DNA from: Aquisediminimonas profunda | GTDB lineage: Bacteria > Pseudomonadota > Alphaproteobacteria > Sphingomonadales > Sphingomonadaceae | DNA length: 64,000 nt | NCBI RefSeq assembly: GCF_019443285.1 | Contig: NZ_CP080327.1 | Location: 372,001 to 436,000 of the forward strand | Direction: 5' to 3' | Translations under genes and position numbers: made by a program | Shown: positions 1-64,000 of the stretch, in pieces | How the letters are laid out: each line of letters starts with the position of its first letter | How positions within the stretch are numbered: the first letter of the stretch is position 1 | Notes under the pieces: generated by a model | Told to the model about the DNA's origin: nothing | What the model saw: only the letters and a program-made list of their open reading frames with translations | Database searches by the model: none

Positions 1-1080
1 CATACTTTGGCGGCGGCCAGCTTTGTCGGCTGGATGATCACGGGTGCAGGATGGCATCAGTCGCTGCTGATTGCTGTCGCCGTGCTGATCATCACCTGCC
101 CCTGTGCACTCGGGCTGGCCGTGCCTGCTGCACAAATTGTGACCGCCGGCGCGCTGATGCGCCGGGGTATCCTGGTCAAGGATGGATCAGCGCTCGAACG
201 GCTGGCGGAGGCTGATCGCGCCTTGTTCGACAAGACCGGAACGTTGACCCTGGGTCGACCGGAACCGATTGGGCTGCATGACCTGGGACCGGAGCAGAAG
301 TCTGTGGCGCTCGCGCTTGCCAGGGTCAGCCGCCATCCATTGAGCGAAGCACTGCGGCGGGCGCTTGAACAGGAGGGCAACACAGCAAGTGACCTCACCG
401 ATGTCCGGGAAACCGCAGGCAATGGTGTATCGGCCAAGCTGCGGGGAAGGGCCGTGGCCCTGTGCAGGCCGGACGGCACGGTTCCGGACGATTGCCTCGC
501 GACCTCGCTGGTCATTGAAGGACAACCGTCGACCACGATCCTGTTCAGTGACAAGATGAGGCCAGCCGCTCGTCAGACAATCGATGAACTTGCCGCACTT
601 GGCCTTCCGGCAACGATCCTGTCGGGAGATCGCGCGTCTGCGGTTGCACCGATTGCGCGCGCGCTCGGATTGACGGCACAGACAGGCATGCTGCCGCAAG
701 ACAAGCTGGATACGATTGCCAGACTCAAAGCGCGCGGCGAAAAGGTCCTGATGGTCGGCGACGGTCTGAATGACGGCCCGGCGCTTGCCGCAGGACATGT
801 CTCGATGGCTCCGGGATCGGCCAGCGATGCTGGACAGAACGCGGCGGACGCCATTTTCCTCGGCGACAGTCTGGCGCCCGTTGCGACTGCAGTCCGCGCC
901 GCGCGCGCCACGCAGCAGGTTGTTCGACAGAATTTCTTGATGGCGATCGGCTACAATCTGATCGCGGTACCCCTCGCAATCATGGGGCTGGTGACGCCCC
1001 TCATAGCCGCGTTGGCCATGTCCGGTTCGTCCCTGATCGTCGTCGCCAATGCCTTGCGGCTTCGGAGTGCGGCGAAATGA
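1..1080 (+). CDS. ccoI: Copper-transporting P1B-type ATPase CcoI/FixI, C-terminal part
   Basis: The frame is open from base 1, so the N-terminal part of this heavy-metal P-type ATPase lies outside the window. Visible in order are the membrane metal-translocation motif CPC (in ITCPCALGLA), the phosphorylation motif DKTGT, the HP motif of the nucleotide-binding domain (SRHPLSEAL), the hinge motif GDGLNDGPAL and two C-terminal membrane helices. Its stop codon overlaps the ccoS start (ATGA). In the usual ccoGHIS order this ATPase delivers copper for assembly of the cbb3-type, high-affinity cytochrome oxidase. A general copper exporter (CopA) is the alternative, but the ccoS neighbour and the nearby FNR-type genes favour CcoI. 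The family assignment is seen; the specific role is inferred from context. Confidence 0.9.
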   Translation, partial: HTLAAASFVGWMITGAGWHQSLLIAVAVLIITCPCALGLAVPAAQIVTAGALMRRGILVKDGSALERLAEADRALFDKTGTLTLGRPEPIGLHDLGPEQKSVALALARVSRHPLSEALRRALEQEGNTASDLTDVRETAGNGVSAKLRGRAVALCRPDGTVPDDCLATSLVIEGQPSTTILFSDKMRPAARQTIDELAALGLPATILSGDRASAVAPIARALGLTAQTGMLPQDKLDTIARLKARGEKVLMVGDGLNDGPALAAGHVSMAPGSASDAGQNAADAIFLGDSLAPVATAVRAARATQQVVRQNFLMAIGYNLIAVPLAIMGLVTPLIAALAMSGSSLIVVANALRLRSAAK

Positions 1081-1238
1081 ACGGGATTGCCGTCCTGATT
1101 CCCATTGCGCTTCTGCTAGGGCTTGGAGGACTCTTCGCCTTTTTCTGGTCGCTTCACAGCGGGCAATATGATGATCTCGACGGAGCATCACTGCGCATCC
1201 TTATCGACGACGACAGGCCCACGGACGATAATGGCTGA
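1077..1238 (+). CDS. ccoS: Cbb3-type oxidase assembly protein CcoS
   Basis: A 53-residue protein: a short N-terminus, one hydrophobic helix (about residues 4-24) running into FFWSLHSGQYDDLDG, then an acidic tail. The membrane helix followed by W-x-x-x-x-G-Q-[YF]-[DE]-D is the signature of CcoS, which is needed for cofactor insertion into cbb3 oxidase. It starts inside the stop codon of the upstream ATPase gene (ATGA overlap), so the two are translationally coupled. Length is normal for the family. It is the last gene of the operon on this strand; the following gene faces it. Confidence 0.9.
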   Translation: MNGIAVLIPIALLLGLGGLFAFFWSLHSGQYDDLDGASLRILIDDDRPTDDNG

Positions 1239-1242
1239 GCGC

Positions 1243-1278
1243 AAAAAAAGCGGGACAAGCCACAATGGCCTGCCCCGC
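1243..1278 (-). terminator. Rho-independent terminator of the ompW-type gene
   Basis: Read on the minus strand, a 12-base-pair stem (GCGGGGCAGGCC paired with GGCTTGTCCCGC, using only Watson-Crick and G-U pairs) with a 5-base loop is followed directly by seven T. On the plus strand the same arms contain A-C mismatches. The signal is therefore strand-specific and belongs to the gene ending at 1302. Confidence 0.85.
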
Positions 1279-1301
1279 CAGGTTGAGGAGCTCTGAAATC
1301 T

Positions 1302-1964
1302 CTAAAGGCGGAAGCCGACGCCGACGCCCACAACTATCGGGTTGAGGTTGACCTTGACTGTTTGAACGCCGATCGCTGTCGTCGACAGCCGCGCGGTCGT
1401 CCTGATGTCGATGTATTTGACATCGAGATTGAGGAACATGGTCTTGCTCAGATCGAAATCGACCCCGGCCTGCGCTGCCCAGCCAAAACTGCTCTTCATC
1501 TTGACCTTTGTCGGACCGACGGCTGCTTCAAGCGCGGCAGAAGGCTTTTCGGAATAGAAGAGCGTATAGTTGATGCCGGCGCCAACATAGGGGCGGACTT
1601 TGGATGCCGGAGCGAAATGATATTGTGCGGTCAGCGTCGGCGGCAGCACCCATGTGGACGCGAGACGCCCGATGGACCCGGTTGTGCCACTCGTTCCCGT
1701 CGCGCGGTGCTTGGTGGTCGCCGCGATCAGCTCGAAACCAATATTGTCTGTCGCCATGTAGGTGAAATCGACCTCAGGTGCCGCACTGTTGTTGATCTTG
1801 ACTTTCTCAGTGGGAAAGGTCGGCGTGATTCCACTTGAGGATTCGTTCGGCGCAACGATGATGCCCCGGAGCCTGATGAGCGTATCGCCCGCAGCCGCAT
1901 TGGCCGGACCGGCAATGCCGCAGGCGAGTGCCAAGCCCGTCAAATATGGTTTGAAGTTCAACAT
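1302..1964 (-). CDS. OmpW-family outer membrane protein
   Basis: A 220-residue protein with a signal peptide (start MLNFKPYLTGLALACG, probable cleavage after PANA) followed by alternating beta-strand sequence ending in a strand with terminal RL, as expected for a small beta-barrel. The block LPPTLTAQYHF and the PYVGAGINYT segment are typical of OmpW, an 8-stranded barrel thought to pass small hydrophobic molecules. The start at 1964 is chosen because it is preceded by AGGGAG and opens the signal peptide; an upstream in-frame ATG would add 14 non-signal residues. It lies 38 bases downstream of the usp gene and may be cotranscribed with it; OmpW genes are often FNR-controlled. Confidence 0.88.
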   Translation of the reverse strand: MLNFKPYLTGLALACGIAGPANAAAGDTLIRLRGIIVAPNESSSGITPTFPTEKVKINNSAAPEVDFTYMATDNIGFELIAATTKHRATGTSGTTGSIGRLASTWVLPPTLTAQYHFAPASKVRPYVGAGINYTLFYSEKPSAALEAAVGPTKVKMKSSFGWAAQAGVDFDLSKTMFLNLDVKYIDIRTTARLSTTAIGVQTVKVNLNPIVVGVGVGFRL

Positions 1965-2002
1965 ATAATCTCCCTGTTGTGCTGACGTTGAAGTGAGTCC
2001 GC

Positions 2003-2815
2003 TCAATGACTGAGCAGAAGTGGAATGCGGGATGTGCGCAAAAGATCACGGGTTACCCCGCCGAGAAGCGTCTCGCGAAACCGCGATCGACCATAGGCAC
2101 CCATGACCAGGCAGCTTGCGGCGCGGCGCGTGGCGAAATCCTCGAGAACGCCGCCTGCACTTTTGGCGCTCGTCGAAAGCGCATGGAGATCAGATGCCAC
2201 ACCGTGGCGTGAAAGATATGTGTTTGCTGCAACCTGTGGGAATTCGTCCCCATTCTCACCGACCGAGACGATATGTACTGAAGACGCCGCGCGAAGGATG
2301 GGCAACGCGTTGCGAAGGGCATTTGCTGCCTCCGGGGACGCGTTCCAGCCAATCACCGCCGGGCTGCCGGCATCGAATGCCGAGACCCCTGACGGAACAA
2401 TCAAGACTGCACAAGCCGCATGAACGGCGACTTCATCAACAATCGGCAGTGGTTGGGAAACGGCATCTCCGCTGCCTGGAAATTGACTAATGACAAGCAG
2501 GTCGCTGAGCGCCGATGCGCTGACCAGCGTCTGCACGACCGGCCCATCAGCTGCGATCCAGTCCCAACGGACATCGCCCTGTCCCAAACGGACTTCTATG
2601 CGCTTGCGCACCTCATCTTCGCGCTCGCGAACACTCTCAAGCACTGCAGCCTGAGTGTAGACACCGCCAAGTGGCTCAAAGGACACATAGGCATTGTATG
2701 GCGTGACCTGAAGGCAGGTCAGATGGGCATCGAATGTTCGGCAGATGTCGAGCGCGACTTGCAGCCGGTCATCCAGCGCATCGTCGTCATAAACATGCAG
2801 CAGCACAGATTTCAT
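2003..2815 (-). CDS. Universal stress protein, tandem UspA domains
   Basis: A 270-residue cytoplasmic protein with two UspA-like Rossmann domains (about residues 1-140 and 145-270). The second half carries the ATP-binding signature G-2x-G-9x-G-[ST] in MGAYGRSRFRETLLGGVT; the first half lacks a clear copy, so only the C-terminal domain is likely to bind nucleotide. The start at 2815 has GAGGAG six to eleven bases upstream. The gene is divergent from hemN, and a perfect FNR-type box sits 79-92 bases upstream of its start. It is therefore likely induced at low oxygen, as tandem Usp genes are in other proteobacterial FNR regulons. The exact role is not known. Confidence 0.88.
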   Translation of the reverse strand: MKSVLLHVYDDDALDDRLQVALDICRTFDAHLTCLQVTPYNAYVSFEPLGGVYTQAAVLESVREREDEVRKRIEVRLGQGDVRWDWIAADGPVVQTLVSASALSDLLVISQFPGSGDAVSQPLPIVDEVAVHAACAVLIVPSGVSAFDAGSPAVIGWNASPEAANALRNALPILRAASSVHIVSVGENGDEFPQVAANTYLSRHGVASDLHALSTSAKSAGGVLEDFATRRAASCLVMGAYGRSRFRETLLGGVTRDLLRTSRIPLLLSH

Positions 2816-2893
2816 TGGCCCAACTCCTCTTCGGGATTGGACGCACACTAGCTGTTTCATCGAGGGGGACCTTGATCCGCCGCAACAAGTTCC

Positions 2894-2907
2894 TTGATGC
2901 GGATCAA
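2894..2907. promoter_or_regulatory. FNR/FixK-type operator (TTGAT-N4-ATCAA)
   Basis: TTGATGCGGATCAA is a perfect match to the FNR/FixK consensus palindrome. It lies between divergent usp (start 2815) and hemN (start 2943). Its centre (2900.5) is 42-43 bases before the hemN ATG, which fits class II activation with transcription starting at about 2942. It could also serve usp with a leader of about 45 bases. No FNR or FixK gene is present in the window. Confidence 0.9.
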
Positions 2908-2942
2908 GGATGGAATGGCGATCCAGCAGTAGCGTGTCGACT

Positions 2943-4265
2943 ATGTGGCGATATTATCCTGAACTGCTCGAGCGGCCCGTTCCGCGTTACACCAGCTACC
3001 CGACCGCGGTCGAATTCAGCGATCTGGTCGGCGCCGCCGACATGGTCGAAGCACTTGAGACTGTGGAGGCGGAGACCCCTCTGTCCGCCTATGTCCACAT
3101 TCCCTATTGTCAGTCGATCTGCTGGTATTGCGGATGCAATACCGGGGCAGCAAATCGCATGCATCGCCTTGCCGCCTATCAGGAATCGCTTGAATCCGAA
3201 ATTGGCCGCGTTGGCAGCCTTTTGCAGGGCCGGGGAAAGGTTCGGCATATTGCCTTTGGCGGAGGCAGCCCGAACGCCATTGCACCTGTAGACTTTGTTC
3301 GGCTGGTTGATCGACTCGTTCTTGCGCTGAATTGCGAAAGTGCGGACATGTCAGTCGAAATCGACCCCCGCATCTTCTCCGACAATTGGGCCATGGCACT
3401 GGCGTCCTGTGGCGTGACTCGCGTCAGTCTAGGCGTGCAGAGTTTCTCCGAAGGAATTCAGCAGGCTATCGGGCGAATTCAGCCACGGCACATGATCGAA
3501 GCCTGCATGGCATCGGTGCGGCGCTTCGGAATCGAAAACATCAATTTCGATCTGATGTATGGCTTGCCCGGCCAGTCGCTGGCGGATCTGGAAGACACGT
3601 TGCGCCAAGCAATCTGCCTTGGCCCGAGCCGCATAGCCTTGTTCGGTTATGCCCATTTGCCTGACCTCGTTCCCCGGCAGCGCCGGATTGATGCAACAGC
3701 ACTTCCCGGACCGGAACTGAGATTCGAAATGGCGGCACGCGGACATGAATTGCTGTCGGCCGCCGGGTATCAGCCGATTGGCTTCGATCATTTCGCACTG
3801 GAGAGCGACGGATTGGCCAAGGCCAACGCAAAGGGAAAACTGTACCGCAATTTTCAGGGTTTCACGGACGACGACAGCCCTGTTCTGCTTGGCTTTGGGG
3901 CCAGCGCGATCAGCAGTTTTCCTCACATCATGATCCAGAACGAGAAGAATCCGGGGCGTTATCGCGCCTGCATTGCCGATGGCATGCTGGCTTCGGCACG
4001 AGGCGTCAAACGCAGCCCAGACGATCAGCACCGTTCTGCCATCATCGAACGCATCCTCTGCCAACGCGAAGCGCGCGATATTCCGGAAGAAATTGTCGCC
4101 ACTGCACGGACTGCGCTCGGACCGCTCGAGGCATTGGGATTGATCGAATGGGACAAGCGCGACTTGCGGCTGAACAGGAATGCCCTGCCCTACGCGCGCG
4201 TCGTAGCTTCAGCCTTTGACGCCTATCGCCACCCCGACTCCAGCCAGTTCAGCAATGCGATCTAG
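2943..4265 (+). CDS. hemN: Oxygen-independent coproporphyrinogen III oxidase
   Basis: A 440-residue radical-SAM enzyme that converts coproporphyrinogen III to protoporphyrinogen IX without oxygen in heme synthesis. The 4Fe-4S/SAM motif CX3CX2CXC is at C56, C60, C63 and C65 (HIPYCQSICWYCGC), and the HemN-specific opening RPVPRYTSYPTA is at residues 11-22. The Gly-rich SAM segment FGGGSPN follows. Start 2943 (MWRYYPELL) is preferred over the in-frame codon at 2910 because 2910 lies only three bases after the FNR box and the family normally begins a few residues before PRYTSYPTA. No Shine-Dalgarno is visible at 2943, in keeping with a leaderless message. Confidence 0.95.
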   Translation: MWRYYPELLERPVPRYTSYPTAVEFSDLVGAADMVEALETVEAETPLSAYVHIPYCQSICWYCGCNTGAANRMHRLAAYQESLESEIGRVGSLLQGRGKVRHIAFGGGSPNAIAPVDFVRLVDRLVLALNCESADMSVEIDPRIFSDNWAMALASCGVTRVSLGVQSFSEGIQQAIGRIQPRHMIEACMASVRRFGIENINFDLMYGLPGQSLADLEDTLRQAICLGPSRIALFGYAHLPDLVPRQRRIDATALPGPELRFEMAARGHELLSAAGYQPIGFDHFALESDGLAKANAKGKLYRNFQGFTDDDSPVLLGFGASAISSFPHIMIQNEKNPGRYRACIADGMLASARGVKRSPDDQHRSAIIERILCQREARDIPEEIVATARTALGPLEALGLIEWDKRDLRLNRNALPYARVVASAFDAYRHPDSSQFSNAI

Positions 4266-4506
4266 ACTTCCGTTGCTTGCCACTGTCGCTTGGCTCGCGC
4301 TTGCGGGTTTCGGCATTCTTGAGCCCGTTGGTCAAGCCTGGTCCATGCCCGGCGTCATCAGCATCTGTTCCGGCGGGGGCACCCGGTTGATCGAGATTCC
4401 CGAGCCCGGAAATGACCACAAGCGTCCGGAATGCGCAAAGGGCTGCCACGCGCTGTGCCAAAGGAAGCGGGGAGGGCTTCAGGATTCGAGCGACGCCGGC
4501 GACTGA
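4255..4506 (+). CDS. Small exported or membrane-anchored cysteine-rich protein, unknown
   Basis: An 83-residue protein starting 11 bases before the hemN stop, so probably coupled to it. Residues 1-25 form a hydrophobic segment with a positively charged start (MRSRLPLL) that could be a signal peptide or anchor. The rest carries C-SGGG near residue 38 and a compact CAKGCHALC cluster (three cysteines and a histidine within nine residues), then a basic tail. It resembles DUF2946-like small proteins found with copper or heme genes, but this is recalled from pattern only. A role in metal or heme handling under low oxygen is inferred from position. Confidence 0.6.
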   Translation: MRSRLPLLATVAWLALAGFGILEPVGQAWSMPGVISICSGGGTRLIEIPEPGNDHKRPECAKGCHALCQRKRGGLQDSSDAGD

Positions 4507-4568
4507 CAGTTTCGGCCAACCGGTCCGACCACGATTGCCGAATGCATGCCTTTGTGTAGAGAAGGGCA

Positions 4569-5765
4569 ATGCGAAATCCAAAAGCGCAGCCAACACTCGC
4601 GTCCAGTCAGGACGGCTTGGTCGAAGTATCGGCAAGTGAGGGTCTCCTGCGTTCTATCCTGGCAACCGTGCCCGACGCGATGATCATCATCGATACAAGC
4701 GGCGCCATTACCTATTTCAGCGCCGCAGCAGAGCAGATGTTCGGCTATGACAGCCAAGAGGTTCTTGGGCAGAACATCCGGCTGTTGATGCCCGAGCCGG
4801 ACCGCGAACGTCATGATGACTACATGCACCACTACCTTGAAACCGGCCAGGCACGGATTATCGGGATCGGGCGCTTCACGGTCGCGCGACGTCGCAATGG
4901 CGAGGTCTTTCCCATACAGCTTTCAATCGGAGAGGCAGGCACTGGACAAGATCGGGTTTTTTCCGGATTCGTCCGCGACTTGACCGAGCGCGAAGAGGCC
5001 AGGATCCATCTGGAAGAACTGCAGAACGAGATTGCCCATGTTTCCAGGGTCAGCGCAATGGGGACTATGGCGTCTTCGCTTGCGCATGAACTCAACCAAC
5101 CTTTGACGGCCATTGCCAACTATGTGGAAGGCGCTCGGGAACTTCTCAATAATCCGAACCTGGACAATATTGATACGGCGCGCCAGGCGCTTGATGATGC
5201 CGCCCAGGAGTCTGTGCGTGCCGGACAAATCGTGCGGGGTTTACGCGACTTCATCGGGAGGGGAACCGCCGAACGGCGCGTCGAAAGCCTGCCGCGACTG
5301 ATCAACCAGGCAAATGCGCTGGCTTTGATCGGCGCACGCGAAGTGGGCATTGATGTCGATCTGGAGTTTGATCCCCAAGCAGAGTCCGTCTTGGTGGCAG
5401 GGGTCCAGGTCCAACAGGTCATGGTGAACCTCATTCGAAATGCCGTCGAGGCAATGGAAACGTCACCGATGCGAAAGCTATCGATCCGAACACAGCGACT
5501 GTCAAAGGACTTTGTCACTGTGAGCGTGACCGATAGTGGGCAAGGTTTTGCACCCGAGAACATGGATCGCCTGTTCGAACCCTTTTTCAGTACCAAGGGT
5601 GAAGGGATGGGTCTGGGACTTTCGATCTGCCGGACAATTGTCGAGTCCCTAGGTGGTTCGATATGGTCTGAACAGACAGTAGACGGGATGAGGTTCAGTT
5701 TCACATTGTTGAGTGCAGACACGGAGGACAGCGATGACGGACCGGCGTCAGATCTATCTGGTTGA
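4569..5765 (+). CDS. fixL: FixL-like PAS sensor histidine kinase (variant heme pocket)
   Basis: A 398-residue soluble kinase: one PAS domain (about residues 24-140) with the FixL hallmark EPDRERHDDY...IIGIGR, a short coiled segment, a HisKA domain with H173 in LAHELNQPLTA, and an HATPase domain with N, G1 and G2 boxes (NLIRNAVEAM, DSGQGF, GMGLGLS). The heme-ligand position is His82 and the distal Arg is Arg102. The positions matching B. japonicum FixL R206 and H214 are His88 and Arg96, unlike the paralogue at 6366-7493. No membrane segments are seen. The start has GAGAAGGG upstream. It overlaps fixJ by 32 bases and is presumed to phosphorylate it. Confidence 0.88.
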   Translation: MRNPKAQPTLASSQDGLVEVSASEGLLRSILATVPDAMIIIDTSGAITYFSAAAEQMFGYDSQEVLGQNIRLLMPEPDRERHDDYMHHYLETGQARIIGIGRFTVARRRNGEVFPIQLSIGEAGTGQDRVFSGFVRDLTEREEARIHLEELQNEIAHVSRVSAMGTMASSLAHELNQPLTAIANYVEGARELLNNPNLDNIDTARQALDDAAQESVRAGQIVRGLRDFIGRGTAERRVESLPRLINQANALALIGAREVGIDVDLEFDPQAESVLVAGVQVQQVMVNLIRNAVEAMETSPMRKLSIRTQRLSKDFVTVSVTDSGQGFAPENMDRLFEPFFSTKGEGMGLGLSICRTIVESLGGSIWSEQTVDGMRFSFTLLSADTEDSDDGPASDLSG

Positions 5766-6357
5766 TGATGATGATGCAGTGCGCCGATCGGCTGGCTTCA
5801 TGCTCAAGACATCCGGGTTTGTCGTGGAACCCTTTGCGTCAGGCGTCGAATTCCTGAAGAGCGTCGACGGATTGACTCCGGGCTGTATCCTGCTTGATGT
5901 CCGCATGCCTGGAATGGACGGACTCGAAGTCCAGCGCGTTCTGGGAGAGCGGGGCATTACTTTCCCAGTCATTGTTCTGACGGGCCATGGAGACGTCAAT
6001 GTTGCTGTGGCCGCGATGAAGGCCGGCGCTCTGGATTTCATTGAAAAGCCATTTGAAAAGGCCGTGCTTCTCTCGGCGCTGGAGGAAGGCTTCGCCCAGA
6101 TCGAACGGTCTGACCGGAGCAAGGCGCGCGCAGCGGAAGCAGTGCTGCGACTGAATGTGCTGACCGCGCGTGAACATGAGGTTCTTGAGGGTCTTGTCCG
6201 TGGATTTCCCAACAAGACGATTGCCTATGATCTTGGCATCAGCGCACGAACTGTAGAAATTCACAGGGCAAATCTCATGACCAAGCTGAACGTTCGAAGT
6301 CTTTCCGAGGCACTTCGGATTGCATTCGCAGCGGGGCTGGGTGACACTCCCGGATGA
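5734..6357 (+). CDS. fixJ: FixJ-type response regulator
   Basis: A 207-residue regulator with an N-terminal receiver domain (acidic cluster D11-D14, phospho-acceptor D55 in ILLDVRMPGMDG, conserved Thr in VLTGHGD and Lys in EKPFEK) and a C-terminal LuxR/FixJ helix-turn-helix (LTAREHEVLEGLVRG ... KTIAYDLGISARTVEIHR). In known systems FixJ~P activates fixK and related low-oxygen genes. The start at 5734 has GGAGG six bases upstream and lies within the end of fixL, so translation is coupled. It converges with the second fixL-like gene, whose stop is 8 bases away. Confidence 0.93.
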   Translation: MTDRRQIYLVDDDDAVRRSAGFMLKTSGFVVEPFASGVEFLKSVDGLTPGCILLDVRMPGMDGLEVQRVLGERGITFPVIVLTGHGDVNVAVAAMKAGALDFIEKPFEKAVLLSALEEGFAQIERSDRSKARAAEAVLRLNVLTAREHEVLEGLVRGFPNKTIAYDLGISARTVEIHRANLMTKLNVRSLSEALRIAFAAGLGDTPG

Positions 6358-6365
6358 TAAGAGAA

Positions 6366-7493
6366 CTAGGCGATCGCTGGTTCTGAAAGCGGCAGGGTGA
6401 AAGAAAAACGAGAGCCACCTGCTTTACCCGGTTCCACCCAAATTCGGCCGCCTTGGGCCTCAACAAGGGTGCGGCAAATAGAAAGGCCCAAACCCATTCC
6501 GCTGCGTTTGGTCGAACGGAAAGGTTCGAAAAGGTCATCTGCCATTTCCGGTAATATGCCAGAACCGGTATCGGAAATTGTCAGTTGCACCATGCCGTTC
6601 GCAACGGGTTCCGAACTGATTTCGATTCGCTTGATGGGCAGATCTTCCATTGCATCAAGGGCGTTCCGGACAAGGTTGAAGAGCACTTGCTGAACATTGA
6701 TGCCGTTCACGTTCACGCGATCCGACTGCGGATCGAGTGCAACTCGCATTTCGATTTCATCCTTGCCCGAGCCGAGCAATGCCAGCGCTGTCGCTTCGCG
6801 GACCAGCTTCCCGAGGCTTTCTGTCCGTCGACTCGCTTCACCGCGCGAAATGAATTCGCGCAGGCGGCTTACGATTTTCGCCGCTCTCATTGCCTGTTCG
6901 GCTGCACTCGACATCGCCTCACGCAAATATTCCGGATCGGCATCCGATGTGTCGACCAGTTCCTGCGCCGCCTCCATATAGTTTGTGATTGCTGCAAGTG
7001 GCTGATTCAACTCATGAGCAAGCGCCGTTGTCAACGATCCGACCGCGCTGATTCGCGCAACCCGTGCCAACTCATTCTGAAGCTCGTGCATGCGCCTTTC
7101 GACAGATTGCTGTTCCGTGAGATCGCGAATGAAGCCCGTGAAGACTCGGCCTTCAGGTGTCTTGGCTTCGCCGACTGACAATTCGATCGGAAAGGTTGAG
7201 CCGTCCCTTCGCCTTGCCGTCATGACGCGACCGATCCCAAGGATGTGCCTTTCTTCAGTTTGCCGGTAGCGCTCGATATAATTGTCATGGCGCTCGCGAT
7301 CGGGCGAAGGCATCAGAAGGCTTACATTTTCACCAACGACTTCTGCTTGGCTAAAGCCGAACATGCGCTCCGCGGCGGTACTGAAGGACATGATACGGCC
7401 ACGGTCATCAATGACGACCATTGCATCGGGAACGGTCGCAAGGATGGAGCGAAGGTGGCCCTCGTTGAAACTGTCCTTCAAAAATGCGTTCAT
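6366..7493 (-). CDS. fixL: FixL-like PAS sensor histidine kinase (canonical heme pocket)
   Basis: A 375-residue soluble kinase, paralogous along its length to the kinase at 4569-5765. The PAS domain has all the FixL residues expected for oxygen-binding heme: His69 (ligand), Arg75, His83 and Arg89, within PDRERHDNYIERY and HILGIGR. HisKA follows with H160 in LAHELNQPLAA, then an HATPase with GMGLGLS. The start at 7493 is chosen because GGAAGG lies just upstream; an in-frame ATG at 7550 would add 19 residues but has no ribosome site. It is convergent with fixJ and has no regulator of its own, so it probably feeds the same FixJ. Confidence 0.88.
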   Translation of the reverse strand: MNAFLKDSFNEGHLRSILATVPDAMVVIDDRGRIMSFSTAAERMFGFSQAEVVGENVSLLMPSPDRERHDNYIERYRQTEERHILGIGRVMTARRRDGSTFPIELSVGEAKTPEGRVFTGFIRDLTEQQSVERRMHELQNELARVARISAVGSLTTALAHELNQPLAAITNYMEAAQELVDTSDADPEYLREAMSSAAEQAMRAAKIVSRLREFISRGEASRRTESLGKLVREATALALLGSGKDEIEMRVALDPQSDRVNVNGINVQQVLFNLVRNALDAMEDLPIKRIEISSEPVANGMVQLTISDTGSGILPEMADDLFEPFRSTKRSGMGLGLSICRTLVEAQGGRIWVEPGKAGGSRFSFTLPLSEPAIA

Positions 7494-7651
7494 AACCTTC
7501 CGTTCGAAGAGCCTTTCGGCCTGAGACTGGAGTGGCTTTGCCAGCGCCATGTGCGCGGACGGCGGGCCTGAACCCTAATATGCGCTGCGTGAGGCGGCTA
7601 TCCGTATGAACCCTTATTGGAGCGTTGCGCGCATTCGAACATTGTAGCGTC

Positions 7652-8008
7652 ATGGATTGGTCAGTTATTCGTCTTGAGCTCGCCAGAACCCCCGAATTTC
7701 CGGAAGGGTCTGCGTCGCGGGCCTATCTCTTGAGGCTGCCGCTTGACGCGGACGGCATGGTCGATGTCGAGGCGTTCAAGGAGAAGCCGGAACTTGCGAC
7801 CGTGCGGCGTTACTGGCCGAACGAGCGTGACAAGGAAGGCTATGTGATCCGCAAGCGAAATGGCTGGGCCTTTTCCTATGCTCTTGGGGATGAGGACGAT
7901 GAGACAGTTTTCCATCTCGAGACTCACCCTATCCGGCTCGGCGAATTTGTCACCATCACTGAAACCGATGGGCAGAAGCTCCCCTTCCGCGTCGTTCGCT
8001 GCGAATAG
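7652..8008 (+). CDS. Conserved hypothetical protein, 118 aa
   Basis: A 118-residue acidic soluble protein without signal peptide or membrane helix. It begins MDWSVIRLELARTPEFPEG and contains a charged centre (RRYWPNERDKEGYVIRKRNGW) and a C-terminal FHLETHPIRLGEFVTITE. I recognise it as the kind of small conserved protein annotated as hypothetical in sphingomonads, but cannot assign a domain or function. The start at 7652 is preferred because the nine residues upstream look unrelated; ribosome-site evidence is weak. It is divergent from the second fixL gene, 158 bases away. Confidence 0.72.
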   Translation: MDWSVIRLELARTPEFPEGSASRAYLLRLPLDADGMVDVEAFKEKPELATVRRYWPNERDKEGYVIRKRNGWAFSYALGDEDDETVFHLETHPIRLGEFVTITETDGQKLPFRVVRCE

Positions 8009-8019
8009 GGGCCGCCGGT

Positions 8020-8403
8020 TCAGCTCTTCGCGAGGCGGGCACCCATCATTTGATGAAGCAGGTTGATCGCCTTCAAGGGGCGGACCATGACCTTGAATCT
8101 CGTGATCCGGCCTTCCTTGTTCCACCAGATCATGTCGATGCCGTTGATCTTGATGCCGTCGATCTGGTTTTCGAATTCCAGTATTGCTGAGTGATCACCA
8201 TGCCATTCGCCGACATAAGTGAAGCCTGGTCCACCAAGAACCTTTGCAGCAGCCATGAGATATTTGAAGGTAATCTCCTTGCCGCGCTGGGGCGTGTGAA
8301 CGACGGGCGATTCGAAGACAACATCATCGTCCAGCATGTCTGAAAGTGCCTGGGGATCGCCGCTTTCCATATAGGCATGCCAGCGTTCTAGGGCGTTGCT
8401 CAT
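8020..8403 (-). CDS. SnoaL/NTF2-like fold protein
   Basis: A 127-residue protein of the NTF2-like (SnoaL-like) alpha+beta barrel family. The N-terminal helix with W-x-x-[AY]-x-x-x-G-D-x-x-x-L (ERWHAYMESGDPQALSDML), followed by DDVVFESP and the strand pattern ending RFKVMVRP, is typical. Such domains form small-molecule isomerases, cyclases or ligand-binding proteins. No catalytic assignment can be made from sequence. It follows the DUF4345 gene on the same strand with 36 bases between, so the two may be cotranscribed. Confidence 0.8.
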   Translation of the reverse strand: MSNALERWHAYMESGDPQALSDMLDDDVVFESPVVHTPQRGKEITFKYLMAAAKVLGGPGFTYVGEWHGDHSAILEFENQIDGIKINGIDMIWWNKEGRITRFKVMVRPLKAINLLHQMMGARLAKS

Positions 8404-8439
8404 GTGAATGTCTCCATGTTTGTTGCAGGAACGCTGGGG

Positions 8440-8826
8440 TCAGCCGTTTGGCCTGCTCGCGGCAAAGGTGCGTTGCGCGAACATAAGACTGACGACAAAG
8501 AATGCTTCGACGGCCATCGGGACAAATGCACCTGGGGTGATGCCGTCGACAATCAGGCTGACGGTGCGGCCCGTGATCGCTATTGCAAACAACAGGATGG
8601 GCGCAATGAGGAAGCCTGCATTTTGGCGCCAGGCCGCAGCAGCGGACAGTATCCCGCCCGTCAGGAAAAAGGCACACATGTCTGCGCGCAGCACTGCCAT
8701 TCCGGGAATGCCGTTTGGTGAAAGGAAGAAATTGGCGCCCGACTTGACGGGATCGACCAGGAAACCAAGGCCCACGACAATACCGAACAACGCAGCCAGT
8801 GCCGCAAGTATGCGCGCAATCAACAT
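8440..8826 (-). CDS. DUF4345-type four-helix membrane protein
   Basis: A 128-residue integral membrane protein with four predicted helices (about residues 3-25, 46-65, 70-92 and 98-118). The conserved LVDP at the end of the first helix, then the RADMCAFFLTGG segment in the second, match the DUF4345 family; its function is unknown. The start at 8826 (MLIARILAALAAL) is chosen because it opens the first membrane helix and is preceded by AGGGG; a longer frame adds 22 basic residues. It lies 87 bases downstream of dnaE2 on the same strand. Confidence 0.75.
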   Translation of the reverse strand: MLIARILAALAALFGIVVGLGFLVDPVKSGANFFLSPNGIPGMAVLRADMCAFFLTGGILSAAAAWRQNAGFLIAPILLFAIAITGRTVSLIVDGITPGAFVPMAVEAFFVVSLMFAQRTFAASRPNG

Positions 8827-8913
8827 CCTGTGCCCCTTCCCTATCCGGCCCCTTTTTGCCTTTCGGTGGCCCCGGCATGCGATAGCGCACATCGGACGGG
8901 TTGCAACAGCGCC

Positions 8914-11900
8914 TCAGTGAAAATCTCGTGATTTCGGGAACGTGCGGACGTTGCGCGGATGCCCGCCTGTTCGGACAGGACGCGGCAACTGCGGGTGTGC
9001 GAAGACATCGGCCCGGCTGATTTCCGGATCGGTCCGATGGGCATCGGACAATGTTGCAAGAAGGCTGGTCCGGTCGATGATCCGGTGTGCCATGAGGTGG
9101 ATCACACCTTCGGGACTTTTCTGTACTGTCCCTGCAACCTGCATCAGCCGCGCGGACATGACGGCAAGCCGGAACCGTTCGAACGTGCGTGCCCACATGA
9201 TGATGTTGGTAACGCCTGTTTCATCCTCCAGCGTGATGAAGATTGCCTTGCCATTGCCCGGCCTTTGGCGAACGAGGACAACCCCCGCGACCTCGCCACG
9301 CGTACCGTTTGCGGCGCGGCTGATCTCGGCACAGCTCGAAATGCCCTCGGCTGCAAGGACCGGGCGCAGGATCTGCATCGGGTGCGCCTTGAGCGACAGT
9401 CGCACCGTCTGGTAATCGGCAGCGACATGTTCGCCCAGATGCATTGCCGGCAGGTTGGCGTCGGGTTCCACCCCCAGTTCGCGCGCACGTGCGGCCGCAA
9501 AGAGCGGCAGTTCATCCGCCGGCGTGCGCTGTGCTTCCCACGCGCCTTCGCGACGGTCAAACCCCAGCGAACGCAATGCATCCGCATCGGCCAGCAGACG
9601 CAGTGCACGCGGTGGAAGATTGGCCCTGCGCGCCAGATCCTCAATCGAGGAAAACGGGCGACGCGCCCGCATGGCATCAGCCCAAACTTCTCGAAATCCG
9701 CCGATCTGCCGGAGACCGAGACGAAGCGCATCACCTGCGATGCTGCTATCCCAATCGCTTTCATTGGCATCCACAGGAAGCACCTCCACGCCATGTTCGC
9801 GCGCATCGCGGACAATCTGGGCCGGGGCATAAAAACCCATGGGTTGTGAATTGAGGAGCGCAGCGGCGAAAATCGCGGGATAGTGGCACTTGATCCAGGC
9901 CGATACATACACCAGCCGCGCAAATGAGAGGGCGTGGCTTTCCGGAAAACCATAGCTTCCGAACCCTTCGATCTGGCGATAGCAGCGTTCGGCAAATTCC
10001 GCTTCATAACCGCGCCGGACCATCCCGCCGACAAGCTTTGCGTGGAACCTGTCCATGCCACCGACATGCCGGAAGGTGGCCATGGCACGGCGAAGCTGGT
10101 TGGCTTCGGCCTCCGTAAATTCAGCCGCAACGATTGCCAGCTTCATGGCCTGTTCCTGGAACAAGGGCACACCCAGCGTCTTGCCGAGTACTTCGCGAAG
10201 TTCGCCGGGAGAATGCGGCGGTCGCGGCGAAGGGAATGAAATGGTCTCCCGCCCGGTCCGACGCCTGAGATAGGGATGAACCATATCGCCCTGAATCGGA
10301 CCGGGCCTTACAATCGCAACCTGGATTGTCAGATCGTAGAGCGTGCGCGGCTTCAGGCGCGGCAGCATGTTGATCTGCGCCCGGCTCTCGACCTGGAAGA
10401 CACCGATACTGTCTCCCCTGCACAGCATGTCGTATACCGCCGGATCGCTTGAATCGATGTCGACCGTCAGGTCATGATCGCCAAGATCGTTCTTCCGCAT
10501 CAGGTCATAGGCCTTGCGGATACATGTCAGCATGCCGAGTGCCAGCACATCGACCTTCATCAGGCGCAGCGCATCGATATCGTCCTTGTCCCATTCGATG
10601 AAGCTGCGGTTCTCCATTGCTGCATTGTGGACCGGAACCGTTTCATCGAGCCGGTCCTGCGTGAGCACGAACCCGCCGACATGTTGCGAAAGGTGCCGGG
10701 GGACGTGCAGGATGCGCTCGGAAAGCACTTTCAACCGGGCGATCTCCGGATTGTCGGGATCAAAACCGGCTTCCCTCAGGCGCTTCCCGTCGGGCTTGCT
10801 GCCGAAGCTGCCCCACACCGTTCCGGCAAGCCGCGCGGTCACGTCTTCGGTCAGGCCAAGGGCCTTGCCGACTTCGCGCACGGCGCTTTTGGGGCGATAG
10901 TGTATGACGGTTGCGGCAATGCCGGCGCGATGTCGACCATAGCGCCTGTAGACATATTGCATGACCTCCTCGCGGCGCTCATGCTCGAAATCGATGTCGA
11001 TATCGGGCGGCTCCTTGCGGTCTGACGATATGAAGCGCGAAAAGAGCAGGTCATATTGCATCGGGTCGACCGACGTTACGCCAAGCAGGAAACAGACCGC
11101 TGAATTGGCGGCAGACCCCCGACCCTGACACAGAATGGGGGGACTTTGGCCACGCGCAAATGTCACCAGGTCATGAACAGTCAGGAAATAATAGGCAAAG
11201 CCTTCCGTCTTGATGAGCGCCAGTTCCTCAAGCACGGTGCGGCGGAGCTTTGGCGGTATTCCCGTTGGATGTCGCCTGATCGCACCCTGCCAGGCAAGAT
11301 GGGCCAGCCAGTCATCCGCGGACCAGCCCTGCGGAATCGGCTCGCGCGGGTATTCATAGCGTAGCTGGCCAAGATCGAACCGGACCCGTTCGGCAAAGCG
11401 GATCGTCTCTGCAATCGCCTCGGGCCAGGCAGCAAACAGGCGCGCCATTTCGGCGGGCGGTTTGAGATGCCGCTCGGCATGGGCTTCAAGCAAACGCCCT
11501 GCCTTGTGGATCGTCGTGCCGAATCGGATACAGGTCATGATGTCATGGATGGGCCGATCCTGGGGGCGGGCGTAGAGCGTATCGTTGGTCGCAAGCAACG
11601 GAACGCCGGCCCCGGCCGCAACCTCGCGATAGACGGCCAGTTTTCGGGCGTCGGATCCGGCATAGCTCATTGAAACACCCAGCCAGATCTGTCCCGGCGC
11701 AGCCTTTTCCAGGGACGCGAGTATTCTCGCCAGATCGGGAAAGGCGCTTTCCCGCAAGAGAGGCATAGGCCGATCGCCTTCGAGCGGATAATCCGGTGGA
11801 GATTTGTGCGCCTCTTCCGTGCCGCCGCTGGCATAGGGCAGGACGATCACCAGAAGATCATCAAGAAAATCGAGCAGGTCTGCAAAGGCGAGAATGCAAC

Positions 11901-12231
11901 TCCCCTTGACCGCTTTCATGTTCCCCCGGGTCAAAAGCCGGGTCAGCCGGCCCCAGCCATGGCGCGTGGCGGGATAGGCAATGATATCGGGCGTGCCATC
12001 GACAAAGACCAGCCGGGCCCCTGTCACAAGGCGCAGGCCATGACTCTCCGGCGCGTCACCCAGCGCGGCCCAGGCCCGCACCACACCCGCCACGCTGTTG
12101 CGATCGGCAATGCCGATCGTGTGGAGGCCAAGCGCTATGGCCTGTGCAACCATATCGGCAGGCAGCGATGCCCCGCGCAGGAAGGAATAGCTGGTGGTCG
12201 CAACCAGCTCTGCAAAAGCGGTTTGGCTCAC
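8914..12231 (-). CDS. dnaE2: Error-prone DNA polymerase III alpha subunit DnaE2 (ImuC)
   Basis: A 1105-residue C-family DNA polymerase, normal length for DnaE2/ImuC. In order: a PHP-like N-terminal domain beginning FAELVATTSYSFLRGAS, in which the metal-binding histidines of replicative DnaE are replaced (usual for DnaE2); the palm with catalytic acids in PPDIDIDFEHE; fingers and HhH regions; and a C-terminal OB fold. DnaE2 lacks the tau-binding tail of replicative DnaE and performs damage-induced mutagenic synthesis with ImuA and ImuB. It starts in the stop codon of imuB (ATGA), so it is the last gene of the SOS mutasome operon driven from upstream of imuA. Confidence 0.96.
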   Translation of the reverse strand: MSQTAFAELVATTSYSFLRGASLPADMVAQAIALGLHTIGIADRNSVAGVVRAWAALGDAPESHGLRLVTGARLVFVDGTPDIIAYPATRHGWGRLTRLLTRGNMKAVKGSCILAFADLLDFLDDLLVIVLPYASGGTEEAHKSPPDYPLEGDRPMPLLRESAFPDLARILASLEKAAPGQIWLGVSMSYAGSDARKLAVYREVAAGAGVPLLATNDTLYARPQDRPIHDIMTCIRFGTTIHKAGRLLEAHAERHLKPPAEMARLFAAWPEAIAETIRFAERVRFDLGQLRYEYPREPIPQGWSADDWLAHLAWQGAIRRHPTGIPPKLRRTVLEELALIKTEGFAYYFLTVHDLVTFARGQSPPILCQGRGSAANSAVCFLLGVTSVDPMQYDLLFSRFISSDRKEPPDIDIDFEHERREEVMQYVYRRYGRHRAGIAATVIHYRPKSAVREVGKALGLTEDVTARLAGTVWGSFGSKPDGKRLREAGFDPDNPEIARLKVLSERILHVPRHLSQHVGGFVLTQDRLDETVPVHNAAMENRSFIEWDKDDIDALRLMKVDVLALGMLTCIRKAYDLMRKNDLGDHDLTVDIDSSDPAVYDMLCRGDSIGVFQVESRAQINMLPRLKPRTLYDLTIQVAIVRPGPIQGDMVHPYLRRRTGRETISFPSPRPPHSPGELREVLGKTLGVPLFQEQAMKLAIVAAEFTEAEANQLRRAMATFRHVGGMDRFHAKLVGGMVRRGYEAEFAERCYRQIEGFGSYGFPESHALSFARLVYVSAWIKCHYPAIFAAALLNSQPMGFYAPAQIVRDAREHGVEVLPVDANESDWDSSIAGDALRLGLRQIGGFREVWADAMRARRPFSSIEDLARRANLPPRALRLLADADALRSLGFDRREGAWEAQRTPADELPLFAAARARELGVEPDANLPAMHLGEHVAADYQTVRLSLKAHPMQILRPVLAAEGISSCAEISRAANGTRGEVAGVVLVRQRPGNGKAIFITLEDETGVTNIIMWARTFERFRLAVMSARLMQVAGTVQKSPEGVIHLMAHRIIDRTSLLATLSDAHRTDPEISRADVFAHPQLPRPVRTGGHPRNVRTFPKSRDFH

Positions 12232-13742
12232 GCGAAAAGCCCGTGCAGATACCAGTCGGGTGACCGGGCCTCGCTGCCATAAAGGCCGTGCCGGAAAAGC
12301 CAGAAACGGCGACCGCGTTCATCCTCGACACGAAAATAGTCCCGGGTCATCCCTCCCTTTCCGGCTTCATGCCCCTCGCGACGGCGCCACCATTCGGACG
12401 CGATCCGTTCGGGCCCTTCGTAACGGACGACGACATGCGTCCTGCGCCGCCACTGGAAACGGCGCGGCGGCCCGTCTGGCACTTCGGCAATCGCGAGGAT
12501 CGGCTGGGGCGGGTCGAAGAGATGAAGCGGCCGCAGCGGCGGTTCTCCCGCTGTCACTTTCGGCCAGGGCATCGGATCCGGGGGGTCGTTTGCCGGAAAG
12601 GTGAAACAGGCCTGTTCGGGAATATGTGTGTCCCGGCTGCCAAGGCGCTGCACCCGATTCCTGCCAAGCCGGGTCGAGAGACGATCGACGAGCCCTGCCA
12701 CTTCAGCGTCCCCGGCGACCGGCGTTGCAAGACCGGTTTGCACCGGACCCAGCGGTTCGGTGACGGCAATATCGAGCCGGACCGCATCATAGCCAAAGCC
12801 GGGATCGAGTGGATCGGCAAGTGCTTCGATCCGCTCGCGAAACAACCGCATGAGCAGGGCCGGATCATGTGTGGGCTGGCCGGTTTCGACAAAAAGCTGC
12901 CTGACATCGCCATCGCTGCGAAACAGGCTGGCAGCAAAACGCCGCCCACCTTCTCCACGTTCGCGCAAGGCATCCCGGGCCTCATCCGCCAGCGCCTCGA
13001 GTGTTGCCAGCACATAGTCGGTTGCGGCGATCGGTTCGGCAAAGCGGCGCATGACGAAGAGCGCAGGCGGCACCCGGCGCGGCGTGATGCGGATATCCTC
13101 TTCCCCCAGCACGCGCGCCAGCCTTGCAACCATGTCCATGCCGAACCGCGCAGCAAGCGGACTGCGCGGGCGCGCAGCGAGATCGGCAATCGTCGCAAGT
13201 CCTGCACGGCGAAGCGCTATTGTCTGGTCCTCATCCAGGTCGAGCGCAAGGATGGTTGGCGCCTCTCCATGCCGCGCCAGCGCCCGCGCCCTGTCCGGCG
13301 TTTCAGCCAGCGCATGCCGCACACTGAGCCCAGCACGGCCCATCCGGGCGGAGAGATCGGCAACCAGTGCAGCTTCACCGCCCCAGATATGTGCACACCC
13401 CGTTATATCGAGGATCAGGCCGTCCGGCAGATCGAGTGCCACCATCGGGGTATAGCGATCGCAATCGTCGGCCACGCGCTCCAGCAGCGCTGCATCTGCG
13501 GCCGGACTATGATCATGCGTCGCGAGATCCGGAACACGTGCCCGCGCATCGGCAAGCGTCATACCGGGCACAAGGCCTAGTGAAAGCGCGTGTGCATCAA
13601 GCGCCACCAGCCGCATCGCCCCGCGACGCTTTTCGACAAAAACCCGCTGAACGGTATCGCTGCTCGGCGCCTCACGCTGCCAGCGGTCGGCGCTGAGCAG
13701 GGGGAAGAACAGCGCGAGATAGCGCCGGTTCCCGGAAAACAT
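12228..13742 (-). CDS. imuB: ImuB, Y-family polymerase-like mutasome protein
   Basis: A 504-residue protein related to Y-family polymerases. It starts MFSGNRRYLALFFPLLSADRW at 13742, inside the end of imuA (71-base overlap). The palm region aligns but the catalytic acidic motif is not kept: the usual SIDE-type segment reads LDITGCAHIWGG. This fits ImuB as a non-catalytic adaptor linking the beta clamp, ImuA and DnaE2. The C-terminus (RDYFRVEDERGRRFWLFRHG) is the conserved ImuB tail. A longer frame extends to 13901, but those 53 residues are frame-shadow sequence within imuA. Expression is expected to follow the LexA box upstream of imuA. Confidence 0.93.
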   Translation of the reverse strand: MFSGNRRYLALFFPLLSADRWQREAPSSDTVQRVFVEKRRGAMRLVALDAHALSLGLVPGMTLADARARVPDLATHDHSPAADAALLERVADDCDRYTPMVALDLPDGLILDITGCAHIWGGEAALVADLSARMGRAGLSVRHALAETPDRARALARHGEAPTILALDLDEDQTIALRRAGLATIADLAARPRSPLAARFGMDMVARLARVLGEEDIRITPRRVPPALFVMRRFAEPIAATDYVLATLEALADEARDALRERGEGGRRFAASLFRSDGDVRQLFVETGQPTHDPALLMRLFRERIEALADPLDPGFGYDAVRLDIAVTEPLGPVQTGLATPVAGDAEVAGLVDRLSTRLGRNRVQRLGSRDTHIPEQACFTFPANDPPDPMPWPKVTAGEPPLRPLHLFDPPQPILAIAEVPDGPPRRFQWRRRTHVVVRYEGPERIASEWWRRREGHEAGKGGMTRDYFRVEDERGRRFWLFRHGLYGSEARSPDWYLHGLFA

Positions 13743-14427
13743 GCTCCTCACGATCCCACTCCATGACAAGGCCGAAAGGCGGAACGCCACCACGATGGCG
13801 GACAAGTTCGACCGACAGCGCAGCATGCCCCGGCGCATTGCCGGGCAGAGCCGCCGACGATGCCGATGCAACAGTCCAGCGCGTGGCCGCAGCACTGGCA
13901 AAAGAGGTCGTCCTGTCCCTCAGGATGAACGCTGCAATACCCGACGTCTCTGCCGCCAGAACCAGCCTGCGGCTCGCCGTCAGGTCCAGCGCCCTGGCAT
14001 CTCCCCAGGGTTCGATGACGACGGCACCTATGCCTGAACATCCCAGAATATCGGCCGCGGCACGCAGGGCGGACAGCGTATCGGACGCCGTCACGAGAAT
14101 GATCCGGTCCGGATTGATGCCGAGTTCCACAAGGCCCGGCCCATAAAGCCGACCGTGCTGGCGCTGGCCCTTGTCCTCGCGCAGCCAGAGAATTGGCTTC
14201 GCGTCACTGGCGCGGGCTGCCAGCATCAGGGTGAAACCGCTGACGGCTGAATGATCGTCGACCTCTGCAGCGCAAAGCTCGTGAAGCGCCCCAAGCGCCA
14301 GCCCACCCCCAAGCCGGATATCGATAGCATCGCACCCGAAAGAAAAACGCTTCTGCCCGCCGCGCGGGCGTTCCAGACGTTCGAGACGGCGCTTCAACCG
14401 CGCAAGAGAGGCAGACGAATCAGACAT
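13672..14427 (-). CDS. imuA: ImuA, RecA-like mutasome protein
   Basis: A 251-residue protein of the ImuA (RecA/SulA-like) family, first gene of imuA-imuB-dnaE2. It has the ImuA-type N-terminal helix LARLKRRLERLER, then a RecA-like core with FGCDAIDIRLGGGLALGALHEL. The canonical Walker A GxxxxGKT is absent, as expected for ImuA. ImuA binds ImuB and RecA in the mycobacterial and Caulobacter systems. Start 14427 is chosen because AGGA lies directly upstream; a GTG at 14454 would place the SOS operator inside the coding sequence. Confidence 0.92.
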   Translation of the reverse strand: MSDSSASLARLKRRLERLERPRGGQKRFSFGCDAIDIRLGGGLALGALHELCAAEVDDHSAVSGFTLMLAARASDAKPILWLREDKGQRQHGRLYGPGLVELGINPDRIILVTASDTLSALRAAADILGCSGIGAVVIEPWGDARALDLTASRRLVLAAETSGIAAFILRDRTTSFASAAATRWTVASASSAALPGNAPGHAALSVELVRHRGGVPPFGLVMEWDREEHVFREPALSRAVLPPAQRRPLAA

Positions 14428-14430
14428 AAT

Positions 14431-14445
14431 GTTCCTATTATGTTC
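14431..14445 (-). promoter_or_regulatory. LexA (SOS) box of the imuA operon
   Basis: GTTCCTATTATGTTC (plus strand) is an exact alphaproteobacterial LexA box, GTTC-N7-GTTC. It ends three bases before the imuA ATG. On the minus strand it covers both a -10-like CATAAT (14438-14443) and the AGGA ribosome site. A -35-like TTGGCC lies 16 bases further upstream. LexA bound here would block transcription of the whole mutasome operon. Confidence 0.92.
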
Positions 14446-14518
14446 TAGAAACACTTTTGGCCAAGCAGAGTCAAGCCGGGCAGCCGCCCGGCCTGAATGA
14501 AAGCGCCTGATCCTGGCC

Positions 14519-15664
14519 CTATTTCGAGAAGCTGCGGGGTGCTGGCGCGATAACCGAAAAGCCGGTCGCGTTGATCTGCTGCACTTCGAGCATGCGGTCG
14601 GCTATGCCGTCTCTCCCGAAGCGAAAAGCACCGTCGATCCCGGAAAAACCGCCTTCATCGACAAGCTGGGCAATCGGAAATGGCGTTCCGACCCGCCAGC
14701 CGCCCGCAATCTTGTTCGCAAGAAGGACAGCATCATAGCCCAGGCTCGCAAGCCGATAGGGGCCCTTGCCGAACCGCACGCGATATTTGGCTGCGAGCTG
14801 ATTGTAATAGGTGTCCGAGACGCTTGCGAACCAGGCCCCGTGCATCGCCGGGCTGTTCGCCAGCGTCCCTTCGGTATTCCACAGCTCAGTCCCAAGGACC
14901 TTCGCAGTCGCCCCGCCGCTGCGCCGGATCGCCGGAACGATCTGGAGCGCGACACGGCCCGAATCCGCAATCAGGATCGCATCATATTGCCCGGCCAGGG
15001 CAAGCTTCGTCACGGCAGCATTGATCGATCCTGCAGAACGGTCAAAATTCTGCATCGCGATCAACCTGCCCCCGCTTGCTTCCACAGCGCGGATCATGGC
15101 CTGCGAGGCGCGTTGCCCATAAGTGCCATTGGGCACCAGTCCGGCAAAGGTCGTCAGCCCGCGCGACCGGGCATAAAACACCACCCTCTCCACAGACTGC
15201 GTCGGAACAAAACCCATGATGTAGGTCCCGTTCCCGGCAACCGACGTGTCGTTCGAAAAACTGATCAATGGCACCTTCGCGGCACGCCCGATCGGTGCCA
15301 CGGCTTTCACATCATCTGCCAGCAATGGCCCGAGAATCAGCTTGTTCCCGTCCGCGACCGCCTTTTGCGCTGCGGCTGCGGCACCGGCAGCCGTATCATA
15401 GGTCGTCACCCGGATATTCTGCCCGCCCGTATCGAGCACTGCCATGTTCGCCGCATTGGCGATCGATTCCCCGACGCCGGCATTGGCACCCGTCAATGGA
15501 ACGAGGAGTGCAATACGGTGGCGCGTCGCATCGGTTGGCAATTGTCCGGTGACCGGGCCTTCCTCGGGCGGCTTCTCGATCGGCCTTGGCGGATGCTTGG
15601 GAACGACCTGACAGGCAGCGAGCAGGGCCGAGACCGCAAGGACCATCCAGCGCCCCACGCCCAT
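14519..15664 (-). CDS. LppC/LpoA-type penicillin-binding-protein activator lipoprotein
   Basis: A 381-residue lipoprotein with a signal peptide ending in the lipobox LLAAC (lipidated C18), a Pro-rich linker, then a periplasmic-binding-protein type I fold (Peripla_BP_6) from about residue 50 (HRIALLVPLTGANAGVG) to the end. This is the LppC/LpoA C-domain architecture; in gammaproteobacteria LpoA activates PBP1A from the outer membrane. The short, single-domain form is the alphaproteobacterial type. The start at 15664 gives a normal lipoprotein signal; an upstream ATG at 15709 would add 15 polar residues. It is divergent from rsmI, its usual neighbour. Confidence 0.87.
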   Translation of the reverse strand: MGVGRWMVLAVSALLAACQVVPKHPPRPIEKPPEEGPVTGQLPTDATRHRIALLVPLTGANAGVGESIANAANMAVLDTGGQNIRVTTYDTAAGAAAAAQKAVADGNKLILGPLLADDVKAVAPIGRAAKVPLISFSNDTSVAGNGTYIMGFVPTQSVERVVFYARSRGLTTFAGLVPNGTYGQRASQAMIRAVEASGGRLIAMQNFDRSAGSINAAVTKLALAGQYDAILIADSGRVALQIVPAIRRSGGATAKVLGTELWNTEGTLANSPAMHGAWFASVSDTYYNQLAAKYRVRFGKGPYRLASLGYDAVLLANKIAGGWRVGTPFPIAQLVDEGGFSGIDGAFRFGRDGIADRMLEVQQINATGFSVIAPAPRSFSK

Positions 15665-15722
15665 TGATCGACCCACATGTAGTTGCCCTAGGGCCTTTGC
15701 CTCTGCCATATCCCGAATCCTG

Positions 15723-16562
15723 ATGACTAAAACGCTTGAACCCGGACTCTATATCGTTGCGACGCCAATCGGCAATCTTTCCGATCTTTCTTCCCGGGCC
15801 GCGGATATTTTGAAGCAGGCCGATGTGATTGCGGTCGAGGACAGCCGGGTGACGGGCAAGCTGCTCAATCATCTCGGCATCAAGCGCCCGATGACACCCT
15901 ATCACGACCATGTTGCCGAAGGCGTGCGACCTGCGCTTGTCGCCCGAATGGCCAGCGAAGCGGTGGCGCTGGTCTCGGATGCCGGGACGCCACTGATTTC
16001 CGATCCCGGATACAAGCTGGTGCGCGATGCGAGAGCAGCCGGCCACGCTGTCACAACGATACCCGGCCCATGCGCTGCAATTGCCGCATTGACGCTTGCC
16101 GGCCTGCCGACGGATCGCTTTCTGTTCGTCGGCTTCCTTCCGTCCAAGGCAAAGGCGCGCGCCGAGGCTATTGCCGAAATCTCAGCGATCCGGGCGACGC
16201 TGATCCTCTATGAATCGGGGCCCCGTCTTGGCGCAACGCTCGCTGCGCTGGCATCGGGACTTGGCGATCGCGAAGCAGCGGTAGCGCGGGAAATCAGCAA
16301 GATGTTCGAGGAATGCGTCACAGGCACATTGTCGTCGCTCTCCCAACGCTATGCCGACGCACCGCCCAAGGGTGAAATCGTCATCATTGTCAGCCCGCCG
16401 AGACAAGAAGCGGCTGTCACGGACGAAGCCATGATTGATGCGGCGCTGCGCGAAGCACTATCCCGCCTTCCCCCTGCCAAAGCCGTCGGCGAGGTTTCGA
16501 AAGCCATGAAGCTGGACAGGCAGGAACTTTATGCCAGGGCCATGGCGCTGCAGGGAAAATGA
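15723..16562 (+). CDS. rsmI: 16S rRNA 2'-O-ribose C1402 methyltransferase
   Basis: A 279-residue SAM-dependent tetrapyrrole-methylase-fold enzyme that methylates the 2'-O of C1402 in 16S rRNA. Its opening GLYIVATPIGNLSDLSSRA is the RsmI signature. It is followed by DVIAVEDSRVTGKLL, the Gly-containing loop SDAGTPLISDPG, and FVGFLPSKAKAR. Length matches the family. It overlaps yraN by 4 bases and faces away from the LppC gene; this LppC-rsmI-yraN block is conserved in many proteobacteria. Confidence 0.96.
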   Translation: MTKTLEPGLYIVATPIGNLSDLSSRAADILKQADVIAVEDSRVTGKLLNHLGIKRPMTPYHDHVAEGVRPALVARMASEAVALVSDAGTPLISDPGYKLVRDARAAGHAVTTIPGPCAAIAALTLAGLPTDRFLFVGFLPSKAKARAEAIAEISAIRATLILYESGPRLGATLAALASGLGDREAAVAREISKMFEECVTGTLSSLSQRYADAPPKGEIVIIVSPPRQEAAVTDEAMIDAALREALSRLPPAKAVGEVSKAMKLDRQELYARAMALQGK

Positions 16563-16909
16563 GCCGGGCAGAGGCGGAACGGCTCGGTCGCTGGGGCGAA
16601 AGGCGCGCGGCCTGGTGGCTGCGCCTGCAGGGTTGGCGGATCCTTGATCAGCGCGTCCGGCAGCGCGCCGGGGAAATTGACCTGATCGCGCGCAGAGGAC
16701 GGACGACTGCATTCATTGAAGTCAAGACACGAACAACAGTGGCGGCGCTCGACCTCGCGATCGACGACTATAGGCTGCGTCGGGTGGCCGCAGCCGTCGA
16801 AGCCGTGTCCCATCGCTATGCCCGAAGTGGCGATGACATCAGGATCGACATAATACTGATTGCGCCGCGCACCTGGCCGCGCCATCTCGTCAATGTGTGG
16901 CACGCCTGA
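16559..16909 (+). CDS. YraN/UPF0102 family endonuclease-like protein
   Basis: A 116-residue UPF0102 (YraN) protein with a PD-(D/E)xK-like nuclease core: helix GRWGERRAAWWL, the strand GWRILDQRVRQRAGEIDLIARR carrying the conserved E and D of GEIDLIA, and FIEVKTR giving the E-x-K motif. Its cellular role is unsettled. The start overlaps the rsmI stop (ATGA), so the two genes are coupled. A diguanylate cyclase gene converges on it 12 bases downstream. Confidence 0.9.
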   Translation: MSRAEAERLGRWGERRAAWWLRLQGWRILDQRVRQRAGEIDLIARRGRTTAFIEVKTRTTVAALDLAIDDYRLRRVAAAVEAVSHRYARSGDDIRIDIILIAPRTWPRHLVNVWHA

Positions 16910-16921
16910 ACGCGCCGTCGA

Positions 16922-18103
16922 TCAGGCCGCCCTGCGTGCCGATTGACCCTGGGGCGAAGAGGCAGCCTTGTCCGCCACCGCGTTTCTGCCGGATTTGACA
17001 ATATAAAGGGCCGAGTCCGCTGCATTGAGCAAACCGTTGACGGTGTTGGCGGATGCAGGAAAGCTAGCCGTGCCAATGCTGGCCGAAACAAACACATGAT
17101 GCCCGTCGATCAGATAGGGTTCGGCGAGGACGCTTCCGATTGCGGCAATCCCGTCTTCAAGGACTGCGCCACTCCGCTCATGCCCGAAAATGATCGCGAA
17201 CTCGTCGCCCCCGATCCGCGCGACATGATCGCCCGGCTGACATGCACCCCTGAGACGATTGGCAAGCGCTATAAGGACTTCGTCGCCAGCTGCATGGCCG
17301 AATCGGTCATTGACCGGCTTGAAGCCGTCAAGATCGAGCATTGCGATTGCAAACTCGCTTGAGGCGTACTGGGAAACCCGATCCTCAAGCAGCTTGCTGA
17401 ACGACCTCCGGTTATGAAGGCCGGTCAGTGAATCGGTATTGGCAAGCGCCTCCAGATCGGTCTGGAGCTCCAGATTGCGGACCATTTCCCGAAACTGGCC
17501 GATGATCAGCCGGCTTTGAAAGATGGACACGGCGATCACATTTGCTGCAAGCGCAATCAGCCGCACATCACCGGAAATGAACATTGCAAGCGACGTCGGT
17601 GCCAGACCGACAATAAGCGAGAGAATTGCTGCGCTCGGCAGGCTGGCCAGACTGCTCGCACAGGCAGACGCTGCAAGAAATATGAAAATAATGACCAGCG
17701 CGCGACTCGCTTCCACTGTGATCAGGAAGCTTGACGCGGCCCAGATGCTGCTTGCGCCCATCAGGATAATGCTGAGCATGTTGACGCGACGCAGATATCG
17801 GCGCGCCTCTTCGCCGCTGACCACAAGCTTGCGCCTTTTGATCCAGGCATGACAGCGCCAGATGCTGGCAACCAGCATCAGGATGGGCATGGCAAGCTGT
17901 AGCGCGATCGGAAAGTCGCCCTGCGATGCCAATCCCGCACCGGCGGAAATCATTGCGAGAACGACATAAAGAATGGGAATGCGCTGGCGCAGCCGGTCGA
18001 ACTGGATGATGGCAAGCTCATCGCGCAAGGATGCAGGCATCGTGGACGTCTCCACGATGAGATCCTCCCAATCTCTGGACAGCCATTCTCGCACGCGCCG
18101 CAT
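16922..18103 (-). CDS. Membrane diguanylate cyclase (GGDEF)
   Basis: A 393-residue protein: a cytoplasmic N-terminus, several membrane helices (about residues 42-60, 68-84, 107-129, 133-152, 156-175 and 180-198), a helical linker, then a GGDEF domain (about 215-375). The active loop is intact as GGDEF at 298-302, so c-di-GMP synthesis is expected. The inhibitory I-site RxxD five residues before it reads QPGD (Q289, D292), so product inhibition is probably lost. No EAL domain is present. It lies antisense between yraN and gshB, which are often neighbours. The exact start is uncertain; M22 is an alternative. Confidence 0.9.
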   Translation of the reverse strand: MRRVREWLSRDWEDLIVETSTMPASLRDELAIIQFDRLRQRIPILYVVLAMISAGAGLASQGDFPIALQLAMPILMLVASIWRCHAWIKRRKLVVSGEEARRYLRRVNMLSIILMGASSIWAASSFLITVEASRALVIIFIFLAASACASSLASLPSAAILSLIVGLAPTSLAMFISGDVRLIALAANVIAVSIFQSRLIIGQFREMVRNLELQTDLEALANTDSLTGLHNRRSFSKLLEDRVSQYASSEFAIAMLDLDGFKPVNDRFGHAAGDEVLIALANRLRGACQPGDHVARIGGDEFAIIFGHERSGAVLEDGIAAIGSVLAEPYLIDGHHVFVSASIGTASFPASANTVNGLLNAADSALYIVKSGRNAVADKAASSPQGQSARRAA

Positions 18104-18229
18104 TGGACCGATTCTGATTTCCTGTTCGAACCGCGTAACGATATGTGAACATGGTAAAATTCAGATGAAGACTGGGATTTGCGCCAAGTTGGGATGACAA
18201 ATCCTGCACTGACCCGTAGAGCGCGACAC

Positions 18230-19186
18230 ATGACGCTCAAAATCGCATTCCAGATGGATCCGCTGGCGGACCTCAACATTTCTGGAGATTCGACCTTTGC
18301 CCTGATGCTTTCGGCGCAAGCGCGCGGCTATCAGAGCTACCAATATGCTGCGTCAGCGTTGAATTATGCCGATGGCCGGGTCTGGGCAAAGGCCTACCCG
18401 GTGGACATGGTACAGCGGGTCAAGGGAGACCATTTCAGGCTGGGCGAGCCGGTGTCGCTTGATCTGGGCACGCAAGCCGATGTCGTGCTCATGCGACAGG
18501 ATCCTCCGTTCGACCTTGGCTATATTACGGCCACGCATCTGCTCGAACGCGTTCAGCCGCATACCCTTGTTGTCAACGATCCAGTCAGCGTGCGCAATGC
18601 ACCTGAAAAGGTCTTTGTCCTTGATTATGCGCAGTTCATGCCGCCGACACTCGTCACGCGTGACTATGAGGAAGTACGGGCGTTCCAGCAGGCGCATGGC
18701 CAAATCGTGATCAAGCCGCTGCACGGCAATGCCGGATCGGCGGTCATTCATATCGATGCAAAAGGCAAGAACCTTGCCGCGCTGTCCGAACTGTTCGGTC
18801 AGGTCTGGCGTGAGCCCTTCATGGCCCAGGCATTCCTGCGCGAAGTATCGGGCGGAGACAAACGTATCGTGCTTGTCGACGGCGTCGTGGCCGGAGCTAT
18901 CAACCGTATCCCGGGCGAAGGGGAAATCCGGTCCAATCTTGCGGCAGGCGGCCATGCCGAGGCAACCCAACTCACGCCCGGAGAACAGGCCATTTGCGAC
19001 GCGATTGGGCCGGAGCTGAAGGCACGCGGGCTGGTGTTTGTCGGGATCGACGTCATTGGCGGCAAGTGGCTGACTGAGATCAATGTCACGTCACCGACGG
19101 GCATCGTGGCGATCGACCATTTCAACGGAACCGACACCCCGGGCATGATCTGGGATGCCATTGAGGCCAGACTCGCAAGCCGATGA
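18230..19186 (+). CDS. gshB: Glutathione synthetase
   Basis: A 318-residue ATP-grasp enzyme joining gamma-glutamylcysteine and glycine. The start MTLKIAFQMDPLADLNISGDSTFALM matches the prokaryotic GshB N-terminus. Further on are VLMRQDPPFDLGYITATHLLE, the ATP-grasp lysine in IVIKPLHGNAGSAV, and the metal/nucleotide segment EINVTSPTG. The start at 18230 is used rather than the codon at 18179, because the 17 extra residues precede the conserved start. It overlaps dedA by 4 bases. Glutathione made here would supply the GST and GFA proteins encoded elsewhere in the window. Confidence 0.94.
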   Translation: MTLKIAFQMDPLADLNISGDSTFALMLSAQARGYQSYQYAASALNYADGRVWAKAYPVDMVQRVKGDHFRLGEPVSLDLGTQADVVLMRQDPPFDLGYITATHLLERVQPHTLVVNDPVSVRNAPEKVFVLDYAQFMPPTLVTRDYEEVRAFQQAHGQIVIKPLHGNAGSAVIHIDAKGKNLAALSELFGQVWREPFMAQAFLREVSGGDKRIVLVDGVVAGAINRIPGEGEIRSNLAAGGHAEATQLTPGEQAICDAIGPELKARGLVFVGIDVIGGKWLTEINVTSPTGIVAIDHFNGTDTPGMIWDAIEARLASR

Positions 19187-19779
19187 GCGAGTGGATCATT
19201 CACCTCATCGACCAGACGGGTTATCTCGGCGTCGGTTTCCTCATGTTTTTGGAGACCGTATTCCCTCCCATCCCGTCCGAGGTCATCATGCCGGTTGCAG
19301 GCCTCGCAGCGGCGCGCGGCAAGATGGACATTTTCGGAGTCGTGGCCAGCGGGACGCTTGGCGCGATGCTCGGCAATTATTTCTGGTATCTCGTTGCTCG
19401 CGTGATCGGGATCGAACGATTCAAGCCCTGGATTGAAAAATATGGCCGATGGCTGACATTCGATTGGGCAGAGATCGAACGCGCCGAAAAGCTTTTTGGC
19501 CGCCAGGGTTGGGCAATTGTCTTCTTCGGTCGCATGTTGCCGACGCTGCGCTCGCTTATTTCGATACCCGCAGGCCTGCTCCACATGCGTCTGTCGACTT
19601 TTGTCATATGGTCGACGATCGGCACGACCGGCTGGACAGCGCTGCTCGGTTTTTCCGGCTGGACGCTTGGACAGCGCTTCGGGACCGTGGAAACCGTGGT
19701 GGGCCCACTTTCAACTGCAGTCCTCGTCGTGATTGCGATCGGCTATGTTTGGCGGCTCGTCCGCTGGAAGCGCGCCTGA
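19183..19779 (+). CDS. DedA family membrane protein
   Basis: A 198-residue inner-membrane protein of the DedA (VTT/SNARE-associated) family, now linked to undecaprenyl-phosphate or phospholipid flipping. Family marks are the opening with GYLGVGFLMFLETVFPPIPSE, then GTLGAMLGNYFWYLVAR and the FFGRMLPTLRSLISIPAG amphipathic motif (conserved R and G). Its start overlaps the gshB stop (ATGA). It converges with the phasin gene with only 4 bases between stops. Confidence 0.92.
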   Translation: MSEWIIHLIDQTGYLGVGFLMFLETVFPPIPSEVIMPVAGLAAARGKMDIFGVVASGTLGAMLGNYFWYLVARVIGIERFKPWIEKYGRWLTFDWAEIERAEKLFGRQGWAIVFFGRMLPTLRSLISIPAGLLHMRLSTFVIWSTIGTTGWTALLGFSGWTLGQRFGTVETVVGPLSTAVLVVIAIGYVWRLVRWKRA

Positions 19780-19783
19780 CCCT

Positions 19784-20143
19784 CTATTTCCCGCGCATCG
19801 TATCGAGTGCATGGCGCCCAAAGCTGGCAATCAGTTCGCCGACTTCTCGCACATGGGCTGCCGAACGCGCGCTTTGCTCCTTCACGAAATCGCCTTGCGC
19901 CTTGATGACGTCCTGAACGGACTTTGCATTGGCAACCTTGCGCATCGTGGCAAATGCCTCACGAGCGTTTGCTTCGGCATGATCGATAACCTTGGCGTTG
20001 ATCGCAGCAGTGTTCGCCATTGCCTGCGCAGCGCCTTCGCGAATGACCTTGCCGGCCTTCTTGACCGGTTCGGCAACCCTTTCAGCTGTGCTCTTGGTCT
20101 TCTTGGTCTTTTCAGCCTTGGCGGCGGGCTTCTTGGCCATCAT
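19784..20143 (-). CDS. Phasin-family protein
   Basis: A 119-residue protein with a Lys/Ala/Thr-rich N-terminus (about residues 1-30) followed by an amphipathic helical phasin domain with heptad-like pattern (INAKVIDHAEANAREAFATMRKVANAKSVQDVIKAQGDFVKEQSAR). Phasins coat polyhydroxyalkanoate or other storage granules. Two consecutive ATG codons open the gene and overlap the stop of the upstream WS/DGAT gene, so the two are translationally coupled. The pairing with a neutral-lipid synthase suggests association with lipid or PHA inclusions; which one is not shown by sequence. Confidence 0.87.
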   Translation of the reverse strand: MMAKKPAAKAEKTKKTKSTAERVAEPVKKAGKVIREGAAQAMANTAAINAKVIDHAEANAREAFATMRKVANAKSVQDVIKAQGDFVKEQSARSAAHVREVGELIASFGRHALDTMRGK

Positions 20144-21726
20144 GCATTCTCCTTCTTGCGCTTGCTGACAGACGCAGCTTTCCTTGTTTTCGGCGGTACA
20201 ACACTTGCTTTCTGAGACTTGGGAGCAGCTTTCGCAGCCTTGGGCTTCGCCGCTGCGGACTTCTTCGCCGCAGGCTTAGGAGCAGCGTCGGGCTTGGAAT
20301 CGCCTGGCTTGTGAAGCACAGCATCTCGCAATTCTTCAAAGGCCATACGGATCGCGGCTGCGTAATTTGCCGGATCGGGCATCATGTTGCGATCACTTGT
20401 AAAGCTGATCGCAATGTCATCGCCATAGCTGTAGATCGTGTTGATCAGGCCCATGCCGTCAAAGACCGGTCCCATGCCCATCATCTTCACCATTTTTGCA
20501 CCGGCAAAATAGAGTGGCACTCGGCTGCCTGGCACGTTTGTGGCTACACAGTTGAAGATAGGCGCATGCGCATTGGCAACGCCGAGCCGGGTGTAAAGCC
20601 GCGCGCCAAGACCCGCGAGCCCGGACGGGATCAACTGGCTGTAATCCGTCAATGTGCGGGCCCCGACCGCATTTGTCATGGCCTTCGAATTCTTGGCTTC
20701 GCCGTGAATATAGGCGAGCCGCTTTGCCGGATCGGCAATATGGGTGCCAAGGTTGACGACCATTGCGGACACAAGATTTCCAAGGGCCGATTTTTCCCCC
20801 TCCGCACGGACCGAAATCGGCGCCATCGCTGAAAGGCTCTCCTTTGGAAGGCTGTCACGCGCCTTCAGATAATGGCGCAACCCGCCCCCTATGATTGTGA
20901 GGATCGCGTCGTTCACGGTCGCGCCCGGAAGGGATTCCTTGATGGCCCGCACATCCGCAAGAGGGAAAGACACTCCGTCCCACACCCGATGCGCAGAAAC
21001 CTTCCCATTGAGAACAGTCTTTGGTGCCATCCTTGCTCCGGAAAGCGAAACATCCCCACCGGCCACATCCCGCGTCAGGCGGGCGATACCGGGTACAGTC
21101 TTCGCGAAGGTCTGTGCAAAACGGAGCGGCTGGCGGATCGAATTGACCCAGGAGCGGAACAGCAATTCACCGACCGGCGGCGTCGATTCAGGCTGCCAGT
21201 CATCGGCCACAGCCTTTCGCGCAGGCTTTGGTTCCAGGTCATGCACCGCAGCCGACATCTCGACCCCCGACATGCCGTCAATCGCCGCATGGTGCACCTT
21301 CGAAACAAGCGCAAAACAGCCCTTTGGCAAGCCCTCAATATTGTCGAGGCCCTCAACCACCCAGAATTCCCACAAGGGTTTGGACAGGTCGAGTGGGCGT
21401 GCATGAAGCCGCGCGACCTGAATGCACAATTGCCGCCAGTCGCCCGGCGCAGGCAGGGCAATGTGCCGGACGTGATACTCGAGATCGAAGTCCTTGTCCT
21501 CGATCCAGTATGGATGATCGAGATCGAAGGGTACGCGAACGAGTTTCTGGCGGAAGCTGCGCGCGCCACTGAGGCGATTTTCGATGTGTGCCAGAATCTC
21601 CTTGAAGCGCACCTTGCCGCCCGGCGCCGTGGACGGATCATAGATTCCGACCGAGCCGATGTGCATTGGCGTATTTGCGGTTTCCAGGTAGACGAAACTT
21701 GCGTCCTGTCCGCTCAGTTGCTCCAT
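20140..21726 (-). CDS. Wax ester synthase/diacylglycerol acyltransferase with Lys/Ala-rich tail
   Basis: A 528-residue WS/DGAT enzyme that makes wax esters or triacylglycerol from acyl-CoA. It has the opening LSGQDASFVYLETANTPMHIG, the catalytic HHxxxDG motif at residues 145-151 (VHHAAIDG), and PLDLSKPLWEF at 111-121. The C-terminal domain ends about residue 472. Beyond it is a 56-residue tail (473-528) of Lys, Ala, Pro and Ser with at least 15 lysines and no expected structure, which is unusual for the family. The gene is coupled to the phasin gene downstream and is divergent from dxs. Confidence 0.93.
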   Translation of the reverse strand: MEQLSGQDASFVYLETANTPMHIGSVGIYDPSTAPGGKVRFKEILAHIENRLSGARSFRQKLVRVPFDLDHPYWIEDKDFDLEYHVRHIALPAPGDWRQLCIQVARLHARPLDLSKPLWEFWVVEGLDNIEGLPKGCFALVSKVHHAAIDGMSGVEMSAAVHDLEPKPARKAVADDWQPESTPPVGELLFRSWVNSIRQPLRFAQTFAKTVPGIARLTRDVAGGDVSLSGARMAPKTVLNGKVSAHRVWDGVSFPLADVRAIKESLPGATVNDAILTIIGGGLRHYLKARDSLPKESLSAMAPISVRAEGEKSALGNLVSAMVVNLGTHIADPAKRLAYIHGEAKNSKAMTNAVGARTLTDYSQLIPSGLAGLGARLYTRLGVANAHAPIFNCVATNVPGSRVPLYFAGAKMVKMMGMGPVFDGMGLINTIYSYGDDIAISFTSDRNMMPDPANYAAAIRMAFEELRDAVLHKPGDSKPDAAPKPAAKKSAAAKPKAAKAAPKSQKASVVPPKTRKAASVSKRKKENA

Positions 21727-21857
21727 GCCTTGCCCTCCTTGTCAGCCATTGCTTTCGGCCTTTTGCCACAGGCTAACAGGCTTCTTGGCCGGAGGCGAGT
21801 CCGGGCAATGATGTTCCAAATTCGACAGGCGCAAATTGCGCGGCTAAGAGATTTCAC

Positions 21858-23783
21858 ATGTCAGACCGTCCCGATACCCCTTTGCTCGATACTGTCAGGA
21901 TTCCCGCCGACCTGCGCAGGCTAAAGCCGGAGCAGCTCCGTCAATTGGCGGATGAATTGCGTGCCGAAACAATCAGCGCCGTTTCCGTTACCGGCGGCCA
22001 TCTGGGCGCAGGTCTGGGAGTGGTGGAGCTGACGACGGCCATTCATTATGTTTTCAACACGCCCGAAGACCGGCTGATCTGGGATGTCGGCCATCAATGC
22101 TATCCGCACAAGATCCTGACCGGACGGCGGGACAGGATTCGGACTTTGCGCGCCGGAGGCGGTCTTTCCGGCTTCACCAAGCGCAGCGAAAGCGAATATG
22201 ATCCGTTCGGCGCAGCGCATTCATCCACATCGATTTCGGCTGCGCTGGGCTTTGCGATTGCCAACAAGCTTGCTGACAAGCCGGGCCGCGGCATTGCCGT
22301 CATCGGGGATGGCGCGATGTCTGCTGGCATGGCCTATGAAGCGATGAACAATGCCCATGCGGCCGGCAACCGGCTCGTGGTCATTCTCAACGACAACGAC
22401 ATGTCGATTGCGCCCCCCGTCGGGGGACTGTCCGCCTATCTTGCACGAATCGTTTCGTCTCGCCCGTTTCTTGAACTCCGCGACTTTGCAAAGCGCATTT
22501 CCCGCAAACTGCCCGAACCTCTCCATATTGCGGCTCGCAGGACAGACGAATTTGCCAGAGGCCTCGCCATGGGTGGCACCTTGTTCGAAGAGCTCGGATT
22601 CTATTATGTCGGGCCGATCGATGGGCACAACCTCGACCATTTGATTCCTGTTCTGGAAAACGTTCGGGACGCCGCCGAGGGGCCATGCCTCATCCATGTC
22701 GTTACGAAGAAAGGTCATGGTTATGCCCCGGCCGAAGCTGCGGCCGACAAATATCATGGCGTTCAGAAATTCGACGTCGTCACGGGGGTGCAGGCCAAGT
22801 CTCCCGCAGGTCCGCCCAGTTACACAAATGTGTTCGCCCAGGCCCTGATTGCAGAGGCGCAGCGCGACGAAAAGATTGTGGCCATCACCGCAGCCATGCC
22901 TTCGGGCACCGGACTCGACAAGTTTCAGCAGGCCTTCCCGGGCAGGACCTTCGATGTCGGCATTGCAGAACAGCATGCCGTCACATTTGCGGCCGGGCTT
23001 GCGGCACAGGGCATGCGCCCGTTTGCGACGATCTACTCGACATTTCTGCAGCGCGCCTATGATCAGGTCGTCCACGACGTCGCGATCCAGAACCTGCCGG
23101 TTCGCTTTGCCATAGATCGGGCCGGGCTGGTCGGCGCGGATGGCAGCACGCATGCGGGCAGCTTTGACGTCACCTACTTGTGCACATTGCCGAATTTCGT
23201 CGTGATGGCAGCAGCGGACGAGGCTGAACTGGTCCATATGGTCCACACCTGCGCATGCCACGACAGCGGCCCCATCGCGGTGCGCTATCCGCGCGGCAAC
23301 GGGACTGGAATTCCCTTGCCTGCGACGCCCGAAAGACTTGAAATCGGTAAGGGCCGGATCGTCCGCCACGGCAAGAAAGTGGCGATTCTCTCGCTCGGGA
23401 CCCGACTTGAAGAGGCGCTGAAGGCCGCCGACCTGCTTGAAGCAAGGGGGTTGAGCACGACGGTTGCCGACCTTCGCTTTGCAAAGCCGCTCGACAGTGA
23501 GTTGATTCGCAAATTGCTGGCCACGCACGAAGTGGCCGTCACCGTCGAAGACGGGAGCATCGGGGGCCTTGGTGCCCATGTTCTGACGCTGGCCAGCGAT
23601 GAGGGGCTGATCGATAGTGGCCTGAAACTGAGGACAATGCGCCTGCCCGACCGGTTTCAGGACCAGGATTCGCCTGCCAAGCAATATGATGACGCTGGCC
23701 TCAACGCACCGCAGATCGTCGATACGATTCTCAAGGCGCTCAGGATGAATTCCGTGGGTGTTATTGAGGAAGCGCGGGCCTGA
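21858..23783 (+). CDS. dxs: 1-Deoxy-D-xylulose-5-phosphate synthase
   Basis: A 641-residue thiamine-diphosphate enzyme condensing pyruvate and glyceraldehyde-3-phosphate, first step of the MEP isoprenoid pathway. It has DXS marks in order: [15 protein letters not shown]-like N-terminus (here [16 protein letters not shown]), [16 protein letters not shown], the ThDP motif [40 protein letters not shown] and [15 protein letters not shown]. Full family length. It stands alone, divergent from WS/DGAT and convergent with the TonB receptor gene. In sphingomonads it feeds carotenoid, hopanoid and quinone synthesis. Confidence 0.97.
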
Positions 23784-23813
23784 TCGCCCATCGGGCCGTG
23801 TGTTTGCTGCAGC

Positions 23814-25877
23814 CTATTGGCGCGCGGAACTTTCCGCGCCCAGTCGCACGCCAATCCACACGGTGCGCGGTGTGGCCCGCTCGACAATTCCAGCACCGCT
23901 GATGCCAGCTTCAACGCGCGTGTTCGCAAGATTTTCGCCCCGAAGCGAGAGGCTCAGGCCGCCGGTCAAGGGAATGGTTGCGACTGCATCAAGCGTAAGC
24001 GCATCTTTCAGCCGCCTTGAATTGCCGTCATCTTCAAACTGCGATGAGACATAGCGCGCTGTCGTCTGCAGCCAGCGCCAGCCAAGAGTCGCACTCAACA
24101 GGTGCTTCGGCACCTGCGCCGGGCGCAATCCATCGAGTGAACTCGCTGGCCCACTTGCCCGAACCTTGGCATCGGCAAAGGCATAGCTTGCACCGAGCGT
24201 CCAATCCCCCAATTTTGCCTGCGCATCGAATTCGATGCCGTTGCTCCGGATTGCATCAAGGTTCTGGCGTTGGCGATAGGCTCCGCCCGCCGCGACGAAT
24301 CCAACGCCCGGAAACACGCCCGGTCCCGATCCCAAAGTCACATTGGCGATGGCCCGGTTCAGCCGATTTGAAAACAGCGTGGCGCGCATGCTGACCGTTT
24401 CGACAGGCTGCCAGTCGATACCGACTTCAACACCACGGCTGCGCTCCGTCTTCAGCGCAGGATTTGCTGCCGTTGCGTCTGCACCGACCCGGAATGGTCG
24501 ATAAAGTTCATTGAGCGTGGGCAGCCGCCAGCCAAGATAGGCTGCACCGCGCAGCTTGATTGGGCCGACGGCATAGGCAAGGCCCACGCGTCCTGTCGGC
24601 TCCCAACCGCTTCTGTCTGCCGGCCGATCATTCCGGATTGGCGCGCCCGTCGCAAGCGTGCGTTCAAGCAGGCGTCCATCACGAATGGCCCAATGGTCGA
24701 TCCGTCCACCGCCTGTCAGAGTGAGTGCGCCAATGTCAGCAGAAATTTCGGCAAAGGCCCCCAGTGCATCGCTGTTGCCGCCCGCCTCGCGCATGCGCGT
24801 GGGCAAGGCATTCACGTAAGTGAAGAGTTCGCGCGTTTCACCGACCGTGCGCCGATAATCTGCCCCGAGACGCAGTTCAATTCCGTGACCAACGGGCGGT
24901 CGCACTTCCAGACGCGCACCAAACCCGGTTGACGGGACATTGAACTGGTCCACTGTCTGGGTGATACTTGTGCGGGCCGCATTGATGCTGACAAACCGGC
25001 TCTGGAGCTTGCGCGCCTGGATGTAGGCCAGTGCCTGCCATGCCCAGTCGCCGCTGTGCACGAGCCGCAGGCTTGCGTCAGCGCCGTCTCCACCGTTGCC
25101 GGAGAGGATCGTGCCGCGCGTCCGCCGGTCTGTGAAGGCCAGCGCCGAGGCCTGCAGTTCGGTATTCATCGACAAGGGTGCGACGCCACGTATGGCAACA
25201 CTCGCCTGTTCATAAGGTGCTGCACTATCGACAGGTCCGCGCTGGCTGGCGACAATCGGCACAAATCCGTCGCCACGCGCATAGCTTGCGGTCACAAAGC
25301 CAAAGCTGCCGCCCAGCTTTCCCCCGACGAGCAGATTTCCCTCAAGGGACTGGCGGCTGCCGTAGCTCACATCGCCGATCAGGCCATCGACCTGCCGCGC
25401 GCCAAGACTTGCGAGTTCAATCGTACCTGAAAGCGCTCCGGATCCGAATATGCCGGAACCGCCACCGCGCGTGACCCGTGCGCTCGACAGCCGAATCGTC
25501 TGAAAGGCCGGCCAGGTGACCCAACCTCCAAAAGGATCGCTCTGCGGGACGCCGTCAAGCACAAGCAGCGCGCGTGACGACGCGTTGCCGCCAAGGCCGC
25601 GGAGGGTCGCTCCCTGACTTGTGGCATTCGCCGAGCGTGCGTCCGATCGTCGGAACTGCTGAAGGCCGGCGACATCGCGCAATGCGTCTTCAACGCGGTT
25701 GGATGCTGTTCCCTCCAGCCGATCCCGGTCGATTGTAACGATATCATAGGCCGCATCGCCCTTCGCTGCTGGAAGAGCCGATCCGGTGACGATGATGTCA
25801 GGAGCTTCCGCTTGGCTTGCCGACGGTAGTGCTAAGCAACTCGCCACGACTGCACAGAGGAATGGGCCCTTCGTCAT
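23814..25877 (-). CDS. TonB-dependent outer membrane receptor
   Basis: A 687-residue receptor: signal peptide (MTKGPFLCAVVASCLALPSASQA), a TonB-box-like region (PDIIVTGSALP), a plug domain with ATLRGLGGNASSRALLVLDGVPQSDPFGGWV, and a beta-barrel ending with the expected C-terminal WIGVRLGAESSAR strand region. Plug and barrel are closest to BtuB/CirA-type receptors. The substrate cannot be told. Its ATG overlaps the stop of the GFA gene (25874-25877), so it is the last gene of an overlapping run starting near 29523. Confidence 0.9.
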   Translation of the reverse strand: MTKGPFLCAVVASCLALPSASQAEAPDIIVTGSALPAAKGDAAYDIVTIDRDRLEGTASNRVEDALRDVAGLQQFRRSDARSANATSQGATLRGLGGNASSRALLVLDGVPQSDPFGGWVTWPAFQTIRLSSARVTRGGGSGIFGSGALSGTIELASLGARQVDGLIGDVSYGSRQSLEGNLLVGGKLGGSFGFVTASYARGDGFVPIVASQRGPVDSAAPYEQASVAIRGVAPLSMNTELQASALAFTDRRTRGTILSGNGGDGADASLRLVHSGDWAWQALAYIQARKLQSRFVSINAARTSITQTVDQFNVPSTGFGARLEVRPPVGHGIELRLGADYRRTVGETRELFTYVNALPTRMREAGGNSDALGAFAEISADIGALTLTGGGRIDHWAIRDGRLLERTLATGAPIRNDRPADRSGWEPTGRVGLAYAVGPIKLRGAAYLGWRLPTLNELYRPFRVGADATAANPALKTERSRGVEVGIDWQPVETVSMRATLFSNRLNRAIANVTLGSGPGVFPGVGFVAAGGAYRQRQNLDAIRSNGIEFDAQAKLGDWTLGASYAFADAKVRASGPASSLDGLRPAQVPKHLLSATLGWRWLQTTARYVSSQFEDDGNSRRLKDALTLDAVATIPLTGGLSLSLRGENLANTRVEAGISGAGIVERATPRTVWIGVRLGAESSARQ

Positions 25878-26281
25878 CGCCCCCACTTCTGGAAGACGGG
25901 AATATCGGTCGGCAACCGGTGATAGGGCCGCGCATCACAGGCAAAATTGGCCGTATCCGGGCCATCAAACTGGGATTGGTCATCCAGCGAGCCGACCTTG
26001 ATAATGATTCCCGCCTTGAACCCTGGCGCACGTGTGAACAGATGCGTTCCGCAGTCTGGGCAGAATTCGCGCGTCACCGCCCCTTCAATGTCGCTGCGGG
26101 TGTACCCCTTGACCGCACCTTTGGTCAGCGCGAACCCGTCGAGCGGAACCGCCAGGATGAGCAGAGACCCGCCGCCTGTGATGTATTGGCATTCCCGGCA
26201 AAAGCATTCTGCCTTCATGACAATCGGCCCTTCGGCCTTGTACCGGACAGCGCCGCAGTAGCATCCGCCTTCGATCGACAT
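25874..26281 (-). CDS. GFA/CENP-V-type zinc protein
   Basis: A 135-residue protein of the glutathione-dependent formaldehyde-activating (GFA/CENP-V) fold. The zinc ligands are all present: C7 and C9 (CYCG), C26, C28 and C31 (CFCREC), and C74 and C77 (CPDCGTH). Family members bind zinc and sometimes glutathione; true formaldehyde-glutathione condensation is not established for most. Stop and start overlap with the TonB receptor gene. The neighbouring zeta-class GST suggests a shared glutathione or thiol context. Confidence 0.9.
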   Translation of the reverse strand: MSIEGGCYCGAVRYKAEGPIVMKAECFCRECQYITGGGSLLILAVPLDGFALTKGAVKGYTRSDIEGAVTREFCPDCGTHLFTRAPGFKAGIIIKVGSLDDQSQFDGPDTANFACDARPYHRLPTDIPVFQKWGR

Positions 26282-26296
26282 CGCCTTCTCCTTTTC

Positions 26297-26926
26297 TCAG
26301 GGTTTGACCGCCTCAGGGTGCGCCGCCTTGAAGGGATTCAGCGCGTTGCACGCCGCATCGATCCGCACAAGGTTCGGAAATGCATCCAGTGGTGTGTTGA
26401 ACCGGTTCGCATTGGCCATTTGGGGAACCAGGCAGATGTCCGCGATATTCGGCGCCTCACCTCCCAGATAGGGTGTGGATCGATCGGCCATCGCCTCCAG
26501 TGCCGTAAAGCCTTCGATGATCCAATGGCGATACCAATCGTCCCTGGCAGCCTCTTCGACACCGAGTTCGTTCTTCAGATATTTGAGGATCCGCAAATTG
26601 TTGACCGGATGAATGTCTGAAGCAATCAGATAGGCCATTGCGAGTGCATGTGCTCTCTTGTCGGGATCGGATGGAATCAGCCGGACGCCCGGTTGAGTTG
26701 CATCCAGCCAGTCAATGATGGCCAGACTCTGCGTGAGCCTCAATTCACCGACTTCAAGCATCGGAACGAAGCCCTGCGGATTCTTGGCAACATAATCCGG
26801 CGCGCGCTGTGCCCCATCGAGCAGGCTGGTGGGGACTGCCTCATAGGCGAGGCCCTTCATGTTCAGGGCGATACGGACCCGGTAACTGGCCGAGGAGCGC
26901 CAATAATCATAAAGCCGGATCGTCAT
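26297..26926 (-). CDS. maiA: Zeta-class GST / maleylacetoacetate isomerase family
   Basis: A 209-residue glutathione transferase of the zeta class. The N-terminal thioredoxin-like domain holds the active-site motif SSASYRVRIALN (zeta motif SSCxWRVRIAL) and the glutathione-binding QSLAIIDWL. The C-terminal helical domain has NNLRILKYL and GGEAPNIADICLVPQ. Zeta GSTs isomerise maleylacetoacetate or maleylpyruvate with glutathione. No other tyrosine or gentisate pathway gene is adjacent, so the physiological substrate is open. The start at 26926 has GGAGG upstream and lies 20 bases inside the preceding gene. Confidence 0.85.
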   Translation of the reverse strand: MTIRLYDYWRSSASYRVRIALNMKGLAYEAVPTSLLDGAQRAPDYVAKNPQGFVPMLEVGELRLTQSLAIIDWLDATQPGVRLIPSDPDKRAHALAMAYLIASDIHPVNNLRILKYLKNELGVEEAARDDWYRHWIIEGFTALEAMADRSTPYLGGEAPNIADICLVPQMANANRFNTPLDAFPNLVRIDAACNALNPFKAAHPEAVKP

Positions 26927-27284
26927 TCTTGCCTCCGTCACAGCGGGCCTCGACCAAGGCCACCAGTTGGCCGACGTCGCTGATCTGCGCAAGGTCGGAT
27001 GCACCGATAACCAGCCGAAGTCGATCGCCCTCCTGCATCAGAATGGCCGGAAGCGGGATATCAGCGGCAGGCCAGGCCTGCCTGAAATCGGACCTGTGAT
27101 AAAATCGTATTTCACGGCCGGACTGCTTCTGCCAGGCCCGCCATTCAGGCCTCATGCGCGTGAGGCCATGGGTGATGGCGCAAAGATCGCAGGTGTAGGT
27201 CGATGGAGAGAAGAGCTTGTGAGCCGAATCCATGATGCCATTCAGCACTCCGGCTTCCGCGTTGTAGACAAAGACAAGAGTCAC
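26907..27284 (-). CDS. Conserved small protein with CxxC, unknown function
   Basis: A 125-residue soluble protein starting at a GTG that overlaps the upstream stop (GTGA). The N-terminal block FVYNAEAGVLNGIMDSAHK, then SPSTYTCDLCAITHG, is a pattern I recall from uncharacterised proteins of Bacteroidetes and other bacteria: an invariant YNA, a D-x-x-H-K and a C-x-L-C pair. It then continues with WRAWQKQSGREIRFYHR. The C-x-x-C could be redox-active or bind metal. No named domain can be assigned. It sits between a di-heme cytochrome and a GST in an overlapping run. Confidence 0.72.
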   Translation of the reverse strand: MTLVFVYNAEAGVLNGIMDSAHKLFSPSTYTCDLCAITHGLTRMRPEWRAWQKQSGREIRFYHRSDFRQAWPAADIPLPAILMQEGDRLRLVIGASDLAQISDVGQLVALVEARCDGGKNDDPAL

Positions 27285-28327
27285 GGCTGATTGGCAGGCT
27301 GCATTGGCATTGCCGCAATCCATTGGCTCAACAGTGCAACCCCTTCCTGATGGACACTCGCACGCCCCAGTTCGGGCATGGCAATTCCCGGATCGAGGCT
27401 TTGCATGCGATACAGCATTATCGACCGTTCCGGATGCCCCGGATCAATCGCAAATTCATCATTGCCCGACCCGCGCCCGGCAGCGGTCGGCCGCTTGTAT
27501 ATGCCGAGGTTCGGACCGGGGCCCTGCTCCCAGTTCAGCCAAAGCCCGGACGTGTTGGCAGGACCTTTCGGATTGTGACAATGCGCACAATTGACCTCGA
27601 GATAGGCCCGCGCGCGCAGAGCGACACTGGCTGACCCAGGTTCATCCCAAACCGGCAGGCGAGGAATCTCGGCCGGCAAGCGGTCTAATCTGCCCGCACG
27701 CAAAGCCGCCTCGAGCTGCCCGTCGCGGTTGAGATTGCGGGCCTTGGGGCCGATCGGACTGATTCCGCCTGCCCCGTCATCGTGGCACCCCTTGCACTGG
27801 TTTACGTTCGGGATGGCATAGCTGATCGCGCGTGGCTTCCCGTCAAGATGCGTCCAGTTCACGTCAATCCGCATCCCGGCCCGCCGCAACACGGCATCGC
27901 TCCCGTCGGCATTCCAGACATAGGGCAAGGCAATCCAACCTGACGCCCTGCGCACAAGCAGGCGAGTTTCAACGATACGAAGACCTTTGGCCGGCACGCG
28001 CATGTCAGGAGGATAGCCGAAGCTCTTGATGAGCACGCTGCCGACCGGGAAGTCGAGCACACCATCATCCCGCCAGCCGATCTTCTTGCCGGGCGGGACA
28101 TAATAGTAGCGGAATTTTTCCGCATAATCCGAAAAGAGCGGCGTGTTCAGCCGATAGGGCGTGACCCCGGCATTGGGCTTCTGCCCGTAAGGACCCGCCA
28201 GAAGGTGGAATTCGCCAAGGCTTGCCGGAAGCGCGTCACCCGTAATCAGCGCATCATCAACGGGGATGGGCGGACTTGCGCTGACCAGCAAGCCCCATGC
28301 GGCCAATGCCGCAAACGCGCGCATCAC
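27281..28327 (-). CDS. SO2930-type di-heme c-type cytochrome
   Basis: A 348-residue exported protein: signal peptide (about 1-18), a beta-rich N-terminal domain (FHLLAGPYGQKPNAGVTPYRLNTPLFSDY), then two CxxCH heme sites, C178-GC-H182 (CKGCH) and C247-H251 (CAHCH). The PYxLNTPLFSDYAEKFRYYYVPPG block is characteristic of the family annotated as SO2930 or HNE_0200, known to occur next to a parallel beta-helix protein. The function of the pair is not known. It overlaps both neighbours by 4 bases. Confidence 0.87.
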   Translation of the reverse strand: MMRAFAALAAWGLLVSASPPIPVDDALITGDALPASLGEFHLLAGPYGQKPNAGVTPYRLNTPLFSDYAEKFRYYYVPPGKKIGWRDDGVLDFPVGSVLIKSFGYPPDMRVPAKGLRIVETRLLVRRASGWIALPYVWNADGSDAVLRRAGMRIDVNWTHLDGKPRAISYAIPNVNQCKGCHDDGAGGISPIGPKARNLNRDGQLEAALRAGRLDRLPAEIPRLPVWDEPGSASVALRARAYLEVNCAHCHNPKGPANTSGLWLNWEQGPGPNLGIYKRPTAAGRGSGNDEFAIDPGHPERSIMLYRMQSLDPGIAMPELGRASVHQEGVALLSQWIAAMPMQPANQP

Positions 28328-29523
28328 CGGATCGCTGCCTCCATCGATTGTGGCAACACGATCGGCGCAAGCTGTGCAGGCTCGGCTCCCTGGCTCAGAT
28401 CGACAACGGCAGGATTGGCAGACGTGGCGCGTGCCTTGGGATCGGTCAACCCGAGGGAAAGAGTCGGCACCTTGTCCGTGACCCGGATGTTACTGCCTGT
28501 CCCGTCCCAGACAATTGGAGGAACGCTGCCCATTGCTGCAAGCATTTCGGCACCGCCTTCGAATTGCGGCCCAGGCGCATAGCCTGCGCGTCCATGCATG
28601 TTACCGCCGATCACGACATTGGCCGGAAGAGGATTATAGCCTGTGTCGGTAAAGCTGTTGCGATATCCGACGATGAAGATGTTGGTGCTGCCGTTCTCGC
28701 CCAGGATGTTGTTGAACACATGGACATCCCGATTGGCCATGATGATGACTCCGGTCCCGTTCGGCACCCCGGCGACGATATTGCCCTTTGGCGCAAAGTT
28801 CGGCGTGTCGTTCCGTTCAGACCGATTCGAGAAGATCCGAACCGAATGACCGCCCTTTTGCGGCAGGTTCGGCAAGTCGAACACCAGAATGCCCCCCGCA
28901 TTGTGAGTGGCGACGTTCTGATAGACGTCGGCACCGTAGCAATTCTCGATCTCGATTCCTGCAACATTGAACATGGCGAGCGAATTGCGGACGATGATGT
29001 TCTTCGACTGCCCGACATAGATGCCAGCGTCGGATGCCCCCTTGACGGTCACCTTGTCGATCAGGACGTCACTGGATTCGACCGGGTAGACGCCATAGGC
29101 GCCATTGCTGGCCTTCGGGCCGCCTGTCCATTCGACCCTCAGGTCGTGATAGACGATGCGGTTCGCGGCCTTGGACTTTATTCCGTCGCCGCGGGAATCC
29201 TCCACGGCAAAACCTTGCAGGACGACATCATCCGCCGTCACCAGAAGGCCTTCGCCCGCGCCCTTCTGTCCCTTGAAGCTGAGGATTGTGGCAGCAGGGC
29301 CTGCGCCTTTGACCGTCACTCGGTCAACATCGAGCGAAAGCCCGTCGGTCAGGTCATACCGTCCAGCGGCGATTTCCACGATATCGCCCGGCTTTGCGTC
29401 AATCAGTGCCGACTGCAGGCGGGATTGCGCATCGGCACCGGGTTCGACCCGGATCGTATCGGCAAGGGCCGGTTGAACAAAGGCCAGCAAGCTGGCAGCG
29501 ACGAAAAAGGGGATTGGCTTCAT
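28324..29523 (-). CDS. Exported parallel beta-helix protein (partner of the di-heme cytochrome)
   Basis: A 399-residue exported protein: signal peptide MKPIPFFVAASLLAFVQPALA, then a right-handed beta-helix with repeated short strands carrying G-x-x-[IV] and N-[NT] ladders (ILSFKGQKGAGEGLLVTADDV, GIYVGQSKNIIVRN, AGGILVFDLPN). This resembles pectate-lyase/NosD-like folds, but I see no catalytic signature. It belongs to the family that occurs as a two-gene pair with the cytochrome encoded immediately downstream (4-base overlap). Likely periplasmic. It is the first gene of the overlapping run that ends with the TonB receptor. Confidence 0.85.
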   Translation of the reverse strand: MKPIPFFVAASLLAFVQPALADTIRVEPGADAQSRLQSALIDAKPGDIVEIAAGRYDLTDGLSLDVDRVTVKGAGPAATILSFKGQKGAGEGLLVTADDVVLQGFAVEDSRGDGIKSKAANRIVYHDLRVEWTGGPKASNGAYGVYPVESSDVLIDKVTVKGASDAGIYVGQSKNIIVRNSLAMFNVAGIEIENCYGADVYQNVATHNAGGILVFDLPNLPQKGGHSVRIFSNRSERNDTPNFAPKGNIVAGVPNGTGVIIMANRDVHVFNNILGENGSTNIFIVGYRNSFTDTGYNPLPANVVIGGNMHGRAGYAPGPQFEGGAEMLAAMGSVPPIVWDGTGSNIRVTDKVPTLSLGLTDPKARATSANPAVVDLSQGAEPAQLAPIVLPQSMEAAIR

Positions 29524-29570
29524 GGCTTAATCATTGCACTTACATGGGTGTAAGCCAAGAGAGGATTCCC

Positions 29571-29987
29571 ATGTTGCGTACAATTCCCGTTGCAGTGCTG
29601 CTCAGCCTGATCTCCGCCACACCTGCCCAGGCAGCCGCATCGGTTACCGGACTTTGGGTGACTACAGAAAAGGACAGCATCGTCGAAATCGGGCCGTGTG
29701 GCGCGACACTTTGCGGAAGGATTGCGCGCATCCTCAAACCCAATCCCAACGGGCCACCGCGCGATATCAACAATCCTGATCCGTCGCTTCGAAGCCGGCC
29801 GATCCAGGGTCTCCCGATCCTCACAGGATTCCGCGATGCAGGGCGAAACTGGGAAGGCACTGCCTATGATCCGCGCGCCGGCAAGTCCTATCGTTCCTAC
29901 CTCACGCTCATGCGGGACGGCACGCTGGAGGTGAAAGGCTGTCTCGGGCCCTTCTGCCGCTCCAAGAGCTGGACCCCGGCTCGCTGA
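29571..29987 (+). CDS. DUF2147 family exported protein
   Basis: A 138-residue protein with a signal peptide (MLRTIPVAVLLSLISATPAQA) and a DUF2147 domain: VTGLWVTTEKDSIVEIGPCG, the central LPILTGFRDAGRNWEGTAYDPRAGKSYRSYLTL and the C-terminal LEVKGCLGPFCRSKSW. The domain is a small lipocalin-like barrel of unknown function in the periplasm. The ATG at 29571 is preceded by GAGAGG. It is divergent from the beta-helix gene and converges with the M16 protease gene, with a single base between stop codons. Confidence 0.88.
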   Translation: MLRTIPVAVLLSLISATPAQAAASVTGLWVTTEKDSIVEIGPCGATLCGRIARILKPNPNGPPRDINNPDPSLRSRPIQGLPILTGFRDAGRNWEGTAYDPRAGKSYRSYLTLMRDGTLEVKGCLGPFCRSKSWTPAR

Positions 29988-29988
29988 A

Positions 29989-32880
29989 CTATTCCGGGCG
30001 CACTTCCAGCTGGAATGACTTTTCGGGGACGAGCCACTTGCTTGCCGCCTGCTGAAGTTCGGCTGGCGTAATCTTGAGATAGTCCGTTACCAGAGACTGG
30101 AGCGCCGTTATCTTTCGCGGATCGCGCGTGGCTCCCGTCAACTGGCCCAGCCAGAAGGAATTGCCGCTCGATGCGCGATTGATCGATTCATGAAGCGGAT
30201 TGATCACACGGGCAAGTTCATCTGCCGAAACCGGATGGGCGGCGAGATCGGCCGCTATCCCTCTCGAAATCGCGAAGAAACGTTCAAGGCCCTCCGGCTT
30301 GAGTTGCGAGGTCACGATAAAGCTGCCGCCACTTTCCAGGCCAGTCGGCCAGCTTGAATCGACGCTCGGGCTATAACTTGCGCCCTCTTCTTCACGGAGT
30401 TGAGTGAACATGCGGTCATTGAAGATCTGCGCCAGAATTTCGAGTTTCCTCGCTTCGTAAATGCTGCCGAGCCCGCCACCAAGAGGCCAGGCAAGGACAG
30501 CCGCGGCCTGCTCTTTCGGGCCCTTGTGCGTACGCACGATTGGAACCGGAGTGGGGGCGACGCTCGCCGGAGACGCTTGTCTGATCGAGACTCGCTTAAC
30601 CGGTCTCTTCTTCAACGCACCAAAGCTCGCTGCGGTTGCGGCAACGGCCTCATCGGCCGAAATATCCCCGAAGACCATGACTTCGATGGGCCCGGTCTTC
30701 AAAAGTGGCTCCCAAAAGGCCCGGAACGCTTCAGGAGTCAGAGCTTCGACATCGGCTCTGGTAGGAGTCGACCAGCGCGCGTCACCGCCACGCAGAAAGC
30801 CGCCAAGATCGCGCCCAAGTACCGAACCCGGAGAGGATTCAAGCGTGTCATAGCCCGTCAGGAAGGAATTGCGCGCCCGCAGGACCGGGGCCGGATCCCA
30901 GCGGGGCATGGTGATGGCCGCCGCCATCAATCGCAATTGATCCGTCAGATCCGATGCGCGCGTCTGGGCGCGGAACTGGAATGCGTCGTCGGCAATATCG
31001 AAGCCCATGTTGATCTTTCGACCGCTCGTCAGACGATCCAGTGCATTCTGATCGAACGGGCCAATACCCCCCGCGACAAGCGCGGCGGGCGCGGCCCAGG
31101 CTGGCGTCTGGCGATTGGCAGGCAGGGCTTTCATCCCGTCCCCAAAGCGAACATTGACATAAACCTTGCCCTGTTCGGATGGATTGGGAGAAACGAGCAG
31201 CTTGACCCCATTGGCAAAGGTCACCTGCTCGACGTCAATCTGTGGGACGGGAATTGGGATCCGCTTCTTGATCTGGCCAGGCTTGCCCGGGCTGGGCAGT
31301 TGATCGAAGCTGACAGGCGTTCCGCTGCCCGCCGAGGCCATGGCCGAAACCGGAGCCGTGATCGCTGCAGCGAGTTCGGTTTCTGCGTTTTCGAGCGGAA
31401 CCGGGCTCGTCAGCAGGGCTCGCGGGCCAATTCCCGTGAAGAGCTTGCGCGTGGAAGCAAGAATCTTCTCCGGCGAAATATCGTCCTTTATCCCGCTGAA
31501 CACATCAAGCGCGACTTGTGCTGTCGCCACGGTCTCGCGAATGTTGACAGCCTCGATCAAATCATCGGCCTGCTTGGCTGCTGCCTCCGCACGCTGCGTT
31601 TCGACGCCGACTTGAAGTGACGCAAAGAATTCATTGGCCTCCCGATTGATGTCGGCTTGCGAACTTGGATTGGTCATCGCGTCGGCAATCACTGCCCGCA
31701 CGTCCCGAAGTGCCGCCTGCCAGTCATTGCCGAGAGGTGCGATCTGCACAAATGTGCCGTCTACCGAGCGCGCGACATCGTCCTGATCGACTTGCGCCTG
31801 CAGGAAACTCCCCCCCGCACGGGCGCGTTCTTCCAGCCGGCGGTTGATGAGGCGAAGTGCGACGAGATCGACCAGGCGGCCTTGATTATACGCAATCGTA
31901 TCATTCTTCTGAAACCACGGACGCAACCAGGCCATGTTCACCACAAGTGGCGCGCCGGGCTCCGTAATGGCCTTGGCAATGGGCTTGCCATCGGTGGGGC
32001 GACCGAAATCGGGGTCCGGCAAAGAGGGGCCAATCCCTTTCCAGTCCGAAAAATACTTGATGACAAGGTCTTCGAAAACCAGAGGATCTCCATCCCCGGA
32101 AATGACGACCACCGCACGTTCCGGGCGATACCAACGGTCATGAAAAGCCCGGATTGCCTGAGGCGTTGCAGCATTGAGCGTTTCCGTCGTGCCGATGGGC
32201 TGACGATTGGCAAGAGGCTGACCGGCAAAGAAATGTGCCGTTGTCGCTTCGCTGATCCGCATTCCCGCGCCAAGACGTTCCCGAGCCTCGGCAAGGACAG
32301 TGCGACGCTCAGTCTCCACACCTTTTGCAGAGATTTCGGGCGCCATCATCATGCCGGAAAGAATCTTGATGCTCTCTTCAAGGCCGGATCGCGTCGCCCC
32401 CGGCAGGTCGAGCTTGTAGACGGTCTGCGTCAGGGTTGTGTTGGCATTGGTGTCACTGCCAAACGTCGCCCCCAGTCGCTGCCAAGTCTTGATCGCTTCG
32501 CCATCAGCAATGTAGCGGGAGCCGCGGAAGCTCAGATGCTCCATGAAATGGGCAAAGCCGCGCTCTGTCTCGCGTTCCATGAGCGATCCGGCCTCGATGT
32601 CGACGCGGACCGAAACCTGGCGCGGCGGAACTCCGCTGCGGCGCACCGCATAACGGACTCCGTTTGGCAAAGTCCCGAAAAGCCAGTTCGGGTCGGGCGG
32701 TATGTCGCTGCCCTTGTAGAGCCAGGGCGTCGGCCGCTCAGTCGAAACTGCTGGCGCTGGCGCTGCCCGTTTCGCAATTGGCTTTGCGGTATTGCGCGCA
32801 CCCCATGATGGGGCGACGAGACCGAGCGTGGCAAGGAAGGCAAGGGTGAAGCGCAGCGCGCGCAAGGGCTGTAAGGACAT
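29989..32880 (-). CDS. M16 family zinc metalloprotease, double-module
   Basis: A 963-residue exported peptidase with signal peptide (MSLQPLRALRFTLAFLATLGLVAPSWGA). The first M16 module carries the inverted zinc motif HxxEH in FAHFMEHLSFRG, plus the downstream glutamate segment TERRTVLAEARERL. Inactive M16 modules follow, with the C-terminal region LREEEGASYSPSVDSSW. This is the pqqL/YhjJ-type architecture of periplasmic peptide-degrading enzymes. Start 32880 is chosen for the signal peptide; the frame extends 46 arginine-rich residues further upstream. It follows rpoN by 40 bases on the same strand. Confidence 0.88.
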   Translation of the reverse strand: MSLQPLRALRFTLAFLATLGLVAPSWGARNTAKPIAKRAAPAPAVSTERPTPWLYKGSDIPPDPNWLFGTLPNGVRYAVRRSGVPPRQVSVRVDIEAGSLMERETERGFAHFMEHLSFRGSRYIADGEAIKTWQRLGATFGSDTNANTTLTQTVYKLDLPGATRSGLEESIKILSGMMMAPEISAKGVETERRTVLAEARERLGAGMRISEATTAHFFAGQPLANRQPIGTTETLNAATPQAIRAFHDRWYRPERAVVVISGDGDPLVFEDLVIKYFSDWKGIGPSLPDPDFGRPTDGKPIAKAITEPGAPLVVNMAWLRPWFQKNDTIAYNQGRLVDLVALRLINRRLEERARAGGSFLQAQVDQDDVARSVDGTFVQIAPLGNDWQAALRDVRAVIADAMTNPSSQADINREANEFFASLQVGVETQRAEAAAKQADDLIEAVNIRETVATAQVALDVFSGIKDDISPEKILASTRKLFTGIGPRALLTSPVPLENAETELAAAITAPVSAMASAGSGTPVSFDQLPSPGKPGQIKKRIPIPVPQIDVEQVTFANGVKLLVSPNPSEQGKVYVNVRFGDGMKALPANRQTPAWAAPAALVAGGIGPFDQNALDRLTSGRKINMGFDIADDAFQFRAQTRASDLTDQLRLMAAAITMPRWDPAPVLRARNSFLTGYDTLESSPGSVLGRDLGGFLRGGDARWSTPTRADVEALTPEAFRAFWEPLLKTGPIEVMVFGDISADEAVAATAASFGALKKRPVKRVSIRQASPASVAPTPVPIVRTHKGPKEQAAAVLAWPLGGGLGSIYEARKLEILAQIFNDRMFTQLREEEGASYSPSVDSSWPTGLESGGSFIVTSQLKPEGLERFFAISRGIAADLAAHPVSADELARVINPLHESINRASSGNSFWLGQLTGATRDPRKITALQSLVTDYLKITPAELQQAASKWLVPEKSFQLEVRPE

Positions 32881-32920
32881 CAAACCGTGTTTACCGCTTT
32901 CCGAAAGCAAATCCAGCCAA

Positions 32921-34411
32921 TCACGCAGCCTGTGCCTCAATAGCCTTTTGGCGGCGGCGCTGAACCGAAGACCCGATGCCCATCGCCTCGCGATATTTCG
33001 CGACCGTCCGGCGCGCAATGTCGAAGCCCTTTTCGTTGAGCATTTCGACCAAGGTATCGTCCGACAGGATCGCCTTGGGATTTTCGGCGCTGATCAGGGT
33101 GCGGATCGCGCTCTTGACCGCTTCTGCCGAAACCGCCTCCCCACCATCTGCAGCCGCAATCCCGCTCGTGAAGAAATATTTCAGTTCGAACAGGCCGCGC
33201 GCGCAGGACAGGTATTTGTTCGACGTCACGCGGCTGATTGTAGATTCATGCATACCTATCGCTTCGGCCACAGCGCGCAGCGTCAGCGGTCGCAACTGGG
33301 AGACACCTTCATTGAAGAAGGCCTCCTGCTGCTTCACAATTTCGCTCGCGACCTTGACGATTGTCCGCTGGCGTTGGTCCAGCGCGCGCACCAGCCAGTT
33401 GGCGCTTTGCAGGCACTCGCTCAACCAGGCCTTTGACGCTTTGTCCTGCGCGCCGCTGGCAATCTCGGCATAATAACTCCGGTTGATCAGAAGACGCGGC
33501 AAGGTCGCGCTGTTGATCTCAACGGCCCATCCCTTTCCCTTGCGTGCGACAAAGATGTCAGGTGTCACAGCTTCAATCGGACTGGAGCCGAACCTCAGCC
33601 CCGGTTTTGGGTCGTAATTGCGCAACTCCTTGATCATGTCCGCCATGTCTTCCGCATCGACGCCACACATGCGCTGCAACTGCGCGAGGCGACCTTCGGC
33701 AAGAAGATCCAGATTATCGAGCAGACGGGCCATGGCCGGATCATAGCGGTCCGCTTCCTTCGCCTGCAGTGCAAGACATTCACCAAGCGAGCGCGCCCCG
33801 ACGCCAGTCGGGTCAAACGTCTGGATGGTCAGGAGGACCTGTTCGATACGAGACAGGGCAACCCCGAGCCGGTTCGCCAAATCGAGCAAGGACATTGCCA
33901 GATAACCCGCCTCGTCCACCTGATCGATCAGGTGGCTCGCGATGAGCAGGTCTTGCGGATCAAAGGCCAGTCCGGCCTGCGCCAGCAGATGATCGCGCAA
34001 CGACGGGGCATCAGCCGCCATGGCATCGAAATCCGGGCCATCCTCAAAGCCGCCTTCGGAGCCGCCCGAGATGCCAAGCTGGCCATCCATTCCGGGGCCG
34101 CCATCAGCGATGCTGTCGTGATGAAAGGTCTCGGCAGTCAAATCGACATCCAGGGCCGAGTCTGCGTCGCCGGGCGTCGGATCGAGCAACGCGTCTGATT
34201 GCGTGCTGCGATCCTCGCTTGGCAGATCGGGTTCGGGCGCGGTCACTTCATCACGCTCGGCGTCGAGCAAGGGGTTCTTTTCAACTTCCTCGGCGATGAA
34301 GGCTTCAACCTCCAGATTGGAAAGCGCAAGCAGGCGGATCGCCTGCTGCAATTGTGGCGTCATGACCAGTGACTGGCTTTGCCTCAGGTCAAGGCGGGGC
34401 CCCAATGCCAT
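32921..34411 (-). CDS. rpoN: RNA polymerase sigma-54 factor
   Basis: A 496-residue sigma-54: Gln/Leu-rich region I (LRQSQSLVMTPQLQQAIRLL), an acidic spacer (about 50-110), the core-binding domain, the helix-turn-helix (ESTISRVTSNKYL) and the RpoN box ARRTVAKYRE at about 466-475. It recognises -24/-12 promoters with enhancer-binding activators. It is 2 bases downstream of lptB, the conserved proteobacterial order. No sigma-54 activator gene is seen in this window. Confidence 0.97.
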   Translation of the reverse strand: MALGPRLDLRQSQSLVMTPQLQQAIRLLALSNLEVEAFIAEEVEKNPLLDAERDEVTAPEPDLPSEDRSTQSDALLDPTPGDADSALDVDLTAETFHHDSIADGGPGMDGQLGISGGSEGGFEDGPDFDAMAADAPSLRDHLLAQAGLAFDPQDLLIASHLIDQVDEAGYLAMSLLDLANRLGVALSRIEQVLLTIQTFDPTGVGARSLGECLALQAKEADRYDPAMARLLDNLDLLAEGRLAQLQRMCGVDAEDMADMIKELRNYDPKPGLRFGSSPIEAVTPDIFVARKGKGWAVEINSATLPRLLINRSYYAEIASGAQDKASKAWLSECLQSANWLVRALDQRQRTIVKVASEIVKQQEAFFNEGVSQLRPLTLRAVAEAIGMHESTISRVTSNKYLSCARGLFELKYFFTSGIAAADGGEAVSAEAVKSAIRTLISAENPKAILSDDTLVEMLNEKGFDIARRTVAKYREAMGIGSSVQRRRQKAIEAQAA

Positions 34412-34413
34412 GG

Positions 34414-35187
34414 CTAAAGACTGAAGCCCTCACCGAGATAGAGCCGGCGGACGTTTTCGTCTGCGACCAACTCTTGCGGGCTTCCAGCGAACAAGACGCG
34501 GCCATCGTAAATGATGCAGGCGCGATCCACGATGTCGAGCGTTTCGCGGACATTGTGATCGGTAATCAGAACCCCGATCTGCCGCTGCTTCAAATCCTTC
34601 ACGAGGTCGCGGATATCGGCAATCGAGATGGGATCAATGCCTGCAAAAGGCTCGTCGAGCAGCATGATCGACGGCGTTGCGGCAAGGGCACGCGCAATTT
34701 CGCAACGCCGCCGCTCGCCCCCGGAAAGCGCCATCGCCGATGCACCGCGAAGCTTCGTCAGGCCGAATTCCTCAAGCAGGAATTCCAGTCGCTCGGCCCG
34801 CTGGGCCTTGTCGGGTTCTGCCAGTTCGAGGACGGCACTGATATTCTGTTCGACCGTAAGTCCGCGAAAGATTGACGTTTCCTGCGGCAGATAGCCGAGG
34901 CCCAGGATCGCGCGGCGATACATGGGAAGGCCGGTAATGTCCGCTCCATCAAGCATGATGCGGCCCGAATCCGGCTTCACAAGACCCATGATCGAATAGA
35001 AGCAGGTCGTCTTGCCCGCCCCATTCGGACCCAGCAGGCCTACGACCTCGCCGCGCCCGACTGAAAGCGAAACATCGGAAAGTACAACGCGCTTGTCATA
35101 GGATTTGGCGATCGACACGACCGACAGTCCGTTTGTCGTCGCAACAGGATCAGCCGTAATGGCATCAAGCGTGGATACGTCGTTCAT
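34414..35187 (-). CDS. lptB: LPS export ABC transporter ATP-binding protein LptB
   Basis: A 257-residue ABC ATPase: Walker A GPNGAGKTT, Q-loop YLPQE, signature LSGGERRR, Walker B IMLLDEPFAGIDP and the switch His in ITDHNV. The LptB-specific segment VLSDVSLSVGRGEVVGLLG and GLGYLPQETSIFRGL match. It powers lipopolysaccharide (or glycosphingolipid-equivalent) transfer from the inner membrane with LptFG and LptC. Start 35187 has AGGAG upstream; an earlier codon adds 14 residues. It is 109 bases downstream of lptA and just before rpoN. Sphingomonads that lack classical LPS still keep Lpt genes, so the cargo may be glycosphingolipid; this is inference. Confidence 0.95.
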   Translation of the reverse strand: MNDVSTLDAITADPVATTNGLSVVSIAKSYDKRVVLSDVSLSVGRGEVVGLLGPNGAGKTTCFYSIMGLVKPDSGRIMLDGADITGLPMYRRAILGLGYLPQETSIFRGLTVEQNISAVLELAEPDKAQRAERLEFLLEEFGLTKLRGASAMALSGGERRRCEIARALAATPSIMLLDEPFAGIDPISIADIRDLVKDLKQRQIGVLITDHNVRETLDIVDRACIIYDGRVLFAGSPQELVADENVRRLYLGEGFSL

Positions 35188-35296
35188 CGGCACTCCTGCG
35201 ACCGTGCTGGCATGGCAATGGTTTATCAAAGGCTAATTTTTGTAGATTGGCAAGATTATTGCATGGCAAAAATGCAAGCGATTGCCAATGTCCGGG

Positions 35297-35818
35297 CTAT
35301 TGCGCTTTCTTGACCGTGAAACGTCCCGTGACGCGACCACTGCTGCCACCTTGCGTCCCGGACGCACCGATGGAACTGCCGTCGACCACGGCTCTGCCCG
35401 AATTAAGGTCGATCACCATGCGGCCGCCGCTCACCCTGTTACCGCCTTGCGTCAGCGTGACTCCACCGACCATTGTGATCAGCCGTCGCGGCAGATCATA
35501 GATTGCCGTGCTACCCTGAGCTGTCTGATCACCCTTGTGTATCGTAACACCGCCCGTTGCATCGAGCCGATCAATCTGGACGCCCGACGTCGCGCCATTG
35601 GCATAGGCGACGGTCAGCCGTGCCGATGCCAAAGTCAGATCGGCTTGGCTGACCCGCACATTTCCAACGAAAATGGCACGATCGGCACGATCCTGAACCT
35701 CGATCCGGTCAGCTTCCACATCCACAGGCGCGTTTGTGTTGTGCCCTTTGAGGGCTTGGCCTGTTGCTGGGCCCGCAACCAACGGAAGAGCTAAGGCGAG
35801 AAAGAGAGCGTTGCGCAT
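35297..35818 (-). CDS. lptA: LPS transport periplasmic protein LptA
   Basis: A 173-residue periplasmic protein: signal peptide MRNALFLALALPLVAGPATG, then an OstA-like beta-jellyroll (PVDVEADRIEVQDRADRAIFVGNVRVSQADLTL) that forms the bridge for lipid transport. The C-terminus is basic (GRVTGRFTVKKAQ). It lies 5 bases after lptC and upstream of lptB in the usual order lptC-lptA-lptB. Confidence 0.92.
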   Translation of the reverse strand: MRNALFLALALPLVAGPATGQALKGHNTNAPVDVEADRIEVQDRADRAIFVGNVRVSQADLTLASARLTVAYANGATSGVQIDRLDATGGVTIHKGDQTAQGSTAIYDLPRRLITMVGGVTLTQGGNRVSGGRMVIDLNSGRAVVDGSSIGASGTQGGSSGRVTGRFTVKKAQ

Positions 35819-35823
35819 AAGGG

Positions 35824-36462
35824 CTATCTGACGCGGCCCTGCACGATATGCAAGTGCGCGCGCCCCTGCAGCACGACCGTATGTTCGCCAAGATCCGCCT
35901 CGATACGATCGGCACTGAAATTTCCGAGCGGCATTTGCCCGTCGACCGGCCCACCGCTTGCAAGCTTTCGTGTCTTTAGGCCAACTGCGACATCACGGGT
36001 CTGAAGCCGGTATCCGCCCGACGATGTGAAAATCACAGGTCCAATGACTGAGACGACTTCGCGGTCCATGTCATAACGCCCGGCATCAGCATGAAGCGAA
36101 GCAGGACCATCTTTGAGCAGGATTGTCGCGGTTAGATCACTGAGCTTCACAACAGGATCGCGTGAGGTTGCCTGAACGGCCGAACCTGCGGTCAACTGGA
36201 ACGGCTGCCCCTTTCCATCCTCTCCGCGATAGGTGGCCGCAGTCACGCGCATGCGTTCCTTGGCAATAGCGACCGTATCCTTGGCAAGGACAAAACTGAC
36301 ATCACCCCGCATTGCGAGCGGCGCAAAGACAAAGCCCGCTGCGAGCACGCCAATCACCGAAGGCAGCGCCACGCGCGCAATTGCAATGAGTCGGTCATGG
36401 CGACCGCCGGGCGCAGCCCATTGCTGAAGCGCAGAGCGCTGTGAAACGGCCGTCTCATGCAT
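35824..36462 (-). CDS. lptC: LPS export protein LptC
   Basis: A 212-residue protein with a cytoplasmic N-terminus, one membrane helix (about residues 31-52, ALPSVIGVLAAGFVFAPLA), then a periplasmic LptC/OstA-like beta domain (SLHADAGRYDMDREVVSVIGPVIFTSSGGYRLQTRDVAV). It anchors the Lpt bridge to the inner membrane. The start at 36462 (MHETAVSQRS) overlaps the rnd stop by 8 bases; a frame extending to 36579 adds unrelated shadow residues. Confidence 0.92.
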   Translation of the reverse strand: MHETAVSQRSALQQWAAPGGRHDRLIAIARVALPSVIGVLAAGFVFAPLAMRGDVSFVLAKDTVAIAKERMRVTAATYRGEDGKGQPFQLTAGSAVQATSRDPVVKLSDLTATILLKDGPASLHADAGRYDMDREVVSVIGPVIFTSSGGYRLQTRDVAVGLKTRKLASGGPVDGQMPLGNFSADRIEADLGEHTVVLQGRAHLHIVQGRVR

Positions 36463-37072
36463 GCGCGAAAATATCGACCTCGGGCCAGCCTTCGAGATCA
36501 AGCAGCGCGCGCGTCGGCAGGAAGTCGAAACAGGATTGAGCCAATTCCATTCGTCCTTCACGCAGCAGGCGCGCGTCAAGCTGCGCCTTCATGCGGTGAA
36601 GATAACGGACGTCGGAGGCCGCGTATTCACGTTGCGCGTCGGAAATTGCAGGAGCACCCCAATCCGATGATTGCTGCTGCTTGGAAAGCTCTACGCCAAG
36701 GAGTTCCTTGACCAGGTCCTTCAGTCCATGCCGGTCAGTATAGGTTCGCACCAACCGTGAGGCGATCTTGGTGCAATACACCGGTGCCGCCATCACGCCG
36801 AGATAGGCATGAATCGAAGCGAGGTCGAAGCGGGCGAAGTGATAAAGCTTGATGCGCGCCGGATCGGCAAGCACCGCTTTGAGGTTGGGCGCAGAAAACG
36901 CGCTATCCGGGCCAAAGCGGACGAGATGTTCATCCCCTCCACCGTCGGAAATCTGCACAAGACAGAGGCGATCGCGGCCCGGCTGCAGGCCCATGGTTTC
37001 GGTATCGACTGCAACGGGCCCTTCGGCAAGAACCCCCGCCGGCAAGTCTTCTTCGTGGAAATGGATCGTCAT
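36455..37072 (-). CDS. rnd: Short ribonuclease D (3'-5' exonuclease)
   Basis: A 205-residue DEDD-type exonuclease: Exo I VAVDTETMGL (D, E), Exo II KLYHFARFDLASIHAYLG (D) and Exo III SDVRYLHRMKAQLD, giving a DEDDy active site. It lacks the C-terminal HRDC domains of E. coli RNase D, as is usual for the short alphaproteobacterial type encoded upstream of lptC. It trims 3' ends of stable RNAs. It overlaps terC by 4 bases and lptC by 8. Confidence 0.9.
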   Translation of the reverse strand: MTIHFHEEDLPAGVLAEGPVAVDTETMGLQPGRDRLCLVQISDGGGDEHLVRFGPDSAFSAPNLKAVLADPARIKLYHFARFDLASIHAYLGVMAAPVYCTKIASRLVRTYTDRHGLKDLVKELLGVELSKQQQSSDWGAPAISDAQREYAASDVRYLHRMKAQLDARLLREGRMELAQSCFDFLPTRALLDLEGWPEVDIFAHA

Positions 37073-37872
37073 TGGGCCTGTTCTTTCCGCTGCGCCGCTT
37101 TGCGTTGACGTGCATCTCGCGCCATGATGTTGAGCAGCTCGACAAGAACCGAAAAGCCCATCGCCGTGTAGACATAGCCCTTGGGAACATGAACGCCAAA
37201 TCCGTCGGCAATCAGCACAGCACCAATCATCATCAGGAAAGCGAGCGCAAGCATCACGACGGTCGGGTTCTTGCCAATAAAGCTGGCAAGGGGGTCCGAT
37301 GCAATCAGCATGATGCCGACCGTCACAACAATGGCAACTGCCATCACGGGGATCTGGTTGGTCATGCCGATCGCCGTCAGGATGGAGTCGATCGAAAAGA
37401 CAAGGTTGAGCACAGCAATCTGGGCAATCGTCGCCCCGAAACCCACAGCGGCATGGCCCTTCTTGTCAAGCATTTCGCCACTTGGCTCAGGGTCCATGGC
37501 ATGGTGGATTTCCTTGGTGGCCTTCCACAAAAGGAAAAGCCCCCCTGCAATCAGGATCAGGTCACGCCCGCTAAGCGCGGTTTCAAACGTCGGTTCGCCA
37601 TGTTCGCCCAGCGGTCCTGCGAGGCCAAGGTCGAAGATCGGCGCAGTGAGGCTGACGATCCAGGCGATAGCGCCAAGCAGGACTAGCCGCATCGCGAGTG
37701 CTAGGCCCAGACCGATCCGTCGCGCTCGCTGTTGCTGTTCGGGCGGAAGCTTGTTCGAAAGAATGGCCACGAAGACAAGATTGTCGACGCCGAGGACCAC
37801 CTCCAGAACGATGAGGGTAAGGAGGGCCAACCAGATTCCCGGATCGGCAAAAAGGCCAATGATGTCTGTCAT
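37069..37872 (-). CDS. TerC family integral membrane protein
   Basis: A 267-residue membrane protein of the TerC family. It has about seven helices with conserved acidic residues inside helices (VVLGVDNLVFVAILSNKLP and NLVFSIDSILTAIGM) and the conserved segment GVHVPKGYVYTAMGFSVLVELLN. Some members (Alx, MeeY/MeeF) export manganese; others are linked to tellurite resistance. No ter operon is nearby, so metal export is the better guess. The ATGA overlap with rnd makes it the first gene of terC-rnd-lptCAB-rpoN. Confidence 0.9.
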   Translation of the reverse strand: MTDIIGLFADPGIWLALLTLIVLEVVLGVDNLVFVAILSNKLPPEQQQRARRIGLGLALAMRLVLLGAIAWIVSLTAPIFDLGLAGPLGEHGEPTFETALSGRDLILIAGGLFLLWKATKEIHHAMDPEPSGEMLDKKGHAAVGFGATIAQIAVLNLVFSIDSILTAIGMTNQIPVMAVAIVVTVGIMLIASDPLASFIGKNPTVVMLALAFLMMIGAVLIADGFGVHVPKGYVYTAMGFSVLVELLNIMARDARQRKAAQRKEQAQ

Positions 37873-37947
37873 AGATGCAGCCTTGCCATAGTCTTGGCAA
37901 TTCCTGCAAGTCGGCTAAGATTGGCGAACGGACCGGGAGGCCTTGCC

Positions 37948-38322
37948 ATGACTGAACCGACATATCGACCCGATGCGACCCCCGGGCCAAGCGGCTTTGA
38001 ATTCAATCGCCCGACAATCATCGCACTCCTTTACCTAGCGAGTTGCATCACGGGCATTTCGGCCCTTGTCGGAGTGGTGCTCTGTTATGTTTGGAAAGCC
38101 GAGCCGCACCAGCCCTGGGAAGCCACGCACTACACCTATTTGATCCGGACCTTCTGGATTGGCGTGATCGGATCCGTGGTCGGGATCATTACACTTTTGG
38201 TCGGCATTGGCTTCCTGATCCTACTCGGGATCGGCATTTGGTCGCTTGTGCGAACGATCCTGAGCCTTGTCAGTGCACAGAAACGCGAGGCAATGAAAGA
38301 TCCGGAGACGCTCTTCATATAG
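37948..38322 (+). CDS. DUF4870-like small membrane protein
   Basis: A 124-residue inner-membrane protein with a soluble N-terminus (MTEPTYRPDATPGPSGFEFN) and three helices (about residues 22-46, 66-88 and 90-108). The HYTYLIRTFWIGVIGSVVG segment, with a polar HYxYLIRTFW just before a helix, is typical of the DUF4870/YtxG-like sphingomonad proteins. Function unknown. The ATG at 37948 has GGGAGG upstream. It is divergent from terC. Confidence 0.8.
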   Translation: MTEPTYRPDATPGPSGFEFNRPTIIALLYLASCITGISALVGVVLCYVWKAEPHQPWEATHYTYLIRTFWIGVIGSVVGIITLLVGIGFLILLGIGIWSLVRTILSLVSAQKREAMKDPETLFI

Positions 38323-38509
38323 CATGCTGTACAGTCCATTAAGAATGAGACTGAAGCAGGGAGTCAAAATCGCTCGCCCAATTCCAATTTTTAGGCTAAT
38401 GCGAATCAAAGGTGCGTAATGGTTCTGCGCCGAATACCATGAGCACCATCGCCCGGTGCTTTGGTTCTTTGGACCTAAGGGCGATGAATTCGGGAAAGTC
38501 ATACAGGGC
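38323..38509 (+). promoter_or_regulatory. Probable long leader of the cold-shock gene
   Basis: A 187-base stretch without a convincing gene. It contains an AT-rich block around 38385-38405 that could be a promoter and a hairpin AGCACC-N7-GGTGCT at 38442-38460. Cold-shock mRNAs often have long structured 5' leaders that act as thermosensors; assignment here rests on length and position only. Confidence 0.35.
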
Positions 38510-39277
38510 ATGAGTTTTGATAAAGGGCGTCGCGGTGAGCGCGGCGGGCGCGGCAGGGACAAGCGCGATAGCTTCGGCGACGACAATTTTGGTGGATATG
38601 CCGCTGGCAATGACCGTTTCGGCGGCGGTGGCGGCGGTGATCGCTTCGGCGGCGGTGGAGATCGCTTTGGCGGCGGTGGCGGCGGCGGCGGGTTTCGTGG
38701 CGGCGGTGCGCCGCGCACATCGATGCCTGCCCAGGTTGTCGGTGAAGGCACTGGCGTCGTAAAATTCTTCAACGGCCAGAAAGGCTTTGGCTTCATCGTC
38801 CGTGATGACGGTGGCGAGGACGTATTCGTGCATATTTCGGCAGTCGAGCAAGCCGGTTTGACCGGGCTCGCCGAAGGGCAGCCGCTTGGCTTTACCCTTG
38901 TCGATCGCGGCGGCAAGATTTCGGCCACCGAACTGAAAATCGATGGGGAACCAATGCCCGTCGAAGATCGCCCACGCGAACCGCGCCCCGAACGGAGCAG
39001 CGGCGGCGGCTTTGGTGGCGATCGTGGTGGCGGTAGCCGTGGCCCGCAGCGCCAGCTGACGGGTGAAAAGGCGACTGGCACCGTCAAGTTCTTCAACGCA
39101 ATGAAGGGCTTTGGTTTCGTCCAGCGTGACGATGGCCAGCCTGATGCATTTGTGCATATTTCGGCAGTCGAACGTGCGGGCTTGCGCGGCCTGAACGAGG
39201 GCGACCGTCTCGAATTCGATATCGAAGTTGATCAGCGCGGCAAGTTTGCTGCTGTCAATCTGGTTCCGAGCCAGTAA
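38510..39277 (+). CDS. Double cold-shock-domain protein with Gly/Arg-rich N-terminus
   Basis: A 255-residue nucleic-acid-binding protein. Residues 1-68 are Gly/Arg/Asp/Phe-rich, with RGG and DRFGGGG repeats. Two cold-shock domains follow: CSD1 about 80-145 (TGVVKFFNGQKGFGFI, DVFVHISAV) and CSD2 about 188-255 (TGTVKFFNAMKGFGFV, DAFVHISAV). Both RNP1 (KGFGFI/V) and RNP2 (VFVHI / AFVHI) motifs are intact. The linker is also Gly/Arg-rich. The tandem CSD form is common in alphaproteobacteria, while the long RGG-like N-terminus is not. The start is the ATG before SFDKGRRG; the frame continues 18 residues upstream without similarity. The gene ends at a strong terminator shared with marC. Confidence 0.9.
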   Translation: MSFDKGRRGERGGRGRDKRDSFGDDNFGGYAAGNDRFGGGGGGDRFGGGGDRFGGGGGGGGFRGGGAPRTSMPAQVVGEGTGVVKFFNGQKGFGFIVRDDGGEDVFVHISAVEQAGLTGLAEGQPLGFTLVDRGGKISATELKIDGEPMPVEDRPREPRPERSSGGGFGGDRGGGSRGPQRQLTGEKATGTVKFFNAMKGFGFVQRDDGQPDAFVHISAVERAGLRGLNEGDRLEFDIEVDQRGKFAAVNLVPSQ

Positions 39278-39291
39278 TCGAGGCTTTCCGG

Positions 39292-39328
39292 AAAGGGCGC
39301 GGCATCCTTCTGGGCGCCGCGCCCTTTT
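39292..39328. terminator. Bidirectional rho-independent terminator
   Basis: A 9-base-pair GC stem (GGGCGCGGC at 39295-39303, GCCGCGCCC at 39316-39324) with a 12-base loop is flanked by AAA on the left and TTTT on the right. It terminates the cold-shock gene on the plus strand. On the minus strand the U-run is short, but it can also serve the convergent marC gene. Confidence 0.85.
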
Positions 39329-39949
39329 CTATTGGAAGCTTGCCTTGATCCCGTCGATGATGAACTGTGCGGCAAGTGCGGCCAGAACAACCCCGAGAAT
39401 CCGCGTGATCATCGCTTCGACCTTGTAGCCAAGCGCTTTCATCAGCGGCCCGGCCGCCAGCAAAGAAGCTAGCGTAACACCCAGCACAACAGCCAATGCC
39501 GCAAGCACGGTCAGGCTCTCTTCAATCCCCTTGCTGCGCGCCGACATCAGCATCACCGACGCGATCGACCCCGGCCCTGCAATCATCGGAATCGCCATCG
39601 GGAAGATAGAGATGTCTTCATGCTCAGGATGGGCCTTGACTTCTTCTGCCCGGTTTTCCCGCCGCTCGGTGCGTTTTTCGAAAACCATTTCGATAGCGAT
39701 CATGAACAACATGATGCCGCCCGCAATCCGAAACGCGTCCAGACTGATGCCCATGGAGCCCAGAAACTGTTCGCCGAATGCGCCAAACAGCAGAAGGATC
39801 AGCCCGGCTGTGGCGGTGGAGCGCAGCGCCATTGCCCGACGGTGCGACGCCGGGGTGCCTGCGGTCAGGCTCGCGAATATCGGTGCGCACCCCGGCGGGT
39901 CGATGACCACGAAAAAGGTCACCAACGCCGAAATGAACAACTCGCTCAA
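39329..39949 (-). CDS. MarC family membrane protein
   Basis: A 206-residue integral membrane protein with six predicted helices. MarC signatures are [20 protein letters not shown] near the N-terminus and [21 protein letters not shown] in the middle, with an acidic cytoplasmic loop ([20 protein letters not shown]). The function of the family is unknown; the old link to antibiotic resistance was not upheld. The stop is next to the terminator shared with the cold-shock gene. The start overlaps the folD stop by 4 bases. Confidence 0.92.
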
Positions 39950-40836
39950 AATCTCCGGTCCTGCGGCATGCCGCGCCTCATCCGGGCGGCCTGCAACGTA
40001 TTGTGCAGAAGGCAGGCAATCGTCATCGGGCCGACGCCGCCCGGCACAGGGGTGATCGACCCGGCGACGGCAGACACCCCCGCAGTATCAACGTCACCCA
40101 CCAAACGCGTCTTGCCATCAGCGGCCGGAACGCGATTGATCCCGACATCGATCACGCAGGCGCCAGGCTTGACCCAGTCCGCCTTGACCATTTCCGGTCG
40201 ACCCACCGCAGCAACCACAATATCCGCACGACGCACGACATCGGCCAGGTCCCTCGTCCGGCTGTGCGCCATCGTGACCGTGCAATTGGCCGCTAGGAGC
40301 AACTGTGCAACCGGCTTCCCCACCAGGATCGAGCGGCCGATCACGACCGCTTCCTTGCCCGCAAGGTCGCCGTTCAGAGTATCGCGAATCAGCATCATGC
40401 AGCCTAGCGGAGTGCAGCTGACCAGCCCGGGCAGACCGGACGCCAGCCGTCCCGCGCTGACGACGTGCAATCCGTCAACATCCTTGTCCGGATTGATCGC
40501 ACTGACGACGGCCAGTTCGTCAAGATGCCCCGGCAGCGGAAGCTGGACCAGAATCCCGTCCACCGACTCATCGGCATTCAGTCGCTCGACCAGCGCAATC
40601 AGATCGGCTTGCGCCGTGTCTGACGGCAGCTTGTGTTCAAAGCTGTTCATGCCAGCCTCGACTGTCTGCTTGCCCTTGTTGCGGACATAGACGGCACTCG
40701 CCGGATCGTCCCCCACAAGCACCACAGCAAGGCCGGGGACAGACCCTGTTTCCGCCTTGAATGCCTGCACACCCTCGCCTACCCGAACGCGAAGCCCGGC
40801 GGCGAATTCTTTTCCATCAATGATCGCTGCTGTCAT
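39946..40836 (-). CDS. folD: Methylenetetrahydrofolate dehydrogenase/cyclohydrolase
   Basis: A 296-residue bifunctional folate enzyme. It has [17 protein letters not shown] with the catalytic Y-x-x-x-[15 protein letters not shown], the Rossmann motif [15 protein letters not shown] and the C-terminal [18 protein letters not shown]. It interconverts 5,10-methylene- and 10-formyl-tetrahydrofolate for purine and formate metabolism using NADP. Normal length. It sits in line after the reductase gene (11-base gap) and is coupled to marC. Confidence 0.97.
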
Positions 40837-40847
40837 GCAGCGCGCCT

Positions 40848-41855
40848 TTACAGCTTCACGAGCATTTTTCCAGTGTTGCCGCCCGAGAAGAGTCCAAGAA
40901 ACGCATCAAAGGCAGAACCGATCCCCTGATGCACCGTTTCGCGCATCTTGATATCGCCGTTCATGACCCAAGGCCCCATCTCTCCAAGAAATTCCACCAT
41001 GTGTTCGGCATAGTCGGTAAAGATGAACCCCTGCATCCGGATGCGCGCCGGAATGGTTCGGATCAGATATTTGAATTCCACCCCGCCTTCTGCGTCATTG
41101 TAGCGATCGATCATGCCGCAAATGGCAAACCGGGCGAAATTTCGGGCAACCGCAAAGGCAGCGTCGAGATGGTCTCCGCCAACATTGTCGAAATAGACAT
41201 CAATGCCATCCGGGGCGACGGCGGCAAGCTGCGGGAGTACGGGACCAGCCTTGTAGTCGATGCATGCATCCGCACCCAATTCCTTGACCCAGGCACATTT
41301 GTCGGGACCGCCCGCAGATCCGATCACGGTCATGCCCTTCTTCTTTGCAATCTGGACCACGGCTGAGCCGACAGCGCCAGCGGCAGCCGAAACGAACACG
41401 ATATCGCCCGGCTTTGCTTCTGCCGTCTTCAGGAGGCCGAAATAGGCTGTCGCGCCGGTCAGGCCCAGATTGTGCAGCCAGGTCTGGATGGGCACGTTCA
41501 TGGGCGGCAGCTTCTGCGTTCCCATTCCGCCCGGCCCTGGCTGCGTGTCGACAACAGCCTCATCACGCCAGCCATTCATGTGCATGACCTTGTCGCCCAC
41601 GGCAAAGCCCTCAGCCTTGCTTTCGACGACTTCGCCGACTGCGCCGCCGGTCATGGGTTCTCCGATCGCAAAACCTTCCACATAGGACGCTAGGTTCGTC
41701 ATGCGGCCGCGCATGTAGGGGTCGACAGACAAATACTCATTACGCACACGGACCTGACCATCTGCCAGGGGCTGATCGGGCAGCTCACGAAGGGCAACAT
41801 GGTCGAGTGTGGGCAAACCTTGGGGATAGGCTGTAAAATACCAGGCGCGGGCCAT
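40848..41855 (-). CDS. NADP-dependent oxidoreductase, CurA/leukotriene B4 dehydrogenase type
   Basis: A 335-residue zinc-free medium-chain reductase: the opening [23 protein letters not shown], then [13 protein letters not shown] (family signature), the NADP motif [18 protein letters not shown] and [14 protein letters not shown]. These enzymes reduce the double bond of alpha,beta-unsaturated ketones or aldehydes. Start 41855 is used as it opens the family sequence and has AGAGG upstream; the frame runs 30 residues further. It precedes folD on the same strand. The tRNA-Ala gene is divergent, about 130 bases away. Confidence 0.9.
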
Positions 41856-41988
41856 TTCGGGGGATCCTCTTTCAGGGGTCTGCCCCGTTTCAGGGCGACT
41901 CAAGCATTGAGGTTCTAGGGTGAAACCATCGCGTGGCAAGCCCATTGCCTTGACGAAAAGTCAGCGCTAAAGGCGCTTTCCCGGATGC

Positions 41989-42064
<76 letters not shown>

Positions 42065-42275
42065 CCCACTCCTATCTCATTGATACAGAATGACATTGTC
42101 GGGAATGGCCGCACGAATGGCGCCTTTCCGCGGGGTTTCGGGCGCCCCTCTTGCCTCGTGAAGATCAGAGACCATTTTCCGTCCGAAGACCCGGCCTGAG
42201 CTCGGCATTATCTCGAATGCCCGTATTCACTGATTCAGATGCGTTGCAGCTGTGTGGAGGGAGAGCCGACCGCCC
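42065..42275. other. Spacer between tRNA-Ala and recombinase
   Basis: About 210 bases without a supported gene. It includes an imperfect inverted pair GGCGCC / GGGCGCC near 42119-42153 that could end the tRNA transcript. No copy of the tRNA 3' end (candidate attachment repeat) was noticed downstream by eye. Confidence 0.4.
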
Positions 42276-43697
42276 TCAGCCGATACCGAACAAGGCCTTC
42301 TGGGCGTCCCATGCGAGCGGGATGTTCGTGATGGTGTTGAGCCGCGCAACCGTCAGGTCGCTGGGCTGGGTGCCATCGAAGATGGCTTCGACGATAGCGG
42401 GCGCGAGATAGCTGATCCGGATCATGCGCTTGAGCCTGGCCTCGCCAACGCCCAGTGAGCTCGCAATGGCTTCGAGTGCGCGATCTGGACTTTGCAGGAC
42501 CGCCTGTCGCGCGGCGCGTGCATCGGCGATAAAGGCAACCAGCGGCTCGTCACGAACATGGTCCATGCCGTTGGTGTCAGGCGCAATGTGCAGCGTCACG
42601 TCGTTGCCGCGTCTAAGCTTGTGGTGCCTTGCTTCGAGGACGTGAGCGCATCCATCAGCGACCTTGATCGTGACCGTCATGATCCTGTCGGCAAGATCGA
42701 TCCGCTCAACCCAGTCGAGCCGCATCCCGCGCTGCTCGCTCAGGGTCGCTGTCCTCAAGGCCTTGGCGACTTTGCCTGCGACATCCTGTCTTCCTACTAT
42801 GGCTTCTGGTCCCATGTGATCGGCCAGCGCCACTGCGATGGCGCTGCGATTGCCAAGCCAGCAGGCGACGAGGTTGATGATGCCCTGCTCCAGGTCATGG
42901 GCGGGCATGCGCCAAGCCGGTGGATCGCCAACAGCGATGTGGCTGGGGTGCGTGATGTAATAGACATAGTGCAGACCGCGCCTCTTGGCATGGCTCGGGA
43001 CCATGGCCCGGCCATAACCGTCGCGCATGAGCCCGCTTAACAGGCTGGGGCGCTTGGCTCTCGTGCCATGCAGCTTGTCGCGTGTCTCTTCGGCCAGGAC
43101 CTGCTGGACATGGTCGAACAGTGCCTTGCTGACAATCGGTTCGTGTACGCCTTGATGCCTGCTTCCCTTGTGCACCACGTCACCCATGTAGAGCGGGTTC
43201 TTCAACAGGCGACGCAGGCCGCCGCGTCCAAAGGGCACCCCGCCCCTGATGCTGCCATCAGATTGCATGGTTGCGCGGGTCCGAAGCCCTGCGCGGTTGA
43301 GTTCATAGGCCACCAGCCTCACCGAGCGCAGTTCGACATAGCGCCTCATGGCCATGCGGATGAGGTCGGCTTCTTCCTCGACGATCACCAGCTTGCGATC
43401 AACCGGCTGGTAGCCAATCGGCACCGTGCCACCCATCCACATGCCCTTCTTCTTGGAGGCCGCGATATCTCCAAGGAGATGCTGGAGGCCCGGGCGGTCC
43501 ATGCTTCCGCCCGAGTATCCACCGTCATCATAGATCTCGGGAACGAGTGTCCAGCCTTCATGGCGCTGGCTCATGACATAGGCGGTGCACGCCTCGCGCT
43601 GGGCATCGAGGCTGTTAAACTCCTGGTCGAGTCCCTCCTCGCTCGACTTCCTCGTATAGACAGCGCAGCGAAGCAGCCGCTCAGCGCTTGCGGCCAT
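42276..43697 (-). CDS. Large serine recombinase with internal catalytic-domain deletion
   Basis: A 473-residue serine-recombinase-like protein. The N-terminus keeps the catalytic serine motif YTRKS (S18) and the YDDGGYSGGSMDRPGLQ segment (55-72). In active relatives this is followed by about 75-80 residues holding the VDRLTRS-type catalytic arginines and the long E helix. Here LLGDIAA jumps at residue 80 straight to SKKKGMWMGG, which normally lies after that block. The recombinase and zinc-ribbon-like domains continue normally (IGYQPVDRKLVIVEEEADLIRMAMRRYVE). The frame is open but the enzyme is very probably inactive. Start 43697 lies inside the DUF2924 gene end. Confidence 0.85.
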   Translation of the reverse strand: MAASAERLLRCAVYTRKSSEEGLDQEFNSLDAQREACTAYVMSQRHEGWTLVPEIYDDGGYSGGSMDRPGLQHLLGDIAASKKKGMWMGGTVPIGYQPVDRKLVIVEEEADLIRMAMRRYVELRSVRLVAYELNRAGLRTRATMQSDGSIRGGVPFGRGGLRRLLKNPLYMGDVVHKGSRHQGVHEPIVSKALFDHVQQVLAEETRDKLHGTRAKRPSLLSGLMRDGYGRAMVPSHAKRRGLHYVYYITHPSHIAVGDPPAWRMPAHDLEQGIINLVACWLGNRSAIAVALADHMGPEAIVGRQDVAGKVAKALRTATLSEQRGMRLDWVERIDLADRIMTVTIKVADGCAHVLEARHHKLRRGNDVTLHIAPDTNGMDHVRDEPLVAFIADARAARQAVLQSPDRALEAIASSLGVGEARLKRMIRISYLAPAIVEAIFDGTQPSDLTVARLNTITNIPLAWDAQKALFGIG

Positions 43698-44130
43698 GGC
43701 CCGTCCTCCCCCGGTCCGCCAGGCCAAAGAAGCGCGGGCCCGACCAGCGGGTACCGGTGATCGCTTCTGCTATGGCACTGAGCGAGCCAAAGAACTTCTC
43801 CTTGAACAGATACCCGTCCTCGGTCACCAGCACGTCGTAGGTCACGTCCTGCCAGCGCCGCACCAGCCGGGTCCCGGGCTTGAGGCGAGACGGATCGAGC
43901 GCGCGCTTTTGCGGCCCCAGCCCGGCACGTTGGTCGAGGGTCCGTTCGGCCAAGCGGGACAGGCCGCCAGGCATCTTGACCTGCAGCTGCCACGCGATGC
44001 CGCGCACGAGCAGGTCGGTGGTCAGGTGCGGCGATGGCGCGCGGTAGACCCGCCGCCACTCGGCGCGCAGCTCGGCCGCCGACAGGGTCGCCAGTCGGTC
44101 GATCTGCTGATCGAGCGGGACCATGTTCAT
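43681..44130 (-). CDS. DUF2924 domain protein
   Basis: A 149-residue basic protein. MNMVPLDQQIDRLATLSAAELRAEWRRVY, the LLVRGIAWQLQ segment and the C-terminal GTRLVRRWQDVTYDVLVTEDGYLFKEKFFGSLSAIAEAITGTRWSGPRFFGL match DUF2924, a family found beside large serine recombinases and thought to help them or bind DNA. The C-terminal part resembles a DNA-binding plate of the GTRWSGPRFFGL type seen in phage-related proteins. It is coupled by a 4-base overlap to DUF3489 upstream and by a 17-base overlap to the recombinase downstream. Confidence 0.86.
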   Translation of the reverse strand: MNMVPLDQQIDRLATLSAAELRAEWRRVYRAPSPHLTTDLLVRGIAWQLQVKMPGGLSRLAERTLDQRAGLGPQKRALDPSRLKPGTRLVRRWQDVTYDVLVTEDGYLFKEKFFGSLSAIAEAITGTRWSGPRFFGLADRGRTGHGRKR

Positions 44131-44378
44131 TGTCCGGCCTCGGCAGCAACACGATAGCGGCGGACGCCGTCGATCTTCTCGCTGCTGAGCGCATGGCGCT
44201 TCTTCTTTATGCCAGTCAGCATGGCCCGGGTCGTATGCGGCAGCCAGCCGGTCGCCGCCACCATCTCGTCGAGGCTTGCGCCATGGGGTCTGGCGAGAAG
44301 CGCCAGGATCGTATCGCGCTTGGTTTGGGTTGGAGCGACGGGCTGCTTGGCGGCCTTGGCGTTTTGGGACTTGGTCAT
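44127..44378 (-). CDS. DUF3489 domain protein (small helix-turn-helix-like)
   Basis: An 83-residue protein with a Lys/Thr-rich start then TKRDTILALLARPHGASLDEMVAATGWLPHTTRAMLTGIKKK, a winged-helix-like DUF3489 domain that probably binds DNA. AAGGAG lies eight bases before the ATG. It is first in the recombinase cassette and may control it; the leader upstream carries an inverted repeat ending just before the ribosome site. Function is inferred. Confidence 0.85.
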   Translation of the reverse strand: MTKSQNAKAAKQPVAPTQTKRDTILALLARPHGASLDEMVAATGWLPHTTRAMLTGIKKKRHALSSEKIDGVRRYRVAAEAGQ

Positions 44379-44396
44379 GGGTGGTCTCCTTGTGCG

Positions 44397-44417
44397 GAGC
44401 AGGCCGCTTGCCTGCTC
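44397..44417. repeat. Perfect 8-bp inverted repeat by the DUF3489 ribosome site
   Basis: GAGCAGGC-CGCTT-GCCTGCTC. On the minus strand the hairpin ends about six bases before the AAGGAG ribosome site of the DUF3489 gene, so it could be an operator or affect translation. No T-run follows, so it is not a terminator. Confidence 0.7.
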
Positions 44418-44469
44418 CCACCACTCAGAGCCCCGTCAGTCAGCCGACCCGGGGCGAAGCTGGCCAAGG

Positions 44470-44496
44470 TTCCAGCGATGCGCAGCATCGTTGGAA
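44470..44496. repeat. 12-bp near-perfect inverted repeat
   Basis: TTCCAGCGATGC-GCA-GCATCGTTGGAA, with one G-T pair. It is the longest hairpin in the leader of the DUF3489 operon, about 90 bases upstream of its start. Confidence 0.7.
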
Positions 44497-44511
44497 TGCC
44501 AGCGGAGGGAT

Positions 44512-44536
44512 CCGGCCCCGCGAGACAGGGGGCCGG
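44512..44536. repeat. 8-bp GC inverted repeat
   Basis: CCGGCCCC-N9-GGGGCCGG. Third hairpin in the same leader; no T-tract on either side. Confidence 0.65.
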
Positions 44537-44789
44537 TGACTATGACCAATGCTCTCAATGGCAATGAAGTCGAATGGAATGTGCAGGCGCTGCAAGAATT
44601 ATGGCTCTTGATGTCCGCTTTGTCGGACACTCCGGAACGGCAGTTCGCCCGATGAATCTGGCGATAGCTGCCTTTCGTAAATCTACCTGGCAGAAAATTG
44701 GACGGAATTGCATCGATGCCCTAGACCGGCCGTTCTCGGTCAGACCGCAGACGTTGGTCGATCGCAATTTCCGACAGGAGCCGCGCTTG

Positions 44790-45701
44790 ATGCCTGAGGT
44801 CGTTCTTCACCATTATGATAACTCGCCTTTCTCCGAGAAAGTCAGGATTTGCCTTGGCATCAAGGGTCTTAGCTGGCGTGCAGTCGACCAGCCGGTGATC
44901 ATGCCCAAGCCTGATCTTGTGCCACTGACGGGGGGCTACCGCCGCATTCCTGTCATGCAGATCGGTGCTGATATTTATTGCGATAGCCAGCTGATCGTGC
45001 GTGAACTTGAGCGGCGCTTTCCCGAAAGGCCACTCTTTCCATCAGGCAGCGAGGGCTTGGCCATTGCGATTGAGCAATGGTGCGACAAGGCACTGTTCCA
45101 GACAGCCGTCCTGGCGATTTTCGGTTCAATCGGTGACAGCGTCGATCCGGCGTTCATCAAGGATCGTGAAGCTCTAAGCGGCCAACCCTTCAATGTTGCA
45201 GCCATGAAGGCGATTGCGCCTTTTGCCGTCTCCCAGATCAAGGCGCATGCCTCGTTGCTTGTACAGCAACTCACCGATGGCCGCGACTTTTTCGCAGGTA
45301 CCGATCCGTGCTTGGCCGATGCTGCGGCCTATTACAATTTCTGGTTCGCCCGCACCTTTGCTCCCGGTCTTGTTGACCGGTTCGACGACCTTAACGGCTT
45401 TGACGCCTGGTATGACCGCGTCACTGCAATCGGCCATGGAACTCCGACGTCGTTGAAACCGGCAGAGGCACTGGAGATTGCGACGAACGCTCTACCGGAG
45501 GCAATGAACACGCTGCCATCCGATGCCGCCATAAGGGATAAAAATGTCTGCCTGGCTGCCACCGATTACGGCCGCGACCCCATCATCGGGACTTTTGTCG
45601 GCTCGACCCAATACAGCCTTACAGTCGCCCGAAATGTGCCTGAATTAGGCGAGGTCAACGTTCACGTCTCGCGACTGGGATATTCTGTCTCGCCCGCTTA
45701 G
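44790..45701 (+). CDS. Glutathione S-transferase family protein
   Basis: A 303-residue protein: an N-terminal GST thioredoxin domain (MPEVVLHHYDNSPFSEKVRICLGIKGL, with NSPFSEKVR at the active-site position and PDLVPLTGGYRRIPVMQIG, DSQLIVRELERRFP), then an all-helical C-domain and about 60 extra C-terminal residues with strand-like sequence (SLTVARNVPELGEVNVHVSRLGYSV). The extended length is unusual compared with 200-230 for most GSTs. The ATG at 44790 has AGGAG upstream; the frame is open further but not protein-like. A small hairpin TCCCC-AAAT-GGGGA follows at about 45724. Confidence 0.83.
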   Translation: MPEVVLHHYDNSPFSEKVRICLGIKGLSWRAVDQPVIMPKPDLVPLTGGYRRIPVMQIGADIYCDSQLIVRELERRFPERPLFPSGSEGLAIAIEQWCDKALFQTAVLAIFGSIGDSVDPAFIKDREALSGQPFNVAAMKAIAPFAVSQIKAHASLLVQQLTDGRDFFAGTDPCLADAAAYYNFWFARTFAPGLVDRFDDLNGFDAWYDRVTAIGHGTPTSLKPAEALEIATNALPEAMNTLPSDAAIRDKNVCLAATDYGRDPIIGTFVGSTQYSLTVARNVPELGEVNVHVSRLGYSVSPA

Positions 45702-46147
45702 TCCTTATGTCCTGGCCCACAGTTCTCCCCAAATGGGGAAGCAAATTTGGAAGGTTGCGAGCGGCAACTGTCATGTTTCTCTGACAATAGCTGGTCTGAC
45801 CAGATTCAGCTTATTATTGCTGTTCAATGCTGCATAAACGAACGCTGGGATTCAGGCACGACAATTTGCAACCCAAACGCCCACAATGTTCGCAGATGTC
45901 GCCATAACAAAGATCCGCAGCCGGCTTGACCGCTTCCGACCGATAATCTTACCCTGTTATTGCTTGAACTGCGCCGATGCGCAAGAAAGCTGTTCGGCTC
46001 TAATGCCAGCTGTAGGAAAGCTGGCGGTCACGTCAGTGGCTCTGAATCTATTTTGGATTTGGACACGAAGGAGGAATGCAATCGCGTGAAATGATCGCTG
46101 ACATGTTGAGGGACGACGCCTCGGCTTGAGCGGATACGGGTTAGAAA
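45702..46147. other. Gene-poor AT-richer stretch
   Basis: 446 bases with no supported protein gene and visibly lower GC than the genes that follow. It holds a palindrome TCCCC-AAAT-GGGGA just after the GST stop and one very short frame (46076-46129) with an excellent ribosome site. No tRNA, repeat array or recognisable insertion-sequence end was found. Confidence 0.5.
46076..46129 (+). CDS. 17-codon frame with strong ribosome site (leader peptide or gene remnant)
   Basis: AAGGAGG is followed by ATG and a 17-residue frame MQSREMIADMLRDDASA ending in TGA. The ribosome site is among the best in the window but no gene follows on this strand. It may be the surviving start of a gene lost by recombination, or a short peptide. 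The evidence is only the ribosome site and the frame. Confidence 0.25.
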   Translation: MQSREMIADMLRDDASA

Positions 46148-47179
46148 TCAATCCTTCGACCACAATCCGGAAATCTGGACGGCCAGCCACTTGGCCAGTT
46201 CGGCGTTGACCCGATCGGGCTTTTCCTGCGCCATCCAGTGGCCAGACTCTACCACTGCTTCGCTCAGGTTGGCACAGTGCGCGCGCATCGGCTCGGCCAG
46301 ACGGGAATCGATAGTCTCGCAGACATAGTCATGGGCCGCGTGAAGGAAGAGCACTGGCATCTGCAGCCGCCAGTTGGCCTTCGCCCGCTTGGCAAAAGCC
46401 TGGTTCGCCTCGCCGTTCATGTACCAGCTGTCAGCGCCGAAGAAGCCCGTCGCCTCGAGCGCCGCGACATAGCGGCTCTCGTCGGCCTCGCTCAGTACGC
46501 TTTCGTCGCGCGTCATCGCTGGCGCGGGCTGGCCGGGACCGAACCAGCCTCCCTGCGCGCGGACCTGCGCGGTGATCGCCGGTTGCCCCTTGGCCGCCGA
46601 ATCGCCCGCCCGGAACAATGCCCTGACTGTGGCGCGGATATCGGCCTCGAACCCGGCCGAGGCGGCCTCGAAGTTCTCGCGGTAGAACATCATGTAATCC
46701 CATTGCGCGGCGGGAAACCGGTCCTCCGGATAGAGCGTGCGATCGGCCAGCGGCAGCACCGTCTCGACCGCGAGGCCTTCGGGAATATAGGGGACGCACA
46801 GATTCGCGATGCCGTGGCAGCGCGCGGGATGGTGCTGAGCGATCGACCAAACCACCGGCGCCCCCCAGTCGTGCCCGACCCAGACCGCCTTCTCGGCGCC
46901 GAGCACGTCGAGAAGCTCGATCATGTCGGCAACGATTTCCTCCTGGCTATAGTCTTCATGCCGCGAATGGACGGTAGAGCGACCATAGCCGCGCATGTCG
47001 GGCGCGATGGCGCGAAAGCCGAGTCCAGCGAACACCGCAAGCTGATGTCGCCACGAAATCGACAGCTCTGGCCAGCCATGTACAAAAATCACAGGCGCGC
47101 CGCCCTCGGCGCCGCACGACAGGTAGAACGTAGTGTGCCGCGCAGTCTTGGCAACGTTCTCGAGGACGGGATGGGTCAT
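46148..47179 (-). CDS. Epoxide hydrolase-like alpha/beta hydrolase
   Basis: A 343-residue soluble hydrolase: oxyanion motif HGWP at 34-37, nucleophile Asp104 in VGHDWGAPVV (GHDWG is the epoxide-hydrolase form of the nucleophile elbow), a helical cap with aromatic residues (QWDYMMFYRENF), acid in LHAAHDYVCET and base His in VESGHWMAQEKP. The catalytic Asp nucleophile fits epoxide hydrolase or haloacid-type chemistry. It lies 30 bases downstream of a flavoprotein gene on the same strand, so it may act on a product of that oxygenase-like enzyme. Confidence 0.88.
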   Translation of the reverse strand: MTHPVLENVAKTARHTTFYLSCGAEGGAPVIFVHGWPELSISWRHQLAVFAGLGFRAIAPDMRGYGRSTVHSRHEDYSQEEIVADMIELLDVLGAEKAVWVGHDWGAPVVWSIAQHHPARCHGIANLCVPYIPEGLAVETVLPLADRTLYPEDRFPAAQWDYMMFYRENFEAASAGFEADIRATVRALFRAGDSAAKGQPAITAQVRAQGGWFGPGQPAPAMTRDESVLSEADESRYVAALEATGFFGADSWYMNGEANQAFAKRAKANWRLQMPVLFLHAAHDYVCETIDSRLAEPMRAHCANLSEAVVESGHWMAQEKPDRVNAELAKWLAVQISGLWSKD

Positions 47180-47209
47180 GCGAGGATCTCGTGCGCTTTG
47201 GTTTCCGGC

Positions 47210-48604
47210 TCAGGCCGTCGCCAACAGAGTTTGAAGCTTGGCGATGGCTGGCTCGATGTTCGCCTGATAGCGCGCGAGTTCTGCCAATTCGGCTGTGTCG
47301 CTAGCCTGCAGCCGTGCCGCGCGCGGAGCGACGGCGTCGAGCCGGCAGCTCGCCGTGAAGGCACCGATCTCGGGATTTTGGGCCCATGCCAGGCGAATCG
47401 GCAGCTCCTCGGCCATTCCCTGCAGCCAGCCGCGCGGGTCGCTCGGCATGCAGACGACCTGGCATATCGCGTTTTTTTCCGCATCGCTGGTATAGGCCGC
47501 CTCGACATGGGCGATCAGCGCCGCGCTGAAAACCGGCTGGCACAGCCGCACCTGTTGCAGAACGATCCGGCCGGGCGCGAAGATCGCACAGGGCTCTGGA
47601 TGGACAATCGCACTCGCCGAACAATCGATATGGATCGTCGCGTCATCGGTCGGGATATCGCCGCGTTCGAGCACGATCCGGTCGCGCTCGATCTGCTGCA
47701 CCCGGCCCAGCCGCACCACATTGCCGATCCGCTGCAGCGCCGCGAGTTCGCCTTTGGTGACCGTCGCGCAGTGGTGCAGCCGGGGCGTGACCGCAGGGTC
47801 GAGCCGCAGCACTGAGCCCCTGGCCTCGAGCCGCAGGAACACGTCCTCGACGCTCTCTGCCTGGGCGATCGCTTCGACCTCGTCGGCGATGTAGCGCAGG
47901 GTTGTGACCATGCTTCCGGGCTCGGTCTGGAAATTCGCGCGATCGAACATCCACGAATCGCGCGGCACGATCCAACGGATCCGCTCCGGCTCGGCCCCGT
48001 TCTGCAAGAGCCACAGACAGGCATCCATCCCGGTCTTGCCTGCGCCGATCACGGTGTAGCTCGCATCGGGCCGGGCCAACCGGGGCAGATCGTTGATTGG
48101 CGCGCAGACCACACCATCGGCTACCGCGTAATGTGGCGGGTGGGTGGCGGGGATGTTCGGGCTGAAGCGGGTGGCGTCGACCACCTTGCCGGCGGCGATC
48201 GGGCGCCGGGTGCCCGACAGCCGCGACTCGATGCAGCCGTCCGAAGTGTATTCGCTCAGCGGGAAGAAGCGGACCCGTCCCGAAGGCAGCAGCCGCTGCT
48301 GCATCACCGCTTCGAAATAGCTCACCACTTCCGCGCCCGAAGCAAGTTCGTCGAGCCCGACATTGAACCCGGCGCTGTCCTTGCCTCCCGATCCGAGCGG
48401 GCGCGAACTGACGCCATAGTAGGACGAAGGCTGGTGCAGGCGCACGAACGGATAGGCGTCGTTCCAGTGCCCGCCCGGACGGTGCCGCCGGTCGACGATT
48501 GCGATCGTCGCTTCGCTGTCGGTGAGCAACTGGTCGGCAAACGCCATCCCCGCCGCGCCCGCGCCGACGACAAGATAGTCCGCTTCGATCGGTGTTTTGG
48601 TCAT
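47210..48604 (-). CDS. FAD/NAD(P)-binding oxidoreductase, FMO-like
   Basis: A 464-residue flavoprotein. The Rossmann FAD site is near the start (ADYLVVGAGAAGMAFADQLL), then the HRPGGHWNDAYPFVRLHQPS segment typical of flavin-containing monooxygenase-like proteins, and a second nucleotide-binding segment YTVIGAGKTGMDACLWLLQNGA. The substrate is unknown. The start at 48604 (MTKTPIEADYLV) is chosen because the FAD motif lies 12 residues inside; 55 shadow residues precede it. Codon use is strikingly GC-rich compared with the stretch on its left. Confidence 0.85.
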   Translation of the reverse strand: MTKTPIEADYLVVGAGAAGMAFADQLLTDSEATIAIVDRRHRPGGHWNDAYPFVRLHQPSSYYGVSSRPLGSGGKDSAGFNVGLDELASGAEVVSYFEAVMQQRLLPSGRVRFFPLSEYTSDGCIESRLSGTRRPIAAGKVVDATRFSPNIPATHPPHYAVADGVVCAPINDLPRLARPDASYTVIGAGKTGMDACLWLLQNGAEPERIRWIVPRDSWMFDRANFQTEPGSMVTTLRYIADEVEAIAQAESVEDVFLRLEARGSVLRLDPAVTPRLHHCATVTKGELAALQRIGNVVRLGRVQQIERDRIVLERGDIPTDDATIHIDCSASAIVHPEPCAIFAPGRIVLQQVRLCQPVFSAALIAHVEAAYTSDAEKNAICQVVCMPSDPRGWLQGMAEELPIRLAWAQNPEIGAFTASCRLDAVAPRAARLQASDTAELAELARYQANIEPAIAKLQTLLATA

Positions 48605-48853
48605 GCGCCGTCCCCCTCGAGCCCGTCCCGCATTTTTGCCCGCGAGTTGCGCTGGAACGGAACATAACAGGCGGTGGAGAGAGCACCACCCAAAATCTAG
48701 CTTTTCGAAGCTATTGGGGAAAATCTGCAGGATGCTGCTGCGCGATCCTCGCATGCATTGGCAAGCCAATCTTAATACCGGTCAATCAAGGGCAATAGGC
48801 GTCATCATTATGAAAGGCAGCTGCAATCGACCTGATTGCGCGCTTGGGGCCAA

Positions 48854-49507
48854 TCAAGAACGTGATCCAACGGAGCCCCGTGGCCATTGAAGCAGTATCT
48901 CGCAAAGGATCAACGGCCCGACCCACGACAGCCGGATGAAAGCCTCGCCATTGCCCAGGTCGCCGACGTTTGTGATCCTCGAGGCGACGCGGCAGAAGAC
49001 AAACGACCAGACAAGCACATAGCTGCGCACCATCCAATCGCCATGTGATGCGAACTTTCGGTTCCGTGCAGCGCGCCACCCGAGTGCAGCAAAGCATAGC
49101 CATGCGCTTGCGAGCATCGACAGTGATATCGTTGAATTGGTCAGGATCGGGCCGCCGACAGTCTTGTGTGCAGGTGACAGGGTTATGATCAGGGCGAGTA
49201 TGGCACCGAACGTGCCAATGAGCAGATAGCCCTGACCGACGCGCCGGTGGATTGGAAACCGGCTTTTGCCGGCCGCAAGGTAGAGATTGAACCCACCAAG
49301 CACCATCATCCCGCTGCCGCCGAGCATATGCGCGAACGTAAGTGCGAAATGGCCTTTGTGGGCCGAAATGTTGGAAAGAGTGGCGACAGGTAGGGCGATC
49401 ATCCACCATGCAACAGCGCTGGTGACAAGGGCGGCGGCCAGCAGGACTCCGTTTCGCGTTTTCCAGATAGAAGGCCGGTTTGTGCTTTTCGCCGCATCCA
49501 TCCTCAT
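48854..49507 (-). CDS. DUF2306 family membrane protein
   Basis: A 217-residue integral membrane protein with about six helices. The features HKGHFALTFAHMLGG, RFPIHRRVGQGYLLIG and ASHGDWMVRSYVLVWSFVFCRV match DUF2306, in which conserved His residues at helix ends suggest heme or quinone contact. Function unknown. GGGAGG lies seven bases before the ATG at 49507. It stands alone between the flavoprotein gene and the DUF4440-like gene, all on the minus strand. Confidence 0.8.
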   Translation of the reverse strand: MRMDAAKSTNRPSIWKTRNGVLLAAALVTSAVAWWMIALPVATLSNISAHKGHFALTFAHMLGGSGMMVLGGFNLYLAAGKSRFPIHRRVGQGYLLIGTFGAILALIITLSPAHKTVGGPILTNSTISLSMLASAWLCFAALGWRAARNRKFASHGDWMVRSYVLVWSFVFCRVASRITNVGDLGNGEAFIRLSWVGPLILCEILLQWPRGSVGSRS

Positions 49508-49707
49508 TTGGTTACCCTCCCGTCGGAGTTGTGTGGCAAACACGGTTGGGGGTCAAGTTGCAGCTTGGGCAGCCACAATGGGTCATGATTCGGCGAAGAA
49601 TCTGGACGTCCGCTGCGAACCCCAAAGGTGCTGCTGCGGCGCGTGGGCCAGCGACCCGCAATGGTGATACGCCTGGTTGGCTGGCGTGTTTAACGGCTCA
49701 TCCAATA

Positions 49708-50199
49708 CTAGGGGGTACCAGCACCATCGCTGTTGAAGATGTCTGCTGCGACCTTCCACTGGCCGTCGATGTTTCGCCAGACGACTACGTACTTGCCAAT
49801 GTCCTTCGTCGGGCCATTGGGACCCGTGAGCGACAGCAAATAGGTCCCTTGATCGAGAGCCATGTCGCCGCCTGAAGCAACGACGATTTTATCGGCTTTG
49901 AAAGTCAACCCGAACCCCGGCATCTGCATAAGCCCGCCCCAAGCCTTCTCGAGTGCTGGCTGACCTTGTGCGATTGGAGCACCCGGTGCCATCATTGCGC
50001 CATCAGAGGCATAGAGCCTTGATACTGCAGCTGCATTGTGATCGCGGATCAGCGCGAGCCATCTCTCATTGGTCTTGCGTATCGCTTGCTCGTGCTCCGC
50101 GGCCGTGTTGTGTGTCGAATTTTTCGACTCGGCGGTTGAGCCAAGGCCTAAGAGCAGCACGCTGAATCCCGACAGAAAAGCATATTTCACTCTCAGCAT
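49708..50199 (-). CDS. Exported DUF4440/SnoaL-like protein
   Basis: A 163-residue protein with a signal peptide (MLRVKYAFLSGFSVLLLGLGSTAES) and an NTF2-like DUF4440 domain: EHEQAIRKTNERWLALIRDHNAAAVSRLYASDGAMMAPGAP, then YVVVWRNIDGQWKVAADIFNS, the usual last strand. Periplasmic, function unknown. AGGAGG lies upstream of the ATG; the frame continues 39 unrelated residues upstream. No operon partner is evident. Confidence 0.85.
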   Translation of the reverse strand: MLRVKYAFLSGFSVLLLGLGSTAESKNSTHNTAAEHEQAIRKTNERWLALIRDHNAAAVSRLYASDGAMMAPGAPIAQGQPALEKAWGGLMQMPGFGLTFKADKIVVASGGDMALDQGTYLLSLTGPNGPTKDIGKYVVVWRNIDGQWKVAADIFNSDGAGTP

Positions 50200-50345
50200 A
50201 TCGCAGTCCTCCTTTGCTCCTGAGATGATGTCACGGCTTGCACATGAGCGCAAACGAGACCTTCCGTTGCGAGAACACGTTGTGGGTCGTCCTCGACTGT
50301 CCGCTATCCACCCCATTCAGGACATTACTGCCCTTAATCCCGGAT

Positions 50346-50403
50346 CCCGAAAGCGGCCGTCCACCTGCCACAAAATGTTGCTGAACAGATGGCGGCTTTC
50401 GGG
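50346..50403. repeat. Spaced inverted repeat CCCGAAAGC ... GCTTTCGGG
   Basis: Perfect 9-base arms (50346-50354 and 50395-50403) separated by 40 bases, between the dld stop and the DUF4440-like gene. It resembles short intergenic palindromic units with the core CGCTTTCGGG that I recall from sphingomonad genomes. No second complete copy was found in this window. Confidence 0.6.
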
Positions 50404-50443
50404 AAAAGAGCTAGAGCGACTGAGGGTCGGCCATGTCAGCGTG

Positions 50444-52201
50444 CTAGGCCCAATTCGGCGCGCGGCTCGTCTGACCGATCCCGGGGTTCATCCGGTTTCC
50501 GGGATCGAGCGTTCGATAGTGCGAGACTAGCTCCGGGCCGGCCGCGTAGAGATGTCCGACATTATGTTCAGCGGGGTAGCGCGCGCCCCGCTGATCAAGC
50601 AACTCAAGCAACTGACGCTTGATTTTGGCTGGATCGCACCCTTTCCTGATCAGATAGTCCTGATGCAAAACGTGGCAGAAGAAGTGCCCATAATATAATT
50701 TGCCTACGATCGCATTCTCGATATCCGACGGCAATGCCTCGAACCACTCACGATCATTGCGGCGCAGCGCGATGTCCAGTGCCAGAATATCCTCGACCAG
50801 ATCCCCTCGAACCGCCCGGTATCGCACAGCGGCTCCAGCAACGACAAAGCGATGTAGGAAGGCTTTGCCTGCCTCATGCGGGTCGCATTCGAACATGTCG
50901 CCAGTCGACGAGGGAAACAAGGTTGCAAGTATGGTTCTTGTCTCGGCAATGGCACTTTCCGGGACCTTGAGGATCAGATGATGTTCGAAGCGATCTCGAA
51001 AGTATCGCATGCGGCGCGGCAGGTGTCGGGGGAGCAGCCGCGATCCTGCCTGGAACAGGCTGTCGATGAGGTTGTCCGGGAGCAACCGCATTTTGGCCGC
51101 CAGGGATTCCAACTTTGCTTTGAGCGCGAACAGGCGAGGAAGGCGCTGAGTTCCAACCAGTTGGATCAGCAGGAATGTATCCTTGCCGAATTCTTCGGCC
51201 AGGTCGAACGCGTCGCGGTGAATGTACTCTGCCGAAATCGGCAACGGCTTGCCCTCGCTCAGCATGGTCCTGCGCAACGCGGTAAGCTCGGCGGTGTTAT
51301 TGGTGCCGACATAGAAAGTTGCCGTGCCTTCCTGTCGGGCAAAAGTATCGAGCCTGACAGCGAAAACCATGATTCTACCGGCGCTTCCCGATGCTTCGTA
51401 AAGCCGCGCGGGATCGCAGTTGTGGCGGGCCGGACTGTCCGAATCTATCGAGCGCACAATCGCCTCATAGTCTTGAGCCGAAGCCACGCGATGGTCGGAT
51501 TGAAGCGCGCTATCCTGCAGTTGCCCCGCCTCGAGCGCCTTCAACATCGTTTCAGGCTCATTCCCCAGCTCGATGCCCAGATGGTTGCAAAATTGAACTT
51601 CGCCTGCTTCGTCCACGCGTGCAAACAACGCGTATTGGGTATAGGCTGGCCCTCTGGATATTAGCGCGCCTCCCGAATTGTTGCAGATCCCGCCTACAAT
51701 AGACGCCCCGAGGCAGGACGACCCGATCACCGAATGGGGTTCGCGACCAAGCGGCACGAGCTTGGCCTCAAGATCATGCAGCGTTGAACCGGACAGGCAG
51801 ACGACCTGATGGCCGCCCAGTATCGGAAAGATGCCCTTGATTCGCAGCGTATTGATGACAACGACAGGCTGGTCGTATTCACCATTGGGCGTCGAACCTC
51901 CAGTCAACCCGGTATTTGCAGCTTGAACTATGACAACACAGCCAGCTGCGATGCTGGCGCAAAATACGCGCCATTGCTCCACCAGAGTGCCCGGCCGCAC
52001 AACGGCCAGGGCAGTGCCGGTGCCTGTCCTGTACCCGGTCAGATAGGGCGCCGCAGCAGACGTCCCTGTTAGCACATGCCTGCTGCCGACAATTGCGCGC
52101 AATCGCTGCAGCAGCAGTTCTTGTTCACCGGCCAGCATTTGTTCGATCATCATGTTGGTCGGCATCGTTCGAGTTGACGGAAGGGCACGGATCCCCAGCA
52201 T
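50444..52201 (-). CDS. dld: Quinone-dependent D-lactate dehydrogenase (Dld-type)
   Basis: A 585-residue FAD enzyme with close similarity to E. coli Dld along its length. It has the FAD-binding PCMH domain with QAANTGLTGGSTPNG and LGREPHSVIGSSCLGASIVGGICNNSGG, then the membrane-associated D-lactate domain with HRDAFDLAEEFGKDTFLLI, ALDIALRRNDREWFEALP, YYGHFFCHVLHQDY and the C-terminal RYPAEHNVGHLYAA ... DPGNRMNPGIGQTS. It oxidises D-lactate or a related D-2-hydroxyacid and passes electrons to quinone. The start is uncertain; ATG at 52165 or 52153 is possible, and none has a clear ribosome site. It lies 24 bases after the MDR gene in the catabolic left arm. Confidence 0.9.
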   Translation of the reverse strand: MLGIRALPSTRTMPTNMMIEQMLAGEQELLLQRLRAIVGSRHVLTGTSAAAPYLTGYRTGTGTALAVVRPGTLVEQWRVFCASIAAGCVVIVQAANTGLTGGSTPNGEYDQPVVVINTLRIKGIFPILGGHQVVCLSGSTLHDLEAKLVPLGREPHSVIGSSCLGASIVGGICNNSGGALISRGPAYTQYALFARVDEAGEVQFCNHLGIELGNEPETMLKALEAGQLQDSALQSDHRVASAQDYEAIVRSIDSDSPARHNCDPARLYEASGSAGRIMVFAVRLDTFARQEGTATFYVGTNNTAELTALRRTMLSEGKPLPISAEYIHRDAFDLAEEFGKDTFLLIQLVGTQRLPRLFALKAKLESLAAKMRLLPDNLIDSLFQAGSRLLPRHLPRRMRYFRDRFEHHLILKVPESAIAETRTILATLFPSSTGDMFECDPHEAGKAFLHRFVVAGAAVRYRAVRGDLVEDILALDIALRRNDREWFEALPSDIENAIVGKLYYGHFFCHVLHQDYLIRKGCDPAKIKRQLLELLDQRGARYPAEHNVGHLYAAGPELVSHYRTLDPGNRMNPGIGQTSRAPNWA

Positions 52202-52225
52202 CTCGATGATTAAAGCAATGGAGCA

Positions 52226-53209
52226 TCAATCGATAAGGATCACGGCATTGCCAATCAGTTGGCCCGCTTCGACCGCCAGATGGGCTTCGACGGCATCTGA
52301 GAGATCAAACTTTGCTGCAATTGCGTGGCACAGCGCGCCGCTGTCCAGCGCGCGTGTCAATCGATCAATCACTTTAGCCCGTTCTTGCACCGACAGCAGA
52401 TAGACCAGCATCATCCGAACCGTGGTGTGGTTGAACATCATCGGACGGAAGGGTATTTCAGGGGTCATATTGGCCGCCGAGCCATATGCTGCGATCACAC
52501 CACCAGCCCCGAGGACCGCGTTGGACACGGCCAGATTGCCTCCGAATTCAACCTCGACGATGCGGTTGACCTTTTTCCCGCCATTCGCCGCAATTATGGC
52601 CTCAGCAACATCGCCCACCCGGTAATTGATCACCGCATGTGCACCCGCCTGCTTGGCCGCCTCTGCCTTTTCCTCTCCGCTCACCGTCGCAATTACCCGC
52701 GCACCTCCCCACCGGGCCAACTGGATGGCATAATGCCCCACTGCGCCAGCGCCACCGGTGACAAGGATCGTCTGTCCATCGACGTCACCGTCGGCGAAGA
52801 CAGCATGGCAGGCCGTGGAGGCGGGAATGCCTAGGCAAGCCCCCGCTTGCCAATCCATGCCGCCAGGCAGCGCGACGGCCTGCCGCGCAGGCAGGCAGAC
52901 CCGCTCGGCGCAGGTACCATCCGCGCGTTGCCATGCGGCATTCCACAACCAGACCCGCTCGCCAATCCGCCCTGCATCAACACCTTCGCCGACCGCATCG
53001 ATTTCGCCGGCCCCGTCCGAGTGCGGAATGACTCGCGGGTATGTGATGGCCCCGCGCGATCCTGCGCGCGCCTTGACGTCCGAAGGGTTAACCCCCGATG
53101 CGCGCACTCGAACCCGCACCTCGCCCGGGCCCGGCGCCGGATCCGCGAGTTCACCATACTTCAGTACCTGAACTGCAGGCCCGACCTCTTCATACCAGAC
53201 AGCGCGCAT
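52226..53209 (-). CDS. Zinc-free NADPH:quinone reductase-like MDR protein
   Basis: A 327-residue medium-chain reductase. It opens MRAVWYEEVGPAVQVLKYGELADPAPGPGEVRVRV, continues SGVNPSDVKARAG and has the nucleotide motif GGAGAVGHYAIQLARWGGARV. The zinc ligands of alcohol dehydrogenases are absent. It is probably a quinone or enone reductase. GGAGG lies just before the ATG at 53209. Position in the catabolic left arm, between the 71-residue gene and dld, suggests a role with that pathway, but no specific step can be named. Confidence 0.88.
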   Translation of the reverse strand: MRAVWYEEVGPAVQVLKYGELADPAPGPGEVRVRVRASGVNPSDVKARAGSRGAITYPRVIPHSDGAGEIDAVGEGVDAGRIGERVWLWNAAWQRADGTCAERVCLPARQAVALPGGMDWQAGACLGIPASTACHAVFADGDVDGQTILVTGGAGAVGHYAIQLARWGGARVIATVSGEEKAEAAKQAGAHAVINYRVGDVAEAIIAANGGKKVNRIVEVEFGGNLAVSNAVLGAGGVIAAYGSAANMTPEIPFRPMMFNHTTVRMMLVYLLSVQERAKVIDRLTRALDSGALCHAIAAKFDLSDAVEAHLAVEAGQLIGNAVILID

Positions 53210-53271
53210 CAATCCTCCATATCGATCGACAGCCCCTCCGCAATGCCATCGAGATTGCCTGAATCGCCAAG

Positions 53272-53487
53272 CTAATGCGGTGCGGAACGGAGAAAAAGCA
53301 TCCTGAGTGCCTGAACCACTACCCGGAACGACATCATTTTGAGGGTCTCGCGCAGTTCGTTTGGCCCCATGACTACCAGCATTGGGACTTGCCCCATCAT
53401 CTTTCCCTTGATGTGAAGGTTTCGCCCGTTAGCCGCGATCGATTCAACCTCCATGAGGAGAAGTCCTTCTGAACCGAAAAGTTTCAT
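53272..53487 (-). CDS. Small conserved protein, 71 aa
   Basis: A 71-residue soluble protein starting MKLFGSEGLLLMEVESIAANGRNLHIKGKMMGQVPM and ending in a basic RMLFLRSAPH. AGGAGG lies upstream of the ATG. I recall similar proteins (MKLFG... LLMEV ... L-x-I-KGK-I-MG) in Novosphingobium and other aromatic or steroid degraders, always uncharacterised. It lies between an isochorismatase-like hydrolase and a reductase in the left arm. No function is assigned. Confidence 0.72.
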   Translation of the reverse strand: MKLFGSEGLLLMEVESIAANGRNLHIKGKMMGQVPMLVVMGPNELRETLKMMSFRVVVQALRMLFLRSAPH

Positions 53488-53533
53488 GTCGATTTTCCCT
53501 CCTTTGGGCGGCGCTGCTGGCCCGATGGGATGC

Positions 53534-54115
53534 TTACGAGACGGCTGCCATCATTATCTGAATGACCCGGCCGCCTTCTTCGGTTGCCCAGCTCCCGGTC
53601 AATTCGGCCACGATCTGGTTGGTGCCAGCAAGCATGACACCACCCTGCTCCATCCGACGCAGCGCCATGGCCTCGCCAATTTCACCCGGCGATCCGCCCG
53701 CGTCAGCAATTACCTGAACCGCGAAACCCTGTTCGACAAGGCTCAGCGCAGGGAATATGGTGCAGACATCATTGGTTACCCCGGCAAGCACGATATTTTT
53801 GCGCCCCGTAGCCTTTACTGCTGCAGCAAAGCCTTCATCCTCCATGGCGTTGATGATCCCCATACGTTGGATCCGTGACGCGTGCGCTTCGGGCACGGCC
53901 TCGGCCAGTTCATTGAAGATGGGCCCCTGCGTAAAGGCTTCCATGCTCGATGTAATCACGATCGGCATGCCATGGATCTTGGCAACCTTTGCCAGCAGGA
54001 CCGTGTTGCGCTTGAGCAAGTCTTGGGGCATCGAATTGACCCAGCCAATTGTGCCTACCTGATGATCGATAAGCAGCAAAGCCGCGTTGCTTCCATTGAA
54101 TCGTTCGTTTGACAT
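53534..54115 (-). CDS. Isochorismatase-family cysteine hydrolase
   Basis: A 193-residue cysteine hydrolase, closest in pattern to YcaC-type proteins: AALLLIDHQVGTIGWV (catalytic Asp), a Lys-containing loop (ATGRKNIVLAGV) and the nucleophile Cys in GVTNDVCTIFPALS. The fold hydrolyses amides, vinyl ethers or similar bonds; YcaC members have no confirmed substrate. AGGAGG precedes the ATG at 54115. It follows the large 2-oxoacid oxidoreductase gene by 32 bases. Confidence 0.88.
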   Translation of the reverse strand: MSNERFNGSNAALLLIDHQVGTIGWVNSMPQDLLKRNTVLLAKVAKIHGMPIVITSSMEAFTQGPIFNELAEAVPEAHASRIQRMGIINAMEDEGFAAAVKATGRKNIVLAGVTNDVCTIFPALSLVEQGFAVQVIADAGGSPGEIGEAMALRRMEQGGVMLAGTNQIVAELTGSWATEEGGRVIQIMMAAVS

Positions 54116-54147
54116 TATTTCCTCCTTCAGATTCAAATTCAAATTTT

Positions 54148-57100
54148 TTACTTTGTAAATTCTGCGACCAATTTCTTGGATATTTCTTGGGTTCTAATAA
54201 TACTTGCTTCCTTGACATGACCGTAGCCGCGGATTTTTTCTGGGATCTTGGCGATTACAATTGCGGATGCATGATTTTCTGGTGTGAGTCCGGCAGTAAC
54301 GACGCTCATTGATGCTTCGAAATCATCGATGAGCCGGCGCTCTTGCCTGCGTTCTGCGCCGCGCCCAAATGGGTCGAACGCTGTACCGCGCAAAAACTTG
54401 AGCCTCGCGAGAATGCGGAACGGTATCAGGACCCAGGCGCCAAATTCACGTTTGATCAGCTTACCCGTGACCTTATCGCGGCGCGCCAGCAGCGGCGGCG
54501 CCAGATGGAACCGCAGGCGATAGCTGCCGGTAAACTGCGCCTTGAGGTTCGCGAGAAATGGCCCGCCAACGTAAAGCCGTGCGACTTCGTATTCGTCCTT
54601 ATAGGCCATCAGCTTGAAGAAATTCTGGGCAACCGCCTCCGTCAGTGAGGTGCACCCGGGCAGCGCCACATTTTCGGCCGACTGTACCGCCTTGACCAGT
54701 CTCATGTAACGCTCAGCGTAAGCCTGATTTTGATATGCGGTCAGCTCCGCGGCACGGTCGGAAATGACTTCTTCGAGGCTCCGAGGCTGCACCTTCCCAG
54801 TTCTGGAGCCTTGCGCCGAGAGGAGCTGGTCTATCCGCTGCGGATCGTGCGCCCACAGGCGGCCAAGTCTGAACGCGTGAAGGTTGTATGGGACCGAAAG
54901 CCGATTGGCGACGACTGCAGCCTCGATCGCGTCGGCGCTCACCGGGAGCAAGCCCATCTGGCTGGCAAGCCCAACCAGCATCAGGTTTGCGCCGATTGAG
55001 TCTCCGGTCAGAGCTTCCGAAACACTGGTGACATTGTAGAAGCTTGCGCGGTCCTGGCCGCACATGGTCTCAATGGCACTGGCCATCCTGTCACGTGGCA
55101 CCTGAAACTCGGTATCGCGAGTAAATGTGCCGGTTACCGAACGATGGTCATTGATCACCACGCGGCTTAGGCCCAGCTGCAGCAACGATAATGCGTCCTT
55201 TTGTGCGCTTGCGACGAGGTCTGCGCCGAGAAGCACGTCAGCGCGTGACGAAGCGATGCGAGGCGTTCCCAGGCTTTGCTCACTCTGACCGATCTTGATG
55301 TGGCAGAAGACTGCTCCGAACTTCTGAGACATACCTGTCAGATCGAGGATCTGCACGGCAAGGCCCTCGCTCTCGGCCGCCATGCCCAACAACTTGGAAA
55401 TCGTCACCACGCCTGTGCCGCCGATTCCTGCAACAACGATGGCTCGACTTTCAGTGCAATCGACCACCGCGGGCGTCGGCAATTCCTCGAACAGGTTGGC
55501 GTCGGGCGCAGCGGCGGTCGGTTTGGCCAGCGCCCCGCCCTCAATCGTCACAAAACTGGGGCAAAAACCTTTGACGCAGGAAAAATCCTTGTTGCACGAC
55601 GACTGATCGATCGTCCGCTTGCGACCAAACTCGGTATCGAGCGGCTGGATGGAAAGGCAGTTGGATTGAACGCCACAATCCCCGCAGCCTTCACACACCC
55701 GGTCATTGATCACGACCCGCTTTTGCGGATCGATCGCCTTACCGCGCTTGCGCCGACGCCGCAGCTCGGTTGCGCAGGTCTGCTCATAGACAATGACCGA
55801 CACCCCCTTAGCCTCGCGAAGCTCAAGCTGGAGCGCGGTGAGTTCGTCGCGATGGTGCAGGCTGGTACCCGGCGCAAATTCGGCCAGATCGAACTTGTCG
55901 GGATTATCGCTTACCACCAGCACGCGGGCGGCGCCTTCGCTCTTCATCTGATGGGTGATGGCGTGGACGCTGATCGGTCCGTCGACGGGTTGGCCTCCGG
56001 TCATTGCCACCGCGTCGTTGTAAAGGATCTTGTATGTCGCGTTGACCTTGGCTGCGATCGCCTGTCTGATTGCCAATGACCCGGAATGATAGAAGGTACC
56101 ATCGCCGACATTGACAAAGACATGCTCGGTTTCAACGAACGGTGAAGCCCCAACCCAGGCTGCGCCCTCGCCGCCCATTTGTGGATAGGCGACGATGCCG
56201 CGCTCCATGAACATTGCCAAGGTGTGGCAACCGATCCCGGCCAGCTGGTCGCTGCCCTCCGGGACCTTGGTCGAGGTGTTGTGCGGGCATCCCGAACAGA
56301 AATGCGGAGCGCGAATGATTCCCGTAACCGATGCGGCCAGATTACTGTCCAGTACTTCCAGTTCGGCAAGGCGCTTCGAAATCGCCTGCGAGGCATGATA
56401 CGGCTCAAGCCACTTTGCGATCGCCCTTGCGATCAGTGCCGGGGTTAGTTCGCCATGCGAAGGCAGCACGGGCTCGCCGCGCACTGCCTTTCCTGAGACC
56501 TGTATCGCGCGTTCGCCGCACCGGTCGAACAAGGTGGCTTTGACTTGCGGCTCAACGAAGGCCCTGCCCTCTTCAAGCACAATCAGCTCGTCAGCCTCAA
56601 CGGCAAATGCCGCAAGGCCGGAAGGCTCAAGCGGCCAGATGACTCCAAGTTTGAAGACCGCAAGCCCGATTGACCGGGCCCCCCATTCGTCGATGCCCAG
56701 ATTGGCGAGAGCCTCGATCGTGTCGGTGTAGACCTTTCCGTGCGCTATTATCCCCAAGCGACAATTTTCTGGCTGGCCGAATGTCGTACGGTTGAGTCGG
56801 TTGGCGGCGACGAAAGCATGAACTGCCGGCAGGCGCCGCGTGTTCAGCCGCTCGTCCTGATCGACCGATGTATCAGGCCAGCGAATGTGAACGCCGGGGG
56901 GCGCAATCTGATGATCTCTCGGAACCGTAGCCGTGTTTCTCGTGGGATCACAAGCGACGAAAGATGAAGATTCGGCGATATCCGACGTCATCTTGATTGC
57001 CGTCCAGACCCCGGAGTAACGGGACAGCTGCCAGCCTATCAGGCAATAGTCGAAGATGTCCTGAACCGAACTCGCGCTGAATGTGGGAATGCTGAGCGCA

Positions 57101-57582
57101 GAAAGTGCCAGTTCGCTTTGCTGCTGGATGCTGGATGAGCGCGCCATGGGATCATCGCCCACCGCCATGACCACCCCTCCAAGTTCAGAAGTACCCCAAA
57201 GATTGGCATGTCGCAACGCATCGCCAGAGCGATCGAGCCCAGGCCCCTTGCTGTACCACAGTCCGAATACACCCTGAACCTTAGGATCTTTGAAGAAGCC
57301 GACCTGCTGTGATCCCCAGACTGCGGTCGCTGCCAGATCCTCGTTGACCCCCGGCTGGAACGTTATGTTGTTTTCCGACAATTGCGCTTCGGCGGCCCAC
57401 ATTTCCTCATCGACATGGCCCAGCGGAGATCCACGGTAGCCCGAGACAAACCCGCCGGTCCGCAAGCCCAGCGCCGCGTCGCGTGCGGCTTGCTCAAGCA
57501 AAGCCGCAACCAGCACTTCAGTGCCAGAGAGAAACTTCACATCCTTGCGCCCAGTGATTTCAATCCGCTGATGCTCGCCCAT
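54148..57582 (-). CDS. Indolepyruvate:ferredoxin oxidoreductase family, fused alpha-gamma enzyme
   Basis: A 1144-residue 2-oxoacid:ferredoxin oxidoreductase. In order: an alpha-subunit pyrimidine domain (TGGFVSGYRGSPLGHVDEEM), a ThDP-binding region (HFCSGCPHNTS, then GDGTFYHSGSLAIRQAIAA), a cysteine-rich iron-sulfur section (RVCEGCGDCG, SSCNKDFSCVKGFCPSF) and a C-terminal gamma domain with GIGGTGVVTISKLLGMAA. Such enzymes oxidatively decarboxylate 2-oxoacids to acyl-CoA and reduce ferredoxin. Aryl pyruvates are the classic substrates; a sphingomonad relative, EdcC, is reported to act after meta-cleavage in estrogen breakdown (recalled, not checked). It lies in an aromatic cluster with a ferredoxin gene in the same arm. 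Confidence 0.93.
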   Translation of the reverse strand: MGEHQRIEITGRKDVKFLSGTEVLVAALLEQAARDAALGLRTGGFVSGYRGSPLGHVDEEMWAAEAQLSENNITFQPGVNEDLAATAVWGSQQVGFFKDPKVQGVFGLWYSKGPGLDRSGDALRHANLWGTSELGGVVMAVGDDPMARSSSIQQQSELALSALSIPTFSASSVQDIFDYCLIGWQLSRYSGVWTAIKMTSDIAESSSFVACDPTRNTATVPRDHQIAPPGVHIRWPDTSVDQDERLNTRRLPAVHAFVAANRLNRTTFGQPENCRLGIIAHGKVYTDTIEALANLGIDEWGARSIGLAVFKLGVIWPLEPSGLAAFAVEADELIVLEEGRAFVEPQVKATLFDRCGERAIQVSGKAVRGEPVLPSHGELTPALIARAIAKWLEPYHASQAISKRLAELEVLDSNLAASVTGIIRAPHFCSGCPHNTSTKVPEGSDQLAGIGCHTLAMFMERGIVAYPQMGGEGAAWVGASPFVETEHVFVNVGDGTFYHSGSLAIRQAIAAKVNATYKILYNDAVAMTGGQPVDGPISVHAITHQMKSEGAARVLVVSDNPDKFDLAEFAPGTSLHHRDELTALQLELREAKGVSVIVYEQTCATELRRRRKRGKAIDPQKRVVINDRVCEGCGDCGVQSNCLSIQPLDTEFGRKRTIDQSSCNKDFSCVKGFCPSFVTIEGGALAKPTAAAPDANLFEELPTPAVVDCTESRAIVVAGIGGTGVVTISKLLGMAAESEGLAVQILDLTGMSQKFGAVFCHIKIGQSEQSLGTPRIASSRADVLLGADLVASAQKDALSLLQLGLSRVVINDHRSVTGTFTRDTEFQVPRDRMASAIETMCGQDRASFYNVTSVSEALTGDSIGANLMLVGLASQMGLLPVSADAIEAAVVANRLSVPYNLHAFRLGRLWAHDPQRIDQLLSAQGSRTGKVQPRSLEEVISDRAAELTAYQNQAYAERYMRLVKAVQSAENVALPGCTSLTEAVAQNFFKLMAYKDEYEVARLYVGGPFLANLKAQFTGSYRLRFHLAPPLLARRDKVTGKLIKREFGAWVLIPFRILARLKFLRGTAFDPFGRGAERRQERRLIDDFEASMSVVTAGLTPENHASAIVIAKIPEKIRGYGHVKEASIIRTQEISKKLVAEFTK

Positions 57583-57612
57583 CTCAATGCTCTCCCAAGA
57601 TCCGCGCGGTCA

Positions 57613-58434
57613 TCATGTGAAAAATGTGGACACACGGCCGACACCGCCAATGTGCACGCATATGAAGTCGCCGCGCTGCACCGGCTCGACTGGTACAAGT
57701 GAGCCCGACAGCAGCACTTCGCCCGCCTTCAACGAGTGTCCGTATCTGCCGAGGGTATTTGCCAACCAGGCGATGCAGCGCGCCGGCGAACCCAATGCAG
57801 CAGCACCCGCACCAGTGCTGACCACCTCGCCGTTCTTCTCCAGCACCATGCCAAGAGTCACCAGATCGAGCTTGCGCGGGTCGGCAAGCTGATCACCCAT
57901 CACCAAAAGGCCGGATGAAGCGTTGTCCGCAACAGTATCCTCGTATTTGATCCGCCAGTCGGCGATCCGTGAATCAACAATTTCAATGCAGGGAACAATG
58001 CAATCCGTGGCTCTGATAACCTCAGCCACTGTAATCCCCGGCCCGGTAAGGTCGCGCTTGAGAACGAAGGCCAGCTCGCCCTCAACCATCGGCTGGATAA
58101 GCGTCGCCTCGATATCGACGGGGTCACCAGCAAATATCTGCATGGCATCAGTCAGAAATCCAAAATCCGGCTGGTCCACACCGAAGCGACGTTGCACAGC
58201 AACGCTAGTTGCTCCAATTTTCTTGCCTACGAGCCGTTCTCCGTCGTCAATCCGACGTTGCAACTGGTGAAGCGATATCCGGTAGGCATCGTCGAGCGAG
58301 ATTCCGCCAGATCGCTCAGTGAACGGCCGGATAGCGGTCCTTGAGCGCATTGCTGCATAGAGCTCATCGCCGTAGTCGCGGATCTGGTCGTCAGTCATTA
58401 CGCTTGCAATGGTGTCGTGCCAGTGATCTGTCAC
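57613..58434 (-). CDS. 2-Hydroxypenta-2,4-dienoate hydratase (DmpE/BphH-type)
   Basis: A 273-residue hydratase matching DmpE through its length: DELYAAMRSRTAIRPFTER, ISLDDAYRISLHQLQRR, GKKIGATSVAVQRRFGVDQPDFGFLTDAM, the metal-binding acids in EGELAFVLKRDL, and VADNASSGLLVMGD. It hydrates 2-hydroxypentadienoate to 4-hydroxy-2-oxopentanoate after meta-cleavage hydrolysis. The GTG start overlaps the DUF1857 stop (GTGA); an ATG 12 codons in is possible. The usual next enzymes (aldolase DmpG, acylating aldehyde dehydrogenase DmpF) are not within the window. Confidence 0.9.
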   Translation of the reverse strand: MTDHWHDTIASVMTDDQIRDYGDELYAAMRSRTAIRPFTERSGGISLDDAYRISLHQLQRRIDDGERLVGKKIGATSVAVQRRFGVDQPDFGFLTDAMQIFAGDPVDIEATLIQPMVEGELAFVLKRDLTGPGITVAEVIRATDCIVPCIEIVDSRIADWRIKYEDTVADNASSGLLVMGDQLADPRKLDLVTLGMVLEKNGEVVSTGAGAAALGSPARCIAWLANTLGRYGHSLKAGEVLLSGSLVPVEPVQRGDFICVHIGGVGRVSTFFT

Positions 58435-58910
58435 GCGATCTCGCCCGCCGCCAAGAGTTCGCGGGTTCGTGCTAGAGTTGAGCGTAACGCGGCAGCATAT
58501 CCGCGATCTTCGCTGTCAAAGACAGCCTTTGCCTGCTGCTCCTCGGCACCGTTCGGGTCGACATCGGGCAGGCCTATCAGGCAATAGAACTTCAGAAACA
58601 GCTGACCTTCCGCATCCTCGATGATCTCATTGACGATCACGCCTTCGCGTGGACTTATGACCTGATGGAACGACACTTTTCTCTCAGGGACAAAGGAGAT
58701 GAACTCGCAGATGAAGTCCCCCATGATCGTTGCCTCGCGGATGATATAATTCGTTCCCTCGACGGTCACCTCGCAAGCAGAGCATGCTCCGGGCGGGAGA
58801 AACAACCGAGCATCACGCGCCTTTAGCACCAGCCCTTGCCATAGCTGGGCACGCGACAGGACGGACTCTCCTTCCGGATTCACCGGGATCGTCGCCGTTG
58901 AATAGATCAT
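58431..58910 (-). CDS. DUF1857 (AtaL-like, SRPBCC fold) protein
   Basis: A 159-residue protein. Its pattern (SRAQLWQGLVLKARDARLFLPP at 19-40, then TVEGTNYIIREATIMGDFICEFISFVPERKVSFHQV and a long C-terminal helix) matches the DUF1857/AtaL-like SRPBCC family, which has a hydrophobic ligand pocket. Members are uncharacterised apart from a few in secondary metabolism. It starts 22 bases after the ferredoxin gene and is coupled to the hydratase. A role in binding or steering a hydrophobic pathway intermediate is inferred. Confidence 0.78.
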   Translation of the reverse strand: MIYSTATIPVNPEGESVLSRAQLWQGLVLKARDARLFLPPGACSACEVTVEGTNYIIREATIMGDFICEFISFVPERKVSFHQVISPREGVIVNEIIEDAEGQLFLKFYCLIGLPDVDPNGAEEQQAKAVFDSEDRGYAAALRSTLARTRELLAAGEIA

Positions 58911-58932
58911 GCGTTGCGCTCCATTGCTGTGC

Positions 58933-59274
58933 TTATTGACAATTTGGGATGCGAACGATTAGCCCATCCAAATCGGAGGTGACCTCGATTTGGCAACCCA
59001 GTCGACTCATGGGTGTCCGACCTGCCGTGACCTCGTCGAGCATTTCATCTTCGAGTTCGTCGATCAATGGGAGTCGGCTAATCCAGGCCTCATCGACGAG
59101 ACAGTGGCATGTGGCGCAGGCACATTGCCCCCCGCACACGGCTTCGATTCCTTCGATGCCCGCATCGATAGCTCCGCGCATGACGCTCAACCCGATTTCG
59201 ACGTCAACCTTGTGTGCGGTTCCATTTCGCTCGACATAGGTAATGCATGGCATGACTGGTGACCCGTTTTCCAT
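58933..59274 (-). CDS. 2Fe-2S ferredoxin (adrenodoxin/putidaredoxin type)
   Basis: A 113-residue vertebrate-type ferredoxin. Its cluster ligands are C47-or-equivalent through C-x5-C-x2-C (C47, C53, C56 in CGGQCACATC) and C94 in RLGCQIEV. The MPCITYVERNGTAHKVDVEIGLSVM opening is the putidaredoxin/terpredoxin-like start. Such ferredoxins feed P450s or, less often, Rieske oxygenases, suggesting an oxygenase elsewhere in the cluster. ATG 59274 has GAGG upstream; MPCITY at 59253 is an alternative. It is the first gene of the minus-strand arm and is divergent from iclR, 216 bases away. Confidence 0.9.
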   Translation of the reverse strand: MENGSPVMPCITYVERNGTAHKVDVEIGLSVMRGAIDAGIEGIEAVCGGQCACATCHCLVDEAWISRLPLIDELEDEMLDEVTAGRTPMSRLGCQIEVTSDLDGLIVRIPNCQ

Positions 59275-59490
59275 AGCCGCCTCGCCCTGAAGACGGAAAC
59301 ATACCTCCTTCTATTATTTATTATTGGTAAAAGCAATCCTCTATGAGGAATTTTGTGTTTGCTGCGAATCGAGAAGCGCCTCGGTCCGAAAAGCGGAATT
59401 GGCTGCTTTTTCTGATCGGCCAGCAGCGAGGAGGAACTGGCAATTCGTCAAAGTGCATTGTAGTTGAAGTCCAACCAAAAAGGAGGCGAC
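59275..59490. promoter_or_regulatory. Divergent control region, ferredoxin arm and iclR
   Basis: 216 bases holding promoters for both arms. It is AT-rich near 59310-59335. GGAATTGGC (59398-59406) and GGCAATTC (59439-59446) form an imperfect inverted pair, and AAAAGC/GCTTTT arms surround the first. This is a candidate IclR operator; the assignment rests on pattern and position only. Confidence 0.4.
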
Positions 59491-60303
59491 GTGGATAACA
59501 AGCGAGACAAACTAGTCGGTGGAGGACCCCAATCGGCCGGCATCCAGTCGGTCGAGATTGGCATGACCGTCCTCAACGCCTTTGCCGCCTCGTCAGGAGC
59601 GATGTCGCTCAAGCAGGTCAGTCAGGCGACCAGCATGGCGCCGAGCAAGGTGCATCGCTATCTTGCAAGCTTCGTGCGCAGCGGGATGCTGATCCAGAAT
59701 GCGACAAGCGGCCTTTATGACCTTGGCCCCACGGCTCGAAGGCTCGGACTGGCGGCGATGGGCCGACTGGACGCCTTCACGGTCGCAAGCAACGGCCTGC
59801 TCAAGCTGCGCGACTTGACAGGTCATACTGTCTGCATGGCAGTGTGGAGTGAGAGCGGTCCGATACTAGTGCGTTGGGAATCCGGCCAAGAGCCGCTGAT
59901 TCTGAGCCTTAGAATCGGCAGCTCAATCCCGCTTCTGGACACTTCGATCGGCCAAACCTTTCTCGCCTATTTGCCCTCGTCGATAACCGAACCGGCCGTG
60001 AAGTTGCAACAAAAGCTGTCGGGCACCCCGCCCACCCGCACCGTGCTGGACCAGGCCGAACTGGACCAGATTCGTTCGAGCTGCTCTACTTACACGTCTT
60101 CGGCAATGATCAAGGGCGTCGATGCCATTGCCGCACCGGTATTCGAGGCGCCGAACAGGCTGTTTTCGGTGATTACCCTCGCTGCGTCGCATCGCTCGAT
60201 GCAGGGAGCGAAGCTCGACAAAGCACGCCAACAGGTCGAAGCAATCGCGCGCGAGATTTCCCTTGAACTGGGCTGCCCGCAAGGCTGGAGGGCCGCGCCG
60301 TAA
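59491..60303 (+). CDS. IclR family transcriptional regulator
   Basis: A 270-residue regulator: N-terminal winged helix (IGMTVLNAFAASSGAMSLKQVSQATSMAPSKVHRYLASFVRSGML) and a C-terminal GAF-like effector domain (LRDLTGHTVCMAVWSESGPILVRWESG, then the SIPLLDTSIGQTFLAYLP core). IclR proteins in aromatic catabolism act as repressors or activators binding ring-cleavage acids. A GTG start at 59491 with AGGAGG five bases upstream is chosen over an upstream TTG at 59464. It sits between the two arms of the catabolic cluster and ends at a hairpin terminator. Confidence 0.9.
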   Translation: MDNKRDKLVGGGPQSAGIQSVEIGMTVLNAFAASSGAMSLKQVSQATSMAPSKVHRYLASFVRSGMLIQNATSGLYDLGPTARRLGLAAMGRLDAFTVASNGLLKLRDLTGHTVCMAVWSESGPILVRWESGQEPLILSLRIGSSIPLLDTSIGQTFLAYLPSSITEPAVKLQQKLSGTPPTRTVLDQAELDQIRSSCSTYTSSAMIKGVDAIAAPVFEAPNRLFSVITLAASHRSMQGAKLDKARQQVEAIAREISLELGCPQGWRAAP

Positions 60304-60311
60304 ACTTGACC

Positions 60312-60340
60312 CTGGCAAAGGTGCCAGCGTGAGTTTTTAT
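60312..60340 (+). terminator. Probable terminator of iclR
   Basis: A perfect six-pair hairpin CTGGCA-AAGG-TGCCAG (60312-60327) is followed after six bases by TTTTT. It is short and the T-run is offset, so termination may be partial. Confidence 0.55.
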
Positions 60341-60344
60341 TCAT

Positions 60345-60357
60345 CTATACGATATAG
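60345..60357. promoter_or_regulatory. Palindrome CTATA-CGA-TATAG, candidate operator
   Basis: A 13-base palindrome lies 70-82 bases upstream of the first FAH gene and just past the iclR terminator, in an AT-rich patch suited to a promoter. It may be an IclR operator for the right arm. No second copy was seen in the region before the ferredoxin gene. Confidence 0.35.
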
Positions 60358-60426
60358 CTTTACTAATACGTAATTTTGATCTAACCCGGTCACGGCTCGA
60401 TACGAGCGCCATGGGGGACGTTGATT

Positions 60427-61413
60427 GTGAAGCTTGCCACCCTTGATTGCCAAGGAACCACACGCGTCGCAGCAGCTGTCAGCGGCGACCGACTGCTGGT
60501 GCCTTCACTGGCAAATGATCTTTTGGCCGGCGCTGCCGGTTTGCCCCTATCGCTAAAGGGCCTGCTTGCCGAAGATGGTGCGTTGGATCGCCTAAGGACG
60601 ATGGTTGCCCAAGTAGAAGCGGCAGGGACGCAACTGCTCGATGCGCTGGATCAGGCTGGCGCGCTTGTTGCTGGCGCCAAGGCGCGGTTTTGCGCGCCAA
60701 TACCCGATCCCATGCATTTCATGGGCTGCGGCCTGGCTTATCGCCAGCATCTGACGGAAATGGGTGGCGTTCCTGCTCCTGCCAACCCAGTGCTGTTCCT
60801 CTGTTCTCCCGCCGCGATCAGTGCACACCGCGACCCTATCGTGCTGCCAGCACATCAGGGCACGATGGTTGACTACGAGGGTGAGCTGGCGATCGTCATC
60901 GGCCGCCCATGCTACAATGTCGCGCAGTCCGAGGCGATGGATTACGTCGCCGGCTATATGGCGCACAACGACGTTTCGGCGCGAGATCATACGGCCGAGG
61001 TCGCAGCCGTCACGGTTCCGGTCAAGATGTTGGGTGCCTGGTCGCGCAATGTTGGAGGAAAGCAACACCCGGGTTTCTCTCCAATGGGTCCCTATCTTGT
61101 AACCCGCGACGAAATTCCCGATCCACACGCGTTGCACCTGACAGTGCGGGTCAACGGAAATGTGGTCCAGGACGTCACCACCGATGACCTGATCTTCTCA
61201 GTCGCGCACTACGTTTCATACGTCTCTCATTGGTATGCGCTCAGCCCAGGTGACATCATTTCCACCGGATCGCCTGCGGGTGTCGGGATGGCCAAAAAGC
61301 CGCCAGTATTTCTGCAAGATGGCGACATCGTCACAGTGGACATTTCCGGCATCGGAACACTTTCCAACACGATCGTTTCGAATAGCGGAGGCACCTCGGG
61401 CAGGCTCACATGA
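60427..61413 (+). CDS. FAH family hydrolase/isomerase, two-domain
   Basis: A 328-residue fumarylacetoacetate-hydrolase-family enzyme: an N-terminal beta-rich domain (about 1-95) and the FAH core (PDPMHFMGCGLAYRQHLTEMG, metal ligands in DYEGELAIVIG, then GYMAHNDVSARDHT and ISTGSPAGVGM). The metal site (E-x-E...D) is intact. Family reactions include hydrolysis of acylpyruvates, isomerisation and decarboxylation of oxo-acids after ring cleavage. A GTG start at 60427 with GGGGGA upstream is used. It overlaps the second FAH gene by 4 bases. Confidence 0.85.
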   Translation: MKLATLDCQGTTRVAAAVSGDRLLVPSLANDLLAGAAGLPLSLKGLLAEDGALDRLRTMVAQVEAAGTQLLDALDQAGALVAGAKARFCAPIPDPMHFMGCGLAYRQHLTEMGGVPAPANPVLFLCSPAAISAHRDPIVLPAHQGTMVDYEGELAIVIGRPCYNVAQSEAMDYVAGYMAHNDVSARDHTAEVAAVTVPVKMLGAWSRNVGGKQHPGFSPMGPYLVTRDEIPDPHALHLTVRVNGNVVQDVTTDDLIFSVAHYVSYVSHWYALSPGDIISTGSPAGVGMAKKPPVFLQDGDIVTVDISGIGTLSNTIVSNSGGTSGRLT

Positions 61414-62252
61414 AGCTGGCGTCCTATTTGCTGCACGGAGCACCGTCTTTCGGGGTCGTGAACGGCGAAGAGATCGTCGATGTCGGCGGCGAACTCCGCG
61501 AGCGGTATGGCAACCTCAAAAACGCCTTAGAGTCGCTCGGCGAGATTCGATGTGCGACCGAGGGCAAAGCCTCCTTTGGGCGAATTGGCGATACACCGAT
61601 GTTACCGCCTATCCCAGATCCTGGGCGGATCATCTGCATCGGGCGCAACTACCGCGCTGATGCACTGAAGGCGGGTCTTGCAATTCCAGATTATCCGATC
61701 CTTTTCACCAGATACCCCGACTCACAAGTTGGGCATCTGCAACCCATCATTCGTCCATCCGTTTCGGACCAATTCGATTGGGAAGGCGAGCTGGCATTTG
61801 TCATTGGCAAGCCCGGGCGGCGCATATCGATTGAAAACGCTCACTGCCATATCGTGGGCTATGCGTGCTACAACGATGGGAGTTTGCGCGATTATCAGCG
61901 CCACACGACCCAGGATGCACCTGGAAAGAATTTCTGGCGGTCCGGTGCGTTTGGTCCCTGGCTGGTAACAAGCGATGAAATCCCCGACCCAACCGCGTTA
62001 GTTGTAACATCAAGCCTCAATGGCGAGATCATGCAACGCGGGGATGTCGCAGACTTCATCTTCCCGATCCCGGAATTGATTGCCTACCTGTCGTCGATCT
62101 TCCCACTGCAACCGGGCGACGTCATCGCAACTGGAACGCCGCTGGGTTGCGGAACCACTCGCGATCCCAAGATATGGCTGAAACCAGGCGATAGGGTTGA
62201 CGTTTCGATCGAGGGTATCGGCACGCTCACCAATTACGTCGCCGATGAATAG
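61410..62252 (+). CDS. FAH family protein (2-oxohepta-3-ene-1,7-dioate hydratase-like)
   Basis: A 280-residue FAH-fold enzyme: short N-terminal domain, then PIPDPGRIICIGRNYRADALKAG, DWEGELAFVIGKPGRR (metal ligands E and E), GYACYNDGSLRDYQRHTTQ (third ligand D) and VIATGTPLGCG. This is the usual form of 2-keto-4-pentenoate/2-oxohepta-3-ene-1,7-dioate hydratases and acylpyruvases. It is coupled to the preceding paralogue (ATGA), but the two are divergent and not a recent duplication. Substrate unknown. Confidence 0.87.
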   Translation: MKLASYLLHGAPSFGVVNGEEIVDVGGELRERYGNLKNALESLGEIRCATEGKASFGRIGDTPMLPPIPDPGRIICIGRNYRADALKAGLAIPDYPILFTRYPDSQVGHLQPIIRPSVSDQFDWEGELAFVIGKPGRRISIENAHCHIVGYACYNDGSLRDYQRHTTQDAPGKNFWRSGAFGPWLVTSDEIPDPTALVVTSSLNGEIMQRGDVADFIFPIPELIAYLSSIFPLQPGDVIATGTPLGCGTTRDPKIWLKPGDRVDVSIEGIGTLTNYVADE

Positions 62253-62261
62253 GGGTGTCAC

Positions 62262-63008
62262 ATGCCATCGGTCTTGATCACGGGCGCCAACAGCGGCTTG
62301 GGTCTTGAATTCACCCGGCAGCTCCTTCGCCTTGGATGGTCGGTCCACGCCTGCTGCCGCAAGCCCGAGAGAGCAGATGACCTGCGCGCACTAAGAGGCG
62401 GCACACCTGAAAGTTTGAATATTCACGCCGTCGATCTTGCCGATTTCGTCAGCATCGACAACCTCGCAACCAAGTTGGCGAGCGCACCCATCGATCTGCT
62501 CATCAACAATGCAGGTGTCATGGACACAACACCAATCGATTTTTCGGAGGACAACCGCCGGAAAGTCCAGGTCTTCGGCGCCTTGAACCATTCCAGCTGG
62601 AGCGAGGTGTTCCTCATCAATGTCATCGGAACGACGCGCCTCACAGAGGTTGTCCTGCCCAATCTGCAAGCCGGCAGCCAGCGTAAGATCGTGATGATTT
62701 CCAGCATAATGGGTAGTATTGAGGCATGTTCACCCAACCGCTTTCCGCCAGGCGGCGGTTTGTATCTTTACCGGTCCTCCAAGGCCGCACTCAACATGAT
62801 TTCTCGAAATCTTGCTGCGGACCTCGCCAGCTGCGGGTTCACGGTTCTCTCGGTCAACCCGGGGTGGGTGAAGACAGCAATGGGCGGCAGAGATGCCATG
62901 CTCGACCCTGAAACAAGCGTCGGCAACATGATCAAAGTCATCAGCAGTGCGACATCGTCGGACAATGGCAGCTTTATTTCGCATGATGGGGCCCGGCTGC
63001 CTTGGTGA
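62262..63008 (+). CDS. Short-chain dehydrogenase/reductase
   Basis: A 248-residue classical SDR: cofactor motif TGANSGLGLEF (TGxxxGxG) near the start, NNAG at about residue 82, catalytic Ser in MISSIMGS, and Y-x-x-x-K in YRSSKAALNM. The loop after the first beta strand (CCRKPERADDL) has Arg/Lys suited to NADP. It may act as a dihydrodiol or hydroxyacid dehydrogenase in the pathway. It follows the second FAH gene by 9 bases. Confidence 0.9.
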   Translation: MPSVLITGANSGLGLEFTRQLLRLGWSVHACCRKPERADDLRALRGGTPESLNIHAVDLADFVSIDNLATKLASAPIDLLINNAGVMDTTPIDFSEDNRRKVQVFGALNHSSWSEVFLINVIGTTRLTEVVLPNLQAGSQRKIVMISSIMGSIEACSPNRFPPGGGLYLYRSSKAALNMISRNLAADLASCGFTVLSVNPGWVKTAMGGRDAMLDPETSVGNMIKVISSATSSDNGSFISHDGARLPW

Positions 63009-63066
63009 ACCAAAATATCACGTGAGGGCATTTGCCGATCCGAGCAAGAAGAAAGGCAGGTTCAAT

Positions 63067-63900
63067 ATGGTCAATACAAACCCCGAAATCGGCAGGTCAG
63101 TTCAAGCGATGGGACTTGCCACCAACTACCATGAGATGGGTGAAGGCCATTCGATCATTTTGCTACACGGCTCAGGGCCCGGGGTCAGCGCGTGGGCGAA
63201 CTGGGGAAGGACCTTGCCTCGGTTGGCTGAGCACTTCCGGGTTATTGCGCCCGATCTGGCCGGTTACGGACACACTCAACTCGACCCCGATGCGGACTAT
63301 ACAATGGCCTATTGGGTGGAGCATTTGCGTAATTTCATCGACGCCCTCAAGCTCGACAAAGTCTCCTTCGTTGGAAATTCGTTCGGCGGCGCGCTGGCCA
63401 CCAATTTTAATCTGCAGTTTCCTGATCGCGTAGAACGCGCTGCGGTCATGGCGGGGCCGGTGTGCGCCTTCGATGTTACGCCGTCGCTCCACAAAGCCTG
63501 GGGTTACAGCAATCCGACACCTGCACTGATGCGCGAGCTGATGACGATCTTTGCCTATGACCCCAGCATCATCTCGGACGAGCTGGTGCATCTGCGCTAT
63601 GAGGCAAGCAATCGATCCGGTTATCGCGAAGCCTATGAAGCCATGTTCCCGCTGAGCAAACGGCAGGCAATCATCGACGATTGGGGCCTGAGCGATGAGC
63701 AGTTTCAGAGCTTCGGCAACGAATGGTTGTTTCTCCACGGCCTAAACGACTCGATTGTGCCGGTCGAAGTTTCGCTTCGCGCTGCCCGCAACATCACGCG
63801 CTCGCAGGCTCGCTTCTTCAATCGCTGCGGCCATTGGATTATGGTCGAGCAGGCTGATCGTTTCTGTCGTGCACTGATTGAATTCTTCTCTGAAATTTGA
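63067..63900 (+). CDS. Meta-cleavage product hydrolase (BphD/TodF-type alpha/beta hydrolase)
   Basis: A 277-residue alpha/beta hydrolase of the carbon-carbon bond hydrolase group: the oxyanion motif HGSGPGVSAWANW, nucleophile Ser105 in GNSFGGALA, Asp228 in GLNDSIVP and His256 in CGHWIMVEQ. HGSGPG with GNSFGG is characteristic of enzymes that cleave 2-hydroxy-6-oxo-dienoates made by extradiol dioxygenases. The start at 63067 is preceded by AGGCAGG. The extradiol-type gene follows 26 bases later. The two products would be the 2-hydroxypentadienoate used by the hydratase and an acid. Confidence 0.93.
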   Translation: MVNTNPEIGRSVQAMGLATNYHEMGEGHSIILLHGSGPGVSAWANWGRTLPRLAEHFRVIAPDLAGYGHTQLDPDADYTMAYWVEHLRNFIDALKLDKVSFVGNSFGGALATNFNLQFPDRVERAAVMAGPVCAFDVTPSLHKAWGYSNPTPALMRELMTIFAYDPSIISDELVHLRYEASNRSGYREAYEAMFPLSKRQAIIDDWGLSDEQFQSFGNEWLFLHGLNDSIVPVEVSLRAARNITRSQARFFNRCGHWIMVEQADRFCRALIEFFSEI

Positions 63901-63926
63901 CCCAAGCCTAAGGAATGGATCCGCTC

Positions 63927-64000
63927 ATGACCGCTCAAGCAACCAAGTCGATACTCGACCTCAAGTTCCTCTCACACGGCACTCTGGAAGTGCACGATAT
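63927..64000 (+). CDS. Start of a probable VOC-fold (extradiol dioxygenase-like) protein, truncated by the window end
   Basis: Only 24 codons are inside the window (MTAQATKSILDLKFLSHGTL, continuing EVHD). The LSHGTLEV segment is like the first strand of vicinal-oxygen-chelate proteins, where the His can be a metal ligand. AAGGA lies ten bases before the ATG. Its place right after a meta-cleavage-product hydrolase makes a ring-cleavage dioxygenase likely, but the visible sequence cannot prove it. Confidence 0.6.
   Translation, partial: MTAQATKSILDLKFLSHGTLEVHD

Follow-up and report, generated by a model that had tools for sequence, protein, structure and literature searches.

Gene organization of the cluster

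The stretch of DNA analyzed here (the window) comprises 64,000 nucleotides of the Aquisediminimonas profunda genome and ends within a group of genes arranged in two divergent arms flanking an IclR-type regulatory gene. The minus-strand arm occupies positions 53534 to 59274, and the plus-strand arm runs from 59464 past the window end to 65803. Neighboring genes of the minus arm overlap by 4 bases or stand 5 to 30 bases apart, an operon-like spacing. The entire cluster would span approximately 50.4 to 76.8 kb in window numbering, and we tentatively regard it as a dedicated catabolic unit. The following features were assigned.

50444 to 52201, minus strand: Dld-like D-lactate/2-hydroxyacid dehydrogenase, FAD (PF09330, 435 bits); membership possible, uncertain
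52226 to 53212, minus strand: zinc-type quinone/alcohol dehydrogenase (PF00107, PF08240); membership uncertain
53534 to 54142, minus strand: YcaC-like isochorismatase-family hydrolase (PF00857; NF041461, 146 bits, cut-off 310)
54148 to 57582, minus strand: fused indolepyruvate-type 2-oxoacid:ferredoxin oxidoreductase (IOR), 1,144 residues (NF009589 and NF009588 over cut-off; motifs; tree)
57613 to 58434, minus strand: DmpE-type 2-hydroxydienoate hydratase (TIGR03220, 369 bits, below the cut-off of 409)
58431 to 58910, minus strand: AtaL-type SRPBCC protein (PF08982, 81 bits)
58933 to 59274, minus strand: [2Fe-2S] ferredoxin, ISC type by best model (PF00111 over cut-off; TIGR02007 below cut-off)
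59464 to 60303, plus strand: IclR-family regulator between the arms (PF01614, PF09339)
60421 to 61413, plus strand: FAH-superfamily enzyme 1 (FAH1), acylpyruvate hydrolase/HpaG-like (PF01557, 216 bits; NF053535, 190 bits, cut-off 500)
61410 to 62252, plus strand: FAH-superfamily enzyme 2 (FAH2) (PF01557, 211 bits; best solved structure, 8sky)
62262 to 63008, plus strand: short-chain dehydrogenase (SDR) (PF00106)
63067 (start as taken) to 63900, plus strand: CumD-like meta-cleavage-product (MCP) hydrolase (CumD structure 2d0d, E 1e-84; NF045632, 171 bits, cut-off 400; triad motifs)
63915 to 64409, plus strand: single-domain VOC protein, 164 residues, with 63915 to 64000 inside the window (PF00903; H/H/E ligands kept)
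64413 to 65225, plus strand: pirin
65264 to 65803, plus strand: SnoaL_4 protein
71220 to 72200, past the window end: two-domain extradiol dioxygenase (metal ligands kept)
72716 to 73963, past the window end: FMN 2-hydroxyacid dehydrogenase
74046 to 74960, past the window end: esterase
75985 to 76842, past the window end: second hydrolase, paralogue of the CumD-like one

A gene for a TonB receptor also lies past 64000, near those for the dioxygenase, second hydrolase, esterase, and FMN dehydrogenase. All genes named in the initial annotation were present where it had placed them, but the VOC gene extends beyond the window, and the two FAH enzymes become three FAH-superfamily proteins when the DmpE-type enzyme is counted. 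The SRPBCC (AtaL) and isochorismatase genes had gone unnamed. Within the order, 8 of 396 genomes, the source genome among them, had AtaL-type SRPBCC matches, and relatives of the isochorismatase (47.5% and 60%) occur in two loci (L135 and L158, respectively) that also carry VOC and FAH genes.

An internally shortened large serine recombinase lies beside a tRNA-Ala gene, with a second one at 92392 to 94044; a search for an attachment repeat at possible genomic-island borders found none. One core gene of the left flank and one of the right were on different contigs in all six congeners having both (seven searched), so that an insertion is no more than possible.

Ring-cleavage enzymes and genes sought in the surroundings

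The two-domain dioxygenase has retained H/H/E, at positions that we take to be those of the 2-His-1-carboxylate ligands, in 9 of 9 aligned sequences (this protein and eight relatives; it was also aligned with HPCD). It is a better ring-cleavage candidate than the small VOC protein, which had been proposed as the probable dioxygenase, and its gene lies outside the window. The hydrolase at 63067 to 63900 is closest to CumD and contains motifs of a Ser-Asp-His triad, whose positions are likewise assumed. The suggestion that an MCP hydrolase and an IOR occur together in a cluster of meta-cleavage type is supported, and the extradiol dioxygenase is encoded next door. Extradiol dioxygenase, CumD-closest C-C hydrolase, and DmpE-type hydratase are shared with the cumene/biphenyl-type classical meta pathway (CumD, BphD, DmpE), whereas the IOR, the FAH pair, and the SRPBCC protein are additions, and no ring-hydroxylating oxygenase or DmpFG was detected in the cluster. 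Of DmpE, DmpF, and DmpG, only the DmpE-type protein is encoded there, scoring below the cut-off; a DmpEFG set is present elsewhere in the genome (C1:2.95 Mb).

Extension past 64000, suggested in the initial annotation as a way to look for a P450, a Rieske oxygenase, a CoA ligase, or DmpF/DmpG, detected none of them at 44 to 84 kb. Specifically, matches at 44001 to 84000 were absent for DmpF and DmpG, for ring-hydroxylating oxygenases (two references), for an FAD monooxygenase (one reference), and, at E 1e-5 with references from loci L193 and L178, for acyl-CoA dehydrogenase, thiolase, and enoyl-CoA hydratase. The nearest PF00848 match, of VanA type, is at C1:481446, approximately 37 kb past the dioxygenase, and the nearest P450 match is at C1:523252, approximately 87 kb past the window end. 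Pairwise comparison of six regions for an operator shared by an IclR regulon gave only 18-mers with four mismatches, which were judged to be chance. The diterpenoid dit cluster holds IclR, FAH, and ferredoxin genes; a likeness to it was considered, and a literature search on it added nothing used here. A flavonoid reading may also be entertained, being attractive because of the VOC and pirin genes; the fde/ifc clusters combine an FAD monooxygenase with an FdeC/IfcB-type VOC protein (PMC11069340).

Family and phylogeny of the IOR and loci pairing it with related genes

The IOR exceeded the curated cut-offs of NF009589 (1468 bits; cut-off, 816) and NF009588 (1445 bits; cut-off, 952) over its full length, and its TPP and Cys motifs are kept. 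It is a member of the fused indolepyruvate:ferredoxin oxidoreductase family and is predicted to decarboxylate 2-oxoacids oxidatively, using CoA and ferredoxin. The closest IOR (57%) is that of genome G357, followed by enzymes with 50% in the order and 52% in the genome scan. In the careful tree, built from 36 of 142 IOR rows picked from a quick tree, these two enzymes form a deep pair apart from the other sampled IORs, with deep branches poorly resolved. Of the IORs sampled, only the G357 enzyme joins that of the window, a result that supports the initial annotation. All 12 congeners (several with incomplete assemblies) lacked an IOR match, and the source genome contains one match to the fused enzyme, which together argue that the IOR is accessory. 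In L196 (a partial match) and L032, a ferredoxin relative is encoded upstream of the IOR, at a distance of 487 and 563 bases, respectively; since 3 of 40 arbitrary loci have a ferredoxin-type gene as well, its presence is a weak indication of a partner for the IOR.

Plasmid NZ_CP013345 of Sphingopyxis macrogoltabida 203N (L160) has its IOR gene in one cluster with all genes of a hydrolytic meta pathway: two pairs of ring-hydroxylating oxygenase genes and those for dioxygenase, SDR, hydrolase, DmpEFG, and FAH. The pairing of hydrolase and IOR, which had been put forward as possibly new, thus already exists in one cluster. The plasmid-encoded proteins match those of the present cluster at 38% (dioxygenase), 42 to 47% (hydrolase), 48% (DmpE), 43% (FAH; the relative of FAH2, adjoining the IOR), and 44% (IOR), but the IOR belongs to another lineage, and the oxygenase pairs, DmpFG, a class II aldolase, and an AMP-binding protein are extra.

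In L174 (genome G177), the IOR is flanked by an FMN 2-hydroxyacid dehydrogenase (51% to that of the present cluster) and an LDHD-like D-2-hydroxyacid dehydrogenase (E 1e-148); the FMN dehydrogenase and IOR genes are divergent, with match starts 160 bases apart, and an FAH enzyme is encoded approximately 3 kb away. Two further loci (L187 and L190) have the FMN dehydrogenase gene 4 to 5 kb from the IOR. Overall, it was found near the IOR in 3 of 62 loci (61 of the window's order, G357 among them, plus the Sphingopyxis plasmid; window uncounted), compared with 0 of 80 genome-scan IOR loci and none of the 40 loci chosen arbitrarily within the order. In this test, devised after the window had been seen and resting on small counts, p was 0.28 against the arbitrary loci alone and 0.04 when the other IOR loci were pooled with them. 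In the present cluster, the FMN and Dld genes sit in transcription units separate from the IOR, and the Dld-like enzyme may serve ordinary lactate metabolism.

Proposed pathway

From gene content, order, motifs, family matches, and recurrence elsewhere, all of which are established, we infer the reactions, their order, the regulation, the electron acceptor, and the substrate of a pathway to which we give somewhat less than an even chance. Its substrate would be a side-chain-bearing aromatic, possibly an ester, and control would probably be exerted by the IclR regulator. A 2-hydroxyacid, perhaps released by the esterase, would be oxidized to the 2-oxoacid by the FMN enzyme and/or the Dld-like enzyme, and from this side-chain 2-oxoacid and CoA the IOR would form CO2, reduced ferredoxin, and an acyl-CoA shorter by one carbon. 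In the ring branch, the two-domain dioxygenase would open a catechol-type intermediate, the CumD-like hydrolase or its paralogue would split the ring-fission product, the DmpE-type enzyme would hydrate the dienoate, and the distant DmpEFG locus would supply aldolase and aldehyde dehydrogenase.

Points in favor of this proposal are the operon-like arms, the closeness of the hydrolase to CumD together with its triad motifs, the nearby genes for the dioxygenase, the second hydrolase, the FMN dehydrogenase, the esterase, and the TonB receptor, the accessory nature of the IOR, and the precedents of L160 and L174. Counted against it are FAH1, FAH2, isochorismatase, pirin, and SRPBCC protein, which stand outside its steps, the lack of a ring-hydroxylating enzyme close by, and that of a convincing operator common to the units. 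The acyl-CoA would need to be used elsewhere, because acyl-CoA dehydrogenase, thiolase, enoyl-CoA hydratase, and CoA ligase were undetected at 44 to 84 kb. The initial annotation had the ring-fission product either hydrolyzed or decarboxylated with CoA; since 2-hydroxyacid dehydrogenases recur near IORs, such a choice on one product appears less likely than action of the IOR on another 2-oxoacid.

Alternative roles of the IOR and comparison with the edc cluster

Alternatively, the ring-fission product itself, as its 2-oxo tautomer, might be what the IOR turns into an acyl-CoA, a route proposed, and partly shown, for estrogens; we consider this unlikely here. Reports on Novosphingobium (Caenibius) tardaugens describe an edc estrogen cluster with EdcC (PMC7793797; PMC8700777). 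EdcC belongs to the IOR family and is backed by genetic and metabolite data (PMC7793797), and it has been proposed as a marker gene of estrogen degradation in Pseudomonadota (PMC12507874). Consistent with such a role, an extradiol dioxygenase gene lies at most 0.5 kb upstream of the IOR on the same strand in L178, L192, L193, and L197, a LigB-type dioxygenase gene follows the G357 IOR by approximately 30 bases, and a grouping of the window and G357 IORs with the edc-like ones (a sister relation) was not rejected (p-AU 0.39; groups named after the tree was seen). In the cluster, however, the dioxygenase gene is approximately 14 kb from the IOR gene and the two hydrolases would compete for the same product, and L160 keeps its IOR on top of a complete hydrolytic pathway.

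Both edc and the present cluster have an IOR-family enzyme, a VOC-type extradiol dioxygenase, a TonB receptor, and divergent operons, but P450, acyl-CoA dehydrogenases, MaoC hydratases, thiolases, and a TetR regulator are confined to edc, the cluster having hydrolases, DmpE, FAH enzymes, and IclR instead. Four edc-like loci, recognized by gene content and not by published EdcC sequences, gave matches, with references supplied by L193 and L178, for acyl-CoA dehydrogenase (4/4), enoyl-CoA hydratase (4/4), and thiolase (3/4), and the edc-like IORs form a clade of their own (100/100) that excludes the window IOR. With the IOR outside this clade and neither acyl-CoA genes nor P450 detected at 44 to 84 kb, membership in an estrogen/edc group was rejected, and the likeness to edc suggested at the outset is not supported. 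No HsaC-type dioxygenase over the cut-off, the sole steroid marker tested, was found in the genome, a level that none of 14 control genomes reached either; of the three HsaC-model matches, that of the dioxygenase in the cluster scored highest (85 bits; cut-off, 450). A steroid TesB/HsaC route was rejected on this marker, and the suggested steroid substrate found no support.

A role in aromatic amino acid metabolism is described for the IOR family (PMC7793797), and the enzyme could be a general arylpyruvate oxidoreductase that serves to break down amino acids and merely lies beside an aromatic cluster. Most IORs indeed have no meta-cleavage genes of our panel nearby (53 of 61 loci in the order and 78 of 80 elsewhere, window and L160 uncounted; some loci have short flanks, and the panel was built after L160 and G357 had been seen, partly from their proteins). 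The arbitrary loci were placed at round coordinates by the analyst. The absence from congeners, the apparent cotranscription with the DmpE-type and ferredoxin genes, and the deep pairing with G357 all make this reading rather improbable.

A still more doubtful possibility is that the IOR acts on the product of the DmpE-type enzyme, a 4-hydroxy-2-oxoacid, giving a 3-hydroxyacyl-CoA in place of the DmpG and DmpF reactions; if true, ring carbon would enter beta-oxidation without pyruvate and free aldehyde. The DmpE-type gene is 30 bases upstream of the IOR gene, DmpF and DmpG were undetected at 44 to 84 kb, DmpE directly follows the IOR in L028 and adjoins it in L027, and in L115 (Mesorhizobium) a DmpE-type gene lies approximately 2 kb from the IOR with no DmpF/DmpG match in its 23 kb. 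Among the matches listed, DmpE and IOR are at most 20 kb apart in the source genome, G357, and G016. However, 4 of 6 loci with DmpE-type and IOR genes (L027, L028, L160, and G357) also have DmpF and DmpG, the exceptions being the window and L115, and the source genome has its separate DmpEFG set. L027 counts less because it shows decay (a stop in DmpE, a truncated hydrolase match, and a DmpG match in two pieces), and G357 matches DmpF, DmpG, and LigB by identity because its proteins went into the panel, its DmpE match being independent.

Finally, a scheme is scarcely probable in which ring cleavage falls to the small VOC protein, a trihydroxy aromatic yields an acylpyruvate or trioxo-acid as substrate of the FAH pair, and the two-domain dioxygenase belongs to another pathway. 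H/H/E is kept in 6 of 6 aligned small VOC sequences, window included, and in L135, L136, L137, L157, and L158 the gene recurs with FAH and varying SRPBCC, isochorismatase, or pirin genes, but solved structures are distant (best E 0.013), and it adjoins a two-domain dioxygenase gene in L136 and L137, which suggests an accessory role.

In the literature found, ring-cleavage pathways that include an IOR are mainly those for estrogens. Here, judged from sequence, IORs of several well-separated branches sit in hydrolytic meta-cleavage clusters, with several versions in related bacteria, so that an IOR and a dioxygenase alone would be no sign of steroid degradation. Aromatic pathways seem to have gained a CoA-forming 2-oxoacid step more than once.

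Gene content of the cluster

The window comprises bases 372001-436000 of a single-contig genome of 3.41 Mb. The cluster genes named in the initial annotation were all recovered, and the cluster reaches beyond the window, with coordinates above 64000 continuing its numbering. The following units were distinguished:

53212-50444, minus strand: QOR and Dld-like genes, on the other side of the cluster
59274 down to 53534, minus strand: ferredoxin, SRPBCC/AtaL protein, DmpE-type hydratase, fused indolepyruvate-type 2-oxoacid:ferredoxin oxidoreductase (IOR), YcaC-like isochorismatase
59464-65803, plus strand: IclR regulator, FAH1, FAH2, SDR, hydrolase, small VOC protein, pirin, SnoaL_4 protein
72200 down to 65865, minus strand: two-domain VOC dioxygenase, TonB receptor, SDR, NmrA-like protein, ABM protein, SDR
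72232-74960, divergent from the preceding unit: small ORF (no Pfam match at 1e-5), FMN-dependent 2-hydroxyacid dehydrogenase, HSL-type esterase
75985-76842: second hydrolase, HsaD/BphD-like

The plus-arm hydrolase, whose nearest relative is CumD (E 1e-84), possesses the nucleophile, acid, and His motifs, and the IOR retains its TPP and Cys motifs. The two-domain dioxygenase most closely resembles structure 3b59 and the homoprotocatechuate 2,3-dioxygenases; the H/H/E ligands are conserved in it and throughout the nine-sequence alignment. The same ligands are present in six of six sequences of the small VOC protein, for which a close relative was lacking among solved structures; its sequence therefore allows that it could act as a one-domain dioxygenase. 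For all four enzymes, we take these motifs to have their customary meaning.

The small VOC and FAH genes recur in five further loci (L135, L136, L137, L157, and L158), accompanied by varying combinations of SRPBCC/AtaL, isochorismatase, or pirin genes and with no match to the IOR, and they probably represent a second reused block. In L136 and L137, this block adjoins a two-domain extradiol dioxygenase and an aldehyde dehydrogenase.

Functions not found in the cluster region

The initial annotation had pointed past position 64000 for a P450, a Rieske oxygenase, CoA ligases, and DmpF/DmpG, none of which was found at 44001-84000. One panel of reference proteins (E 1e-5) was used for this region; DmpF, DmpG, two ring-hydroxylating oxygenase alpha subunits, a VanA-like Rieske protein, P450, FAD monooxygenase, CoA ligase, acyl-CoA dehydrogenases, enoyl-CoA hydratase, and thiolase all gave no match there, the only match being the cluster's own dioxygenase. 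In genome-wide searches, the closest P450 match was located at C1:523252 and the closest Rieske-oxygenase match, of the VanA type, at C1:481446, while the single DmpG above the cut-off (C1:2952150) adjoins DmpF and another DmpE. Of the match pieces obtained genome-wide, 5 of 13 for Rieske oxygenases and 3 of 15 for P450s are concentrated in a segment of about 70 kb (G000:C1:3128178-3196611), perhaps another catabolic island.

Related IOR clusters

The fused IOR gave no match in any of 12 congeners; counting this genome, it was matched in 28 of 60 relatives (E 1e-3) and, at E 1e-100, in 82 of the order's 396 genomes. The closest other IOR in the order, in genome G357, is 57% identical and the next 50%, and the top identity among the 80 loci kept from a genome scan was 52%.

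Matches to any of eleven meta-cleavage queries (E 1e-20) were found near the IOR in 8 of 61 loci from the order, against 2 of 80 from the genome scan and none of 40 arbitrary loci from the order (Fisher p 0.02 for 8/61 against 0/40), where the panel was assembled after inspection of L160 (a Sphingopyxis plasmid locus) and G357 and partly from their proteins, the window and L160 lie outside the 61, some loci have short flanks, and the arbitrary loci were set at round coordinates. The G357 matches to the DmpF, DmpG, and LigB queries are by identity; its DmpE match is independent.

The best-annotated related cluster, L160, combines two oxygenase pairs (with one of the alpha subunits bearing only an SRPBCC annotation), dioxygenase, SDR, hydrolase, DmpEFG, FAH, and IOR. 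In G357, DmpEFG, ferredoxin, and ferredoxin reductase lie 6-12 kb from the IOR, and its DmpG shares 82% identity with the annotated protein of L160. Locus L028 carries IOR-DmpE-DmpF-DmpG on one strand, and L194 an IOR with a hydrolase and an oxygenase alpha-like match. The IOR meta-cleavage cluster of L027 (G016:C1) resembles that of L194 but seems to be in decay, with a stop within DmpE, a truncated hydrolase match, and a DmpG match in two pieces. The initial proposal is partly right: the IOR does belong to a cluster of the meta-cleavage type. Given L160, the cluster is not unique, nor is it edc-like, and there was no sign of the steroid substrate that had been considered.

Possible role of the IOR

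Our favored, still tentative reading is that the IOR converts a side-chain 2-oxoacid to an acyl-CoA. A 2-hydroxyacid dehydrogenase would be a natural source of such a 2-oxoacid, separate from the ring-fission product, and a separate source would fit clusters that contain a hydrolase as well as an IOR. The FMN enzyme of the window matches structures of lactate oxidase, glycolate oxidase, and mandelate dehydrogenase. In L174, its counterpart (51% identical) is divergent from the IOR, with 160 bases between the hit starts, and that IOR is followed by an LDHD-like D-2-hydroxyacid dehydrogenase. FMN dehydrogenases were found near the IOR in 3 of 62 loci (L174, and at 4-5 kb L187 and L190) and in none of the 80 genome-scan or 40 arbitrary loci (p 0.28 versus the arbitrary loci, 0.04 pooled). 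Weaker LDHD-type matches (29-31%) occur in L176, L177, and L178, with a 69-residue match in L039 and none in the arbitrary loci. The link between these dehydrogenases and the IOR is suggestive, not proof.

The IOR cluster of L174 (positions 7138-19701, genome G177) contains, besides its two 2-hydroxyacid dehydrogenases, FAH and a protein resembling FAD monooxygenases; visual inspection of the translations further suggests a Rieske protein, a GST, and a VOC protein.

Alternatively, the IOR would act on the ring-fission product itself, as does EdcC on that of estrogen according to PMC7793797, where the basis is gene clusters, an expression strain, and a mass peak; for the present IOR, we consider this alternative less likely than the favored reading. 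A review restates the role of EdcC and puts edcC forward as a marker (PMC12507874). Literature searches, with little coverage of subscription journals, for an oxidoreductase of this type in meta-cleavage or in sphingomonad dioxygenase clusters returned papers on estrogens and a review of contaminants; related searches yielded nothing, further estrogen papers, or a paper on a sulfate reducer. Unlike the present cluster, the four edc-like loci (L178, L192, L193, and L197) have a dioxygenase gene at most 0.5 kb upstream of the IOR, and all four carry genes for an acyl-CoA dehydrogenase and an enoyl-CoA hydratase. In a 36-row tree, whose deep branches lack resolution, the window and G357 IORs pair with 100/100 support and the edc-like IORs form a separate clade (100/100). 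Of two clades chosen after inspection of the tree, one uniting the window, G357, and edc-like IORs was not rejected (p-AU 0.39), and a joint clade with L160, L027, and L194 was rejected (2e-6); IORs in hydrolytic clusters require at least two label changes on the tree.

In G357 (L166:9655-14236), the IOR nearest to that of the window is followed about 30 bases on, on the same strand, by a 4,5-DOPA-type LigB dioxygenase gene.

Flanking regions

At 41989-43727, a tRNA-Ala is followed by a large serine recombinase, apparently without part of its catalytic domain, and another such gene is present some 50 kb farther along (92392-94044). The catabolic genes are situated between the two, but no attachment repeat was found. 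A 525-aa ORF at 46238-47815, with a GC fraction of 0.69 at third codon positions, matches no Pfam family. Farther downstream (109269-115496, locus L169), a VanA-type Rieske oxygenase is encoded with two GCV_T-domain proteins, presumably of the folate-dependent O-demethylase kind, suggesting demethylation of lignin aromatics.
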